Source: Actinostola sp. cb2023
Lineage: Eukaryota; Cnidaria; Anthozoa; Actiniaria; Actinostolidae
NCBI GenBank assembly: GCA_033675265.1
Contig: JAUJYZ010000250.1
Coordinates: forward strand, 186,001 to 250,000
Length of the DNA stretch: 64,000 nucleotides
Direction: 5' to 3'
Part shown: positions 1 to 64,000 of the stretch, piece by piece
Numbering within the stretch: the first letter of the stretch is position 1
How the letters are laid out: every line of letters begins with the position of its first letter
The notes under the pieces: generated by a model
The model's database searches: none
What the model was told of the DNA's origin: nothing
The model's input: the letters and a program-made list of their open reading frames with translations, nothing else
Made by a program: the position numbers and the translations under genes

Positions 1-1489
1 CAAGGAAAACACAAACATAGCAGTATCGTGTTGCTTCTAACGCCTCACAATGCGCACCAATACTACTAATACTCTCAAAAAGATCCCACATTTGAACGAC
101 GGTCCGAAAATGTGACCAACGAGCGATCTTTCCGGACAACATATATGTCGTCCTGTACAGGAAACAGGGAGGTCAATGATACAACACCAATATGAGATCT
201 TCCCTTATTAGTATTTTTATATAAAGAATACTAATAAGCAGTGCATTACCGGGTATAAAGGTACATTGCCGGGTTTCATATCGTGAGAGACTTGGTACGA
301 ATTCCTTGACTTACGGCCATTCAAAAATGACAGAATTTACAAAGAAATGTATGGATTGCCGGACAACTGTCTGCTTCTGTCTACTGCTCAATCTAATCAA
401 TAAAGCAGTTTCACGTAACGGTGCTAAGCAGTACTGAAGACTGAGTCCAATAAATAGGTTTTGTCCTTCTAAGTGATGATTTATGAATCCTTGACAGGTT
501 TCCTGTCCTCCATGCTTCAAAGTGTTCAAATATAATACTTCAAAGATACCAGGTACTGTACTTGTATATTGATTAAGTACACCAAGATGGATCGTTCAGT
601 TGAACAAATATAATTTGAATCAGTAGTTGCCTCAATGCATTATGCCAATGACGAAACCCCATTGACAGTGGGCGATTGCATGGTTTGGCGAAGACCAACG
701 AGCTCGATCAATCAGATAGATCAGCGACAGCGTCTCTGTATCTGGGATACTGTGTCTTGCAAAAGCATTCAAGTACATGCTGTCCATGATGTTGTCTCCT
801 TCGGTCAATATCTGATACGACTGTAGAAGCCCATTGACATTGTGGAACTGGACGCACTGTGGACTTAAGTCTCCCTCGCATCCGTTTTTAGTTCCGTCAA
901 CTAAAAACGGATGCGAGGGAGACTGACTGAAGACGCGACTGTCTAAGCACACAACAGCGCAGAAAAACTCAATAAAAGAACATTGTCTTCCCCTTGAAAT
1001 GTCACTAAATTGTTCGTTACCCTGATGAATGCTTCCAGCAATGATTGTGAACTGGGTCGTAACCTCAGTAGAATACTAGTACGGATGCTGAAACATGTAC
1101 CAAAGAAGAGCAGAAAGCTGTACACACGAGTCATATCAACAAATATGGAAGTCATGTTGAGAATTATGTCTTACGTAAATCGAAGAAAAAACAGTTGTTA
1201 ACAAAGAAATAAATATTTATGTCCTCAAGTAAATTAATAAAATGGAATACAATAAAATACAGACACAAACCTAGTAAATATATTTATCATTCATCAATAT
1301 TTACTTGTAATTTACATGTACCACTGTCTGTTTACAAGACTACATAAAAGACTCAAAACCATAAGACTCAAAACCATATGTAACTCATGGTTTTATGTCA
1401 GTGCAACATTTTACGGCAGCTTTTTTCAGCCCATCGAGTGTGAGCTACATGGAGTGTCTAGTTAGAAATGAACAATCCTAAGTTTCTTG
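1..1489. other. non-coding stretch, no gene recognised
   Basis: No open frame here looks like a protein: the short frames on both strands lack recognisable domains and have no consistent codon bias. Base composition is AT-rich. The only clear structure is the hairpin at 868-924. The stretch could hold decayed transposon sequence or intergenic DNA; the sequence does not decide. Confidence 0.5.
868..924. repeat. perfect 24-bp hairpin
   Basis: The arms at 868-891 and 901-924 are exact reverse complements around a 9-base loop. The core of the arm is CTCCCTCGCATCCGTTTTTA. No coding sequence flanks it. It could be a small foldback element, a DNA-transposon relic or a structured transcript; none of these is shown. 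Confidence 0.85.
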
Positions 1490-2150
1490 GCAATGAATCA
1501 TCTATTTAATTAAAAGAAAACAACCAGCTTTTGAAATCGGCGAATATATTATGCGATGGCAGTGCCAATTTATACACAAGTTGTGTGTAACATTTGACAT
1601 GACGATCAAGTTGTAGTGAAAGCGGCAGGCTATAATGAATCTGTTATAATGACAACACAAATTTATTCATCCAATTTACAACAACTCACAAGTTCCTTGG
1701 CAATTAATCATGGTAGTTCTAACGGTTCAACTGCCTTCCTTATGCGTATAAGATGAACCTACTAGTCCTAAAGTCGAAATGTAATAGAGCTAGGTTGTAG
1801 TGTAACATTAGACACAACGATTCAGTAAGTAGTGGAAAGCAGCTTGTTATATTATATGTATTAAATGACAACACAAAGTTATTTATTCGATTTACAGACA
1901 ACACACAAGTTTATCGGCAATGGATCATTGTAGTATACTAATGGTTCGACTGTCTTCCTAATGGGTATAAAATGATCTTGCTAGTGATAGTTCTAAATGT
2001 AATAGAGCTAAGTTGTTGTTTAATAAGTGAAAGCATGAAGATTAAATAGTAGTGGAAAGCGGCTTGTGATAATGACAACACCAATTTATTCATTTGATTT
2101 ACAAACAACAGGAGTTTCTCTGCAATGAATCATCGTACTTCTAACGGTTT
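1490..2150. repeat. degenerate tandem repeat, ~210-bp unit, three to four copies
   Basis: The block containing TTGGCAATGAATCAT, 'TTCTAACGGTTC' and 'ATGACAACACAAATTTATTC' recurs around 1490, 1690, 1910 and 2120, with substitutions and small indels. Copies include 'AATGTAATAGAGCTA' and 'GTAGTGGAAAGC' strings in the same order. There is no coding potential. The period of roughly 210 bp resembles an old satellite or the tandem interior of a MITE. Confidence 0.75.
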
Positions 2151-2829
2151 AAATAACCATATATCAAGAATAATGTATATTGTATAGGGAATACGATAAT
2201 TATGGCTCGCGATATGAGATTATCATCTCGCAATACAAGTTTATCGTATGGCGATGCGAGTTTATCGTATCGAGAAAGGATAATAATAATAACTTTATTC
2301 TTATATGGCGTATTACTTAAAAACTCCATGCACTTTACAATAAAAATTGAATAAAAATTGAATTTGAATTGATGTAGTGACTCGTATTACAACTGGAGCA
2401 CCAAAGCAATAGCAGCGTGGTGCCAGCATTCGCTGCAAAATACAAATACTCGACTTTGATTGGCCATCTTTTTCTGATATTACATGGTTTGCCATAGATT
2501 CCAACAATGAGTGAACCATATTTGTAGTACTTAGCATAATTCGCTGTTACCCGAAGTTATACAGATTTTCATCATGAGGAAGCTTGTGATATGAAGGTAA
2601 ATAACTCCCAGTTGTTCAGAATGTTTCTATCCAGCAAATACAGTACAGTCGGAAAGTTTTTCACGCGATTGGGTACCTCGTAGGGTGCCACAAATCTAAA
2701 AGGACCACAAGAGACTAAACCGGTGCTGTTAAGGTGTTTCCCAATAAATAAGATTATTGCTTTAGACTGTTGGTATCGGCCCTCTGAGGAATAAAAATCA
2801 AATAATGCCATGCCCACCTGGTCCCCACG

Positions 2830-3520
2830 GGGGTTATATTACATTAATGGTTACAGTGTTATTACATTAGTGGTTAAATTTTTTATTACATTAAGAGAAT
2901 ATTTTTTACGAACGCGCGTATTGAGCGCCAAAAAACCAATAGGCTGGAAAATACGTTTTGTACAAGGCTAAAACTGCTTTAGCAAAGAGTTCAAGTTATT
3001 TGTGATGGTTTTTGACCGGTAAAAGTGAAATTAGAGTGTTAACCCAAAGTTAAAATTTGATTTGAAAACTGTCCACATGGGCTAGATCTGTATATTTACT
3101 ATTGTTGCTAATGTTTTCCCCTGAATTACCTCAAATTTGAAACAAAAAGCAGGAAAATGGCTTTGTACAACGCTAAAATAGCTTTAGGTAGACAATTTAC
3201 TTTGTTTTTAATAGTTTGTGCTTAGTTAAAATAAAATTAGAGTTAACACAAAGCGAAAATCGAAAGTCAAACTATTCAAAAGGGCTGGTTTTTGGCGCTT
3301 CTAGCGGATATTACGCGATGTTGCAATAAATATCCTCTTAAAGGTTAAAAAGTTATTACATTAGTGCCTAGCTCTTTCTTACAATAGTAGTTGATTTCTA
3401 TTACATTAATGGTTAGTATTGCATTAGTGGTTGATATTATTATTATTATTATTATAATTATATTTATTACATTAGTGGTTAGTATTACATTAGTGGTTGA
3501 TTGTTACATTAGTGGGTGAT
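2830..3520. repeat. foldback/MITE-like unit with TTACATTAGTGGTTA repeats
   Basis: The motif TTACATTA(A/G)TGGTTA occurs repeatedly at both edges (about 2840-2880 and 3360-3520). Inside it, the segment near 2881-2940 (AAGAGAATATTTTTT, then AGCGCCAAAAAACCA) is matched inversely near 3290-3345 (TGGTTTTTGGCGCT, then AATATCCTCTT). Between them two diverged direct copies of a ~190-bp block can be seen (GGAAAATACGTTTTGTACAA and GGAAAATGGCTTTGTACAAC). The arrangement fits a non-autonomous inverted-repeat element expanded by short repeats. No target duplication was pinned down. Confidence 0.6.
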
Positions 3521-3529
3521 ACATGGCTC

Positions 3530-5190
3530 AGTGAATGGATCTACGGCCAGCACTTCTCTTGAAAGAAAACGTTTGTGATCCGCTGTCCATTGCATTGTGT
3601 TTGTCCTTCAATAAATAATAAGGAAGAAATGAAATTATAAATATATCACTATCAAGTAAGCTTATATTTATTAAAGTTCTAGTGTCATGATAGCTGTCAA
3701 AATCGTGTCAGTTTTTCAATGTAAAAATAAGTTATTTTCAGTCAGTAGACCTTATCTATAAAACTACAAGTATATTAGGGTTTGGACATTATTTGCAGCA
3801 ATTGTTCTGCCATAAATAAACCATACTTGTACTCACATGTTTTCACACGTTTGCTAGCGTAGTAGCGAGCAGTTCTTGCACCTCAGTTCTTCATTCTCGT
3901 CCCCAGACCCTTCTCAGCTTTCTAACGAAAAATCGAAGGCTCTGGTAAGAGACAAACCGGAAGACCCAGACTCTAGGTCGTCAGATATGCGCTTGCTCAA
4001 TATTTTCTAACTTCCAGTGACAGAATTTATTCAGAATTGTCGGACTTCAGCGAAGTGCGATGCTCTAGAAACTGACTTAATCTACATTTCATACATAGTA
4101 TGAAGAATTTCGAGTTCATTCTACAGCTAGCAAGTGCGTGTATTAACTGAATTACAGTGAAATGTTCAAAATATAATTTTAATCACGGTAAATATAAAAG
4201 CAAAAATATATTTAACTAGCTTATTAGGGAGGGGGGAATATTGCAAACAAGTCTGCCGAGCGAAGACGCGAGGATGACGAGGCGGCAGCAATATAGTGCC
4301 GAAGTATGCAGCAAAAATTTCGAATGGACCACCAAATTGTAATGTAATGTAGACCACGGTATAAACCAATCAGAAAGCGCTTTTGTTAGACGTCATAATA
4401 ATCACGTGGTTGTCACGGGAAGAGCTACGCTGTTGTTTACACTGTTTCGTTGCATGAGATAATTCCAAAAAAGTCAGACCATTATTGTTCTTTGCTTTTG
4501 TTATACTGGACTGTGTACTATTTTCTAGATCGATTTGCTGACTATATGAAAACCTGTGTTTTAAACTGAGTAAAACTAATAATCAAAACCAAACCACTGC
4601 ATTCGAAATATATTCACACAGTAATGTGATCGACCAACATGCCATTACTTTTGTTTAGACACAAATCCTACTTTACTGAATTGTTTAATCGACTCAAAGT
4701 ACCCATTATTGCAGGCCAGTGTACCCTAGACTGATCGAAGTGTCGATCTAACTTGGAAAGTCAGACTGTCACGCCAACGTGCTAATTATACGTCTGTAAA
4801 TTGAAGTATGTTTTACAATATATTAATTCAAAGCTGTAAGTTGTAATAGATGAACAAGAGATGAGACAACAACGAAGACTTTTTAATCCGACAACATGGC
4901 GGTCCTAGATTACAAAAGCAGCATGAAGCATGATGGGAAATATAACACAGGCAACCCAACTAGTATACAACACGCTTTCTTCTTATCAATAAAATAAACA
5001 AAGCAAAAAGTCAGTGTTCAGTAATAACAATATTGAACATAAGGTGCTCTTCTTTCTTCTCGTTCACCTTCTTCTTTAATGTTTATAGAGCAGGGTAGTG
5101 GTCACCTGCAACACAGTAAGACAGTTAGTTTACCTCAGTATGTCAGTCTGAGTAACGAGCAGGTCGTCGAATTACACGGCCACTGCGGGT
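3530..5190. other. non-coding stretch upstream of the Gypsy 3' end
   Basis: No protein or RNA gene is recognised. A 67-codon minus-strand frame at 4166-4369 has no domain. The part nearest 5190 should contain the 3' untranslated region and possibly the 3' LTR of the minus-strand Gypsy element, but a matching second LTR was not found, so no LTR boundary is called. Confidence 0.4.
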
Positions 5191-5197
5191 TACAATT

Positions 5198-6251
5198 TTA
5201 GAGTGGCTGAATGTCAGATTGAAGTGGAGTTGACACTGTAGGGGAGCTGGGTGGCTGAATGTCATAGATAGGTGTAGGAGGAGCAATAGATGGCAGTGGA
5301 GTGGTTGAAGTCAGCATTTCCAAGTCTGGTGATGACTCTTTTGTTGACCGTGGTGGGACCCAGAGTGGTGTTGTACGAGCTGTCAGCTGATTGGGCAGGA
5401 TCTTGTCAGGAAGTGTTGGTTTGGTTTTTGGATGAGTGAGAGACACACTGGAACTGAAAGGAGGAGCTATTTGTATCTGGGTACGATTTCGTCGAATAAA
5501 CCTGGCACCAGTCTTGATTTTGTAAGATCGAGGACCAGCAGAGCCTACTACTTGACCAGGAATCCAGGCCTTTGCAGTAGACGTAGGAGGTGGCTTGGCA
5601 TAGACGTAGCTACCAGGCGGAAGATTTGGAAGTGGTGGCCCGGCACGTTTATCATATGCTCGTTTTTGTTGTAACTTGCGGCGAATGTGATCTTCCACCA
5701 CAATGTCACGTGGAGGAGTGAGAGGCTCCAAGGTGGATGCAGGCTGTGGTAGATCAGTGCGGAGAGTGCGTCCAAACAAACGCTGTGCTGGAGAAAAGGT
5801 GTGTCCAGCAGGTGCGGTGTTGCGAACAGACAAGAGGGCTAGGGCTATGTCTACATCGTCAGCAGTGAGTAGGATATGTTTGGCAGATTTTACAGCTGCT
5901 TCAGCCCGATCATTAGACTGAGACCAGTATGGGGAGGACGTGATGTGATGGAACTTGTATTTGTTAGCAAACTGCTTGAACAAGTCAAGAGGTGAATTGG
6001 GTCCCATTGTCAGAGATGAGCGTGTGTGGAACCCCATGGCGTCCACATTGCTGCTTGGTGGTTTGTATGACTGCTGAAGACTGGATGGTGGGTAGTTGAT
6101 CAAGTTCATAATAATCACTGTAGTGATCCACTGTGACTAGATAGGCAAGGCCTTTGAGCTCAAACAGGTCCTGCGAGACCAGTTGCCAAGGTAGAGTGGG
6201 TACTGGATAAGGTTGGAGAGGTTCACGAGGGTGTTGTTGAGCACAAGTGAC
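5198..6251 (-). pseudogene. Gypsy integrase catalytic core and C-terminus, frameshifted
   Basis: Past the stop at 6252 the original frame still encodes a DDE integrase core: the first acidic residue is in LVTVDHYSDYYELDQL and the second in LISDNGTQF. Near 6000 the sense continues in another frame, where SSPYWSQSNDRAEAAVKSAK supplies the third acidic residue (E). It then runs through a basic, proline-rich C-terminal tail to 5198. The core would join element DNA to the host chromosome. At least one stop and one frameshift make this copy inactive. Confidence 0.8.
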
Positions 6252-7988
6252 TCAGGACTGACACATATCAGTGATCTGACTGGTGATGCCTGGCCAGAAG
6301 ACACAGCTACGAGCATGGCGAAGAGTGAAATCAGGACCACGGTGGGCTGCATGTAGCTTGTGTAGCATAGTGTGACGGAGCGAAGAGGGGATGATGACAC
6401 GGTCTTGTTTTAAGAGAAGACCATCATGTGTAGTAAGTTCATGACGAACAGACCAGTATGGTCGTGCAAGTTCTGAAGTTCCGGCTTTGTCCGTTGGCCA
6501 GCCTGACTCGATGAGAGAGTGGAGAACGATCTGTTCAGGGTCCGTGCTTGCTGCTGTTCTGATGTCCTTTAGAGTGGCGTCTTGGAATCCAGAGAGGTCA
6601 GGATTGTCAGTTTCAAACTCTACACGGTATACAAGTTCATCATGAACAGGCTTGTGAGAAGTGGCAGGCAAAGGAGCACGGGAAAGAGTGTCAGCAATAT
6701 ACAATGTGGATCCCTTGTGATATTCGACCTGGAATGTGTAGCGCTGCAGAGTAAGCATCATACTCTGTAGGCGACGTGGTGCAGAGGCCAGTGGGCGTTT
6801 GAAAATGGTTTCTAGGGGCTTGTGATCACTGTGGACGATCACTTCAGATTTGCCAAAGAGCAGCTGATCAAACTTGTGAAATGCATGAACAATGGCCAGA
6901 GTCTCCTTTTCAATCTGGGCATAGCGCTGCTCAGTGGGAGTGAGAGAACTGGAGCTGTAAGCCACAGGTTGCCACTGGATGTTAGCAGGGTCTCTGGGAT
7001 TGACAGTAGGTTGAAGTAACGCAGCAGCAAGGCCATATTCAGATGCATCAACTTGTAGTGCCACAGGAGCATTAACATCAAAGTAGCGGAGACATGGAGC
7101 CATGGAGACCAGTTGTTTGGCCTGTTGAAATGCCTCAGTGTGCTGCTCAGCCCAGATAAAATCCTGCTGGATGTGAGTGAGGTCACGAAGGGGACGGACC
7201 ACTTCGCTGAGGTGCGGGCAGAACTTGGACAAGTAGGTAATGATGCCTAGGAAACGGCGTGTGGCAGCCTTGTCCTGAGGTTGGGGCATGTCAAGTACAG
7301 CTGTGGTAATCTCAGTACTGGGTTTAAGTCCTTCAGGGGTGAGCACATGACCCATGAATGGAGCAGTGTGTGATTTGAACTTAATTTTGTCAGGATTGAG
7401 CTTGAGGTTATGCTGAGAGAGACGCTTCAGTAGTTCAACTACAGTACGGTCATGATGAACATTGGCAGCAGCCATATCTTCACCACGACCAACCACAGTG
7501 ATGTCATCAGTAATGTTGACAATCCCATCTAAGCCACAGAGAACATCATGGATGCGACGTTGGAACTCTTCAGGAGCTGAACTGATGCCAAAAGGTAAAC
7601 GAGTCCAGCGGTAGCGACCCCAGGGAGTGTGCATGGTAGTCAGCATAGAAGATTCATCTGTAAGTTTGATGTTTTGGAAGGCATCTTTGATATCAAAAGT
7701 TGAGAAAAGTTTGGCTTGGTGAAAGCGGTGAATGTTTTCCTCAAGAGTTGGAATGGGGTAGACTGGCCTTATTATAGCCTTATTGACTGTCTGTGAAGGA
7801 TCCAGGCAAATGCGGACTTTGGCAGGTTTTGTGGCAGATGCTTGTCGTTCCCGTACTACCATATTGGAGATTCAGGATGTTGGCTCATTTACTCGAACCA
7901 GTTGGCCAGTATGAATAAGTTTGTCCAGAGCTTCCTTGATGATAGGTAGTTTTGGAGCTGAGAAGCGGTGTGGAGCAGCTTGGATGGG
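6252..7988 (-). pseudogene. pol: Gypsy reverse transcriptase, RNase H and integrase N-terminus
   Basis: The open part runs 7862-6252 (536 codons); a further in-frame stop lies near 7870. The RT palm is clear: FSTFDIKDAFQNIKL is motif A, RLPFGISSAPEEFQRR is motif B, and VNITDDITVVG occupies motif C. The usual aromatic of [YF]xDD is replaced by I-T-D-D, which may impair the enzyme. RNase H follows, with LQVDASEYGLAAALLQ and HSDHKPLE. The frame ends within the integrase zinc-binding domain (H-X-H then C-X-C pattern), cut by TGA at 6252-6254. RT and RNase H copy element RNA to DNA in the cytoplasmic particle. Confidence 0.85.
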
Positions 7989-8559
7989 TTAATTGACATC
8001 AGGATTAAGTGTGAGAGAGAGTGGTGCACGCAGCTCACCCAGGCCCTCCTCAAATAAATTGGGATAAACATGTTTAATAGCAGTTACTGTTAACTCACCT
8101 AGAGGAGGCAGGACTGGTGTAGGAATGGCTTCAAGTTGATGAACTGGGCCAACATCAAAGTTCAAAATACCCATGCGGGTACTGTCGCCCAAGCCTAATA
8201 GAGGAGGGTAGTAGCGCTGAGCAGTGCATATCACCTGAACTAAGTGTAGAGTGGCTTGGCCATTTGTGGGGATGATTGCCTTAGAGTAGTCACGGAGACG
8301 AACTGCAGAGGGACCCACTTGTACCTGGTATAATTTGTTGAGGTCTGTGACATGTATTGTGTTACACGAGCAACCAGAGTCAACTTGGAATTTGAAGTGA
8401 TTTGATGTTGATGATTTTGCAGAGGCACTGAGGTCAAGATCAACAAAGATGCCTTTTGCTGTAGATTTGACATGATACACATCATGTGTGATGACATAGG
8501 CATCTTGTTGTTTGTGGTCACCAGCTGAGTCTGCATCAGACACAGCTTTGACAGAGGAA
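7989..8559 (-). pseudogene. Gypsy aspartic protease region
   Basis: This continues the Gag frame without a break. The catalytic signature is visible as FQVDSGCSCNTIHV, in which D-S-G matches the retropepsin active site. A protease of this kind cleaves the element polyprotein. The frame runs to a TAA at 7989-7991, where the linker to reverse transcriptase should continue. The same frame is open again farther on, so the stop is a point lesion rather than a domain boundary. Confidence 0.75.
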
Positions 8560-9317
8560 GACTTGCACACTCGATTCCAATGACCTTTTTTACCGCAACC
8601 ATGACAGATAGCATTTGAGGCAGGACAGTCACGGCGATTAGGATGGCCTTTTCCACCACACCAAACACAGATGACAGCACCAACAGAGCTAGGAGATGAA
8701 GCAGAGGGTCTTGGGCCACGAAATGGTTGTTGGTTCTGAGTAGATTAAGCCATGGAGGGCATAACCTTATTTGCGGCCTCTTCAAGGTGGTGCTGTGTGA
8801 TGGCAGATTCGGTTTTGAGGCCATCCTCAAAGTCACGAGCCTTGGCAATGACTTGGGCAAAGGTGAGTGTGGTAAAGTTTTCACGAGAGATGACGTCACC
8901 ACGGAAACGCTTGAAAGTGTCGTTGAGACCAATCAGAAATATGTCTCTTTGTAATCGATCATCCACAGCAGCAGGAAAATAACATTTTTGATATTCTAGA
9001 CATACCATAGTGTGCCACGCTTGAATGGTCATTCCGGGATCTTGTTTGAGGATCCGTAGGAAATTATGAGTACTCTGAATGATCGGTTCCCCGCTTAGAT
9101 AATGCTGGGAGAGCTGGTCCAGCCACTTTGCTGGGTGAAATTTATCCTCGGTCGGAATTTGTGCATCAATAGTCGTTGTGAGGACGTCCCATTCAGCCTG
9201 AGGGAAGGCTCGTCTGAGGGCAGCGAGGGCTTTAGGCCGTTTGGCTGTGATCCAGTAAGTAGTAGGAAAGTAAGAGTTCTGCAACATGGGCCCGGGGTAT
9301 GGTGGGGTATGCACCAC
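8560..9317 (-). pseudogene. gag: Gypsy Gag with zinc knuckles, interrupted
   Basis: The Gag-like region would bind element RNA and form the intracellular particle. About 190 codons are open from 9317 to a TAA at 8745-8747; the same frame reopens and carries two zinc knuckles between about 8690 and 8570. One has spacing C-X2-C-X4-H-X5-C and the second C-X2-C-X4-H-X4-C (residues CHGCGKKGHWNRVC). The capsid part is recognisable only by position and by its gag-like helical composition (Trp, Leu and Gln rich). The in-frame stop separates capsid from nucleocapsid, so this copy is not functional unless the stop is an error. Confidence 0.7.
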
Positions 9318-9399
9318 CTTAACGTGGGGTATGAGTGAGTCAGGTCTATTTTTAAAACATAGTTCTATTTTGGGACACCGATAACGTCATCGAGGGTGT

Positions 9400-9406
9400 T
9401 ATAAAA
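9400..9406 (+). promoter_or_regulatory. TATA box candidate
   Basis: TATAAAA lies 76 bases before the ATG at 9482, a plausible distance for a short 5' leader. It is matched by two TATAAA strings upstream of the next plus-strand gene at 10737. This is inference from spacing only. Confidence 0.45.
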
Positions 9407-9481
9407 CCTAAGGTGTAAGGCATCAGAAATCAAATCATTTTAACCCTCCAACCAAACGTGCATTTATTAAAGAATCAAACT

Positions 9482-9835
9482 ATGAATCCCAACACATTAG
9501 CGGAAAAGCTCTACATTTCAACGTTTGCGGTTGAAGTTTCCCAACAACTCATCCGAATTGATATGGAACGGTGTTGTGGGTGCAAACAGAATAAAACAAT
9601 GGAATGCCTCATGCTGTCAGAAGAGGAAAAGATAGATTTTCACTTTGATCATGCTCTACAATCTGTAAACCATGAAAATGCTAATACAAAAGTCTTGTAC
9701 TGTATGAGCCCATTTGAACTCACAGCTAAAACCAAAACTGGGTTGTACTCTTGGTTGAACAATAACCCACTCCTATCAAGACATGATCTTCGTCGCAAGA
9801 TTAAAGAAACAGTTAAAATTATACACATGTACTAA
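9482..9835 (+). CDS. Cys-containing Polinton accessory protein, function unknown
   Basis: This is a 117-residue protein starting at the first ATG of the frame; the upstream extension has only a GTG. A central motif reads ERCCGCKQNKTMECLMLSEEEKI, quoted here as the pieces CCGCKQ, MECL and SEEEK. It is followed by an acidic stretch and a basic C-terminus (LRRKIKETVK). The same arrangement, a C-x-G-C pair then a second Cys and S-E-E, occurs in the protein at 10825-11364, suggesting diverged duplicates. No membrane segment is seen. AT-rich sequence with AATAAA follows the stop. I do not recognise the family; a virion-assembly or zinc-binding role is only a guess. Confidence 0.55.
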   Translation: MNPNTLAEKLYISTFAVEVSQQLIRIDMERCCGCKQNKTMECLMLSEEEKIDFHFDHALQSVNHENANTKVLYCMSPFELTAKTKTGLYSWLNNNPLLSRHDLRRKIKETVKIIHMY

Positions 9836-10034
9836 TTAAGAAAAACGAAAATAAATTCAATTCAACAAATTCGCCTGTGATTCATTTTTAATCATAGAAA
9901 AACAAAAAAAAGGTTTTAATGTTCTTCACACAAGTCAATTTAGCTAATCAATTTTTTATTTATTTACATGTTGTTCCATTGTTGAAAGAGTAGTATTTTT
10001 TAATGATAAGGGTTGATTATTTAAGAAAGTTCGG

Positions 10035-10541
10035 TTACATGATAGGTGCCACACCAAATAACCCTTTTCCTCTCAAGGGTGGAAAACCAAATAAACTACT
10101 CTTCTGTCCCTCGACCTTCTTTTCTTCGCATTTATCCCCTTTGTTTCCAGTTTGAAATCGCCTCTGTTGATATGGGAGGAGATTGCAGTCAATCACGTGG
10201 CGGTTCGTTTCCCAGTACTCGTAAGCCAAGACTGCATCCGCCGCTCTAAAAAACGTGTCTGTCTCCACTACACGATAGAACCACTCAGCCGGCATACTAA
10301 ACTCTTGCTTTATCCCCATGCGTTCTACAGTCACTCGATCATCTAAGACCACTTTCTTGGTTTCCTTGTACACTTCTGGCTCAGGTGTCGTTTGGGCTTT
10401 TCGCTTTCTTGGATTGATTGGGTCCAGGTTAAACTTCACAACCATAGAATTTGGTTGATCCACAGTCACACTCTGCACATTCACCTTTTTTAAGAGATCT
10501 TCCAAAACCATCGAAGGCGTCATCATAGATCTGGCCAACAT
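10035..10541 (-). CDS. hypothetical Polinton protein
   Basis: This is a 168-residue frame with a good ATG at 10541, opposite in direction to its neighbours. The N-terminal third is hydrophilic with a basic patch (PRKRKAQT). The middle contains an aromatic-rich segment (AEWFYRVVETDTFFRAAD, then YEYWETN), and the C-terminus is lysine and glycine rich. The length, lack of stops and position between two element genes support it as real. The middle segment could be a small folded domain. No catalytic motif is visible and I do not recognise it. Confidence 0.45.
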   Translation of the reverse strand: MLARSMMTPSMVLEDLLKKVNVQSVTVDQPNSMVVKFNLDPINPRKRKAQTTPEPEVYKETKKVVLDDRVTVERMGIKQEFSMPAEWFYRVVETDTFFRAADAVLAYEYWETNRHVIDCNLLPYQQRRFQTGNKGDKCEEKKVEGQKSSLFGFPPLRGKGLFGVAPIM

Positions 10542-10692
10542 TTTCTTTCAGTTTGGTGTCTAGATTAAACTAACCCCTGTACTCAAGTACTATGGCTTCT
10601 TATAACTCATTTCTAAACAGATTACATCATCCTGATGTAAATAGAAAATGTGATCATTCTCTAAAAACAGAATCATGACGTTATGCTTTCTG

Positions 10693-10710
10693 TATAAAGA
10701 AGAGTATAAA
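10693..10710 (+). promoter_or_regulatory. paired TATA boxes
   Basis: TATAAA occurs at 10693-10698 and again at 10705-10710, 27-44 bases before the ATG at 10737. The spacing suits a polymerase II core promoter for the two overlapping genes at 10737 and 10825. It is inferred from sequence alone. Confidence 0.45.
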
Positions 10711-10736
10711 ACTGGGATCTTCTTCATTCTACGGAG

Positions 10737-10898
10737 ATGTGGTGGCTGCTCATGTTGCTAACCATTATACCCCTCATTTATTGTTGGATTCGAGATTACT
10801 ACCAAGGACCTCTGTGGACCATTCATGAACGTCTCAAGTTCAAAGATGATACAAAGCGTCTCCCTCATAGACGACAAAGTAGTTATGATTGTCAGTGA
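10737..10898 (+). CDS. small membrane-anchored ORF
   Basis: This 53-residue frame has its ATG 27 bases after a TATAAA. It opens with a strongly hydrophobic segment, WWLLMLLTIIPLIY, which would make one membrane helix, followed by a charged tail with KDDTKR and RRQSS. It overlaps the start of the next gene (10825) in a different frame by about 70 bases. The compact overlap and the promoter position favour expression, but a frame this short can arise by chance. Confidence 0.35.
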   Translation: MWWLLMLLTIIPLIYCWIRDYYQGPLWTIHERLKFKDDTKRLPHRRQSSYDCQ

Positions 10899-11364
10899 TG
10901 AAGTAGAGGTGATTGGACGCGTCAAAGTCCGCCAAGTACTGACCTACCTCTATGCTGAACTCTGTCAAAGAAGCATTTTCGATAAGTTCCATTGTGAGGG
11001 TTGTGATGAGAATTGGCCCAGTCAACGCGATCATGAATGCTGTATCAGAAGTGAAGAGGACATCTTCGACAGTTACTATGACGATGTCAAAAACGATGTC
11101 GATCTCGAAATGTTACACAATCTGTGTGTTCCGTTTACCACCCTAGTTGGTATACCCATGACCACAGAATGGAATGAGTTTATTTCAAACTTCCCATCCA
11201 TGTCCACACACATGGTGTTTACCATTTGGGAAGAGATGGTGCATTCCTGGGATGATGATCTAATCATTACCGACTTTGTAAATATGATGTGTGACACCAT
11301 GCACAACAGTAGCGCATGGTCACTAGATACTTATGATAAATTTAAATTAGTAATGACAAACTGA
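10825..11364 (+). CDS. Cys/His-motif Polinton accessory protein
   Basis: The protein has 179 residues and is acidic overall. Its best feature is a putative metal-binding motif at about residues 56-72: HCEGCDENWPSQRDHECC, with spacing C-X2-C-X8-H-X1-C. An acidic run (SEEDIFDSYYDDVKND) follows, and the C-terminal half is rich in Trp and Met. Motif order matches the shorter protein at 9482-9835. AATAAA begins at the stop codon, a compact poly(A) signal also seen at the protease gene. The family is not firmly recognised; a structural or DNA-binding role is possible. Confidence 0.55.
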   Translation: MNVSSSKMIQSVSLIDDKVVMIVSDEVEVIGRVKVRQVLTYLYAELCQRSIFDKFHCEGCDENWPSQRDHECCIRSEEDIFDSYYDDVKNDVDLEMLHNLCVPFTTLVGIPMTTEWNEFISNFPSMSTHMVFTIWEEMVHSWDDDLIITDFVNMMCDTMHNSSAWSLDTYDKFKLVMTN

Positions 11365-11425
11365 ATAAAAGGATGCTTTTCTACACCATAAATCAGTCTC
11401 GTGTTTGATTTCAAGGGGTAAAGAC

Positions 11426-11629
11426 ATGGCTTGCGGGTGCCTTAGCTCCATTCCCAATCTCAACCTTCAAAACATATTTCGTAAAATTCGTTGTGTTCTC
11501 GCGTGTTGTGGGGGTAGAGTGACTATTGAAAACTCTCAAATCGATGGAGAACCTTCTAGAGAAACTGTACTACAACATAAACCAAGGAGGGAGTCTCGGA
11601 AGCGTAGATGCCCTATACCATGCTGCTAA
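11426..11629 (+). CDS. small Cys-rich ORF overlapping integrase start
   Basis: This 67-residue frame begins MACGCLSS, has further Cys pairs (CVLACCGG) and ends in a basic tail (RRESRKRRCPIPCC). Cysteines next to the start could carry lipid anchors, but that is speculation. It overlaps the integrase ATG at 11544 in another frame; the real product may be shorter and end before the overlap becomes constrained. The call rests on position and composition only. Confidence 0.3.
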   Translation: MACGCLSSIPNLNLQNIFRKIRCVLACCGGRVTIENSQIDGEPSRETVLQHKPRRESRKRRCPIPCC

Positions 11630-12545
11630 AAAGAAAAACAAAAAGATTACGAAAACTAAAGTTCGAGAATGGTTGAAAGCTCAACGGGTCTATTCACTCC
11701 ACCGACCAGCGCGTAAACAATTCCGAAGAAACCGTGTTATTGTAGGATCCATGGACGCCGTGTGGGAACTGGATTTGATTGACGTTCAATCTCTCAAGAA
11801 ATACAACAACAATAACAGATTCATCCTTACTTGCATTGACGTTCTTTCAAAACATGCATGGGCTGTTCCTCTGAAAGACAAAACCGGTCAAACACTAATG
11901 CATACGTTTCAACAGATATTAAAAGAATCCAGTCGTCAACCCCAAAAAATCCATTCAGACCATGGAAGTGAATTTACCAATCGAAAATTTCAATCGTTTT
12001 TAAAAGGAAAAAAAATCAAATTGTACCACACGTATAACAGAAAAATAAAAGCCAGCATTGTGGAGCCTTTCAACAGATCATTAAAACAACGAATGTATCG
12101 ATACTTTACCCTGAAAGGAACCCTGAAATATATAGATGTATTACCTGAACTGGTTCAGGCCTACAACCATTCCTACCATAGAAGTATACAGAGAACCCCA
12201 GCTTCAGTCACGAAAAACAATGAAAAACAGGTTTGGATGACCTAGTATGGCAACCAACCCCCGAAGAGGGGATACGCTTTCGAACTAGGTGATCGGGTGC
12301 GCATTTCCAAGTCCAAAGGGTTGTTTGAGAAAGGTTATCTACCCAACTGGAGTGAGGAAATATTTACCGTTTCCAAGCATCTTCCTCGAAACCCACCAGT
12401 GTACAAGTTGAAAGAATACGATGGGGATGAGCTAGAAGGAACCTTTTACAAGCAAGAATTACAACATGTTCAGACCAAGGGAGAAGATGAAGTGTATAAG
12501 ATAGAAAATATTTTGAAGAAACGTAAACGAGGAAAACGAGTGGTA
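11544..12545 (+). pseudogene. Polinton integrase with chromodomain-like C-terminus, one in-frame stop
   Basis: The first ATG of the frame is at 11544. The N-terminal region (SLGSVDALYHAAKKKNKK) precedes an rve core with the acidic triad: D in WELDLIDV, D in IHSDHGSEF, and E in SIVEPFNRSLKQRMYRYF. An in-frame TAG lies at 12243-12245. The same frame continues through GDRVRISKSKGLFEKGYLPNW and VYKLKEYDGDELEGTFY, the SH3/chromodomain-like tail of retroviral-type integrases. The protein would insert the linear element DNA. Apart from the stop the frame is clean, and near 12545 it runs straight into capsid sequence. Confidence 0.8.
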
Positions 12546-13016
12546 CCCAAACGTGTGGTCGTGGCCATGGTAGATTCTGATTCCTTTAACGGAAGTTACA
12601 CCAAGAACCCCTTCGCTTTTAAATTGTATCAAGCGAATTCTGTTACCCTAACCATTGACGAGGAGATGATCCCAATCCAACCCATCACCTTGAAACTAAC
12701 ACAAGCTAAGGAAACCAATTTTATGGAGGCTTATCAGTCCCTGTTTTCAGGAACGGGGAGGCTGTTTGCCGACTTTGGAATCGACATCGGAAGAGGAGAC
12801 TACAATAAAGGTTATGATATTTTGGTTTTTGATTTAACCCCCGACCTCTGCGGTTCCTCTAATCACTTCAATCAGAAGCAGAAGGGGAACGTATCTCTGG
12901 AAATACAGTTCACTACCGGACTTCCCAACGCAGTCAACCTCATCGTTTACGGAGAGTTTGAATCCATTGTAGAGATTGACTATTCTCGTCACGTGACCTT
13001 CGACTACTCAGCATGA
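12546..13016 (+). pseudogene. C-terminal fragment of Polinton major capsid protein, fused to integrase
   Basis: Without any break, the integrase tail passes into about 155 residues of a different protein: SFNGSYTKNPFAFKLYQ, LFSGTGRLFADFGIDIGRGD, GYDILVFDLTPDLCGSSNHF and LPNAVNLIVYGEFE. This is the C-terminal part of the double jelly-roll capsid protein carried by animal Polintons, also annotated in animal genomes as F54H12.2-like. The N-terminal jelly roll is missing. An internal deletion that joined integrase to capsid in frame explains the arrangement. The stop TGA overlaps the protease ATG by four bases (ATGA). Confidence 0.75.
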
Positions 13017-13474
13017 ATACCAAACAGATAGAACATGTCATCCAACAAGACCCCATGACCCAGAAAAAGTTTGGAGGGGTGTTTGCTGAAAACAGATTGC
13101 CCTACATCATTGACTTTTTTCCCTGTGGTTTTATTGCCAACACAGACCCAGATACCAAACCTGGACAACACTGGGTGGCGTTTTACTTCACCTCGCCACA
13201 CCAGGGTGAATTTTTTGACAGTTACGGACACTCACCTCAATTTTATAGTCCACATTTTGTAAACTTTCTCAAACGAAACAGTACAAATAGAACCTTCAAC
13301 CCCCAAAAACTGCAAAACAGTTTTACGGCTGTCTGTGGGGAATACTGTGTGTTTTATATAATGCACCGAGCACGTGGTGTGAGCATGACGTCCACTATTA
13401 ACTTATTCAGTTCAGACAAACAGCACAACGATCACTCGGTCTATGAATTTGTAATGAAGAAAATGAGACAATAA
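13013..13474 (+). CDS. adenain/Ulp1-like cysteine protease
   Basis: The protein has 153 residues, close to the usual length for Polinton proteases. The catalytic His sits in GQHWVAFYF, the Asp in FFDSYGHS and the Cys in VCGEYCVFYIMHRARG, in the order and spacing of the C5/C48 cysteine-protease fold. In Polintons and adenoviruses such enzymes mature capsid proteins. The ATG overlaps the stop of the capsid fragment. AATAAA overlaps the stop codon here, so the transcript would end immediately. The frame is intact, the best preserved gene of element 1. Confidence 0.85.
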   Translation: MNTKQIEHVIQQDPMTQKKFGGVFAENRLPYIIDFFPCGFIANTDPDTKPGQHWVAFYFTSPHQGEFFDSYGHSPQFYSPHFVNFLKRNSTNRTFNPQKLQNSFTAVCGEYCVFYIMHRARGVSMTSTINLFSSDKQHNDHSVYEFVMKKMRQ

Positions 13475-13519
13475 AGCACTTGAAACATTTTTATTCGTTT
13501 CTTGGTTACAATAAATCAA

Positions 13520-14276
13520 TCATACAAAAATGTAGGAAATCCAGTCCAGACCCCTCTTCCCTGGAGGGGGACCCTTCAGTCCTCTCCTCTGTAAGGCGGG
13601 GGAAATAGGTCGTTTTCTAGGTCGACTGGGAGGACTGGGTTGTAGGGTGGGTAAAGAAGGTGTAGAGGGGGGTAGACTCTCATCAATTTTATGCAAAGCC
13701 ATCAGTTTTCTTCTGCCCTCGTTTCGTATAAAGTCCTCGGGGGTGTTTAACTTGGCCAAAGTGAAATCATCTCTTCCAGCGGGAGAAAACCCTCTTCGTG
13801 TTCTCAAGACATCGTTGACCAAATCCGATATGCTTGAGCCCTGAATGGGAGTACCGTCCAAAGAGACCACACCCCTGTCATCCCACTTGACCGCCTCGGG
13901 CGTTTTTTCACCCAGCGCAATAAGCCTTCAGCTTGACTTCGAAACTTTTTAGGAACCGTGGTCAAGATCTCAGAATCTGAGATGGGTGGAGTTTGTTGTT
14001 CTTGAGTTTGTTGGGATCCCTGTGGTTGTTGGGATCCCTGTGGTGTAAATTCTGAGTGAATTTTCACGGTTGGGATGTATCTCTCTCGTTGTTCTTGTAG
14101 ATTCATGTAACGAATAAACAATTGTTCATGATTTTTAAGTTTGATGTCATCGGGTACATTGGGATCGGTTAAGGTTTGGTTCATTTGCTGGTTGAGTGAG
14201 CTCATGGATTTCACCAGCGGTGAGGTTTGTAGGTTGTTGAATCAAACGTAGGACCTCTTCAGGGACCAACAGCATT
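13520..14276 (-). pseudogene. conserved Polinton accessory protein, frameshifted twice
   Basis: Read leftward, an ATG at 14276 starts MLLVPEEVLRLIQQ. After a frame change near 14200 the sense continues as NVPDDIKLKNHEQLFIRYM and a Gln-rich linker, then changes frame again near 13860 into GTPIQGSSISDLVNDVLRTR. This order, an N-terminal VPEE segment, a DLP/VPDD segment and a late GSxxxDLVNDVLR motif, is typical of a widespread Polinton protein of unknown function. It may be a scaffold or assembly factor; that role is not established. It converges on the protease gene. Confidence 0.65.
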
Positions 14277-14289
14277 TTACGGCTGTGTT

Positions 14290-14619
14290 TCATTTTATAA
14301 GTAAGCTTCCAAGTGCTGACAGTACAGGAGGCAGGAGTAATGTCAACAAATTACCACCACTCTGGTTCAACTTAGTTTTCTTTTTCTTCAAAGACACTTT
14401 CTTATCGGCCAACGACCTCAAGAGCGACTTGTATCGTTTCAGTTTCTTTTTCTGTGTGGGGCTGATAGGCACCACTCCTTCAAGTACGTTCAGTGAAATT
14501 TCAGCAAGACACTTGACTAAGTCAATGTGACACGTTTCTAAAATCGCCTTCCTTTGTTTTTTACTTGCACGAGCCAATACGCGTAAAAGATCGGCGTTGT
14601 GTCTCATCCGCTGAGACAT
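14290..14619 (-). CDS. small basic Polinton protein with hydrophobic C-terminus
   Basis: About 109 residues from the ATG at 14619. The N-terminal half is helical and Cys-containing (ETCHIDLVKCLAEISLNVLEG). The middle is strongly basic (SPTQKKKLKRYKSLLRSLADKK), and the C-terminus is glycine and leucine rich (GGNLLTLLLPPVLSALGSLL). A basic region then a short amphipathic or membrane tail is the form of a well-known small Polinton protein, comparable by layout with adenoviral core or minor capsid peptides. It lies between the accessory gene and the ATPase on the same strand. The frame is intact. Confidence 0.65.
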   Translation of the reverse strand: MSQRMRHNADLLRVLARASKKQRKAILETCHIDLVKCLAEISLNVLEGVVPISPTQKKKLKRYKSLLRSLADKKVSLKKKKTKLNQSGGNLLTLLLPPVLSALGSLLIK

Positions 14620-14652
14620 GATCAAATGATTGAGTTTCTCGTGTGTCGCAGT

Positions 14653-15396
14653 TTATATGCGTTTTACATACGCCACTTGTTGCTCATCCGGGAAAATGGA
14701 GGTTCGAAGTCTAATGTTGTCAGGTGTGGAAGGGTGTAAATCAAAAAGTAAATAACCGTAAGGTTGTTTGGTCGCGTCTTCAAAACTCTCCATCACATAG
14801 GGAACAGCTCTAGGAAAGGCTTGTCGGGCTAAAGTAGACACCCCTTAAGAATCTCTGGGATTTTTAAAACACACGATATAATGGGTGTTCAGAGAAATGG
14901 TTCTAGAGTGCTTGTTTCCACTAAACATGTTTTGAACCAGGAAGATGGTTGAAATGTTACGATGATGACAACCTCGAGTGATTAAGTTCATCATAGCGTC
15001 ATTTGTACTACTCTCTCGCATCAGATCGTCCAACACCAAAAGGCCTGGGGTCTTATCAAAGAGAGAATAGATGTCCTCTGGAAATCCTTGAATGAAATGA
15101 AGGTTTGGAATTTCACGTTCCATGATGAGAAACCGCGGCTGAAATTCTCCATATCAATAGACAATCTTACAAATGGGATGTGTAAACAGCTCATTCGCAT
15201 GTCGTAAAAGGTTGGCTAGGGTATAGGTTAATAATCGGTCTTTCGCATCTCCGAAGTAGATGTTTGAAAGCCTTGAAAAAATGGTGAATTTTGACGAGAA
15301 TATGGACCGAGGTAGAGTTCGGACGGCTCGAAGTTGCATGCCTTGTGTAAATTTTCCTACACGATGGACGTGAAACCCACCACCATGAAATGTCAA
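14653..15396 (-). pseudogene. Polinton genome-packaging ATPase, broken
   Basis: Three open pieces lie in a single frame: 15396-15154, 15123-14845 and 14841-14653. They are separated by TGA at 15154-15156 and TAA at 14845-14847. The second piece has the Walker B strand, GLLVLDDLMRES, and the sensor region STIFLVQNMFSG typical of FtsK/HerA-type packaging ATPases of Polintons. A Walker A loop is not readable at the expected place near 15250; the local sequence FGDAKDRL lacks the GKT signature. The enzyme would pump DNA into capsids. Two stops and the missing P-loop mark it as dead. Confidence 0.7.
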
Positions 15397-15507
15397 ATAA
15401 CTCGCTTAAAACACCTCGTACAAAGAAACGACACCCACAGCTGAAAAGAAGGATGACTAAAGTTTGTTTTGACACTTTATTGGAAACTAAAACCTACTGA
15501 AAACCCT

Positions 15508-16823
15508 TTAACTGGCCGTCTCTCTAAAAACCTCTCAGTCGTTTTCGCTTCTAAAATAAATATCTCCCAAACTCTAGCTAATGAAAGACTATCAAGGTTA
15601 TTACTAAAACGGGTTTGGTTTGCTTCAAAATATTTTTATTTTATTTTATTTTATTTTTTGAAATGATTCCGTCTGATAGCTGGTCAAGAGGTCAAATTTG
15701 CATGAAATTATGCACTTCTTTACGGCGCTGTACAAACTTCGTCTCGCATTATCCAGCGAAACTTTTTATATCATGTTGTAGATAAATGTATCTAGTTTGT
15801 CTAGAGGTAAAGCGTTATTCAATCGGTTCAGCCGTTTATGAGAAAATTAGTTGATAATTAACCCCACTAAGATCTAACTGAACGGCGGCTCAAAATTACC
15901 CATCTTTACTCGATTATTTTGCAAAAGTGGCACATCGCTGGACTCTCTCATTGACACAATCGGATTGAACATCATTTCATTTACACAAATCTGTAAAAAC
16001 CTGTGTACGTTTTGGATATTTCAAAAGTTACGACAATTTCAGTTGGTGCATGTTAGACGATTTACGAATATTAATTAGGTGCAATATCTCAGATATCTTA
16101 TCCATATGAAGTTGAAAACAGCTTACCTCCTTCCTAAATCGCTCATGTTTCCCATTTTACCCATGCTAGACTTCATTCCAGGTCAACATTTCCAAATACA
16201 GCGATTTAGGAAGGAGGTAAGCTATTTTCAACTTCATATGGATAAGATATTGCACCTAATTAATATTCGTAAATCGTCTAACATGCACCAACTGAAATTG
16301 TCGTAACTTTTGAAATATCCAAAACGTACACAGGTTTTTACAGATTTGTGTAAATGAAATGATGTTCAATCCGATTGTGTCAATGAGAGAGTCCAGCGAT
16401 GTGCCACTTTTGCAAAATAATCGAGTAAAATTGGGTAATTTTGAGCCGCCGTTCAGTTAGATCTTAGTGGGGTTAATTATCAACTAATTTTCTCATAAAC
16501 GGCTGAACCGATTGAATAACGCTTTACCTCTAGACAAACTAGATACATTTATCTACAACATGATATAAAAAGTTTCGCTGGATAATGCGAGACGAAGTTT
16601 GTACAGCGCCGTAAAAAAGTGCATAATTTCATGCAAATTTGACCTCTTGACCAGCTCTCAGACGGAATCATTTCAAAAAATAAAATAAAATAAAAATATT
16701 TTGAAGCAAACCAAACCCGTTTTAGTTTTAACCTTGATAAAGTCTTTCATTAGCTAGAGTTTGGGAGATATTTATTTTAGAAGCGAAAACGACTGAGAGG
16801 TTTTTAAAGAGACGGCCAGTTAA
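15508..16823. mobile_element. 1.3-kb foldback element with ~620-bp arms and TTAA ends
   Basis: Sequence from 15508 to 16143 is repeated in reverse complement at 16200-16823, with a 56-base spacer and a few small indels. Homology stops exactly at TTAA on both sides: the left starts TTAACTGGCCGTCTCT and the right ends AGAGACGGCCAGTTAA. TTAA is the target of piggyBac-type transposases, so this could be a large non-autonomous piggyBac-like MITE. TTAA is itself palindromic, so target duplication and arm end cannot be told apart. There is no coding content. Confidence 0.8.
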
Positions 16824-17293
16824 CATTTCAACCTAAAATGGCAAATTCACATGGTTTCGCGAACAGAACTCACCATCGTGTCCTAGCTTAATTTTGTACA
16901 CAACAACTTTGGAGGGATTGATACGAAGATCCAGAGCATGTACATCCACCATATTCAACACAGTCCATGATTATTACCTTCTAAGTAGAACCTCCTTTTT
17001 TGAAGTAACCATTGCTTAATTTAGCTTCTCTAGAAATTAAGCCGAGACCTTTACCCGGTCGAAAGATTTCTGTCTCCATTTTGATAACCGTCAAGATTAA
17101 AACTCCGAAAAAAACACTTAATCCTTGCATTACTTTTACCTCGGTATTAATATTCTTACACAATAATACCTCTAGAAGATAAAATAATATACATATAGAC
17201 TGTACATGTAAATATGAACAGAATATTGAGCATTTTATAGTCGGCATCAAGAAGACCAGATATTGAAATTCGTTCAAGCGAGCCGTGACGTCA
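16824..17293. other. spacer, no gene called
   Basis: A 98-codon minus-strand frame (16981-17277) contains a hydrophobic segment, LSVFFGVLILTVIKM, and a basic tail. No family is recognised, and the ATG-proximal half is Cys and Leu rich in a way that suggests non-coding translation. A short host exon cannot be excluded. No repeats or RNA genes are seen. Confidence 0.3.
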
Positions 17294-17340
17294 CACTGGT
17301 ATGGCGCGCCAATCTGGACAATAATACTTCTGTTGAATTA

Positions 17341-17870
17341 TATACGACTTGTTGTGAATATATACGACTTGTTCGAGAAATATACGACTTGTTTGAGAAA
17401 TATACGACTTGTTCGAGAAATATATACGACTTGTTCGAGAAATATACGACTTGTTCGAGAAAATATACGACTTGTTGTGAATATATACGACTTGTTCGAG
17501 AAATATACGACTTGTTCGAGAAAATATACGACTTGTTGTGAATATATACGACTTGTTCGAGAAATATACGACTTGTTCGAGAAATATACGACTTGTTGTG
17601 AATATATACGACTTGTTCGAGAAATATACAACTTGTTCAAGAAAATATACGACTTGTTCGAGAAATATACGACTTGTTGTGAATATATACGACTTGTTTG
17701 AGAAATATACGACTTGTTCGAGAATTATACGACTTGTTCGAGAAAATATACGACTTGTTGTGAATATATACGACTTGTTCGAGAAATATACGACTTGTTC
17801 GAGAAATATACGACTTGTTCGAGAAATATACGACTTGTGAAATATACGACTTGTGAAATATACGACTTGT
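17341..17870. repeat. ~20-bp minisatellite (TATACGACTTGTTCGAGAAA)
   Basis: About 26 head-to-tail copies, mixing a TTCGAGAAA variant and a TTGTGAATA variant in a higher-order pattern. All three frames on both strands stay open by periodicity, so the long peptides they predict (YDLFEKYTTC and so on) are artefacts. Confidence 0.95.
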
Positions 17871-17984
17871 TAGCCCGCGGTGGATCGGTCAGCAGATTGT
17901 GGCGAGGGGCCGGTAGGTACTTCATATATGGTACAATATAATGTCCTCAATATATATATCTCATTCTACTTTATCCTCATGCAT

Positions 17985-18436
17985 CGCAATGTATCCCCAT
18001 GTATCCCCATGCATCCCAGTGTATCCCTAAGCATCCCAGTGTATCCCCATGCATCCCAGTGTATCCCCATGCATCCCAGTGTATCCCAGTGCATCCCAAT
18101 GCATCCCCAAGCATCCCAGTGTATCCCCAAGCATCCCAGTGTATCCCCATGCATCCCGGTGTATCCCCATGTATCCCAGTGTATCCCATGCATCCCAGTG
18201 TATCCCAGTGTATCCCAATGCATCCCCAAGCATCCCAGTGTATCCCCAAGCATCCCAGTGTATCCCCATGCATCCCAGTGTATCCCATGCATCCCAATGC
18301 ATCCCCAAGCATCCCAGTGTATCCCCATGCATCCCAATGTATCCCCAAGCATCCCAGTATATCCCCATGCATCTCAGTGTATCCCCATGCATCCCAATGT
18401 ATCCCAGTGTATCCCCATGCATCCCGAAGCATCCCC
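17985..18436. repeat. ~17-bp minisatellite (CATCCCAGTGTATCCCC)
   Basis: Roughly 27 copies of a 16-18-bp unit, alternating GTATCCCCATG, GTATCCCAAG and GTATCCCAGT variants. The strand is strongly C-rich with almost no G. Predicted proteins in this interval are repeat translations. Confidence 0.95.
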
Positions 18437-18480
18437 ATCCCAGAAGTATTATTGTCCAGATTGGCGTGCCATAAAATCTA

Positions 18481-19320
18481 GTGGTCTCTAGTATAAATAT
18501 ACCGTATTTACTCGAAAAAGGGCCGCTCTCCCTCAGTCCTATCCTGCCTCGATCCCAGTAAATAAGTGTTTTATTATTATTATACCGAGTGTCAAAGCAC
18601 AAAAAAAAGAAGAAAAGACAATCCAACTACTTAAGTAAATAATAACAATAACAATAAAAGCTTTTATTTTTTAACTTTCAAATACAAAATGCAAAAACTA
18701 AACAAAAGCTAAATGTCTTACTTGCAGTAGAAATTAAAAGAGACTTGATAATTCTTCGTTTGCACTTTACATGTACGTCACTGGTCGCCATGTTGGAGGA
18801 AAGGAACAATTATATATACTTCATTTGTGACTTTTCTTTTAATCCCTTGAAACCAAGAATTCTCAAGGTTGCATTTCTGGTGAAGTAACTTCTTTCTGGT
18901 AAACAGTCAAACTTGATGACTTTCATGTGATAACCCTAAATTAATATTATAAATGACAAAGAACTTGGAATTCTTTGCTATCTCAAAATAATAAAGTAAA
19001 CCAACAAATTCAATAATATTTGCTCAAATTCCTGATGAATATACTAATGTAACTACAACAAAAACTAACAGTATTATAAACAGATACCCTATAGAGACAT
19101 TTGTTGAAATACGTTTCTCTGATCTGTCATGATCAGGGCAGTCTATAAATACCAACATGAACAATATTGTTTACAGTAATAAGGGTATGCTCAATTGGCA
19201 GCATTCCAGAATAAGAATACTTGGAATATTACCGAATAACTGTTCGACTGAACAGTCTCAATTGACTCTATTCCGATTCCATTAAATATAATACAGTTGG
19301 TTGGGATGGGTCTCTACAGT
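18481..19320. other. non-coding spacer
   Basis: AT-rich sequence without a convincing frame, tRNA or repeat array. ACCGTATTTACTCGAAAAAG near 18500 looks like a dispersed-repeat terminus, but no partner was located here. Confidence 0.4.
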
Positions 19321-19326
19321 ACATGT

Positions 19327-19542
19327 GATTGTAAATATGGGCAAATGGTAGAGACAATATTTGACTAACGTTTTCGGTTTATTCAAACCATCTTCAGGTA
19401 CAACTATGGTTCAATAGTTGAATACGGTTCAATGCGGTTCAAACTATTGAACCATAGTTGTACCTGAAGATGGTTTGAATAAACCGAAAACGTTAGTCAA
19501 ATATTGTCAGTCTACAGTACCATTTGCCCATATTTACAATCA
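19327..19542. repeat. ~94-bp-arm palindrome with hammerhead-like cores
   Basis: The arms 19327-19420 and about 19442-19542 are inverted copies with a ~21-base centre. Each arm holds, on its own strand, CCTGAAGATGGTTTGAATAA then ACCGAAAACGTTAG. That is CUGANGA, a short stem (GGTTT/AAACC), then GAAA, the conserved core of a type I hammerhead ribozyme. Such cores occur in the terminal repeats of Penelope-like elements. One A too many follows GAAA for an ideal stem III, so activity is uncertain. Confidence 0.6.
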
Positions 19543-19545
19543 TAT

Positions 19546-19743
19546 ATCATGGAGAATATAAGTCAAAATACAGTACATGTATATCACACTAAACACCTAT
19601 TCAAAAAAGGTTGGACATATCTAAACTGGATAATTACTTGGGCTTCCTGTGGAAGGCCCAAGTCTAAGATTACAGACGGTTATTCTTTTTGGTCGTCGTA
19701 GTGTTTCTACGCCAAATCTGCAAGTTCACCATAGCGCATGCGC

Positions 19744-19774
<31 letters not shown>

Positions 19775-20176
19775 TGAGTATACAGAAGTTGTGGTCAGCA
19801 GCTTATCAACGAAATTCAAGATGGCAGACATACGTAACGATAAATCAAATCACCAGCAGCATTCAAAAAGGATTTTGCCATGCTCCCTTGCTCGAGCCAG
19901 TCGAGTCGTTCATTAATACTGCTTAGTAAATATGCAAATATCCTAGAGAATACTTTTTGGCCTTGCAATTCTGTCTGAAAGTGTATTTCTAACAGATGTC
20001 TGTGGCTTAGTAAGAACTCGATCGTAATTTTATTGAGTTTGTGAAATCGTTTCTTGCAAGGTAATCGAAATGTGCTTCGCCATGCAGCTGTCAGCTAGGA
20101 GTGTGAGTGTTGAAGCTAATTACGTATGTATGCTCTACTGAGTCACGCAACGAGTGACTTAAATTCTGCAAGTAAT
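19546..20176. other. non-coding spacer left of the DIRS element
   Basis: Frames at 19504-19926 are short and have no domain. The stretch contains a small stem, TTGGGCTTCC...GGAAGGCCCAA, around 19640-19665. Nothing else could be supported. Confidence 0.4.
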
Positions 20177-20335
20177 AGAGGAGGTGATCCGAACTAACTA
20201 AGTAAAACTAAAGACCTCCAATTACATGTAAACATGATAACGAGACTGCGGTACAAAGTTCAATTAAATATATGATCAGTTAAACCGGAAATGTGCTCAT
20301 AATTAAACGTTTTGAGTGAACCCAAAACCATACAA
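20177..20335. repeat. DIRS terminal direct repeat, 3' copy
   Basis: This 159-bp block runs from AGAGGAGGTGATCCGAAC to CCCAAAACCATACAA. It matches 25003-25161 with one difference seen by eye (C versus T at 20190). It lies beyond the recombinase stop on the element's 3' side. No second component of a split-repeat (B1/B2) pair was identified. Confidence 0.9.
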
Positions 20336-20357
20336 TTCTAAGCTACCTTCACTAAGA

Positions 20358-20530
20358 ACAACAACAACTGACAACAGACTCTTTCTTTGGGTATGGAAGT
20401 TTATTGCGTGGTAAAACAACACCTGAAACAGGCGGAGACAAATGCTAGGCAGGGCGACCTGCGAACCGCAAATAAACTTCAGCCACCAACGATCTCACCA
20501 AAGAATGAGGTAAGCAGTCAGTTGTTGTTT
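20358..20530. repeat. imperfect hairpin in the DIRS 3' region
   Basis: ACAACAACAACTGAC at 20358-20372 is complementary to GTCAGTTGTTGTTT at 20517-20530. Inside it CTTTCTTTGG pairs with CCAAAGAATGAG, and AAGTTTATTGC with GCAAATAAACTT. The nested stem sits between the recombinase gene and the terminal repeat. It could be an RNA structure of the element transcript. Confidence 0.6.
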
Positions 20531-20611
20531 AATATACACTATGCTAAGTTTAATAAATGCTTTTTCATGTTGTTAGCTAACTGAAGTTTTGCTGGTAAAG
20601 AATATTCTAAG

Positions 20612-21033
20612 CCCGGGGGGGGGGGGGACTCTCCATAACAGTAGACGGGGGTGATCGTCGGCAAAATCAATTTTAACCCTAAGGGATAGCACATTGGGTG
20701 TGGTCAACAGCAAATTTACCCCTAAGAGATAGCACATTGGGTGTGGTCGAAGAAATTTTTAACCCTAAGAGATAGCAATAAAACAAACACATTTTCAGTT
20801 TTCCTGAATTTTATTACGGTCCTTAAGACACCGCCATCGGTGACTGTTGAGAGTGCTGTCATCCAGTCATCAAGTCCGGCTTTTTTTGGATAGGATGATC
20901 CCCTAAGGGATAGCAGACTCTTTGAACACCCCTAAGGGATAGTAGATGGTAGAATTTTATACCCTAAGGGATAGGACGATCACCCCCGTCTACTGTTATG
21001 GAGAGTCCCCCCCCCCCCCCCCCCCCCCCCGGG
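20612..21033. mobile_element. 422-bp MITE with 8-bp target duplication
   Basis: Both ends are inverted repeats of about 48 bp: CCCGGGGG...ACTCTCCATAACAGTAGACG on the left and its reverse complement ending CCCCCGGG on the right. ATTCTAAG is duplicated directly outside (20604-20611 and 21034-21041). The interior repeats an AACCCTAAGGGATAGCACATT-like block. Eight-base duplications fit hAT-type transposition, though the C/G homopolymer ends are unusual. It landed in the last codons of the DIRS recombinase. Confidence 0.85.
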
Positions 21034-21966
21034 ATTCTAAGTAACCTTTGTAGGCATCTGAGGCCCAATCTCCAAAGACTTGAATAATCTCCCCTGGAAC
21101 CCCACAATGGAAGGCAAATGATGCTGCTCCCCTACGAAATGAGTGACCTCTATATAAGTGAGAAAGAGGGATACTGGCTAATTCGAGTTTAGCACGCAGA
21201 AACGTAATCAATGCCCCTTTAGTTATCGACTGATAGTTACTATTGGCGTTTCTGTGAACTAAGAAAGCTGGAGACTGATCAGAAGCTGGGACCATCTTAC
21301 ACATCTGGCGAAACAAGAACACTGGACAAAGTGGGCTACCCTCTATCTCTACCAAAGGAATCAATAATCTTCGTTCATTACTCTGAATGGTCTTGGTCCA
21401 CTTAAATAAAACTAGTAAGCCCCCTTTGCAAAAAAGATATCTCCTCTACATAGATGTTTAGTCTTATCGAAAAGCCTAACTGATTCTGGTACAATGTTGG
21501 ACATTCTAGCCATAACGAAAAAGGTAAACAAACAAGCACATAACGAGGTAACTTCCCCCTCCTCCTTTAAATTGCACACTTTAGCGAACTTGTGTAAAAT
21601 CTCTGGAGTTATGGGTGGGGCCCTATTAGGCGTATGCTTCGCCAACCTGGCGATTCCTTTGAGAGTAATTCGTACTTCATAGGATTCTAAGGTGTTGAAC
21701 TCAAAACCCCCTATAATATGTAAAAGTTTTACTCCACTTAAATAATTCCTTATAGTCTGTGGTGTAAGCGATCTACTTAAAAATTGACCATATAAACAGA
21801 TTACTTTTGGAGTGGCTGGTAACGGAGTCAGGCCGAAATATGAACAAAACAATAAATAACTTTTCCATTGACATTGATGGTTTTTGGTAGTTCCAGCCGC
21901 ATATGCAGAACGTTGAGTGATCTGTAAGTCCCTCTCCAGCTGAATCAGCTCTCTGTCTGAAAACAA
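20996..21966 (-). pseudogene. DIRS tyrosine recombinase, frameshifted and MITE-disrupted
   Basis: Two frames make up the enzyme: 21966-21412 (SAM-like N-terminal DNA-binding part, QITQRSAYAAGTTKNHQCQW, then the first catalytic Arg near ARMSN) and 21364-20996. The second contains H-S-F-R-R-G, the HxxR box, and GDWASDAYKGYLE with the nucleophilic Tyr. The frame changes at a C5 run (21420-21424 on the plus strand). After GYLE the frame enters the MITE; the original C-terminus resumes at about 20604. The first frame has no ATG: it follows the RT stop (TGA) directly, and TTGATTGTTTTCAG there resembles a 3' splice site. The enzyme would integrate circular element DNA. Confidence 0.75.
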
Positions 21967-23886
21967 TCAAATACATACATTTAAATTGAAAATGTCATCT
22001 CTTAATTCTTCAGCTTGAACTATCACGTTGAGATCATAATGTCCATAAAATTTAGCAGCATATAATGCAGGATCTAAGTGCCATCGAGACAAACAATCCG
22101 CAAGACGATTTTCATCTCCAGCCAGGTGTACTGCTCTCAACTCAATTTCTTGCCTTGCCGTGCACAGCCAAATGTTCCGCAAAAGTCTACCCATTAGAGG
22201 GTCTCTGGTCTTTCCCGAATTGAGCATGTGAACTACTGACTCGTTGTCACAATAAACCTGTATTCGCAGGCCTGTCCAATTCACCCCCCATAGTCGTAGA
22301 GCGACCAGAATTGCTAAACACTCCAGATGATGGATACTTGGCAAGTTGCTCCGGATGTTTGACGGGAACTGTGAATGAAATATCCTGTTGTTAAATATTC
22401 CTCCACAGCCAGTCAGACAAGAATCTGTAGCGAATATTTCATCAGGCTTTGACCACAGGGATGTATAAATTATTGATACGCCGTTGTACTGACTGATAAA
22501 CTCTCTCCACCACTTTAGGTCTTTGCGACATTCGCTGCTGATATTCATGTGATGATGGTTATGCTTCAGAGACTTTAACAGATCCAACAGACGCATGATG
22601 AATATTCGACTCTGCTTCACGCATTTACACACAAACGATAGTTTTCCAATAAGCGACTGAAGCTCCCGTTTCGTAGCCTTCTTCTTATGCAGCCATGTCT
22701 CCACCAGCTCTAATATTTCTGTCAATCGCTCTGGTGTGACTGAAATTGTCATATTCTCCGTATTAAATTGTACCCCAAGACAGGTCACTGATGAAGACGG
22801 TGAACACGCTTTATTAAAGGATTCAACTAATCCCAATCTGTCCAGTAACTTCTGTAGGGAATGGAAGGCAGGCCATGCTGAGTTGCTACCTTCCACCCCT
22901 TGAAAATCGTCAAGATAATTCAAAACTTCATAGCCATTTTGTTTACAAATATAGGCCACCGCATTAGTAATTCTCTGACAAGCCATTGCTGCGGATCTAA
23001 GCCCCATGGGCAGCACCGTGTCAAAGTAATATCCAGTGTTCCATTTAAATCCTAACAGGGGAAAGTCATACGGGTCAACTGGAAATTGCCGATACGCTCT
23101 TCTTAAGTCGCATTTGTAAATAAGACAACCCCGTCCCTTGGTAGCTACAAGATCCGCAATGTTATCAACCGTAGGATACAATAATTCATATTCTACTCCT
23201 TCATGTACACTCTTCCCTATTCCCGTGTTTACCGAAGTCTGGAGAGGCCAACTTAAGTCTAAAATTACCCTTCGCTCCTCAGTATCCTTCTTTGGGACAG
23301 TATTAAGCGGCGATATTGCCATACCTCGTGAAAATGGAATCGAATCAAATGGACCGGCTACAGATCCTCTTGATAATTCTTCCTCTAAATACTTGTTTAG
23401 TTCATCTGGAAAAGTCGTGGCTCCTTTATGATTTCTCAGTTCACTAATAGGGAACCCACACACGTCGTACAGATATCCGACCGGCCAACCAAATTCTAAA
23501 AAGTCACATATGATGAAATCTTTATAATCTTGAAGCTCTAGCCTCCATAAAGGAATATTTAACTTTGATTTCAAAGGTATTCGGGCTTGCTTATAATTAT
23601 GACATCGTGTAGAATAGATCTTGTTATGAAGCTGAACATGCTCGTTAAAATCCTCCGCATTACGTATTTCATTCTTTAAAGAAAAAGTCATGTTTTCGTC
23701 CTGTTTAACACTTGAAGTCTCCGAAATATCATCATCATGTATTTCTAAGTCTCGCAATAAGACACGAGGCATTGACATTCGATCCGACGTCGACGGATTA
23801 AACGACACATTAACTGCCCCACCAGAGTCATGAACAAAAGAGTCCTGTAAAAAGTCCTGCGAATCCTTGGTCTCGTAATCTTTCAG
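21967..23886 (-). CDS. DIRS reverse transcriptase-RNase H
   Basis: This frame is open for about 640 codons after the TGA at 23887-23889. It lies in the same frame as the preceding Gag-like ORF, and the next codon is CTG, so no ATG marks its start until about 23778 (MSMPRV). RT motifs: YKCDLRRAYRQFPV (A), LPMGLRSAAMACQRI (B) and LNYLDDFQG (C). RNase H: FATDSCLTGCGG, YCDNESVVHML and GDENRLADCLSRW. A methyltransferase domain of the DIRS1 type is not evident. Catalytic residues look intact. Expression may need UGA readthrough or splicing. It ends in TGA immediately before the recombinase frame. Confidence 0.85.
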   Translation of the reverse strand: MKDYETKDSQDFLQDSFVHDSGGAVNVSFNPSTSDRMSMPRVLLRDLEIHDDDISETSSVKQDENMTFSLKNEIRNAEDFNEHVQLHNKIYSTRCHNYKQARIPLKSKLNIPLWRLELQDYKDFIICDFLEFGWPVGYLYDVCGFPISELRNHKGATTFPDELNKYLEEELSRGSVAGPFDSIPFSRGMAISPLNTVPKKDTEERRVILDLSWPLQTSVNTGIGKSVHEGVEYELLYPTVDNIADLVATKGRGCLIYKCDLRRAYRQFPVDPYDFPLLGFKWNTGYYFDTVLPMGLRSAAMACQRITNAVAYICKQNGYEVLNYLDDFQGVEGSNSAWPAFHSLQKLLDRLGLVESFNKACSPSSSVTCLGVQFNTENMTISVTPERLTEILELVETWLHKKKATKRELQSLIGKLSFVCKCVKQSRIFIMRLLDLLKSLKHNHHHMNISSECRKDLKWWREFISQYNGVSIIYTSLWSKPDEIFATDSCLTGCGGIFNNRIFHSQFPSNIRSNLPSIHHLECLAILVALRLWGVNWTGLRIQVYCDNESVVHMLNSGKTRDPLMGRLLRNIWLCTARQEIELRAVHLAGDENRLADCLSRWHLDPALYAAKFYGHYDLNVIVQAEELRDDIFNLNVCI

Positions 23887-24947
23887 TCATTCCGTTTCTT
23901 TTTTATGAGGGCACTCCGCTGCGCTTTCAGCGTGATATTTCTTAATTCTATCTTTCACCCAACAAGCGGCACAAATGTGTGACAGCCATTTCCTCTCTCC
24001 CCTCAATGTCGCGAAGTGATCCTTTGTTTGCGTGCAATTTCCTTTGTTAAACTCGCGGCAAAATAGAACGACCGTGCGCTTGATTTCTACTTTTTCGGTG
24101 GAATGTGAGGATTTTCTCGCACACCCCGCGAAAGAACGATTCTCAATCGACGTAAATGAATCACCCCATCTCCGCCGCCCTCGCTCTATTTCCATTAACA
24201 CGGCCGCGTGATAGCTTCGAACAGCGCTCCATTCGTACACTGTGGCCAGATACATCAACGCGCTCAGATGTTCTATTCGTTCACGTCTTTCTTTGGACGA
24301 TATTGAAGACATGGCCAGTATTGTGCTGTAACCGGCAACAAATTCCTCTATTTTCAACTCGTCGTATTTGACATCTTTACTAACGTATCCCAGTGTTATT
24401 CGCTATGTGGCCAAATTTGCGGTTTAACTACCCGTGATGCGATTTTTGCCGACTTCCCAGACTTTAATCTTTTCTTACCTCGCTTGGCTTTACATTTTTC
24501 CTGCTCTGTGGAGCTTGAACTTCCACTAGATTCGTCGCCGCTTGAATCTTCATGTGCTGCGTCGGCTAACCCCATCTTCGCCAATTTTTTCTCCACCTCC
24601 TTGGCCAGTGGTTCAAAGGCGAGAAGATCTTTTGGTGTCACTTTTTGATCCTTCAACTTCGATTCGGTATCAGTATTCTCTGCCTTCAGTTTGGCAATCT
24701 TCTCCTTCAATTCCTGCTTCTCCTGCTTTCGTTTGGCATTCTCATTTAATTGCAGAAGCTCTTCCTTGCGTTTCTCTTCTTTGGCAACTTGCGCCATCAG
24801 TTCTTCCCACTCCTCGTGGTCGTCATCATCATGCTCGTCGTTTGTCTCGCCTGAAACGTCGCCTCCGGTTTTATCTGGCAGTATTCCACTATCCAAACTT
24901 TTATAATCAATTTTCTCGTGCGGACGCAACGAATATTTAGCCATCAT
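23887..24947 (-). pseudogene. DIRS Gag-like protein, one frameshift
   Basis: The first part (24947-24396) is highly charged: an acidic stretch (NDEHDDDDHEEWEELM), a long coiled-coil-like Lys/Glu helix, then a Ser/Asp region and a basic patch ending in VVKPQIWPHSE. The second part (24357-23887) continues in another frame as a helical region (EEFVAGYSTILAMSS, HLSALMYLATVYEW) and a Cys/His segment (CREFNKGNCTQ...H, then HICAACW) that may bind RNA. The two belong together by position, with a shift near 24395. The ORF ends TGA-CTG in frame with RT. It would package element RNA. Confidence 0.65.
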
Positions 24948-25002
24948 TTAACTCTGATAAATAAGACAACTATAACTTGAACGACTATTACTAGAACTTA
25001 CA

Positions 25003-25161
25003 AGAGGAGGTGATCTGAACTAACTAAGTAAAACTAAAGACCTCCAATTACATGTAAACATGATAACGAGACTGCGGTACAAAGTTCAATTAAATATATG
25101 ATCAGTTAAACCGGAAATGTGCTCATAATTAAACGTTTTGAGTGAACCCAAAACCATACAA
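25003..25161. repeat. DIRS terminal direct repeat, 5' copy
   Basis: Direct partner of 20177-20335, located 55 bases upstream of the first Gag codon on the minus strand, where it would act as element promoter and 5' untranslated region. Confidence 0.9.
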
Positions 25162-25310
25162 AACTACTTCTGTATGATGATACAAGCTATTAGGTTTCAC
25201 ATTTAAAATCTATCAAAACAGCTTTATTAAGAAGCCCAAGTTCACGCTAGTAGAGCGTCTAGTTGAAGGTTATCATAAGATTATCATTGTTGTTGTTATT
25301 ATTAGTCCAT

Positions 25311-25519
25311 AGGTGATAGGTTATGGATCGTTTCAAGACCAAATTGCATTATGATAACAGCTAGAATGGTGTGGAATTGACAAAGAGTCTTGGCCTGCTT
25401 GAAATCAAAGAGATACGATTTTCATATAGGAAGTGTTATTTTTGGCTATAATTCAAGCTGTTACCATAATGCAGTTCGGTCTTGGAATGACCTACAGTAT
25501 AACCTATCACTACTATGTC
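25311..25519. repeat. ~209-bp MITE-like inverted repeat
   Basis: About 52 bases at 25311-25362 (AGGTGATAGGTTATGGATCG, GACCAAATTGCATTATGATA, ACAGCT) return in reverse complement at 25467-25519 (AGCTGTTACCATAATGCAGT, GTCTTGGAATGACC, AACCTATCACT) with several mismatches. There is no coding content. Confidence 0.7.
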
Positions 25520-25594
25520 CTTCACAACCTTTTTGAAATAGGTGGATAGTAAACAATATAGTACATAATATGATTGCTGTAAATTTGTAATAAT

Positions 25595-25661
25595 TAAAAG
25601 GCTTTAAAAGTTTTAACAAAATTAATGTTTTGAACATTTGTTAAAACTTTTAAAGCCTTTT
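25595..25661. terminator. strong hairpin 3' of the HECT gene
   Basis: AAAAGGCTTTAAAAGTTTTA (from 25596) pairs with TAAAACTTTTAAAGCCTTTT (25642-25661) across a short loop. It lies just beyond the minus-strand stop of the HECT frame at 25696. It may be a small foldback repeat; a transcription-end role is only positional inference. Confidence 0.5.
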
Positions 25662-25695
25662 ATTTATTATAAACAATATAGGTTAATTATATGTT

Positions 25696-26004
25696 TCACA
25701 CTTTTCCGAATCCACAACTGTTGAACAGTGCTTTATTAATAAGCTCTGCAAAGGATTCTGGATTGTCGTGCCCCCTTGGCAATGCAAGCGCAAGGGCACA
25801 TGTCGAGGCATAGGGAAGACGTGTTGATGTCATTTCTTGATCAAAAAAATCAATGTTGATATGGTGTCGAAACCCTAATGGTGGGATCGCATCGGCCCCT
25901 GTGATGAACTGTAGAAGGTCTTGGAAATACACCTGCAACTGGTCACTGTTGACAGTGTACTTTACCTGGCAATCTAAAATTGGATTAATGATCACTACAA
26001 TTTC
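25696..26004 (-). CDS. HECT E3 ligase-like gene, last exon (HECT C-lobe)
   Basis: This is the best exon of the gene. It opens after a consensus acceptor (TTTGTGTAG|G) at 26004 and ends with a stop at 25696. The protein reads LLQFITGADAIPPLGF, LPYASTCALALALPRGHD and KALFNSCGFGKV. LP-x-A/T-S-T-C-x-x-x-L-x-L-P is the signature around the catalytic Cys of HECT ubiquitin ligases, with the Cys at STC, and the terminal F-G fits the family. The enzyme accepts ubiquitin on this Cys and passes it to a substrate. The proteins it resembles are the G2E3-like HECT proteins expanded in many marine animals. Confidence 0.8.
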   Translation of the reverse strand, partial: EIVVIINPILDCQVKYTVNSDQLQVYFQDLLQFITGADAIPPLGFRHHINIDFFDQEMTSTRLPYASTCALALALPRGHDNPESFAELINKALFNSCGFGKV

Positions 26005-26494
26005 CTACACAAACATAACATTATTTTGATATAATTATTACTGTAATATTTTACAACTGCATAGTCATCATTAGTACATGAATGTAGCTCCTTATATAAC
26101 AATCAATGATATCAGAATAATGTACCCATGCACATTATCTTTATTTTCATACAAACACGTATATCATTATTGATATAAATGTAAGGTAACTCATCATATT
26201 GTTACTTGGTTAGTTAAAAAAACTTGATTGTTAGACAACACATCTACATGTCATTCTTATCTTCTAGCTACACTAGTAAAACCATAAATAAACCCTAGAA
26301 CTGAACAATAATAGTATTATAATAATAATGGCTGTTCTCAGTAATAATAGAACTACAGAATGTATACCTTTAATTAAGGAGACACTTCTCCTGGTCCCAT
26401 TGATGGATGTTCAACTTTATTTTGACATTCTTACAACTACCTTTGTTAGAAGTATTATAAAATAGTATTTTCTTTACCATATTATTATAATTAC

Positions 26495-26733
26495 CTTCCA
26501 TTTGTTTCAAATACACTTCCCAACTGTATATTGTAGCTTCTTCTTCTGCTCTTCTATTACTTCCCTCTAGACTCCACTCAATTTTGTACAGGGATTTGAA
26601 AGTCGTTCTTGATAGTGCATTTGGAACAAGGGTAAAGAGTGACTGAAATTCCTGTGGATGTAGTTGAACCTTTTTCCAGAGACCACCAACTCTATTGAGT
26701 CCATCTTTAAACTGCTGAATTTCTGAAGATACC
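26495..26733 (-). CDS. HECT-like gene, exon 6
   Basis: The exon is bounded by acceptor TTTATAG|G at 26733 and donor GAAG|GTAATT at 26495. The open frame contains EIQQFKDGLNRVGGLWKKVQ, HPQEFQSLFTLV and EGSNRRAEEEATIYSWE. This layout, an F-x-x-G-L segment, then an HP-x-x-F/L segment, then EGSNRR before the C-lobe, is what the middle of G2E3-like HECT proteins looks like. The frame is clean across the whole block. Confidence 0.65.
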
Positions 26734-27028
26734 CTATAAAGAGTTTACCAGATCTATAAACCACTTAATTGAAAGGGATTGTTTCAGACTGATGACTGAA
26801 GTAATGATGTGTACATAACAATAACAACAACAATAACAATTGAACAACAACAACAACAATAATCATCATCAGTATAGGTAATCATGCAATGGTTTCGAGT
26901 GGATAAGGTATGCATTATTAGGTCTGGGATAGGATCAGGATTTTAGGGTCTCTTCAGGCTTCACACCGCTACCCAAAAATGTCCAGAGTACCCCCTCCCC
27001 ACCAGCTCCTGGATTGTATGATGCTTAC

Positions 27029-27139
27029 CGATAAACCAAATACTGCTTGACTAAAGCCTGGATGATGTATGGCTTCTGCTCTAACTTTGCAACATATATT
27101 CCTTGGTAGCCCTGGAGTGCCACACAAAGGATTTGAAGT
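27029..27139 (-). CDS. HECT-like gene, exon 5
   Basis: A short exon encoding LQILCVALQGYQGIYVAKLE then an IIQALVKQYLVYR segment, ending at a good donor (CG|GTAAGC) at 27029. The acceptor is less certain: an in-frame TAA lies just upstream, so the exon should begin at about 27139 after ATAAAG. No motif identifies it alone; position and splice signals do. Confidence 0.5.
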
Positions 27140-27376
27140 CTTTATCGGAATTCAAAGATCCCAGCTGTTAATAAAATAAATAATTAGCTAGGGCAATTTG
27201 TGTATTAAATTTACATTACATGCAACTACATTATGTAACAATATAATATTCAAGTCCATTATGTTTTAGGTTGTTTTTGCAATATATTTTTATTATGTAA
27301 TTATTGTTATTATTAGTATTAAATGATTAGTATTACTATTGTTATTGTTGTATTTATCATTTTATAACATGTACCC

Positions 27377-27643
27377 GTTTCACAGTTTCAACAAAGTCTT
27401 GGTCAGTTATTATATCAACTTCAAAATCATGGAGATTGACAGTCAATCCACACCTCAGTTTGTACATTGTGGGGTCTAAACATGCAAGCCCTGGACCATC
27501 TTGCATGATAGACATTCCCACTAGGCAGCCTGCTAAGAAATCAGTAGTGGTTTTCCTCTAGTAATTTAAGGTTATGAGAAAACACCTTATGCCCTTCTGA
27601 ACCTTCTAAAAGGCCAGAGTGTGACACTTCTTGTATGACTAGC
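27377..27643 (-). pseudogene. HECT-like gene, exon 4 with internal frame break
   Basis: Acceptor CTTATTAG|G at 27643 and donor CGG|GTACATG at 27377. The first half reads EGHKVFSHNLKLLEENHY, the second, in a different frame, FLAGCLVGMSIMQDGPGLAC. Both match the HECT N-lobe layout (x-H-N-x-x-x-L then A-G-x-x-x-x-x-S-x-x-x-G-G-P), so both are coding in origin. They are separated by TGA and a shift near 27535. A 54-base intron there would delete conserved residues, so a real lesion or a sequence error is more likely. Confidence 0.55.
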
Positions 27644-27861
27644 CTAATAAGAGAGAAAAAAAGCTCCATTAGAATTAAGACAATAAAATGATGGTATTTT
27701 GATGCATTATCAATGACTTTTTTTTGTATTTTTTTTTCTTGTTAAGAGTATTTTAGCCATAGTTTGTTATACAAATATTCTACTTATATGTAAATAAAAA
27801 AGTAGCTTTGCTTGATCATGATAGGCAATTGCCCTTTCTACATGTATATTTGAAATAGTAC

Positions 27862-28093
27862 CTGAAAAACTCACGGCGAGGACCACCGGCATCGGCTCCG
27901 TCCTCCCCACTAAACTGCACCATGAGATCTTTGCAACAATCAAATGTCTTTGACTGTAGGACAGCAAAAGCTGTTTGCAAGATTTTTGATCTCCTGATAA
28001 CTATTTCATTCTGATCACCAAGTATCCTACATTCAGCTTTGCATGTGCTCTTTCAATATTTCTTGCAAGTTTGCATGAAGTTCTTCGTTATTG
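27862..28093 (-). CDS. HECT-like gene, exon 3 (start of HECT domain)
   Basis: Ends at donor TTTTTCAG|GTACTA (27862). The frame holds IVIRRSKILQTAFAVLQSKT and VQFSGEDGADAGGPRREFF. The motif F-x-G-E-x-G-x-D-x-G-G-P-x-R/K-E-F is the start of the HECT N-lobe. The acceptor is ambiguous: AATTACACAG at 28094 gives a frame that stops, whereas an internal AG near 28050 keeps it open. Confidence 0.7.
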
Positions 28094-28207
28094 CTGTGTA
28101 ATTAAAAATGAAACCATAAAATATTCAACGTACATGTATCTAATTTCTTGATGATATTGCTCTAAAGCTCAATGTTTTAGCTCAGGATACTTAGTAAAGT
28201 TTCTTAC

Positions 28208-28352
28208 TTTTGTGAATATGATTTGTCATGATCTGCATGTTAGGGATGCCAAAATAGCACTCTGTATGTCCTCTTCTTCTTGTAGATCTCCTAAGTTGTC
28301 ATCTTGTTGATCTTCAAGTAGCTGAACATAATTGTTATATGCACTGTCACTT
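28208..28352 (-). CDS. HECT-like gene, exon 2 with ubiquitin-interacting motif
   Basis: Acceptor CTCATAG|A at 28352 and donor AAAA|GTAAG at 28208. The exon encodes VQLLEDQQDDNLGDLQ followed by EEEDIQSAILASL. The latter fits the ubiquitin-interacting motif (acidic run, hydrophobic residue, A-x-x-x-S) residue by residue. A TGA follows shortly before the donor in the same frame, so either the donor is elsewhere or the exon is damaged. A UIM before a HECT domain would let the ligase bind ubiquitinated partners. Confidence 0.5.
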
Positions 28353-28488
28353 CTATGAGAGAATTAAAGGGCATAAAGCTTTGGATTAAACCATAATGTA
28401 ATATATATTTTTGGTCTTACCTAAATTTCTTGCTCGGTTGACTGAGGCTTTTGATGCAGAGCTGCTTGAAGCACATGCACCTAATTAC

Positions 28489-29285
28489 TTGCTGTGGGAT
28501 GATGCTTTTGAAGTACATGTAGAACTGCCTGCATCATCATCATCATCATTGATATTCACTATCACCTTCACCTTTTTTACTTCCTTTTTTTCATCATCAT
28601 CATCATCATGAAAAGGAGACTTCATTATATCTTCCTCGTCACTGCATTCGACATCTTCCTTTTCGCCAATCCATCTCTTAACATCATTATCTGGAACATC
28701 CATTGTCGATCTTATGTACACAGGCTCTTGTTTTGAGATGTATTTTACCAGCTTGCCTGTGTATGGCCCATTATTTAACTTTATTATTTTGTTTCCGATG
28801 GCTCTAACGAAAGTAAACGTTGGCTCCGGTAATAACTCCAACTTATCCTTGAAAATATCTGCAAACCTCTGCTTGACATCCTCCTCAGCCATTTCGTCTG
28901 ATATTTCTATGGCAGATTCTGCGAAACCCTTACTGTAGAGATTTTCTCTGAAACTTCCTCGTGGGACATTCTCTAGTTTGGGGCTTGGAAGAAGTATAAC
29001 GTCTTTTAAAACTGGTTTCGAGTTTAGATTCTCTGCTTTCCTCTTTCCAGTACGGCTAGAGTTGGTATGAGTATGACTTCGTGCATTACGTCGCTTCGGC
29101 ACATAGCTGGCATTTGGATTGAAGGCCGATCCACGGACACTTGGATATAACTGTTGCATTGTACTTGAGATACTGGCATTCGAACTTGAAGTATCAGAGT
29201 TTGAAGCATTAGAGTTGTTATTATTAGTACTTCCCTGTAGCGACTTCACAACCTCGATCAATCTGTTGAAGATCGGATCCGCCAT
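28489..29285 (-). CDS. HECT-like gene, exon 1
   Basis: ATG at 29285 in GCCATTTTG context, then about 265 residues. The order is a Ser/Asn-rich low-complexity N-terminus, a basic region (PKRRNARSHTHTNSSRTGKRK), and a folded-looking block. That block reads EEDVKQRFADIFKDKLELLP, EPTFTFVRAIGNKI and GPYTGKLVKYISKQEPVYIR, followed by an acidic tail (DDDDDEKKEVKK). The F-x-F-V-R-A-x-G-x-x...G-x-x-x-K-x-x-x...Y-I-R layout recurs in G2E3-like HECT proteins upstream of the HECT domain. The exon could end at the AA|GTAATT donor (28489); a stronger donor at 28421 would include an in-frame TAA. Confidence 0.6.
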
Positions 29286-29655
29286 TTTGATTGTGAAAAG
29301 GCTAGCGGTTTGGCGGGAAATTAGGTTAGTACTTTGTGTAAGCTTACATGTTATGTCCCAAAATTAATCCCCCAGCTGCACGTGTTCCCTGTGATTCCCC
29401 GGTGATTTCACTGATTTCTTGTGAACATCCTGTGTTTCCTGTATTCCTGTGATTCCCCATGAACTAAGCCAAACCGTGATCAAATGAGTGTCTGAAAAAA
29501 ATGATGAAATAACGAGTTCATGACTGGACCCATCAAGAAATTATTATTTATTTATTTCAAGATACAATAGGACTCTAGGTCCCCTACTAGGTACATCATG
29601 TATTTACACTCAAGCCCAACTCCTAATAAAAATATAGCAACCCCAAAATTTGCAG
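29286..29655. other. intergenic, HECT gene 5' flank
   Basis: Putative promoter side of the minus-strand HECT gene and the left flank of the Ngaro-like element. Includes a run of GTGTTCCCTGTGATTCCCC-like short repeats (29380-29465). No further feature is supported. Confidence 0.4.
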
Positions 29656-29860
29656 CATAAAAAACTAACATTATGCCAACAGCGTAATGGCATTTATGTC
29701 GAAACATAGCACACACCCAGTAATCCGATATTTGCATGCCAGTGCGCCTGTCCTGCAAAGTGACCAATGGGAGTTCAGGAGGATAATACTTAAGGCGTGT
29801 TCTGATAACACGCGGCCTCTTTCCTCTACCACTCGGAACGAAACATCATTTCAAAATTTT
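29656..29860 (+). repeat. Ngaro-like A1 repeat (5' end)
   Basis: Matches 50184-50388 and 50648-50852 almost perfectly (one A/G difference noticed in TGCATGCCA(G/A)TGCG). It starts CATAAAAAACTAACATTATG and ends ATCATTTCAAAATTTT. It presumably carries the element promoter. A frame opens through it by chance because the same DNA is reused at the 3' end. Confidence 0.9.
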
Positions 29861-29914
29861 TCAGGCAAGTTACTTTACTGTTTAGCTCAGTTAATTTCCT
29901 CGGTGGTTAATAGT

Positions 29915-30487
29915 ATGGCCTCACACAATGTTCTCATTCTCGGTCACTCGTTTATTCGTCGTTTGCGTAGTTTCATAGACCATGATTATGAATTACGTTT
30001 AGATTTTAACCTTACTGACAACGTGGAGATAAGATGGCATGGTGTTGGGGGTCGAACGGTTAAAAAGACAGTCCAATACGATCTACACGTGGTCGAGTCT
30101 TACCGCCCCGACATTGTCTTGCTCGAGCTTGGGACTAACGACTTGACCCATGCAAATCTTACTCCTATTGTAGTGGGTTCGGCAATCGAGGACCTCGTGC
30201 GCCTGTTACACGATACATATGGCGTTAAGTTCATTTGTGTGGGCCAAACTTTACATCGGGAAACGTCTCCTGCTTTTAACAGTAAAGTGAATATGCTCAA
30301 TCGTTACTTACGGGTGGTATTGGAGCCCCTTCCCTATGCTATATTTTGGGGTCATAGAGGGTTTTGGAAGTCTAGGTCGGATTTTTACGCCTATGACGGA
30401 GTTCATTTGAATAGACGAGGGCATCACAAGTTCTACCGAAGTTTGAGGGGGGCAATTCTGAAATGCTGTCGTAATTTACGCAGCTAG
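29915..30487 (+). CDS. SGNH/GDSL-type hydrolase
   Basis: A 190-residue protein from the ATG at 29915. Block I is VLILGHSFIRRL, in which the Ser after GH takes the nucleophile place of GDS. Block II is likely VGGRTV, block III is LLELGTNDL (G-x-N-D) and block V is YDGVHLNRRGH (D-x-x-H), so Ser, Asp, His, Gly and Asn are all present. Such enzymes are esterases or lipases. Ngaro-type retrotransposons carry them, with no proven role; modifying membrane lipids during particle transit is one idea. No signal peptide or membrane segment is visible. The upstream part of the same open frame is A1-repeat DNA and probably untranslated. Confidence 0.85.
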   Translation: MASHNVLILGHSFIRRLRSFIDHDYELRLDFNLTDNVEIRWHGVGGRTVKKTVQYDLHVVESYRPDIVLLELGTNDLTHANLTPIVVGSAIEDLVRLLHDTYGVKFICVGQTLHRETSPAFNSKVNMLNRYLRVVLEPLPYAIFWGHRGFWKSRSDFYAYDGVHLNRRGHHKFYRSLRGAILKCCRNLRS

Positions 30488-30954
30488 CCATGGTGTGTAA
30501 GTATTAACGCTTTTATTGAGAGCAGTGTTAGCCGAGCCATATGTTCTTGTGGAATTTCTGTCTTTAATGACAATATCCACTTTGTTTTTCAACCTTTTTA
30601 CATGCGGTGTGGCATGTTTGGTTGATAGTTTTTGCACAGTGTGCTTAATTTTCATGGCTTCGGCGTTATTTATGTTCTGCATTCAGAAACCATATGAGTG
30701 TACAACCCATTGACCGCCGGAATTCCGGTGTGTCCAATGCACTCGGTTTTCTGTCAATGCATAGTTGTTTATCCTGTTCACACAGGCTAATTATTATTTG
30801 TATACTGCATATCGGCGTAAACTTTACACTCCTGGCTATTTGTTTTTCTATTATGTGAATTGTCTCCCTCAGCTTATCACATCCATTTCTTCAGCCTGTC
30901 GGCTTTATTATCTATTCGGGTCATTTACATTCTCTTGTATGTTTATAACAAGTT

Positions 30955-32007
30955 ATGCCTCGAGTCACCCGTGTAACTCGCCGTGGAAGGCCTGCAGCGC
31001 CCAGAGCCGATGCTACAGAGGTTTCGGCCGAGGATGTTCTGCAACCTGCAACCAGCAACCTGGAACCTGGAACAGTGTCAGTGAACGTTGCAGCCCTATC
31101 TGCAACCATATCGACGGCTGTTTCACAGGCTGTACAGGCCGCCATGTCCAAGCAACCTGGTCTCGGCAATGGTCAAAATCCCACTCCTAGCCAGATGGTC
31201 GGTGAGGCGGTTGATGATGAGGTAGCTGATATCCGTGGAGCAGGTATTCCGTCACCAAACGACACCACTGTTAGACCGCATCAGTTATTCACTAGTATTG
31301 CGGTGAGTTTGGGATCACGTGTCAGCGCGAGGTTAAAAGCAAAAATTTGGGCTGAAGAATATGTTGATTTCGGTGCCTTACTTTCCATCCCTCCGCAAAG
31401 CGAGAAATACTCGCTTTCATTGGCCCGACCTTCTGACTCCAGCCCGCGCACACCTCAGCTGACACTTGAGCCTTGCCATCAGCCCAAAAAGGTTACAACC
31501 ATTGACCAGTGGATAACTGCCTTCCATACATATGTTTCCATTTATTCTGAGAAGTTCAGTAGCCAGACTTCTCGCTTAATGAAATACTGCGAAACCGTGC
31601 GGGACTTGGCACAAAAGCCTGGGGACTGGCATTACTATGACGAGCAGTTTCGCTTTCTTAGACAGTCGGCCCCTGATCGTTATCCATGGGACCAAATTCA
31701 CTGGGGGCTATGGCTGGGGGCGGTGACGAATTTTCGTAAGTCAACGCCACAGCATGCGCAAGGGAATGATAAGGCCTCACAACGCGGCCGCTTTCGCATC
31801 ACCAACCAATTTCCTAAGGGAACTTGTTGGGCATTTCAGGGAGGCCGATTCTGTAAAGGCTGCCAGTTCGAGCACACGTGCTATAAGTGCAGTGGCAAGC
31901 ACCCCGGGAGCACATGTCTCACCCCCGAAAAGCGCGATCACCCGAAACCAAGACCATCAGCTCAACCTCCCAACACAGCGCAAGCCGGTCACACCGGTAA
32001 AAAGTGA
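30955..32007 (+). CDS. Ngaro-like Gag with zinc-binding C-terminus
   Basis: A 350-residue protein. An Ala/Thr-rich N-terminus is followed by a helical central region (LMKYCETVRDLAQ, FRFLRQSAPDRYPWDQIHWG) and then GTCWAFQGGRFCKGCQFEH, continuing into HTCYKCSGKHPGSTC. The Cys/His pattern (C...C-X2-C...H-X-C-X2-C-X4-H) resembles the RNA-binding end of YR-element Gag proteins. The RT frame starts at 31754 inside it in another phase, and conserved RT sequence begins just past the Gag stop, so a translational frameshift or internal start is likely. The frame is intact. Confidence 0.75.
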   Translation: MPRVTRVTRRGRPAAPRADATEVSAEDVLQPATSNLEPGTVSVNVAALSATISTAVSQAVQAAMSKQPGLGNGQNPTPSQMVGEAVDDEVADIRGAGIPSPNDTTVRPHQLFTSIAVSLGSRVSARLKAKIWAEEYVDFGALLSIPPQSEKYSLSLARPSDSSPRTPQLTLEPCHQPKKVTTIDQWITAFHTYVSIYSEKFSSQTSRLMKYCETVRDLAQKPGDWHYYDEQFRFLRQSAPDRYPWDQIHWGLWLGAVTNFRKSTPQHAQGNDKASQRGRFRITNQFPKGTCWAFQGGRFCKGCQFEHTCYKCSGKHPGSTCLTPEKRDHPKPRPSAQPPNTAQAGHTGKK

Positions 32008-33156
32008 ACGGCTTGAGTTTCTTTTACAAGGCTATAATCCTGATTTGGTTCTATTTTTGTGCAATGGTTTTCGTTTCGGTTTTCGTGTTAACTTCATGGG
32101 TGAGCGACATTCCTTTGATTCTCCCAACCTTAAAAGCGCACTTGAACAACCGGAAATCACGTTATCGAAATTGCGTAAGGAATGCGAAGCTGGTAGAATA
32201 GCTGGGCCTTTCCTCAAGCCTCCATTTCCTATTTTTCGTACGTCGCCCCTAGGCATAGTTCCCAAGAAAGACCCTTCTGATTTCCGTTTAATTCATCATT
32301 TGTCCTACCCTAAAGGCTCATCTGTGAATGATTCTATACCCGATTATTGTTCTTCTGTACAATATGCCTCCATTGGTCAGGCAATATCTGCCATAAAAGG
32401 TTTAGGGGCAGGCTGTTTCATGTCTAAGACTGATATCAAATCAGCCTTTCGTATCATCCCAGTTCATCCTGATGATCAACCGTTGTTGGGCATGAGATGG
32501 GATGATATGTATTATTTCGATAGGTGTTTACCAATGGGTTGCTCTTCTTCCTGCGCCATTTTTGAAGCTTTTAGCACTTCCCTAGAATGGCTCTCTCTGA
32601 CACGTTTTGGTGCATCGGCTGTTCTGCATGTATTGGACGATTTTTTATTCATCGCGTCCAGCGAGGACAAATGCCGCACAGACCTGTCTAATTTCATGAG
32701 AATGTGTGACTATATAGGTGTTCCTTTAGCCCCAGAAAAGACTGTTGGTCCTGACACGACTTTGCAGTTCACCGGTATAACCCTCGACTCGGTCAAAGGA
32801 GAAGCCAGACTACCGGACGAAAAGCTTCAAAAATGCCGTAATTTACTTCATAATTTTTATAAAAGGCGCACAGTGACACTGCGTGAAATGCAATCTTTGA
32901 TAGGCCTATTGAATTTTACATGCTCAGTGATTACTCCAGGTCGCGCCTTCCTTCGCCGCATGATCGACCTTACCAAGGGACCCCAACGCCCACACCATCA
33001 TATACGTTTAACCAAAGACGTCAAACAGGACATCGCTTTATGGTTTAGATTCTTAGATCATTTTAACGGCAAGTCATTTTTCTTGGATGACAAATGGTTG
33101 ACCTCTCCCAATCTTGACATGTATACGGATGCCGCGGGATCACTGGGCTACGGGGC
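31754..33156 (+). pseudogene. Ngaro-like reverse transcriptase and RNase H, 5' part
   Basis: RT motifs are complete: SKTDIKSAFRIIPVHPDDQP (A), LPMGCSSSCAIFEAF (B) and LHVLDDFLFIAS (C, V-L-D-D). RNase H begins with LDMYTDAAGSLGYGA and is then cut by the Polinton-like insertion after 33156. Translation into the insertion adds a short spurious tail ending at 33211. The conserved region starts near 32010. The frame is otherwise intact, so the gene was probably functional when hit. Confidence 0.85.
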
Positions 33157-33699
33157 AGTAGTAGGGGAAAGAGAGTTCACGCGCACTTCCAAAATACTAC
33201 AAAATGATTGATCATATTTTTAGAATAAAGTATATGATGCCCTTAATTCAACAACAAGGAGTTCAATTTAGTAAATCTATTTTGAAAAACAGGTGATAAT
33301 AAAGCAAGTGCGTTTATTTTTATCACACAATAAAGTAGTTAATTAGTAAAAATACAAATATGAAATAAGTAGGTGCGTTTATTTTATAATTGTCAGAAAA
33401 ATCGATTATCAGTGATAGTACACATTATTTGTATTAAACAAGTAATTCAATACAGACATTCACTTAGTAGTCCAATAATAGTCTCCAAGGTATATACCAG
33501 GGTAAAAGAATATTGACAGTATCATAGGATGGATTCATGCATTGATGATGTGTTATGGGTTGTTCACAACGATATTATCCATCTCTAGAGCTTGTCAATC
33601 ACTGGCTTATTCATCTCTTGATATTATCAAATTAATCTAGGATTTTTATAAAATAGAGTGCGTTTGAAAGACAAAAATAATTTATACTATAAGAGTATA
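33157..33699. repeat. element 2 left terminal inverted repeat
   Basis: Exact length match to 47669-48211; one mismatch seen (A at about 33656 against G). Near-identity argues for a recent insertion. The inner boundary lies four bases before the polymerase ATG, so the TIR supplies that gene's promoter. Confidence 0.95.
33683..33699. promoter_or_regulatory. palindromic TIR-edge promoter
   Basis: TATACTATAAGAGTATA, a TATACT...AGTATA palindrome holding CTATAAG, ends the left TIR, with the polymerase ATG at 33703. The same string in the right TIR (47669-47685) precedes the minus-strand ATG at 47664. Both outermost genes therefore start from identical TIR-borne sequence. Confidence 0.6.
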
Positions 33700-33702
33700 C
33701 TA

Positions 33703-36700
33703 ATGATTGAAAATCCTATAAATCACAATGATATATTTATGTTAATTGATGTATTAGAAAAAAACATTGAAAAAATAAATAAGAAGGTTAACAATGATAT
33801 TTCAAAAATTCAATCCTTGGATGATCAAATGAATAAATTATATGATGGTATTAATTTTATTTCCAATCAAGGATATACCTTTAATTACGCAAAAAAAGCA
33901 ACGAGATTATAAAACAGCGAGATCTCATCTTAGGGGTTTGAAGAATAAAATGAATAATATTATTAGACGTATTAATTCTCCTAGATTTAAAATAACTAAA
34001 TTTAATCCCAAGAAGGGTCGTGATGAGATAATCCCATTTATAGATGTACAAGATGGATATCAAGAAGACCGTATATGGTATAAAAAGGCTAAAAATTTTA
34101 ATGTTATACATAGGGTTAAGTCTGCTCTTAAAGGGTTTCTAAGGAATTATCGTGTTAAGGCTCCAGATAAGATTGATCCTAAGATTTTTCTTGAAAGAAA
34201 AATGAATGGGGTTGTTAATTTAATTAAATCATCTAAAAAACCGGTAAAGGTTAAGATCCTTCTTTTGGTAGAATACTATAAGCCAGGTGATGAAAAAATA
34301 TATACACAGAGTCACTTTCATAGTAAAACAGTACCAATTTTTGATACGACAAATGTTAAAGATATATATATACAATTCTCGGAAGAAATATTAGAAAAGG
34401 TGGATAATTTTATTCATCTAGGTTCAGGTTGGATTTTTCATAAAACACTTGCATTGAATATTTTCATTGATAAATACAATCCTACACATGGTAGCTCATT
34501 CATTAAATTAAGTGATGATTTAATTAAGAAAAGGGCTATCGTTAATTTACAGAACAACGATTCAAAGTGTTTTATGTGGTCTATTACTCGAGCCATATAT
34601 CCAGAGAAGCGTGATAATGAACGAATTACTAAACTTCTACGGATTAATAGTGAGAAGCTATGTTGGGATGGGCTTACATTCCCTGTTTCTGTTAATGATA
34701 TTGGTATTTTTGAAACTAATAATCCGGGATATGGTGTTAATGTATTCGGTCATTCATCTTCTAATGGGACGTATTGTATTAGGGAACACAATGTTGAAAA
34801 TTCTAAACAAGTAATAGATTTGCTATATATAACAAATAAAGAGGCTGATGGACATTACTGTTGGATTCGACATATATCTCGATTGCTTTCAAACCAAATA
34901 AGTAAGCATCGGGGTAGACGTTTTTTTTTTTTGTAAGAGATGCATCCTTTCATATCAATCACAAGACTCCTTAGACAGGCATATGGAGATTTGTAAGACA
35001 AATGATGTTGTGAAATTAGTTTTACCAAAAAAAGGAACAATGCTAAAATTCAAAAACTATAAGCATAGCATGAGAGTTCCCTTTGTTATTTATAGCGATT
35101 TTGAATCGCGATTAGAAAGTATATCAACCTGTCAACCAGATGAAAGTAGATCATTCACAAACCAATACCAGCATCATAAACCAAGTGGGTTTTGTTATTT
35201 AGTGAAGTGTTACGATGATAGCCTTTTCAAACCAAAAATTGTTAGATACACAGCTGAAAATGAAGACATCGATGTTGGTGAGCATTTCGTGAATTCGATA
35301 GAAAAGACAGTTAGAGATTTATATTCAAAATTTTTTAGATTCAATAAAAGGGGTAAAATGACAAAAATTGATGATGAAAACTATAAGAATGCAACCAAGT
35401 GCCATATTTGTGAAAAAGACCTTGGAGAAGATAAGGTATTAGATCACGATCATTTAAATGGAAAGTATCGTGGGGCTAGTCATAATGAATGCAATCTACA
35501 ATATCAGGTACCAAAGCACATACCTGTTATATTTCATAATTTGAGTGGGTATGATAGTCATTTATTCATCAAAAATTTAGGTGTTAGCAGCGGTAAAATT
35601 GATTGTATCCCAAATAATGAAGAGAAATACATTAGTTTTTCTAAAACGATAGTAGTAGATAAATTCACTAACAAGCTTGGCAAACAATGCAATGTGAAAC
35701 GAGAGATTAGATTCATTGATAGTTTCAAGTTTATGGCAGCTAGTCTAGATTCACTTGTTACCAATTTGGGAAAAGAACAGTTTAGAAATATGAAAATGTT
35801 CTACACTGGGATGAAGTTTGAATTATTAGCTAGGAAGGGGGTGTTTCCTTATGACCATTTTCAAAATTTAGATGTTTTAGATGAAACAAGCTTACCACCG
35901 ATAGAAGCATTCCATTCTAAGATTAATAATACTAATATTAGTATCGATGAATACAAACATGCTCAAAAAGTGTGGGACACATTTAATATACAAAGCATGC
36001 GGGAATACCACAATCTCTATTTGGAGTCAGACACTCTTTTGCTGGGAGATGTGTTTGAATCATTTAGAGATGTTTGTATGGAAAATTATAAATTAGACCC
36101 TTGTTGGTATTACACCAGTCCCGGTCTTAGTTGGGATGCAATGCTTAAGATTACAAAAGTTAATCTTGAATTGCTTAGTGATCCAGACATGCTTCTTATG
36201 CTCGAGCGGGGTGTACGTGGTGGAATTTCGATGATAAGCAAAAGATATGCAGAGGCGAATAATCCTTTAATGAAGAATTATGATAAATCAAAAAAAACGG
36301 TGTGGATCAAGTATCTCGATGCAAATGCATTATATGCTGGTGCAATGAGTCAACCACTTCCAACCAATGGTTTCAAGTGGATGAACAAGGTTGAAAAGAA
36401 GAATTGGATGAAGCATCCATGCATTCTAGAGGTTGATTTAGAGTACAACCACAAACTCCATGACTTGCATAATGAATATCCCCTAGCTCCTGAAAGATTA
36501 ATGGTTAACAAAGTTGAGAAGCTTGTACCAAGTTTAAATAATCGTGAAAAAATATATTATCCATCATCAAACCCTTAAAATGTATCTATCATTAGGCATG
36601 AAATTATTAAAAGTTCATAGAGGTATTCTATTTCATGAAGAACCATTTTTGAAAACGTATATCGATCTCAATACAAAATTACGTACAGAGGCTAAAAAAA

Positions 36701-37523
36701 CAGTTTTGAAAAAGACTTTTTCAAGCTTCAATCCAACAGCTGTTTTGGTAAAACAATGGAGAATGTACGTCACCATTCTCACATTAGATTAGTAACAAAC
36801 GAAGAACAGGCTAGCAGATTAGTAAACAGGCCCAACTATAAAAAACGTACGATATTCAGTGAAAATCTTATAGCAATTCATTTGACAAAAACAGAGATTA
36901 TTTTCAACAAACCGATTTACCTCGGTATGTCTATTCTTGATCTCAGTAAAAACACGATGTATAATTTCCACTATGAATATATTAAAAATAAATATGGAAG
37001 TGCTGCCAGCCTTCTTTTAACCGATACGGATAGTCTCATGTATGAAATTCAAACTGAAGATTATTACAAAGACATTGAGGGTGATATTAATGATAAATTT
37101 GATACTAGCAACTATCCAGAAAACCATCCAGGAATCAAAAAACGAATTAACAAGAAAGTGCCTGGTATGTTTAAAGACGAATCTCCTCATTCGGAAATAG
37201 TCGAATTCACGGGTCTGAGAGCCAAACTCTATTCTTACTGAACAGACGATAAAAATGAAGAAAAACGCTGCAAGGGTATTAAAAAGATGGTAGTCCGAAA
37301 TGAAATATCGTTTCAAAATTACAAGGATTGTCTTGATACAGGAATACCACAAATGCGTAAGATGAACGTAATTCGATCTCATAAACATGAATTATTTACA
37401 GAGACGATTAATAAAACCGCTTTGAGTTCTAATGATGATAAGAGAATCATACTACCTAATGGTATAGACACATTAGCTATTGGTTATAAGGGTTCTGATC
37501 ATACACTATCATGTGGTAGCTGA
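33703..37523 (+). pseudogene. protein-primed-type DNA polymerase B, several frame breaks
   Basis: The ATG lies just inside the TIR. After a long basic N-terminal region come a Cys/His segment, exonuclease motifs (VIYSDFES, then FHNLSGYDSHLF) with an inserted CHICEKDLG...LDHDHLNGKYRG zinc-finger-like block, and polymerase motif A (YLDANALYAGAMSQPLP). Motif B (residues SNSCFGKTMENVR) and motif C (LLLTDTDSLMYEI) follow. The enzyme would replicate the linear element from protein-primed ends. Breaks: A7 at 33891, T12 at 34921-34932, A6 at 36547-36552, A7 at 36694-36700, and an in-frame TGA at 37239-37241. All but the TGA sit in homopolymers. Domain content is complete. Confidence 0.85.
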
Positions 37524-38490
37524 GTATCTTCAGGAACAGCTTGTAATTCCTCTCTAACAAAATTACGTTTTGGGCCCCCTTCAGAGAGGTAATATAAGAC
37601 GGGTTGGTCTGGTGATACAACAGTCCTTGATATATCATACATATCCATTGACCATATAGGGTCAGTAGCACGTCTTCTTTCTTTCACCACCTTCCTGTTC
37701 ACCAGGAGCATAGAGATATCTAACTTTAACACCTGCTGGTAGTCGATCTTCTTTTAATCCAACAGGTCGTTTATAATTCACATGGTTTTCATCAACCTCT
37801 TCTAATTTTATAGCATCAATCGGTGCCTTACCAGTAATTCGTTTCACACCACTGTTTATACTTTGTATGACAGCAGGCATTCTATTAACCCATTCACGGG
37901 ATCTTTCATTATTTTCCATTATCATTTCTTTAGCATACTGGTGGCTAAATAGTTTCTCAGCAATGGTTCGATTAGCGCGCTCGACTAGTGATTGTGCTCT
38001 ATGATTTCCAGCTTCAGATCTTTGTATTTTTATTTTATGTTTTTTTCATAATCGATGTAACTTCTCCCATAAATTCTTTACCAGGATCAACCATCATTGT
38101 TTCAGGCCATGTTAAACGTCGAGAATATATTTTATTGAAAGCTGTAGATACTTCTGTTGAAAACTTAGACGTCAAGGGTTCAGCATCTGTATACCTACTT
38201 GCTATATCAACTACTACAAGAGCATATTTGTATGTCTTTCTTTTAACAGTGTCATGTGGTAGAAATAATAAATCTGCCTGATGTATTTTATTTGGTTTTG
38301 AAATAGACCAATGATATCGTGGGATATAGTTTGGAGGTGATAAATATATCTGCCATAATACTTGTTTTTCTAACCACCTCTTTGTGATATCTTTATCAAT
38401 TTTGGTAGCATCAGAGAGTTTATTTATAGCATCATAACCTTTCCAATAGCCTTTAGGACTATAGTATATTTTTGATAACTTCTTTTCCAT
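37499..38490 (-). pseudogene. retroviral-type integrase, two frameshifts
   Basis: Runs opposite to its neighbours. From ATG 38490 the N-terminal segment (YYSPKGYWKGYDAINKLS) leads to the core: D in IHQADLLFLP, D in MMVDPGKEFMG, and E in SLVERANRTIAEKLF after a shift at the T7 run 38040-38046 (plus strand). A second shift near 37675 precedes the C-terminal SH3-like tail (YLYAPGEQ...). The DDE triad is complete across frames. It would join the TIR ends to host DNA, giving the GGGGC duplication. It is divergent from the capsid gene; only about 40 bases of AT-rich DNA separate the two ATGs. Confidence 0.8.
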
Positions 38491-38529
38491 AATATTAATA
38501 TATAAGAATATTATCTTTATACAATATAT

Positions 38530-39771
38530 ATGAGTCATACAATATCAGATATTCTTGATGTTAATCGAGAGACAAAAAAGGTATATGCTTTAAAAGCCGA
38601 AAGAGTATTAAACAGGGTGACATTTTCACCTTCGTCAGCGAATCCAGGTGAAAATTTATACATTAGTATACCAAAATTATCTAATGGATATGTATTCGTA
38701 CCAGGTAGTATAGCTTTAATATTTAATTTAACGCTACAGATGGGTCAAGTTAATAATACAGTTGTTAACAACCTCAGTCGATCTCTGGTTGAGAGGATGC
38801 GTATCGTTTATAGTGGAGAAGTAGTTCAAGATCTAAATAGAGCAGACTTATATCATACATATAAAGACCTCTATAAACTTGTTAGGGAACGGGATGATAT
38901 GCTTCGTGAAGGTGTTTCAAGTGTGAATATGAGGAAATTGCGAACTGGTGCAGCTGATAAAACATCTACAGATGCATCTGAGGTTACTCTTAGTAATATT
39001 CATGGAACGAAGTACAGAATTCCAATATCACATAGTATTATTGATAACCACGGTGTTCTCAACATGCGTGCTCTAAGTGACACATTCATATTCGAGGTAA
39101 CTTTACCACAGAGCAGTGCTATTGGTGTTACTAGCGATAATACAAAAAATTATGGATATAGTCTTTCTAATATTGAATTAGAGTATGAGACGATTCACTC
39201 CGAAACTCTTTCTCAAGATGCTGCTATTAGCTATCAGGTTGGGAAAGGTTTCTATTTTGAAAATGTGCTTCTTCATAAGTCATTCGTTATCAACAAAGCT
39301 ACAGACACCACGATAAATCAGCACGTCAACGTTCCACGACGTAGTCTTACAGGAATCCTAATGCTATTCGTAGATCCATACACACCCGGTGCCCGGGATT
39401 CTGAGAAGTTTGTTAATCCAAGTATCATAAAAATAGAAATCAACGTCGATGGTATGCCTAACCGCCTCTTCTCGAAAGGAATGACACAGACTGACATATG
39501 GGATAGTGTTATAAAACGATTTGGTATAAGCGATAACGTAACACAAAAACGATTCTTTACAGATAAATATGCTGTGTGGATTGATCTGAGAACATTTCCC
39601 GACAACGAGTTACACGGAGCTGGACTCCATTTGAATAACACTAAAGATGGCATACGTCTTACTATTACTCGAACAGCGGTAGGGACTGGAACCACCAATT
39701 GTTATATGTATGTTGTGGGAGATGCTGTTTTTGAGATTGAAAATTCAAATCTGAAGGCAATATTATATTAA
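38530..39771 (+). CDS. probable major capsid protein
   Basis: An intact 413-residue protein rich in beta-strand-like segments: RVTFSPSSANPGENLYISIP, VPGSIALIFNLTL, LVERMRIVYSGEVVQDLNR, YSLSNIELEYETI, VPRRSLTGILMLFVDPYTPG, WIDLRTFPDNELHGAG and YMYVVGDAVFEIENSNLKAI. Size, strand content and position beside the packaging ATPase fit a double jelly-roll capsid protein of the Polinton/adenovirus lineage. It is not similar by eye to the capsid fragment of element 1, so the two elements belong to different lineages. The assignment is inferred; a structure prediction would settle it. The ATG follows ACAATATAT directly. Confidence 0.65.
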   Translation: MSHTISDILDVNRETKKVYALKAERVLNRVTFSPSSANPGENLYISIPKLSNGYVFVPGSIALIFNLTLQMGQVNNTVVNNLSRSLVERMRIVYSGEVVQDLNRADLYHTYKDLYKLVRERDDMLREGVSSVNMRKLRTGAADKTSTDASEVTLSNIHGTKYRIPISHSIIDNHGVLNMRALSDTFIFEVTLPQSSAIGVTSDNTKNYGYSLSNIELEYETIHSETLSQDAAISYQVGKGFYFENVLLHKSFVINKATDTTINQHVNVPRRSLTGILMLFVDPYTPGARDSEKFVNPSIIKIEINVDGMPNRLFSKGMTQTDIWDSVIKRFGISDNVTQKRFFTDKYAVWIDLRTFPDNELHGAGLHLNNTKDGIRLTITRTAVGTGTTNCYMYVVGDAVFEIENSNLKAILY

Positions 39772-39796
39772 GTTATATAACCTAAATTAATTATAT

Positions 39797-40428
39797 ATGG
39801 AATGCATGAAAGATCAATTACCATTCAACTGTATTATATCGGGTGTGACTTGCAGCGGAAAATCGGCTTTCCTGGTTTATTTACTTAGAAATCATTTTAG
39901 AAATATATTTGAATATATCGTTTTGGTTTGTCCTACTTATGCTTTAAATAAGAGTTATCAAGGATTTGCTCAAAACGATCCTAGATTTATAGTTATTCAA
40001 CCAGATGCTAGTAATGTTGATGAGATTGATATGATATTATCCAGTTGTAAAGAGGTTTTTTCTGGTTATAAAACATTGATCATCCTAGACGATTGTGCTG
40101 CTAGCAAAGATTTGAAGCGCGACGATCTAACACGTTTATTAATTTAGCCTTCTCTGGTAGACATGAAAACATTTCATTATGGGTGCTTACTCAATGCCTT
40201 ACAGCTGTAAGTAAATCATTTCGTGAAAACGTTGGTTGTGTCGTTTCGTTTTATAATCCTAGTAAGATTTCAAATCAAGTTTTATTTGACGAGTATGCAG
40301 GAAATATGCCGCTTGAAGAACGTAATGAATTCATGAAAATTCTCAAATCTGAAAAATATACAAGGATTGTTTTTTGTTTGAGACATCCATTTGATATATT
40401 TTTAGAAATTCCGAGTGTTACTATTTAA
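39797..40428 (+). pseudogene. FtsK/HerA-type DNA-packaging ATPase, one frameshift
   Basis: The first frame (39797-40147) holds Walker A, IISGVTCSGKSAFLVYLL, and Walker B, TLIILDDCAAS. The second (40183-40428) continues with SLWVLTQCLTAVSKSFREN, whose L-T-Q resembles the sensor Gln, and a C-terminal lid. Sense passes between frames near 40140. The protein is about 210 residues in all, the size of Polinton and adenovirus IVa2/A32-like packaging ATPases. It would drive DNA into preformed capsids. It starts nine bases after TTATATATGG-type sequence and follows the capsid gene by 25 bases. Confidence 0.8.
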
Positions 40429-40455
40429 AAATATAATGTATGTATAGTATAATAT

Positions 40456-41055
40456 ATGAGTTCAATACTTGATCAATATATGAATGATGAGAAACTAGAT
40501 ACTATTCAAGAGGAGGTTGAACAACCAAATGTTGATAAGAAATTGAGTAAAAAGAAGAAACCAATAGTTAATTTAGAGATAGAGGAGAAACGTGAACAAT
40601 TATCTATTTTAGCTGTTCTAGGCACAATTGAAGCATATACAGGTCAGAAGATGAGTCTCGGTGATGTTAAGAAATTATCATTGAAGGATGTTGATAAATA
40701 TTATAATCGTTATCAAATTATTCTAGGGAACAATGTCTCAAGTTCTCTTGTCAATTCAGGTATAGATGCAGCTGTTAGTCTCCTTTCTTATGGGATCCCA
40801 ATTGATAATCCCACAGAGCTTTCTAATGATTTGAAGAACAATGAGATGTTAAGACAGGAGTTAAATAATATTGCTGGATACGTTGTTTTAAGAGGAGGAC
40901 GATTTGTGGCTTTAGCAAGCTGTCTAATCCAAGTGGCAAAGCATGTTAAGATTAGTAATAGTGGTGATGATTGGTTAGCTCCACCCATCATACATAGTAA
41001 TTTAGAGGAAGATATTCTTGTAGATATTAAACAAGTTGTTGATGAGCACTCTTGA
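40456..41055 (+). CDS. conserved element protein, unknown function
   Basis: An intact 199-residue protein. A charged, lysine-rich N-terminus (KKLSKKKKPIVNLEIEEKRE) leads into a helical region with SILAVLGTIEAYTGQKMSLG and YYNRYQIILGNNVSSSL, then IAGYVVLRGGRFVALASCL. The C-terminal residues VDEHS are encoded by the first unit of the TTGAGCA array, which overlaps the stop. No catalytic motif is visible. Its place between ATPase and BRO/nuclease genes suggests a virion or regulatory component. TATAATATATG spans the start. Confidence 0.6.
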   Translation: MSSILDQYMNDEKLDTIQEEVEQPNVDKKLSKKKKPIVNLEIEEKREQLSILAVLGTIEAYTGQKMSLGDVKKLSLKDVDKYYNRYQIILGNNVSSSLVNSGIDAAVSLLSYGIPIDNPTELSNDLKNNEMLRQELNNIAGYVVLRGGRFVALASCLIQVAKHVKISNSGDDWLAPPIIHSNLEEDILVDIKQVVDEHS

Positions 41056-41190
41056 GCACTGTTGAGCATACTCTTGGAACCTGTTGAGCATCTGTTGGAA
41101 TCTCTTGAGCAGACTCTTGAGCACTCTTGAGCAGACTCTTGGAACCTGTTGAGCAGACTCTTGAACACTCTTGAGCAGACTCTTGGAATT
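41041..41190. repeat. TTGAGCA heptamer array 1
   Basis: About ten copies of (C/A)TCTTGAGCA(C/G)(A/T)... alternating with TGTTGAGCA and TTGGAA(C/T)C spacers. It begins inside the stop region of the preceding gene and ends about 40 bases before the BRO-N ATG. The same words form the array at 42078-42200 on the other side of that gene. Confidence 0.9.
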
Positions 41191-41228
41191 CACTAAAAAA
41201 TATTATTTATTATATAATAATATATAAT

Positions 41229-42088
41229 ATGGCATTATCAATTAGAAAATTTGAAAACATAAAACTTGGTATTTCTATAGATACATATATTGATGATAAA
41301 CAGAATATATGGTTCAAAGGTATAGATGTTGCAAAAGCGTTAGAATATAAGAAACCTAGAAATGCAATTGGAACACATGTCGATGAGGAATATAAAACAG
41401 AATGGGAAAATGTATGTCAGAATACAAATTACACAACCGCCCCATTTCAGGGCGGTTCTTCAGAGCCCCTTAGAAATCTTAAACCACACACTATATTCAT
41501 AAAAGAACCTGGATTATATTCTCTTATCTTCAGCTCTAAAATGGAAGCCGCCAAACAGTTTCAAAAATGGGTGTTCTCTACAGTATTACCATCCATAAGA
41601 AAATATGGGTCTTATCAAGTGTTTAACAACCCAAAAAAACATTATCATTCAAGATTGAAAATGAATATGACCTACATACAAAAGTGGTTCAATATATTAG
41701 ACGGTTCAATCCCAACCTTCTTATGGTAGCAGGATTAGGTGAAAACCAGGATTCTAGTAATAAAAGAATTCAATCTTATAAAAAAGGTTATATGAAGGGA
41801 CAACCAGACTTGATTATTAATAACTTTCATAAAAAATATTGTGGCCTCTGTATAGAATTTAAAACACCCACTGCTACTGGTGTTACTTCTATTGAACAGA
41901 AAAACTTGTTAGAAAGATATGAGGAAAATGGATTCAAATGTGTTGTATCTAACGATTATGATCTTATTATCAAAGAACTAAACAACTATTGTATGGATAT
42001 TAGATTGAAGTGTAAATATTGTAGTAGAGGATTTATAACAAGTAACACATTAAAAAATCATAATAAATATTTTCATAGAATCTCTTGA
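41229..42088 (+). pseudogene. BRO-N / VRR-NUC-like nuclease / C2H2 finger protein, one frameshift
   Basis: The first frame starts MALSIRKFENIKLGISIDTY and has the BRO-N fold pattern (WFKGIDVAKALEYKKPRNAI, HTIFIKEPGLYSLIFSSKM, FQKWVFSTVLPSIRKYG). After a shift near 41690 (A4 run) comes a restriction-like nuclease part: MVAGLGENQDSSNKRI, KGQPDLIINN and CIEFKTPTATG. Its G-x-P-D...E-x-K core matches VRR-NUC/PD-(D/E)XK enzymes. A C2H2 finger ends it (CKYCSRGF...NHNKYFH, C-X2-C-X12-H-X4-H). BRO-N domains bind DNA and are common in large DNA viruses; fused to a nuclease and a finger this looks like a sequence-specific DNA-cutting protein. Function is inferred. Confidence 0.75.
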
Positions 42089-42200
42089 GCATCTGTTGGA
42101 ATCTCTTGAGCATACTGTTGAGCATCTGTTGGAATCTCTTGAGCAGCTGTTGAGCATACTGTTGGAACCTCTTGAGCAGTTGCTGAGCATACTGTTGAGT
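42078..42200. repeat. TTGAGCA heptamer array 2
   Basis: About seven copies of TTGAGCA with CTGTTGGAATCTC spacers, starting in the 3' end of the nuclease gene (CTTGAGCATC just at the stop). It is in the same orientation as array 1, so the BRO-N/nuclease gene is flanked by direct arrays. Confidence 0.9.
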
Positions 42201-42234
42201 TGATATTTTATAAATATATATAAAAAAATAAAAT

Positions 42235-42684
42235 ATGTTTATAGACTATATGACTGAAGATAATAAAACAGAGATTATTACCAAAGAGCCTGAACAAAAG
42301 ATAGTCCATATTAAGGATCCAAAAAGGGTAGAAGCCGGTAAAAAGCTTGCTCTTTATCATCAAAAAGCTAAGAAAGCTCTTGAAATGGAAAAGAGCCGTG
42401 ATGTTACTGATGATTATATTGAAGATAGCCGTGATGTTACTGATGATGATATTGAAGAAGGTTCTAGTTCAAAATGGATGCCTAGTATGACAATAGTGCT
42501 GACGATCGTTGGTATCAGTTTGACTGCTTTAGATCTTTATCTGAGGTGGAAAAAAAGTGATCAATCAAATATAAAATCTATAACACAACCAAAAATAGAT
42601 CACAATGATGTAAAAGATGATAAACCAGGTAGAACATCAATGATCCCAATACCTAGAATTGGGATGGGAATGATAACTATATAA
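42235..42684 (+). CDS. single-span membrane protein
   Basis: 149 residues, intact. The N-terminal part has IKDPKRVEAGKKLALYHQKA, a basic helix, followed by two copies of SRDVTDD(Y/D)IE. A membrane helix (MTIVLTIVGISLTALDLYL) comes next, and the tail is basic. The topology suggests a virion or host-membrane protein. It is transcribed rightward with its ATG inside AAATAAAATATG. Confidence 0.6.
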   Translation: MFIDYMTEDNKTEIITKEPEQKIVHIKDPKRVEAGKKLALYHQKAKKALEMEKSRDVTDDYIEDSRDVTDDDIEEGSSSKWMPSMTIVLTIVGISLTALDLYLRWKKSDQSNIKSITQPKIDHNDVKDDKPGRTSMIPIPRIGMGMITI

Positions 42685-42717
42685 AAATAATTTAACTTTC
42701 ATATTATATATAAGAAG

Positions 42718-42937
42718 ATGGAAAACAAATTAGTTAAGTCAACGATGGATTCCGCTGTCATTATTGGGGTAGCGGCTATTATTGGATATGCTGGTAAGAA
42801 AGTTATGAGGGAGAAATTTCCTTGGTGATCCAAGCACAAGCGTCACTAATTACGGCAAATGGGTGCTTGTTCTTGCTGGAAGTATGTATGTTAAACAATA
42901 TCTAGAAGATCAAAAGATTCTTCCAAAATCGGTATAA
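42718..42937 (+). pseudogene. small membrane protein, one frameshift
   Basis: The first frame, from ATG 42718, gives a hydrophobic helix (SAVIIGVAAIIGYAGKKVMR) and stops after FPW at 42826-42828. In the next frame the sense goes on: GDPSTSVTNYGKWVLVLAGS and YVKQYLEDQKILPKSV. Together about 72 residues with two short membrane segments. The shift lies at CCTTGG near 42822. The gene sits between two other membrane-protein genes of the element. Confidence 0.55.
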
Positions 42938-42965
42938 AAAGATAATAGCATTGTATAATATATAG

Positions 42966-43391
42966 ATGGCAAGTGCTATTGCGATGATGATAATGGGGGC
43001 CGTTTTAAATGCGTCAGCCTTTACAGGGTCGATGTATTTAGCTAAAGCCCTCAGCTCAGATTCTAAACATACTGATGGGGAGAGGCTTCGACACGATAAA
43101 GCACTTGAAAAATACCAACAAGATATGGGAGAATTTGAAAAGGATCGACAACTATATCAAGACTGGTTGACTACTCAGTATGAAAGAAAGAATATAGCTG
43201 ATAATAATCTAAGGAATACGGATCATAATTTTAAACTATATAGGGATGTACACCCCGAATCAAACATTAATAAGCAAGAACCACAATTCTCAGACTATTA
43301 TAAACCGAGTAGTAAACAAAAACAATATGAAATTCTATATGTTGGTGGTGGTATGTTGACTGCTGGTTATTTAGCATCAAAAATTATATAA
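42966..43391 (+). CDS. two-span membrane protein with charged middle
   Basis: 141 residues, intact. The N-terminal hydrophobic helix (AIAMMIMGAVLNASAFTGSM) is followed by a long charged helix (DGERLRHDKALEKYQQDMGE) and a C-terminal glycine-rich helix (ILYVGGGMLTAGYLASKII). Two membrane anchors around a coiled-coil-like stem suggest a membrane-associated virion or scaffold protein. The ATG follows TATAATATATAG by one base. I recognise the gene type only as a recurrent companion of such elements. Confidence 0.6.
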   Translation: MASAIAMMIMGAVLNASAFTGSMYLAKALSSDSKHTDGERLRHDKALEKYQQDMGEFEKDRQLYQDWLTTQYERKNIADNNLRNTDHNFKLYRDVHPESNINKQEPQFSDYYKPSSKQKQYEILYVGGGMLTAGYLASKII

Positions 43392-43419
43392 AAACAATTT
43401 ACTAATTTATATATAGTAG

Positions 43420-44443
43420 ATGGAAGGTGAAATATTTCCTGATACAGATTTTCATCCTCTTGAAGGAGGGTCTGAAGATGTAAACATCCCTATCACAGAT
43501 GATGAACTAGCGGAATTATTACCACAACAAAAAGAACCTAGACACACTTGGTGGGAACGGACTAAAGAATGGTTTGGTAGAAGGGGTATATCAAAAGAAC
43601 GAGGATATAGATTGTTTAAGAACTCTGATGAAAGCAATGAAGATTGGGGAAGGAGGGCAAGAGAAGACATAGAAATGGTAGACCTTGCTAAACATCGTGA
43701 AGAAAGAGTTGAGGAAGCTTGGGATAGGATCAAATCCAAGTATCCTAATGTAAATCCTAATAACTCTCCATTCATAAGCACAATTGATGAATATGATAGA
43801 GTGATAGTAAGATTTAATAGAGTGGGCAGCAAACATCATGTTCTGTTTAATGCTGAGGGTGAATTAAATGGTAAGTTACCTAAAACAATTGTAAACTATC
43901 TTGGTGATCCTGCTGAAAAAGTTGTTGAGAATAATGAAAGAACTATATTTTCACATCGAGAAAAATTACAAACATTAGAAGAAGAATTGGTTAATATATC
44001 TCAAGCTGGCTCTAATGATGTTAGAGAAAGATTGAATATATCACTCCGTGAACAGATTGAGGAAACTAGAAATGAGATTGAACAATTAGAAGAACAAAAT
44101 GAAGTAATAGAAGGGCGAATGTCTCTGAGAGATCGTATAAAAGCTGTTTTTTAAAAAGTATGGTTTTACTGTTTTTTCTGTTGTATCTGCAATTGGTATT
44201 ATTATTGGTGTTATTATTTCTAGTCTAAAAAGCGGATTATCTTCGGTTGCCAGCGGTGTTGGAAATAGTTTGAAATCAATAGGTAAAAAATTAGCTCAGA
44301 TACTACCTGGCATGGTTGGTGCAATAGCTTCTTTTATTTTCAGAACCGCGGGTGAGGTTATTAGTTTCTTAGCTAAAAACGCTTGGTTATTGATAGTTGC
44401 TGTTGTTTTGTATTTTGTTGAAAGATATAAAAATAAAAAATGA
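43420..44443 (+). pseudogene. coiled-coil membrane protein, C-terminus frameshifted at T6
   Basis: The first 244 residues are acidic then helical: TWWERTKEWFGRRGI, RVIVRFNRVGSKHHVLFNAE, and a coiled coil (REQIEETRNEIEQLEEQNEV) ending RDRIKAVF. Straight after, in another frame and without its own ATG, about 94 residues follow. They hold a first membrane helix (SAIGIIIGVIISSL), an amphipathic Gly/Ser/Lys region (ASGVGNSLKSIGKKLAQ), a helix with FIFRTAGEV, and a final span (WLLIVAVVLYFVERY). The join sits at the T6 run 44147-44152. The whole would be a roughly 340-residue membrane protein with a cytosolic coiled coil. Confidence 0.6.
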
Positions 44444-44456
44444 TTATATAGTATAA

Positions 44457-45100
44457 ATGGTAATATTGTATATTGAAAAAACAAAAGCAGATGAAACTAT
44501 TTGGTTTAAAAATCCTATTAAAAAGAGTACACGTATATCACTTGTAAGTTGTAGTTTTCATAATCATTTGTATAATCTTCCGAGTGAAGGAACTATTTCA
44601 GATGGAGATGGAAATGTTGTGATACGGATTCCGAAAGGAAACTACAATAATTTTAGTTTTAAAAATGCTGTTGATAAAACGGTTTCACTTGGTGATAAAA
44701 AGTTTCAATCACAATTGTAGATAAAAAATATAATATCACCCCGACAGTAGAGGTTGAATTAAATGTGAGTTTATCAAAATTATTAAACATTACAACAGGT
44801 CTTACAGCAAATATCAAATATAATATCAATATTATACAACCTACTCAAGATGCCTGCATTAATTGTGATCTCATTGATTCTACACAGGTTTTATTAAATA
44901 ATAAATATTCACAAATATTAGCATGTGTTGAATTAAACAAGGCTGGAGAAAAAGTAACCTATCATCCTAATAATACCCTGTACACACCTATTAAAAATGA
45001 TGATTATATTAATAGTATTAGGGTTTGGGTTACAGATTCTAGAAACCAAAGTATTAACATTGGAATTTACCCTATGCGAATGGTAATTGAAATCATATAA
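44457..45100 (+). pseudogene. beta-rich element protein, one frameshift at A5
   Basis: The first 87 residues (44457-44720) have strand-like segments: VILYIEKTKADETIWFKNPI, RISLVSCSFHNHLYNLPSEG and GNVVIRIPKGNY. Sense then continues in another frame from the A5 run 44697-44701 to 45100 with VEVELNVSLSKLL, AGEKVTYHPNNTLY and SIRVWVTDSRNQSINIGIYP. Total length is about 214 residues, mostly beta. A minor capsid or penton-like protein would fit such content and position, but that is a guess needing structure prediction. Confidence 0.5.
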
Positions 45101-45127
45101 AAAATAAAAAGATAATATAATATATAT

Positions 45128-45824
45128 ATGGTTGATTATGATGCGATTTATCCTGAGATTCCAAAATCTGGTGAGAATTTCAGGTTACACAAAGTAAATA
45201 TGGTACTATCACAACTAGGAGCTGAGGTAAAACATTATGAAAATGTTAGGAAAAAATATAGTAAGATACGTGGTATACTTCATAAAACTGCAGTTGCAAC
45301 AGGAGTCTTATCTGTCATTTTAACTGGTTCTGGTGTAACTAACTACTAGTTTAACAGGACCTGGGATCATTATCGGTGTTCCTTTATCGGCTGTTGGCGG
45401 GTTGTTAGGTTTAATATCAGCTAGTTGTACAATTTTCATGAAAAAACTTACTAAAAAGGTAACAAAACATGAAAATACTATTCAGCTTGCAAAATCAAAA
45501 GAAGATAGTATATGTGATCTTGTATCAAAAGCCTTGAGCGATAACAAGATTGATGAGAAAGAATTTGAACACATTATGACTGAACTCAAAAAATATGAAA
45601 AACTAAAGAGTAGTATTAGGGTGAAACGGAATAAGGCTTTTTTAAAAAAACGATGTTCCAGATGTTCAAAAGATGAGGGAGGAACTGAGAAAGGAGATTG
45701 TAGACCAGCTCGTAAATCCAAAGAAATAACTTTATCCTTTGATACAACACCTACGGAGGGTATATATACAAGTTGCGATATGATAAGAATTAAAAATATA
45801 TATAAATATTATCTCATATTATAA
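45128..45824 (+). pseudogene. membrane/helical element protein, broken
   Basis: ATG 45128 starts DYDAIYPEIPKSGENFRLHK, then a helical stretch and a hydrophobic helix. A TAG at 45347-45349 interrupts it after GSGVTNY. The sense resumes in a second frame with a membrane helix (IIIGVPLSAVGGLLGLISAS) and a long charged helix (DNKIDEKEFEHIMTELKKYE), then degenerates after about 45640. The protein has two adjacent membrane segments and a C-terminal coiled coil. The function is unknown. Confidence 0.5.
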
Positions 45825-45833
45825 TAATATAAT

Positions 45834-47345
45834 ATGAAATTTACTGAATTCATTAAAAAGTATCCAAATTATGATAAATTTCGTTTTTCAGAGGATAGTA
45901 GTAGTAATGTTCAATTTCTTAGTAATGGTGTTGATTACAATCCGTTTGATGAGAATGGTAATCTAGTTAAAACAGTATATCCATTTCCTCTCTGGCATGG
46001 TAAAGTTGAAGAAGACCCTGAAAATATTCGTGACTTCCTTAGAACCACATCTAATAACACATTTCCAAAAGAGCTAACTATGACAAAAACACTATACCCA
46101 ATCACTTGTACATCATTTGATAAACCACCTCCAAAGTATGATTCCACATCACTCGATATTTATGTAACACCAAGTAAAAAGTTTACAATAAAACCACGAG
46201 ATATGTTAACAGATATAGTATTAAATCATGTTACTTCGAAAGAAGCTTACATATGGTTGAATAGTCCTAATATGTCTTACTACCCTCAACAATTAAGTTT
46301 CGCTTGTTGGTGTGCATCTTCTGGATGTGGAATCGGTGTCGACCTAATAACAAAAATCAATAATCCTATGATCAACTCATTACTCAAATTTCATATACTG
46401 TTTACGAGTAGGCGAGTTTTATCACAGATGAATGTTCAACTACCTGGAGATCGATCTTTTACTAATATTAATAACAAATTTGATAAGAGTGGTTATAATA
46501 AGATATGTCGAGAGTTTGATATATCACCAAATAGTAACTTTCGATTTACTGGTGATGAAAACAATGGTCTTGGTCGAATCTATAAGAAAATATTTGATGA
46601 GGTTGATGATGTAACTGAATCCTATGATAAAAAGATGGATGGATTGTTTACAAATAAATGGCCTGGTGGTAAATTCAAATTTGGTGATGAGACTGGACAA
46701 TACGGTGGAAATAAACTTGATCATATCTCACCACTACAAGAGCATCCATATTTATATTTTATGCTGAATAAATCAAAAGGTTTAACCAGAGCTGGACTCT
46801 CACGACTGAACCAGTCAATCGAGGCTTATGTGTATTGTATCCTAGGATCTCAAGTAAATACACGATCATCTATTGTTGACAACTCGGGTTCTTCACAAGA
46901 AACACAACTTGAATTTTTAAGACTATTCGAAAGCAGTATAATTGAGGTAGATATTTCTAAAAGTATACAGAGATACCAATTAGCGGTACAAGAATCGAAA
47001 CAAAAATTAGATCTTGCTGTGGCTATTGGTTGCTGGTTACTACCATCGAATCTAATAATCAATAATAATACTGTTATCGGTTATAATAATAAGTTGTTAA
47101 AAGCTTCAGCAGATATGACCTTTGGTGTTAATAATATTAATTATGAAACGAAATCTGTTGGTATAAAACATAATAACATGGGTCATTCAAAGGTTAAACT
47201 ACCACATCAGATTGATAAACCAGATATTTCAAATAAGTCAGATAAACCATATGTAAACCCTTCACCACCATCTAAAACACATGAAAATAATTTAGCTGCT
47301 ATAACAGTTGGGGCTGCTGGCCTTGCTTGGTATATGTTTCGATAG
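45834..47345 (+). CDS. large conserved element protein, unknown function
   Basis: 503 residues, intact, the longest unbroken gene of element 2. The N-terminus is FTEFIKKYPNYDKFRFSEDS. Mid-protein segments include VYPFPLWHGKVEEDPENIRD, LNSPNMSYYPQQLSFACWCA and GIGVDLITKINNPMINSLLK. Later come DHISPLQEHPYLYFMLNKSK and LTRAGLSRLNQSIEAYVYCI, a feature-poor basic linker, and a C-terminal hydrophobic helix (AAITVGAAGLAWYMF). A single C-terminal anchor on a large soluble domain suits a virion surface or entry-related protein, but nothing proves it. The ATG lies at the end of ATAATATAATATG. Confidence 0.6.
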   Translation: MKFTEFIKKYPNYDKFRFSEDSSSNVQFLSNGVDYNPFDENGNLVKTVYPFPLWHGKVEEDPENIRDFLRTTSNNTFPKELTMTKTLYPITCTSFDKPPPKYDSTSLDIYVTPSKKFTIKPRDMLTDIVLNHVTSKEAYIWLNSPNMSYYPQQLSFACWCASSGCGIGVDLITKINNPMINSLLKFHILFTSRRVLSQMNVQLPGDRSFTNINNKFDKSGYNKICREFDISPNSNFRFTGDENNGLGRIYKKIFDEVDDVTESYDKKMDGLFTNKWPGGKFKFGDETGQYGGNKLDHISPLQEHPYLYFMLNKSKGLTRAGLSRLNQSIEAYVYCILGSQVNTRSSIVDNSGSSQETQLEFLRLFESSIIEVDISKSIQRYQLAVQESKQKLDLAVAIGCWLLPSNLIINNNTVIGYNNKLLKASADMTFGVNNINYETKSVGIKHNNMGHSKVKLPHQIDKPDISNKSDKPYVNPSPPSKTHENNLAAITVGAAGLAWYMFR

Positions 47346-47372
47346 ATGTATACAATCATCAATTTCCAACAA

Positions 47373-47403
47373 TTACATTTTTAATTATTAATTAGAAATG
47401 TAA
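47373..47403. terminator. hairpin between convergent genes
   Basis: TTACATTT (47373-47380) pairs with AAATGTAA (47396-47403), with extra AT pairing inside. It lies between the plus-strand stop at 47345 and the minus-strand gene ending at 47473, so it could end transcription from both sides. Confidence 0.45.
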
Positions 47404-47472
47404 CAAAAAAATAAAACATCAATCAATTATAACTATTTTAATTCACGTAATTTACTGCGATTCTCTAACAAG

Positions 47473-47664
47473 TTAGGTAAATCCCCCCGGTTTTAACCCA
47501 TACCCATCTTTATTTGTTTTTTGATTTGAGACCTTTATTTCAAGTACAGCCTGATCTAAAAGATTACTCGACATGAAAAAGGATTTTGGTTGTTTTTTAA
47601 TTGGGGTTGATTTTATACGTTTTTTAACTGGATTTGCCTTCTTATTAACACTTGTTGAACTCAT
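47473..47664 (-). CDS. small basic protein from the right TIR promoter
   Basis: 63 residues from an ATG at 47664, four bases inside the right TIR. Very basic N-terminal half (NKKANPVKKRIKSTPIKKQP), then a short mixed tail. It could coat DNA, as small core proteins of DNA viruses do. The identical TIR promoter also drives the polymerase gene at the other end, so early expression would be expected. The call rests on promoter position and composition. Confidence 0.45.
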   Translation of the reverse strand: MSSTSVNKKANPVKKRIKSTPIKKQPKSFFMSSNLLDQAVLEIKVSNQKTNKDGYGLKPGGFT

Positions 47665-47668
47665 TATA

Positions 47669-48211
47669 TATACTCTTATAGTATAAATTATTTTTGTCTT
47701 TCAAACGCACCCTATTTTATAAAAATCCTAGATTAATTTGATAATATCAAGAGATGAATAAGCCAGTGATTGACAAGCTCTAGAGATGGATAATATCGTT
47801 GTGAACAACCCATAACACATCATCAATGCATGAATCCATCCTATGATACTGTCAATATTCTTTTACCCTGGTATATACCTTGGAGACTATTATTGGACTA
47901 CTAAGTGAATGTCTGTATTGAATTACTTGTTTAATACAAATAATGTGTACTATCACTGATAATCGATTTTTCTGACAATTATAAAATAAACGCACCTACT
48001 TATTTCATATTTGTATTTTTACTAATTAACTACTTTATTGTGTGATAAAAATAAACGCACTTGCTTTATTATCACCTGTTTTTCAAAATAGATTTACTAA
48101 ATTGAACTCCTTGTTGTTGAATTAAGGGCATCATATACTTTATTCTAAAAATATGATCAATCATTTTGTAGTATTTTGGAAGTGCGCGTGAACTCTCTTT
48201 CCCCTACTACT
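47669..48211. repeat. element 2 right terminal inverted repeat
   Basis: Reverse complement of 33157-33699. The outer end CCCCTACTACT at 48201-48211 is followed by GGGGC, the target duplication, and then by Ngaro RNase H codons. Confidence 0.95.
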
Positions 48212-48216
48212 GGGGC

Positions 48217-48625
48217 TATTTTTGGTAAGCGTTGGTTGTATGGCGTTTGGCCGGCCACTTGGAAATCTTTTAACATAGCATTTTTAGAACTTTTTCCCAT
48301 TGTTCTCTCTGTCAATATTTGGGGGTCCCTAATGGCCAACAGATGCGTTATCTTTTATACTGATAATGCCGCTGTTGTTGACATAATCAATCGTCAAACA
48401 TCTAAGCATAAGGCTATTATGGTATTGGTACGCGATTTAGTTCTAAGTTGTCTACAACATAATATCTTATTTCGAGCTCGGCACGTCCCTGGTTTATGTA
48501 ATACTCGTGCCGATTACATTTCTCGCCTACAGGTAGACAAGTTCAAAGAGCTAATGCCCGGCGCGGACGAGTTCGCGACGCCAATTCCCGCGAACCTTCG
48601 GCCGGAGAGTTGGTCTCTAACCTAG
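48217..48625 (+). pseudogene. Ngaro-like RNase H, 3' part
   Basis: The frame continues exactly from codon position 2 at 33156 to position 3 at 48217, so removal of the insertion plus one GGGGC copy leaves one uninterrupted frame. It holds FIALELFPIVL-type helix residues (FNIAFLELFPIVLSV), FYTDNAAVVDIIN and RARHVPGLCNTRADYISRL, the later acidic and His motifs of RNase H. It overlaps the recombinase frame by 16 bases. Confidence 0.85.
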
Positions 48626-49537
48626 ATGCCCTATTACGATCTGCACTGTCTGAGGGCTCTCGTAAGTCATATCGTCGAGCATGGGCGGTCTTTAGTACAT
48701 TTCATGAGCGTTTTTATGGTATTTTTACGCCAGATTTGCCTTTAAATCCAGACGTGTTGGCTTTGTTTATTTCATATCTCTCGGCCAAGCACTTGGCCTC
48801 TTCTACAATAACATCGTATCTATCAGCGGTCGGCTATTTACATAAGTTAAAAGGGTTTAATGATCCGACGAAAACTTTCTTAATTCGCAAGCTATTGACC
48901 GCTCTGGGCCGCCAGCGCTCTTTTGACGTACGACTACCCATTACTCGACCACTATTACACGAACTTGTGCGAGCCCTGGGACACACCAACTCGTCGGTTT
49001 TTTCAGCGCATTCTTTTCACTTCAATGTTTTTGATAGCTTTTTATGGCTTTTTCCGGGTCGGTGAGCTAGCGGCCAGGGGCTCGAATGTGAGTAACTCAG
49101 TAGTACAATTCAATGCCCTGTCATTCCTGATGCATCATGATAAACCACATGCAGCTAAGATCACCATTACCGATTACAAGCATAATACACAACACCGCCC
49201 CTTCGACGTTTTAATCGACGGCGAAGATTCACAACCGTATTGTCCAGTTAAAACACTAGTGCAGTATTGTCACCTGAGAGGGAGACAGGCTGGTCCGCTT
49301 TTTTGTCATCACGACGGAAGGCCCATTACGGTTTCTCAGTTCAACACCGAACTTCGCCGCTGTTTAATCTTCTGTGGCCTTGACCCTGGTCGATATAAAA
49401 GCCACAGCTTTCGTATCGGGGCCGCCTGTCACGCAGCAGACTTGGGACTTTCTGACGCTCACATTCGTGCTCTGGGTCGCTGGAAATCCGACGCCTTTAA
49501 GATTTACCTCAGGCCTCAGAGCGTAAATGCCAATTAA
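48610..49537 (+). pseudogene. Ngaro-like tyrosine recombinase, frameshift in a T6 run
   Basis: The N-terminal SAM-like part (SEGSRKSYRRAWAVFSTF, SYLSAVGYLHKLKGF) and LPITRPLLHELVRALG lie in the first frame; the catalytic part follows in the second. The join is at T6, 48998-49003. Catalytic residues: R in GFFRVGELA, HxxR in SHSFRIGAACHAA, and Y in RWKSDAFKIYLR. The enzyme would insert the circular cDNA without target duplication. All key residues are present, so only the one-base shift disables it. Confidence 0.8.
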
Positions 49538-49564
49538 TTATTTCATTATTATCCACACAATATG

Positions 49565-49830
49565 ATTTAGGATGCCAAACTAGGTCAGTCGGGGGCTGCT
49601 AGCTTTGACATTTCTTGTGGAGAGTTTATACGTGGCAATGATGTACTATTTTGTTAGTTTCGTATTATTCACTTTGGGATGCCGAACTAGGTCAGTCAGG
49701 GGCTGCTAGCTTTGACATTTCTTGTGGAGAGTTTAATATACGTGGCAATGATGTCTTATTTTGTTAGTTATCATATTCAGGCTGACATCATCCAGGTCAG
49801 TCAGGGGCTGCTGGTGTTGTCAGTTGGTCT
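49565..49830. repeat. ~115-bp direct repeat, two and a half copies
   Basis: GATGCC(A/G)AACTAGGTCAG, GGGGCTGCTAGCTTTGACAT and TTCTTGTGGAGAGTTTA recur at about 49570 and 49680. A shorter third copy (CCAGGTCAGTCAGGGGCTGC) lies near 49790. It is in the 3' untranslated part of the Ngaro-like element. Confidence 0.85.
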
Positions 49831-49982
49831 AACCTATAATGTTTACTTTACCTATTAATGTTTACCTAAGTTTTAGTTTCGTTTCAGTTTTTAACTAGTG
49901 AAGTTGGTAAGTCATGGGCTTCTTCTTCATTGTTCGCGAGCTCTGTATTGCGTCTTGGTGGGGTGGCCACAGTTTGTGGCTC

Positions 49983-51117
49983 GTGGCGGGTTTTTCGCCC
50001 CACCTTTGCTGAATAGATTTTATTCGTTAGTATTTTACACTTTTATGTGTTTTTTGTTGATCTTATTAAACTAGCCACTACCGTGGCCAAATTATTCCAA
50101 GCAAATGTCTATGGTCCTTTCTTCAGCAAACTAGTGCGACGCGCTACAGAGCTCCGTTCATAAATTTGTAAAGCATGTTTCGACATAAAAAACTAACATT
50201 ATGCCAACAGCGTAATGGCATTTATGTCGAAACATAGCACACACCCAGTAATCCGATATTTGCATGCCAATGCGCCTGTCCTGCAAAGTGACCAATGGGA
50301 GTTCAGGAGGATAATACTTAAGGCGTGTTCTGATAACACGCGGCCTCTTTCCTCTACCACTCGGAACGAAACATCATTTCAAAATTTTCCCGCCTCCACC
50401 CCAACGGCCTTGCCTTCTTGGATTACTGGGTTTCTATTTCTTAGGTGTGGCGGGTTTTTCGCCCCACCTTTGCTGAATAGATTTTATTCGTTAGTATTTT
50501 ACACTTTTATGTGTTTTTTGTTGATCTTATTAAACTAGCCACTACCGTGGCCAAATTATTCCAAGCAAATGTCTATGGTCCTTTCTTCAGCAAACTAGTG
50601 CGACGCGCTACAGAGCTCCGTTCATAAATTTGTAAAGCATGTTTCGACATAAAAAACTAACATTATGCCAACAGCGTAATGGCATTTATGTCGAAACATA
50701 GCACACACCCAGTAATCCGATATTTGCATGCCAATGCGCCTGTCCTGCAAAGTGACCAATGGGAGTTCAGGAGGATAATACTTAAGGCGTGTTCTGATAA
50801 CACGCGGCCTCTTTCCTCTACCACTCGGAACGAAACATCATTTCAAAATTTTCCCGCCTCCACCCCAACGGCCTTGCCTTCTTGGATTACTGGGTTTCTA
50901 TTTCTTAGGTGTGGCGGGTTTTTCGCCCCACCTTTGCTGAATAGATTTTATTCGTTAGTATTTTACACTTTTATGTGTTTTTTGTTGATCTTATTAAACT
51001 AGCCACTACCGTGGCCAAATTATTCCAAGCAAATGTCTATGGTCCTTTCTTCAGCAAACTAGTGCGACGCGCTACAGAGCTCCGTTCATAAATTTGTAAA
51101 GCATGTTTCGACATAAA
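49983..51117 (+). repeat. Ngaro-like 3' split direct repeats, 464-bp unit (B1 A2 B2 A3 B3)
   Basis: B copies start at 49983, 50447 and 50911 (GTGGCGGGTTTTTCGCCCCA); A copies start at 50184 and 50648. Spacing is exactly 464 bp, and the copies look identical. Between each A and the next B lies a 58-base linker (CCCGCCTCCACC... to TTAGGT). A normal Ngaro element ends B1-A2-B2; the additional A3-B3 here is an extra tandem unit. Confidence 0.95.
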
Positions 51118-51651
51118 TAATAATAGCAATATATATAGCGAAAACTTATAATTGAGTAATGAGAATTTCTTCATATTTCTCTATCCGATGCTCAACGCTA
51201 CCCTGACCAAAAGCACGTTCTATCGAAAATGCATAGCACTTGAGAATTGTAAGAAAGTTTTACTGATGAAAACTAGCAGTTAAGCTATGTCCAACGAAAA
51301 AAGAGTAATTATCGAAAACGCTTGCTCGAGTGTTCTTCAACATCTGAAACGTCTCTCTAAATTAAATAATAAATAACGTTTTGCTTTGATGACGTTCGCG
51401 GGTATTCTTCGCGGCACTACTTCTCCAAACACCCACGTTTTCAACAGTTTTAGGATCTATAATTTTTGGTAGTCGTTGATCAATCATCTTTACTAGCACT
51501 CTTAACCTTGATGTTTATACCCATTTCGAGCTAGACTATAGTGATTGCAATAAACCCATGAAATAGTTTACTAACTAATAGACACTAGTAGACTTTTAAT
51601 ATTTCCAGTGTTTTCTTTTGTGTCTATATTGACTATTACACACTAAGTAAG
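51118..51651. other. non-coding spacer right of the Ngaro-like element
   Basis: No frame or repeat is recognised. AT-rich. Confidence 0.4.
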
Positions 51652-51751
51652 AGATAAATACCGAGAACGGAGGCAATAAGCCATATAAATCCCGAGGGCC
51701 GTAGGCCCGAGGGATTTATAGGCTTATTGCCGACGTTCGAGGTATTTATCT
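51652..51751. repeat. 100-bp foldback
   Basis: AGATAAATACCGAGAACGGA, GCAATAAGCC, TATAAATCCC and CGAGGGCC are mirrored by GGGATTTATAGGCTTATTGC and TCGAGGTATTTATCT. The arms are about 43 bp with a few mismatches around a GGGCCGTAGGCCC centre. Confidence 0.8.
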
Positions 51752-51754
51752 GAC

Positions 51755-51966
51755 TTAGTTTAAATTTGACAAGGTTTTCGCACGAAGCAATCTGAGTGCT
51801 CATTATGAATTCACCGGGATGTATCCATATACAACCCAGGGCTGTATATGGATACATCCCGGTGAATTCATAATGAGCAATTCAATTCTATTCTATTGTT
51901 CAACCGGTCAATACCGGAGATAAAGCCCTATGAATAACAAAGAAAACCGTGTCAAATTTAAACTAA
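51755..51966. repeat. 212-bp MITE with a second perfect hairpin inside
   Basis: Outer arms: TTAGTTTAAATTTGACAAGG (from 51755) and its inverse ending at 51966 (one mismatch). Inside it, 51798-51833 and 51843-51878 form a perfect 36-bp stem (GCTCATTATGAATTCACCGG...) around a 9-base loop. The inner hairpin looks like a separate element nested in the outer one. Confidence 0.85.
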
Positions 51967-52860
51967 CATTTCATTTATATTTCACGGGTTTATTGCAATC
52001 TCTTTAGTATTGTCGACTGTGGAAATTTTGTTTTACAGTAATTGTGCTGTAAATAGGCTAAAGCTACTTCTGTATGACGATAGAAATAAAGTTTTAGGTT
52101 TCAAATTTGTTGATCTTAATGTTCACCATTTTCAGAACCCTTGCATTTTTGCAGCTACCGATTCTACTTCATCATGTCATTATTAGTAGCCCGAGTGAAC
52201 GCTATTACAGCTTCTCAAATTCATTAATAATTCATAAGATTATTAGTCAATGAGAAACTTTATTTCGTCACGTGCATGAGCCTTGAAACCCGGTGAAACG
52301 CTTGTGATCAAACTCCCATGTGTTTGATCACATTTCCAACCCTAGTGATCGAGATTTCTTAATCTAAATATTCATGACACAGAGTATTTATTTATTTATT
52401 TATTTTATATTAGTATTCCCCAATCCTTACAATTTATCGAAATGTTGCCATTAGACTTACGGAAATTTTCCATCCCAACCTTTTTATGAAGAAAAAGGTT
52501 TGATAAATACACATATCGGGAATCGAACCCAAGACCTTTAGATACCTACAAGGCTACAACACACTTGATGAATATTGGTGGACAAAAACAATTATTTATA
52601 CTCTCACAATTGGTTTGAATTAATAAGCGCCTAATAAGAAAATATCAAAAACAAAAGGTTGTCGTTAAAACGCGGGGTGCCGACTTCGGATTGCGGATAG
52701 ATTTTTGCGGACTGCGGATAGATTTTTGCGGACAATCTCCAAAAAAAATAAACTTAATACATGATAACAAGAGACGTGATGATAATTTTTTTTTAAACAA
52801 GAAAACTAGAAACATGGAAATAAAAGCAAAAAGAAATTGACAAAACTTTTTGTATCTTCA
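51967..52860. other. non-coding stretch with a tRNA-like B box
   Basis: On the minus strand, GGTTCGATTCCC (plus 52517-52528) matches a polymerase III B box, and TAGCCTTGTAGG about 30 bases upstream is a weak A box. A full cloverleaf cannot be drawn, so a tRNA-derived SINE fragment is more likely than a tRNA. Otherwise there are TTTATTTA runs and no gene. Confidence 0.4.
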
Positions 52861-52888
52861 ACCTGAGTTTTATTACAAAACTGCCAAT

Positions 52889-52915
52889 CTTTCGGGCTAA
52901 GCGCCCATCTTCAGG
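52889..52915 (-). ncRNA. hammerhead-like core downstream of the Penelope-like element
   Basis: On the minus strand the string CCTGAAGATGGGCGCTTAGC continues CCGAAAG. That is CUGAAGA, a GGGC/GCCC stem, then GAAA, the conserved hammerhead core. Terminal repeats of Penelope-like elements are known to carry type I hammerhead ribozymes, and this lies about 450 bases past the GIY-YIG stop. Stem III and the cleavage site are not clear in this copy. Confidence 0.45.
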
Positions 52916-53184
52916 GCTAAATGCATAAAATCTAATTACAACGGCTATAAGTATACGAACACAAACAAACGCCACTAAACAATTAAGCAAGCTCGTGCGC
53001 AACAAACTGAACAGGCTCGCGCAAATCAAACAAAATCGAACAACGCTAGATAGAAAGAATGAAAAAGGTGCGCGAGGAATAGAAAATGAAGTATTAACGT
53101 AAGAATTGAAAATAATAAATAGAAAGGTAGCCAAAAAAAACAAACCAGTGCGCGATGAACTATAAAAACAATAAAATTGAGTAA

Positions 53185-53345
53185 ACGAATGAATGAATAA
53201 AAGAATGAACGAATGAATGAATGAATGAATGAATGAACGAAATAATGAATGAACGAATGGATGAATGAATAAATGAAAAAATGAATGAAAGAATGAATGA
53301 ACGAAAGAATGAGTAAATGAATGGAAGGATGAATAATAAAAAATA
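53185..53345. repeat. GAAT-type microsatellite
   Basis: Degenerate (GAATGAAT)n with GAAC variants. It makes Ser/Phe/Ile/His-rich peptides on the minus strand that are not genes. Confidence 0.9.
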
Positions 53346-53359
53346 AATAGATTGCACAA

Positions 53360-54092
53360 TTATTGCTTGTTAATTAGTGGCATGTAGGTGGATGGCAAAA
53401 TCCTTCCACTGTCTCTGTTAGTGATGGAGTCATTGTGACTGGCAATGTGCCAAGACTCCAACCACTTTCTTTGATGCCATCTACTCTCTTTTCCAATAAT
53501 CTTAATATTGTTCCAGGAAATTCCATGTCCTGTTTCATGAGCATGTTCTGCTAATGCGGATTTTTCAGGTTTACTGAGCCTAACACTTGACTGGCGTTCT
53601 TTCTGTCGTGTTAATAACGATCTTCCAGTTTCGCCGATATAAACAGCATCACATTCACCACATGGAACAGAGTATACAACACCTGTCATCTTCTCCAATG
53701 GGATGGTATCTTTAGGTTTCGACAACGTGTGTTTAAGGGTGGTATGGGGCTTGATACATGACTTGATGTTGTGTTTGAACTCTCTCTGTAACACCTTGTA
53801 TGTTACAGCCACTTGTGAAGTCGATGAACGAGAAAACTTTTTCAGAAAACTCTTTGGGTATCCATTACTGTACAAGGCCTTTCTAATATGATGACGTTCT
53901 TGTTCTTTATGATGTTCATTCGAAATCAAACTGTCAACTCTGTGGAAAAGTGATCGGACAACCGCGGCTTTGTGTTGTGGTGGATGGTGACTACTAAAGT
54001 GTAAGTATCTGTCAGTATGAGTAGGTTTTCTGTAGATTGCGACATCAATTGATCCATCTTCGATGACTTTATTTAAGGTGTCCAAGAAAGGG
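53360..54092 (-). pseudogene. Penelope-like connector and GIY-YIG endonuclease
   Basis: The frame resumes left of the insertion at PFLDTLNKVIEDGSIDVAIY, the connector with YRKPTHTDRYLHF and a HIRKALYSNGYP segment. The GIY-YIG domain begins GVVYSVPCGECDAVYIGETG, where G-V-V-Y and Y-I-G mark the first two strands. The R in SLLTRQKERQ and the E/H motifs (SALAEHAHETGH, IIGKESRWHQRKWLESWH) complete the catalytic face. The endonuclease would nick target DNA for primed reverse transcription. The domain is intact but has lost its RT. Confidence 0.85.
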
Positions 54093-55142
54093 TACCCTGG
54101 GTTCCAGAGGCCCAAGGAGCCGAGGAGTGGGGGCCCGGGAGGGATTGGGGGAGAGAGAGAGAGGAGGACGGGCCTCTGGTGTAACGAATAACGAATCTCA
54201 CTTTGATGCTGAGTATGTAAATGATGTTTTGTATTTCCGGTAAAACCGGTTTCAATGTTTTGATGTTCGTATTCAAGTGGAGCAGTTAAGTGCGAACTCC
54301 GTCGGGATACAATTACAAATGACAGAAACTCCAACAAAGAAAATAATTATCTCGAAAGAAAGCAATATAGGACGTGTTCAGTAAGCATTTCTATATCTGG
54401 CCGTCGAAGATACAATCTCTTTGTTTTCAAGCACAGCTTCAGGATTCAATACAATACAATACAATGCAATAACCGTTTATTGAAACACGATATTTTAATA
54501 TCGAGTTAAAACTCGTAAACACAACCGAAAATTTCCCTTGTTTAACGTCTTCTTTGTTGATATCTGGATCAGACAGCGAACAAGCAGATATACCACACAC
54601 CGACAACTCTTTAAGATGTGATGATATTAAAGCATTCAACGGACATATGACGATTAGAATCGCCTTAGATGGGTAGTTGAAGTTCTTGTCGTGAAGATAC
54701 GAAACACTCGGTATTTATACTTGGAAGATCAACGACTTTCCGACTTCCCATACCCGGTTGGCAGCACAGCGAGTAATTCACGTCTCTTGAGATAACTAAT
54801 ATAATTGCTTCTTCTTGAATTGGTTTTAATTCATCGACGTTTGGAAAGCTCTCTAACGCGAAATTTATGGCTTTCCTGAACTCGTGAAATGCCCTCACGT
54901 CTTCGTCTGCCATTTGTACGCTGCTGGTTATTGATTTCAGGAACCGGTTTTACGGGTTTGCTTATTCTGGCCAATCACAACAGCCTCTTCGCAATTGTCC
55001 AATGAAATTACGAGTACAGAATCTGTACTCATCAAAGTGAGATTCGTTATTCGTTACACCAGAGGCCCGTCCTCCTCTCTCTCTCCCCCAGTCCCTCCCG
55101 GCCCCCACTCCTCGGCTCCTAGGGCCTCTGGAACCCAGGGTA
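54093..55142. mobile_element. 1,050-bp Mutator-like transposon with captured helicase fragment
   Basis: The termini are inverted repeats of at least 110 bp: TACCCTGGGTTCCAGAGGCC on the left and its inverse ending GGAACCCAGGGTA on the right. AAGAAAGGG is duplicated directly outside (54084-54092 and 55143-55151). Nine-base duplications and long TIRs are typical of Mutator-like elements. The interior has no transposase but holds a helicase-like fragment on the minus strand, the pattern of a gene-capturing (Pack-MULE) element. Confidence 0.8.
54490..54913 (-). pseudogene. RecQ-like helicase N-terminal fragment inside the transposon
   Basis: Frame 1 reads MADEDVRAFHEFRKAINFAL and then LKPIQEEAIILVISRDV, where Q-E/x-x-A-I is the Q-motif region of RecQ-type helicases. 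A change of frame reveals LAVLPTGYGKSE, the Walker A loop. A third frame gives AILIVICPLNALISSHLKEL and GISACSL, matching motif Ia and the following strand. The colinear order across three frames shows a decayed helicase segment of about 140 residues. It has no downstream helicase motifs, so it cannot work. Confidence 0.6.
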
Positions 55143-55578
55143 AAGAAAGGGATGCCATCTGATGAGTACCTTTCGACAGTGAACTTGATGTTTCGATCCT
55201 GGTCGTTGAGGTGGTCATGGAATTTGTCTATCAGATCTTTCTGAATTCTGTGGAGTTCAGGCAAAAGGATAACAGACGCTCAATGTCAGATGGTTTCAAC
55301 AAAGTCCTTTCGATTAAGTTAGTATCATTCTCTAGTCTATTCTTGGCGGCAGAAACGGCAATTTGAGTAGGAATTGAATTGAAAAGTGAAACAACGTCAA
55401 ATGATACAAGTTCTTCTGTAGGATCTAAAACTGTAGTTTTAGCTAGTTCAGTAGATCCAATCCTTTGTATTGCGAAAATGTCGTTCAGTGTTTCCAACCA
55501 AAGGAGATAAAATTGTAACAAGGCACGTCGGGCACGCGCGCGCTCAAAAATGCCATGGTTTGATCTGACAGACGCCAT
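55143..55578 (-). pseudogene. Penelope-like reverse transcriptase fragment
   Basis: TEELVSFDVVSLFNSIPTQI contains RT motif A (F-D-V-V-S-L-F), followed by a helix (DIERLLSFCLNSTEF). Right after it, in another frame, comes FHDHLNDQDRNIKFTVERYS, which normally follows the catalytic YxDD by some distance. The intervening RT palm, including motif C, has been deleted near 55245. The frame then stops at the transposon insertion after DGIPFF. Confidence 0.75.
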
Positions 55579-55974
55579 ATTGGACGGGAGACAAATATAG
55601 AGGTCTGGGAACGAATTAACGGTTTTTTCACGATTGCGAAACGGCTAGTTTTTCGGAGCTTCGTAGATCGTTCGTTCTCTTCCGATTAATAATCGATTGG
55701 CGGCAAAAGACCGAGCTGTGGTTGCTGTTCATTTTGATGTCAAAGATGGCGGTAGTTTGACAACAAAACAATTTTTTTCAAGATGTTGCTTTCGCGAGAT
55801 TCCTTCAATCTCGATATTTTTTAACAGAGGGCATGTTTTTACCCTTGTTTTAATTTTGTCGTCTGAACTGTTGTCAAAATGAATTTATGCTTGTTCGAAA
55901 GCTGAAGATATGTCTGTTAACGTGTTCTTTTTATTATTTTTATTTTCGACTTTGATTTCAGCTATATTGGTAAC
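55579..55974. other. non-coding spacer
   Basis: No gene is recognised; a 61-codon frame at 55697-55882 has no domain. Confidence 0.4.
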
Positions 55975-56755
55975 GTTACCTGACATATAGGGGCGCCTGA
56001 CATATAGGGGCGAGGGGAGGGGTGGTCCAGATATATCGAACGTTACCTGACATATAGGGGCGCCTGACATATAGGGGCGCCTGACATATAGGGGCGCTAG
56101 GGAGGGGAGGGGTGGTCCAGATAGAACGTTACCTGACATATAGAGGCGCCTGACATATAGGAGCACTAGGGTGGGGAGGGGTGGTCCAGATAGAACGTTA
56201 CCTGACATATAGCGGCGCCTGACATATAGGGGCACTAGGGAGGGGAGGGGCGGTCCAGATAGAACGTTACCTGACATATACTGACATATAGGGGCACTAG
56301 GGTAGGGGAACGCCTGACATATAGGGGGGCACTAGGGCACTAGGGTGGGGAGGGGTGGTCCAGATAGAACGTTACCTGACATATAGGGGCGCCTGACATA
56401 TAGGAGCACTAGGGTGGGGAGGGGGGTGGTACCTGACATATAGATAGGAGACTACGTTCCAGATAGAACGTTACCTGACATATAGGGGCGCCTGACATAT
56501 AGGAGCACTAGGGTGGGGAGGGGTGGTCCAGATAGAACGTTACCTGACATATAGGGGCGCCTGACATATAGAGGCACGTTACCTGACATATAGGGGCACT
56601 AGGGAGGGGAGGGGTGGTCCAGATAGAACGTTACCTGACATATAGGGGCGCCTGACATATAGGGGCGCTAGGGAGGGGAGGGGTGGTCGAGATAGAACGT
56701 TACCTGACATATAGGGGCGCATGACATATAGGGGCGCTAGGGAGGGGAGGGATGA
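55975..56755. repeat. ~70-bp GC-rich minisatellite (CCTGACATATAGGGGCG)
   Basis: About ten variable copies of CGTTACCTGACATATAGGGG, a second CCTGACATATAGGRGC, then a CTAGGGWGGGGAGGGGTGG block and TCCAGATAGAA. Unit lengths vary as the CCTGACATATAG sub-repeat is present one to three times. The G-rich strand (GGGAGGGGAGGGGTGG) could form quadruplexes. Predicted peptides (LYVRRPYMSGNVLSGPPLPS) are repeat translations. Confidence 0.95.
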
Positions 56756-57660
56756 GGGACCTGGACTATTATATACGATGCCGATGTAATCCCATTGGGA
56801 GGTGGGACAATCACAGACTTGTGATTGATGGTATTTTTTTCTCACGATTCTATTCCAGAAAAGCCAGCGATCAGAAGGGTCTGACTATCTATATCAATTT
56901 TAAATACCTAACCTTACAAATAATGATAACAATAACATTTTTATTAATAATAATATTAATAATAATAGTCAGAAGAAGATGATGCTTCAGTCAAGAAGAA
57001 AATTGAGAAGTACACTGATAGCTCACAAGAATTCATCTCACTATTTTGACTTTACCTCTCAAAACATCTCTTGCAAATATGTATTGCATGTCAAATAAGC
57101 TAACTAGTTATTACATTCTGGATGGTAGCAAGTTTTTGCATTGTTTATCTTGTTGTTTTCAAAAAAGCAAATAAAACATATTAAAACAAAATTTACTTTG
57201 TGGGATTCCTTTTTATACTTGTGTTTGGTCCAATCACATTCAAAGGAAAGCAACCGTCACAACTTACAAAACGTCTCTAGAAGAGCTGTTTGTCTGGGGT
57301 TTTTTCATACTTTGTTCTTCAGAAATCAACATATAAGTAAGGTAAGAAAAACTTTTCTTAAATCGATTACTGTTATAATAATGGCGCGTTATTAGGTTAC
57401 AGATATTTATAAACCTATTTTCAATCCAATCTGACCTTTCAAGCCCCCGTAAACGACCACTCAAATAATCTGATTTGAGTCTGTCAACACATCAATCCTT
57501 GATTTATACAGTACAGTTTTATACATTTCCCTCGTCATTAATACGGGTTCTATTTCGTAATATACGGAAGGGTTGATTATTTAGAGATGTGTGTGTGTTT
57601 GTGTGAATAAATTTCAATAAACAGAAGTTATGAATCTTTATAGATGTGACATAAACCTTA
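56756..57660. other. non-coding spacer
   Basis: AT-rich. Short frames without domains at 56752-56982 and 57141-57395. Nothing else is supported. Confidence 0.4.
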
Positions 57661-57667
57661 TACCACA

Positions 57668-57980
57668 AAACATGCGCTTAAACCACATCCTCCCCCTCCC
57701 CCCTCCAATCTCTTTACCACGACCCTGTGAAGCGCAGCTATCCCTACCACCCCACCCTCCTACGAACCAAAGCACTACACACCCTTCCCCTGTATGCACA
57801 CATATGCCTGGCCTAACTTACAAAACATGCGCTTAAACCACACCCTCCCCCCTCCAATCTCTTTACCACGACTCTGTGAAGTGCAGCTATCCCTACCATC
57901 CCAGCCCTCCATACGCACATGATCCCTCCCCTCGGCTCCCCTACACTGCCAACCCACACACCCTACATACTCCCTTCCCT
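57668..57980. repeat. C-rich direct duplication, 155-bp period
   Basis: AAAACATGCGCTTAAACCAC and ATCTCTTTACCACGA(C/T)(C/T)CTGTGAAG recur at an offset of 155 bases (57671 and 57826). The strand bias is extreme, with long CCCTCCCC tracts continuing to about 58,060. Confidence 0.8.
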
Positions 57981-58059
57981 ACCAGCACTACACCACCCAT
58001 GCACTCAAACAAACCCCCTCCCCAACCCCCTTGCACATGCCTCAATGCAATACAACACA

Positions 58060-58461
58060 CACTGCCCTTCCTCTCTATGCACACATAAACATATACACTA
58101 TCCTTCCATACAAAACGTACGCTTTGACAAACCGTTTGTTTTGTCCCTGCTCCTTTCTCTCTGTTTCATCAACACGCTACATTACTGCGCCAAATCAGGA
58201 CTATCATTGTCTCGATCCGATTCCTCAAGTGACGGTTCCAGCGTCCATTCCTCAAATTCCTACGATCCCCCCCCCCCCCACCCACGCATATCGCATTACA
58301 TTTGAACTCCGACATGGATCACCAGCCAAACAACTCAGCAATTTTCCCTCAAGTTATATGCCCTTTGCCCAAACCAAGTAAGTCCTACCACCCACTCATG
58401 AGACTGTTATACACCGCCACTTTGTATATCACCTCTATTTGTCCTCACGTACCAGTCATCA
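58060..58461. other. C-rich non-coding stretch
   Basis: Frames are open here only because the strand is poor in stop-codon bases. A CCCCCCCCCCC run lies at about 58,268. No gene is supported. Confidence 0.4.
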
Positions 58462-59201
58462 TAGACTCTTCCACAGTCCCCGCTCGGCCGTTGCACTCTC
58501 TCGCATAGGGACTGTAATGGTACAATGGTAGCGTTATTCTGATTGGCTGGTAGATCTGATCTACTTATCAAGGTTCTTATTGGTTGATTAGGACGACCGT
58601 TGGTTGTACCGCCAAGACGTCACGTACGGTTTATACTCGACGGCGATTTGGGTAGAATTATGTTGGATTATCGCGAATTTCTCGCTTGCATCGAGACAAA
58701 TTAGGTATGGATGGAGAGCAAATTTATCGATCTAGCCGTCTTTGGGGATGATAGGTCTTCGGATGAATTTTCTACGGAGATAAAAGCATTTTCAAGAGTG
58801 AGCGACACTCGCCATGGAGCTTATTTTAATTTCCTGCCTTGTCATTTTTCTTACGGGGACGGGTCAGATGGCTAAAAATTCCACTAAATGACTCGTAAAA
58901 AGACCACAAAATAAGTGTAAATAAAGGTGACTTTATTTATGTATATATTTGTTATATTTTAGTTACTTATTTTATCAGTTGTTGGTTCGTGTTGATGTCT
59001 CATACCGTAATAAATGCATGTCTGTTTTGGGCTGCCTGTGGAAACCTCAACCGTGTTGATCGTCGTTGGGATCCCTGTTTTTCGTTTCGGAAGGCATCAT
59101 GGGTCCAAGATTCTTGGACCCAGAATCCCTTTCGGCATTGTACCATTACAGTCCCTATGCGAGAGAGTGCAACGGCCGAGCGGGGACTGTGGAAGAGTCT
59201 A
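58462..59201. repeat. 66-bp perfect inverted pair 610 bp apart
   Basis: 58462-58527 (TAGACTCTTCCACAGTCCCC...GGTACAATG) is an exact reverse complement of 59136-59201. Between them lie 608 bases without a gene, apart from a small GGGTCCAAGA/TCTTGGACCC hairpin at 59101-59121. The arms could be the termini of a DNA transposon or an inversion duplicate. Confidence 0.85.
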
Positions 59202-59969
59202 CAGTCATCACGCCACGCTAGCGACAAACACGGCTCCCACCGGTATACCTCGTGATGTATAGGGCTTGACATCATAGCTGGCTTAGATGTATGAAATACA
59301 TTGATCTATATCTCCACCAAGATTTCAAGCTCCCGTTGATTAACTCTTGGTGGAACGTGGTACTACTGAGTCCCATCTCCCTCCACGGTGTCATATTTTC
59401 TGCTACGATCTTCCCGTTCCTTCCCCTGGTAGCCGTTGTTTGTGCTTTCGCGCGTGCTCGCAACGTTGCTAGCGTCATCGATTGCGTTCGGTTCTGTCTG
59501 TTCTTTGTTATTTATTTGCTTGTTGTCTATTCCCTCACTCTATACGTTCTATTCCTTGTCCATGGTCATTCTGTATACGCTGTCCACCACCACCTCCCCA
59601 CCCTCTCCTCCCTACTTCGCCGCCGTCCCCTCCCCTCAACCTATTTGTATACCTTCCTTTATTTATTTATTTCATTTTATATACCAAATATTTATATTTT
59701 CACTGTATTTTCATATTTTCATTTCCTTTCTTCATTCACCTTTATTTTATTATCTTTTTCTTTTAATTTCTGTACCCTTTATTTATCTATTTATCTTTAT
59801 TTTTTATCTTTATTTTTTATTATTTATTATGATAATTTTTTTTTAATTTTTTAAATTAAATCATAATTTTTATTTATTATTTATTTTTCTTTCTTTATAT
59901 TTTTCTCTTTCTTTAATTTTTATTTAATTTTTGATGTTTACTTTCTTCTTCCCTCTCCTTCTTACAATA
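59202..59969. other. T-rich low-complexity tract
   Basis: After about 59,640 the plus strand is dominated by TTTATTT and TTTTC. The open frames give Phe/Leu/Ile/Tyr-only peptides and are not genes. The part at 59210-59600 has no recognised feature. Confidence 0.6.
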
Positions 59970-60640
59970 TAATATGTATGTATTAATTGCATTTGCCACC
60001 CATAAAAACCGTCATCTTTTTTATCACATACAACCACTGCTCTCTCCATTTTTCCATATGTATGGGTTTAATTGCATTTGCCTATTATTAAAACTAAATT
60101 TCTGTACCCTTTATTTATTTATTTTCCAATTTTTTATTTATCAATTTTTTTATTTTTTTATTATTATTATTATTATTGTTTTTTTAATTTTTTTTTTTTT
60201 CTTCTTCTTCCTATTTTTTTATATATCATATATATATTTTTTATTATTATTATTATTTATTTTTTATTTCTTATTAATATTTTTTATTAATATTTATTTA
60301 TTTGTTATTTAATTTAATTAAAAAAATTGTTTTTACCTTTTAATTTAATTTAATTTTTACTTTCTTCTTCCCTCTTCTCCTTCTTTCAATATGTATGGTT
60401 TGGATTGCATTTGCCGCTCATTAAAATCATCCTTCTTAATCCTCACATACAGCCACTGCTCTCTCTTCCTTTCCATATGTATGGGTTGAATTGCATTTGC
60501 CTACTCTAAAAAAAAAACACATTTCATTTCATTTTTTACTTTCTATCTGTCATCCTTTTAATCTTCACATACAGCCACTGCTCTCTCTTCCTTTCCATAT
60601 GTATGGGTTAAATTGCATTTGCCTTTATAAAAAATCCAGT
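59970..60640. repeat. dispersed repeat block with ATTGCATTTGCC motif
   Basis: TTTCCATATGTATGGGTT(G/T)AATTGCATTTGCC occurs near 60,050, 60,475 and 60,597, with shorter forms near 59,972 and 60,390. CACATACARCCACTGCTCTC precedes several copies. This is a degenerate tandem family embedded in T-rich DNA. Confidence 0.75.
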
Positions 60641-60784
60641 CTCTCTCGATGCAGCGCCACAGAAAACCCATCTGATAGAGTTTTAGTATTTTAGAGTTGC
60701 CTGCGGAGGAGGCTAACCGCTCTCCTGGTTTCTGATTTTTTACAGTAGCTTAATTCAGACAGCAGGGGGTCAATCGCTATTTTG

Positions 60785-60925
60785 ATATTGTGTAAGCTCT
60801 CGTATGCGACCACCCTCATTGTTTTAGTTCGTGGTCGCTTACGAGAGCTCATTCTCGTAAGCGGCCAGTTCTAGTTACGACCACTTTTTCGAATTCCCAA
60901 GGTGGTCGCTTACGCATTTTGACCT
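60785..60925. repeat. short foldback around GTGGTCGCTTACG
   Basis: GTAAGCTCTCGTATGCGACC (near 60,790), GTGGTCGCTTACGAGAGCTC (60,832), CTCGTAAGCGGCC and GGTGGTCGCTTACG (60,901) are alternating inverted copies of one word. It looks like a compressed MITE with internal symmetry. Confidence 0.7.
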
Positions 60926-61264
60926 AATATGTACATATGTACACATGCAATTCTTGGTTGTGAAATACTTGATATATGTACGTAGAATGTATCATTGTGA
61001 AATAAAATAGTTGTATCTACAGTCTGAACTGGTAACACGTCCGTTTTCTTTCGCTCGCTCTCGCTCGATCGCAGTATTTGAGTCAAGCCGAAAGGCCTGT
61101 TATCATTGATTATCATAGCAACCCTTTGGTCAAGCGCACTGGTTGCTAGCGCGGTGGAACTTCGCTTTATAAAAGGACGACAAGAAAAGCTTTACGGACC
61201 TAAAGACGCGTGCAGTGACATTAGGTAAGTCATGTTCTTTGTGCTTATTCTGCCTTTATAAGCT

Positions 61265-62345
61265 AGCTAGTCCGTTCGGACGGTAAGCTATTCCGTTTGA
61301 CATCGATAGCTAGTCCGTTCGGACGGTAAGCTATTCCATTTGACATCAATAGCTAGTCCGTTCGGACGGTAAGCTATTCCGTTTGACATCGATAGCTAGT
61401 CCGTTCGGACGGTAAGCTATTCCGTTTGACATCGATAGCTAGTCCGTTCGACGGTAAGCTATTCCGTTTGACATCGATAGCTAGTCCGTTCGGACGGTAA
61501 GCTATTCCGTTTGACATCGATAGCTAGTCCGTTCGGACCGGTAAGCTATTCCATTTGACATCAATAGCTAGTCCGTTCGGACGGTAAGCTATTCCGTTTG
61601 ACATCGATAGCTAGTCCGTTCGGACGGTAAGCTATTCCGTTTGACATCGATAGCTACAATCGTTTGCAAAATACCTTGACACACTTTGAGAAATTCGGAC
61701 AACTTTTTTGCGCGCACGAATTTGGGTTTCCTCCCCCACTCCCCCTTTCAATGTTGATTGAGAGCGATGTCGATCTACTGCGTCGTGTTCACCACTCAAC
61801 ATTGTAGTGGGGGAAGGGGGGTTGAGAGTTCTAAGAATATTATTTCAGGCGCAGCGTCACATTTCTGAAATATCGGTATAAAAAAGACTATTTGTGTCAA
61901 CTATTTTGCAAACGACTGTAGTCCGTTCGGACGGTAAGCTATTCCGTTTGACATCGATAGCTAGTCCGTTCGGACGGTAAGCTATTCCGTTTGACATCGA
62001 TAGCTAGTCCGTTCGGATCGGACGGTAAGCTATTCCGTTTGACATCGATAGCTAGTCCGTTCGGACGGTAAGCTATTCCGTTTGACATCAATAGCTAGTC
62101 CGTTCGGACGGTAAGCTATTCCGTTTGACATCGATAGCTAGTCCGTTCGGACAGTAAGCTATTCCGTTTGACATCGATAGCTATTCCGTTTGACATCAAT
62201 AGCTAGTCCGTTCGGACGGTAAGCTATTCCGTTTGACATCGATAGCTAGTCCGTTCGGACGGTAAGCTATTCCGTTTGACATCGATAGCTAGTCCGTTTG
62301 GCGATAAGCTATTCCGTTTGACATCGATAGCTAGTCCGTTTGATG
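61265..62345. repeat. 43-bp satellite (AGCTAGTCCGTTCGGACGGT...)
   Basis: About 9 copies at 61265-61656 and 10 at 61919-62345. The unit contains TCCG-TT-CGGA, a short palindrome, then GGTAAGCTATTCCGTTTGAC and ATCGAT. Copies differ by one or two bases (ATCGATAG versus ATCAATAG). A MITE splits the array. Confidence 0.95.
61657..61918. mobile_element. 262-bp TA-targeting MITE inside the satellite
   Basis: The ends are CAATCGTTTGCAAAATA and TATTTTGCAAACGACTG, inverted with one mismatch, flanked by TA on both sides. The satellite unit continues exactly across (AGCTA|GTCCG). TA duplication and size fit a Tc1/mariner-type MITE. A second inner inverted repeat (CCCCCACTCCCCC...GGGGGAAGGGGGG, and CAATGTTGA/TCAACATTG) lies within. 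Confidence 0.9.
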
Positions 62346-62374
62346 TATGTGTAGTTTTGGTGGTGACGGCCGCC

Positions 62375-62672
62375 CATAGGTAGGGGTAGGTAGGAGTGTA
62401 ATAGGTAACTGAGTAGGGGTAGGGGTAGGTAGGAGTGTAATAGGTAACTGAGTGGTGGTAGGGGTAGGGGTAGGTAGGAGTGTAATAGGTAACTGAGTAG
62501 GGGTAAGGGTAGGAGTAGGCAGGAGTGTAATAGGTAACTGAGTAGGGGTAGGTAGGAGTGTAATAGGTAACTGAGTAGGGGTAGGTAGGAGTGTAATAGG
62601 TAACTGAGTAAGGGTAGGGGTAGGTAGGAGTGTAATAGGTAACTGAGTAGGGGTAGGTAGGAGTGTAATGTG
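62375..62672. repeat. minisatellite GTAGGAGTGTAATAGGTAAC
   Basis: About eight copies of GTAGGAGTGTAATAGGTAAC followed by TGAGTAGGGGTAGGGGTAGG in variable number. Minus-strand translation gives a repeated SYLLHSYLPL peptide, which is not a gene. Confidence 0.95.
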
Positions 62673-63210
62673 TAGCTAAACCCTAAAGTTTGCATGATTT
62701 TATCAGTGCGAGTATAAACAGTAAACAACTCAAGTATTTCACATGCATGCATATATATTGCCAAGACAGCACCAGAAACAGAGGGAGTCTCGCGGTAATG
62801 CCCTTGGGATATGTTAATATCACTAAATCTATTCTTAGAAACAACGGAAGTGACGGACGCCAAAGGAAACATATATTTGGTACCAATAGACTCTGTCAGT
62901 GGAGCTAATATATTACAAGTTGTGTATTACGTAACACAGTATGTAGTTTTACAACACTTAAAGTGGTTTGAAATACGATTTGAACAGGATGTTTTTCTTC
63001 ATTTTGAATGTTCTGATAGAGCGCGCGCAGCTCGTGTGATCATGATTTGTAAAACGCGCGGGCAGAATAATTGAAAAGGCGAAAGTGATAAAAATCAGGC
63101 CAAAAATGTCAATTTATACACAACTGATATGATGTGTAAGTTATAGAAAAAGGATAAAAGACGAGATACCACTTTTCTTCACATTTTCGTGTTGCAGGAT
63201 GCAAAACTTT
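62673..63210. other. non-coding spacer
   Basis: Frames at 62690-63074 are short. The only longish one (62811-63074) has no domain. A fragment of host exon cannot be ruled out. Confidence 0.35.
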
Positions 63211-63214
63211 GTTG

Positions 63215-63990
63215 CGCAATAATACCACAAAGCAGCCCAGCCATTGATATTTGCCGCCTTTTTGATGGGTTTCCTGTGGAAGAGCGCTCTTGCGCGCATA
63301 GTATGTAATGTTGAGTAACGTATAATGTTGGACTCCTTGTGCGTCCCGCAGTACATGTGTATATTAGTAGAGATTATAAGCAGCAGACGTTTTCGTCAAC
63401 ACGGACGGCGCGCGCACTGACTAAAATATAATGATGTTCGAAACGAACCTACGACGTGAAAACAGGTGAAGTGCCGTAAGTAAGTAATAGCCTTTATCAT
63501 ATGACCTGTACGGCCCTGCTCGCGCGCTCTTAATAAAACCATTGGGAAAACATCACGTGGTAAGGGCCGGACGTGTTGATGTACCCGGTCCGAAAAAAGC
63601 CGTCCGGCCCTGCTCGATTTTAAAAATTGTATTAAAAAACATAACATAATCCTCCACTTTCCTGCCATTTTTTTCACCATTTTGTTCTTTTTTAATCCAA
63701 AATCCATAGTTTCGGTTGTTATGCAGTGTTTTTCAACAACAAATTATTATTTCACGTAATAGATCATGCAATACGTCACGCGATATAATATATGCGCAGT
63801 AGAATTGCGCAGTCCAAAACTAAGGAATTACCTTTAAAAAATGTATTTGCATACGCGCGTCTTTTTTTGATGGGTTTCCTGTGGTAGAGCGCGCGCGCGA
63901 TATGTTGGGTTCCCTGTGTATAGAAATGTATAATGTTGGGATCCCTGTGTGCGCCCTGCGCGACGCGCCCGCAATGTGTATATTGAAACA
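63215..63990. repeat. two diverged copies of a ~130-bp block
   Basis: TTTTTGATGGGTTTCCTGTG, GAGCGC, ATGTTG and GTGTATATT occur in the same order at 63255-63365 and again at 63866-63985. They are separated by a gene-free region. Both contain CGCGCG tracts and TGTTGG(G/A)(A/C)TCC words. Confidence 0.65.
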
Positions 63991-64000
63991 AGGTGTCATC

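Follow-up and report, generated by a model that had tools for sequence, protein, structure and literature searches.

The window analysed here, a stretch of 64,000 nucleotides from a contig of the sea anemone Actinostola sp. cb2023, contains a Polinton/Maverick element of 15,055 bp (positions 33157..48211, unstranded), which was delimited on the basis of its terminal inverted repeats (TIRs), flanking duplication, and gene content. In support of the host assignment, a named Actinostola sp. cb2023 protein (P0099) has matches of 100% identity at two genomic locations. Each TIR is 543 bp long; the left one (33157..33699, plus strand) starts with AGTAGTAGGGG, and the right one (47669..48211, minus strand) departs from it by a single mismatch at 0-based offset 500 (1/543 positions). 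The termini, AGTAGTAG...CTACTACT, are of the AG...CT type, as in Polinton/Maverick elements. A target site duplication, GGGGC, is present at 33152..33156 and 48212..48216 (both unstranded). The 6-mers flush with the element differ (CGGGGC on the left and GGGGCT on the right), and the duplication is 5 bp, not 6 bp, long. The original prediction, made from the nucleotide letters, had placed the element and both GGGGC copies correctly, and the roughly one-base difference it claimed between 543-bp TIRs proved to be exactly one.

Gene content of the element

A gene for a protein-primed DNA polymerase (pPolB) occupies 33842..37241 on the plus strand and is divided into three open frames (33842-34936, 34983-36578, and 36756-37241). 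For the middle piece, 6,058 relatives were found at E ≤ 0.001, and among the best 120 of these, one is named as a DNA polymerase at source and two carry PF03175. The region matches PF02945; a Pfam scan of the window's pPolB pieces gave no match to PF03175, and the pPolB assignment is supported through the relatives. The retrovirus-type (rve) integrase gene (37662..38538, minus strand) consists of two open frames, 38035-38538 and 37662-37925. Its match to PF00665 (E 6.4e-6) is below the Pfam cut-off, as is that of a relative (E 3.5e-6), and an IS481-type match is far below the cut-off. Of the best 150 genomic matches to the window integrase, which were scored, 122 fall within an open frame of at least 300 codons.

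The intact 413-amino acid product of 38530..39771 (plus strand) is a double-jelly-roll major capsid protein. The top Foldseek matches of its AlphaFold2 model (pLDDT 86.5) are the major capsid proteins of an iridovirus (E 5.2e-18) and PBCV-1 (E 1.9e-16), and some of its 328 relatives carry PF16903. An A32/FtsK-type packaging ATPase gene follows at 39797..40430 on the plus strand (PF04665, E 2.6e-6, above the cut-off), with its frame broken near 40140. All further open frames are on the plus strand. Accessory genes code for a BRO-N domain protein (41229..41729; PF02498, E 1.3e-29) and a VRR-NUC-like nuclease with a C2H2-type finger (41723..42088; PF08774 at E 9e-5, just below the cut-off, and PF12171 just above its own). 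An open frame of 199 amino acids (40456..41055) and the small open frames within 42235..45824 (42235-42684, 42966-43391, 43420-44154, 44457-44720, and 45438-45824) match no Pfam family above the cut-off. A conserved 503-amino acid protein (45834..47345) has 1,553 relatives at E ≤ 0.001, and its model matched none of the solved folds at E ≤ 0.001. A scan of 16 open frames gave no match to any protease family, the adenovirus-type cysteine protease included, and a minor capsid (penton) protein, for which 44457-45100 is the candidate region, had no family match. The named matches for the capsid protein, pPolB, and the 503-amino acid protein include proteins from Nematostella or Actinostola. When viral_contigs was scanned with the capsid protein, the capsid alignment, and the ATPase of a compact family described below, no relatives came up, and the phages scanned contained none either.

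Detection of the capsid protein, rve integrase, pPolB, and A32-type ATPase bears out the predicted Polinton-like identity. The claim of completeness stands as regards the two ends and the majority of expected genes. The element is structurally complete, but three core genes (pPolB, integrase, and ATPase) have broken frames in this assembly, which was made from PacBio reads that were corrected and polished (PMC10803348). Either this copy was moved in trans, or it decayed after insertion, or the breaks are assembly errors. According to the accessible part of PMC8097293, vertebrate Mavericks share with the window element (AGT)2...(ACT)2 ends, TIRs of a few hundred bp, a length of ~15-17 kb, and genes for pPolB, integrase, capsid protein, and ATPase. 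They differ in host and in gene order: in the anemone element, the integrase gene adjoins the capsid gene and diverges from it. Nematostella vectensis Polintons, as presented in the accessible part of PMC4028283, likewise have an anthozoan host, and the available text of PMC8547959 ascribes an rve integrase to Cafeteria mavirus and EMALE virophages as well.

The interrupted Ngaro retrotransposon

The element lies within an Ngaro retrotransposon that extends from 29656 to 51123 on the plus strand and is recognizable by split direct repeats (arranged A1-ORFs-B1A2B2) whose pieces are 99.1-99.7% identical. The A1 repeat (29656-29860) and the B/A repeat array (49983-51123) were assigned from these repeats, and an SGNH/GDSL open reading frame (29687-30487) from a GDSL domain match. 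The segment upstream of the insertion (31754..33156, plus strand) codes for reverse transcriptase (PF00078, E 5.1e-12, above the cut-off) and the start of RNase H; the downstream segment (48217..49534, plus strand) codes for the rest of RNase H (PF13456, E 0.021) and then a tyrosine recombinase (48923-49534; PF00589, E 1.5e-5), both matches being below the cut-off. When position 33156 is joined to 48217, a single open frame of 612 codons runs across the reverse transcriptase-RNase H region, in agreement with the proposed nesting within RNase H codons in the same frame. The exactly readable empty site that had been claimed was found as well: nine other genomic locations carry the joined 240-bp sequence unbroken (at least 238/240 bp, 98-100% identity), with a full score over 240 bp at four of them, and one further match is partial. 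GGGGC is single in the unbroken paralogous sites. EMALEs also have Ngaro as a partner element, with the opposite nesting: there, according to the available text of PMC8547959, Ngaros insert into the virus, whereas here a virus-like element is inserted into an Ngaro.

The one-base difference between the TIRs and the near-identical copies of the interrupted Ngaro support the claim that insertion was recent, with the reservation that TIRs may homogenise during replication. Should replication or gene conversion keep TIRs alike, the copy might be older than they imply and the frameshifts a sign of long decay. Three core genes are broken despite the one-base TIR difference, and coding breaks would exceed what is expected at the TIR rate. 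However, the interrupted Ngaro sequence has copies that are 98-100% identical at the site, the Maverick is necessarily younger than this Ngaro insertion, and long-read indel errors could account for the breaks. An older age is a possibility to which we give limited weight, and a recent insertion is the preferred reading.

Duplication length in two element families

Target duplication length is used in transposon classification and reflects the spacing between the two active sites of an integrase; as a rule of thumb, Polintons are assigned 6 bp. We determined duplication lengths in 33 full-size copies, the window copy included, with both ends examined. A flush duplication of exactly 5 bp was present in 31 of them (the window copy and 30 others), though two of the 31, C918 and C969, are embedded in simple repeats that would also accommodate other lengths; the 6-bp duplication of vertebrate-type Mavericks was present in none of the 33. 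The remaining two were C561, with no duplication, and C146, with no matched ends. The right ends of C901 and C529 are at the same terminus as those of their sister copies. Nine loci were left out before counting: six with single-ended TIR matches (C768, C580, C1559, C914, C927, and C489), C632 (matches confined to a single strand), C970 (no right end within the stretch examined), and C1457 (far TIR beyond the stretch examined). Another TIR pair, C230, was outside the count. In a control in which the left flank of one copy was paired with the right flank of another (1,260 pairings), a flush 5-bp match occurred twice and a 6-bp match never. Judged by coordinates, an integrase match with 76-100% identity to the part in the window lies inside at least 27 of the 32 other full-size pairs; for five pairs, there is none among the matches listed. 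Complete integrase frames from ten loci are 89-99% mutually identical, and a 5-bp duplication was read at seven of these loci.

The same genome contains a compact family of ~5 kb with 0.9-kb TIRs and 421 first-look TIR candidates. All four copies read (C916 and three of ten other placed pairs) have a duplication of exactly 6 bp, and none has one of 5 bp. The first 12 bases, which is the extent of the terminus comparison, are AGTAGTAGGGAA in 5-bp copies C226, C843, C828, C526, and C186 and also in 6-bp copies C916 (outer end) and C1117. Tabulating other copies, which had been proposed as a check, thus returned no full-size copy combining 6 bp with a different terminus; the 6-bp copies form a separate, compact family with the same terminus type. 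Since the length is 5 bp in 31/33 full-size copies and 6 bp in 4/4 compact ones, duplication length follows element family among the copies read. Under random dealing of lengths, complete separation of 31 and 4 copies has P = 1.9e-5, with copies assumed to be independent.

As far as we have searched, a clean 5/6 split within one genome is new, while 5-bp duplications of Polintons have in themselves been mentioned before. The accessible part of PMC8547959 gives 5-6 bp for mavirus and Polintons, a range that includes the window scar, and mostly 3-5 bp for EMALEs, unlike the full-size anemone copies. In the available text of PMC12220804, on cryptophyte Polinton-like viruses, one rve-bearing protist element has a 5-bp duplication, GTTAT, and 6 bp is typical for their rve integrase. 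Duplication terms are absent from the accessible part of PMC10120064.

Origin of the 5- and 6-bp scars

We consider it very probable that a Polinton inserted into an Ngaro, that a 5-bp stagger is fixed in the integrase lineage of the full-size elements, and that the compact family was moved by a different integrase with a 6-bp stagger. The Ngaro would have been resident first; the Polinton/Maverick would then have entered its RNase H region as linear DNA with AGTAGTAG ends, an rve-type integrase joining its ends to the two target strands with an offset of 5 bp, and the host would have mended the gaps, leaving flush GGGGC copies. The stagger would be a property common to integrases of the anemone's full-size Polintons, and the compact, Polinton-derived family would share the terminus type. 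Lengths that go with the family would be the outcome if distinct integrases differed in the stagger of their cuts. The interpretation originally offered, in which a 5-bp duplication may be the mark of a distinct integrase lineage, is supported overall: it holds at the family level (31/33 vs 4/4, with 5-bp integrases alike), and its integrase step is indirect, because no integrase is tied to the 6-bp family. Scar length thus seems to mark lineage.

One-base loss, an effect of the terminus, and an assembly join were each considered and rejected. An integrase making 6 bp, with one base dropped at a junction, would agree with the 6 bp stated in the accessible parts of PMC10045372 (for Polintons) and PMC8097293 (for 134 intact vertebrate Mavericks); a GGGGCT target would look identical at the window site, and the empty sites alone are compatible with it. 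Yet exactly 5 bp recurs in 31/33 copies at different sites, which refutes such a loss unless the same systematic error affected all left or all right junctions, and leaves it a negligible chance. Equally hard to credit is a joining of unrelated contigs with no insertion: the assembly is a draft of 1,596 scaffolds (PMC10803348), but a TIR at each end, a flush duplication, a continuous frame, and nine unbroken copies of the joined site are found here, and 30 other loci have the same anatomy. Control of duplication length by host repair, terminal sequence, or another non-integrase factor would accord with the fact that no 6-bp integrase was identified in the genome. It is improbable, as one host genome has both lengths and five 5-bp and two 6-bp copies start alike over the 12 bases compared.

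Two Polinton-type families with like ends and 5- vs 6-bp scars amount to a natural experiment on active-site spacing; "one integrase lineage, one stagger" becomes directly testable, and the rule that Polintons make 6 bp is qualified. The compact family, whose constant gene is the packaging ATPase, is too short to encode the polymerase, integrase, and capsid proteins that are usual in Polintons. Conceivably, if with rather low probability, the family could be a satellite that has its own DNA-packaging motor and depends on a 6-bp Polinton for integrase, polymerase, and capsids; we found no description of non-autonomous Polintons in the literature searched. Were this so, duplication length would reveal the helper, and the anemone genome would contain two Polinton systems distinguished by stagger. 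A PF00665 search of the genome, with 150 of 1,437 candidates scored, did not single out an integrase for the 6-bp family; the open frames of many of these candidates are very long, resembling those of retroelements. A PF03175 search gave 75 matches, some in frames of up to 1,671 codons and none at the window locus; we take these matches for a putative further pPolB lineage. A 368-codon rve frame lies ~15 kb from one PF03175 match, on C293, and is a candidate lead to the 6-bp integrase.

The window insertion, its empty site, and its host

The genome searched comprised 424,152,321 bases in 1,594 contigs, with the window at C1495 186001–250000. The GC content of the window is 38.7%; the available text of PMC10803348 describes the vent anemone Actinostola sp. 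as having a genome of 424.3 Mb in 1,596 scaffolds, likewise with 38.7% GC. Two loci of the searched genome match P0099, a protein assigned to Actinostola sp. cb2023, at 100% identity, and this anemone is taken as the host. The predicted element was confirmed as a Polinton/Maverick at positions 33157–48211 (15,055 bp; termini AGTAGTAGGGG/CCCCTACTACT), with 543-bp terminal inverted repeats (TIRs) that differ at one position and with GGGGC on the left and right. As had been proposed, the RNase H codons of the interrupted retrotransposon continue across the insertion: once the element and one GGGGC are removed, the frame MYTDAAGSLGYGA-IFGKRWLYGVWPATW is uninterrupted, and RT-RNase H reads as a single frame of 612 codons. 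The 240-bp joined empty site produced 33 matches in the genome. At nine other places it was unbroken (at least 238 bp, 98–100% identity; 100% is given for six, of which four reach the full score), so the empty site is indeed readable. The remaining matches were one partial match, two halves of the window's own site, and relatives 69–75% identical. The unbroken paralogous sites show the pre-insertion sequence.

The domains and split direct repeats of the host element fit Ngaro. Its reverse transcriptase scored above the Pfam cut-off, while RNase H and tyrosine recombinase matched below it; a GDSL/SGNH open reading frame is also present. The split direct repeats (A1 at 29656–29860, and an array with a 464-bp period at 49983–51123) consist of pieces 99.1–99.7% identical. 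Because the empty-site copies are 98–100% identical, the Ngaro sequence cut by the element is itself young. This, together with the single TIR mismatch in 543 bp, supports the predicted recent insertion. TIR mismatches were absent in 14 of 19 copies (first 113–300 bp compared), which likewise suggests recent insertions, although copying may keep TIRs alike.

Elsewhere in the window, positions 15508–16823 hold a 1.3-kb foldback-like palindrome (94% identical to its own reverse complement), and self-comparison revealed tandem repeat arrays at 17334–17871, 55972–56751, and 61264–62669.

Two duplication lengths in one genome

In the available text of the cited papers, the Polinton duplication is 6 bp (PMC10045372), as in 134 intact Mavericks of vertebrates, which most often end in (AGT)2 (PMC8097293); 5–6 bp is given for mavirus and Polintons (PMC8547959) and in general, with a single 5-bp example in elements from protists (PMC12220804). 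Both ends of 33 full-size copies were read in three sets: 17 whose TIRs resemble that of the window element (the window copy itself plus every one of the 16 pairs found on other contigs), 11 from a second TIR family (contigs C998, C828, and C526 from capsid loci, and eight further pairs), and five additional copies from capsid loci. A flush duplication of exactly 5 bp was present in 16/17, 11/11, and 4/5 copies, respectively (31/33 in total), and none was 6 or 4 bp long. The exceptions were C561, which lacks a duplication, and C146, which lacks matched ends; C918 and C969 sit in simple repeats, and the unambiguous 5-bp duplications number 29. The 18 duplications among the first 19 tabulated pairs all differ in sequence, and those copies are therefore independent insertions. 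When one copy's left flank was compared with another's right, 5-bp matches occurred in 2 of 1,260 comparisons and 6-bp matches in none. The empty sites alone would be compatible with a 6-bp duplication that lost one base in the window, but the duplications of the other copies rule this out.

A compact family of ~5-kb elements behaved differently in length. On C916, an outer element with 899-bp TIRs and TTGAAC on each side encloses a full-size element with the 5-bp duplication AGAGC (nested pair, C916:155785–172139), i.e., one Polinton-type element within another; the full-size Polinton apparently hit the compact element's ATPase-bearing open frame. A first look with the 899-bp TIR gave 421 candidates genome-wide, of which 40 were scored, and opposed matches 4.4–5.9 kb apart were found on ten further contigs. 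Reading three of the ten gave AAGGTC, TGCCAC, and GCAAGG; with C916, all four compact copies read carry exactly 6 bp. Members include those on C916, C1117, C718, C1115, and others. The family's A32-like ATPase gene (PF04665, above cut-off) has a match within 10/10 further pairs by coordinate comparison. The ~3 kb between the TIRs is too small for the usual Polinton polymerase, integrase, and capsid set. Random dealing would separate the 31 and the 4 completely with a probability of 1.9e-5, the copies being taken as independent. Our literature search, in the text available, returned no report of two fixed duplication lengths in one genome and, for set spellings of the name, none of non-autonomous Polintons.

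Proposed integrase lineages and gene content

Retroviral-type integrases determine duplication length through the distance between the two strand-transfer sites (PMC10045372, available text). The 5-bp copies start with AGTAG, followed by several continuations, and the first 12 bases, AGTAGTAGGGAA, are common to five 5-bp copies (C226, C843, C828, C526, and C186) and two 6-bp ones (the C916 outer element and C1117). That a single host carries both lengths, on termini that partly coincide, points to two lineages of integrase. Among the matches listed, an integrase match is enclosed, by coordinates, in 27/32 other full-size pairs (76–100% identical to the window's part) and in none of C843, C918, C475, C498, and C1018. 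Whole integrase frames at ten loci, seven of which have a read 5-bp duplication, are 89–99% identical to one another and 81–85% identical to the window's N-terminal part. The original suggestion that 5 bp may mark an integrase lineage is supported at the family level, the integrases seen in the 5-bp families being alike; the integrase of the 6-bp family was not found. In C848, the N-terminal 166 integrase residues match those of the window at a listed identity of 100%, although the TIRs are only 78% identical over 113 bp; TIRs or genes were likely exchanged between families.

In the window element, the capsid gene (38530–39771) is intact, and the protein model (pLDDT 86.5) matches double-jelly-roll capsid proteins of iridovirus and PBCV-1. 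The protein-primed polymerase (pPolB), retrovirus-type (rve) integrase, and A32-type ATPase are all present, but the assembly shows breaks that divide every one of them; next come accessory genes of BRO-N and VRR-NUC-like type, and no protease was recognised in the element. The genome contains at least 123 matches to the capsid gene (123 of 332 candidates were scored) and at least 150 to the integrase (150 of 505 candidates were scored). Since most scored integrase matches lie in open frames (122/150 with at least 300 codons, 20 of the 122 with a stop listed within the matched stretch), open copies exist, and the broken window copy is in the minority. Protein record P0122, “DNA polymerase [Balneolales bacterium]”, is 64% identical to the window's polymerase piece and is probably from a mis-binned contig. 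PF03175 matches also occur in uninterrupted ~1,670-codon frames (C21, C80, C516, C1339, C1077, and others), possibly a second pPolB lineage belonging to a 6-bp helper.
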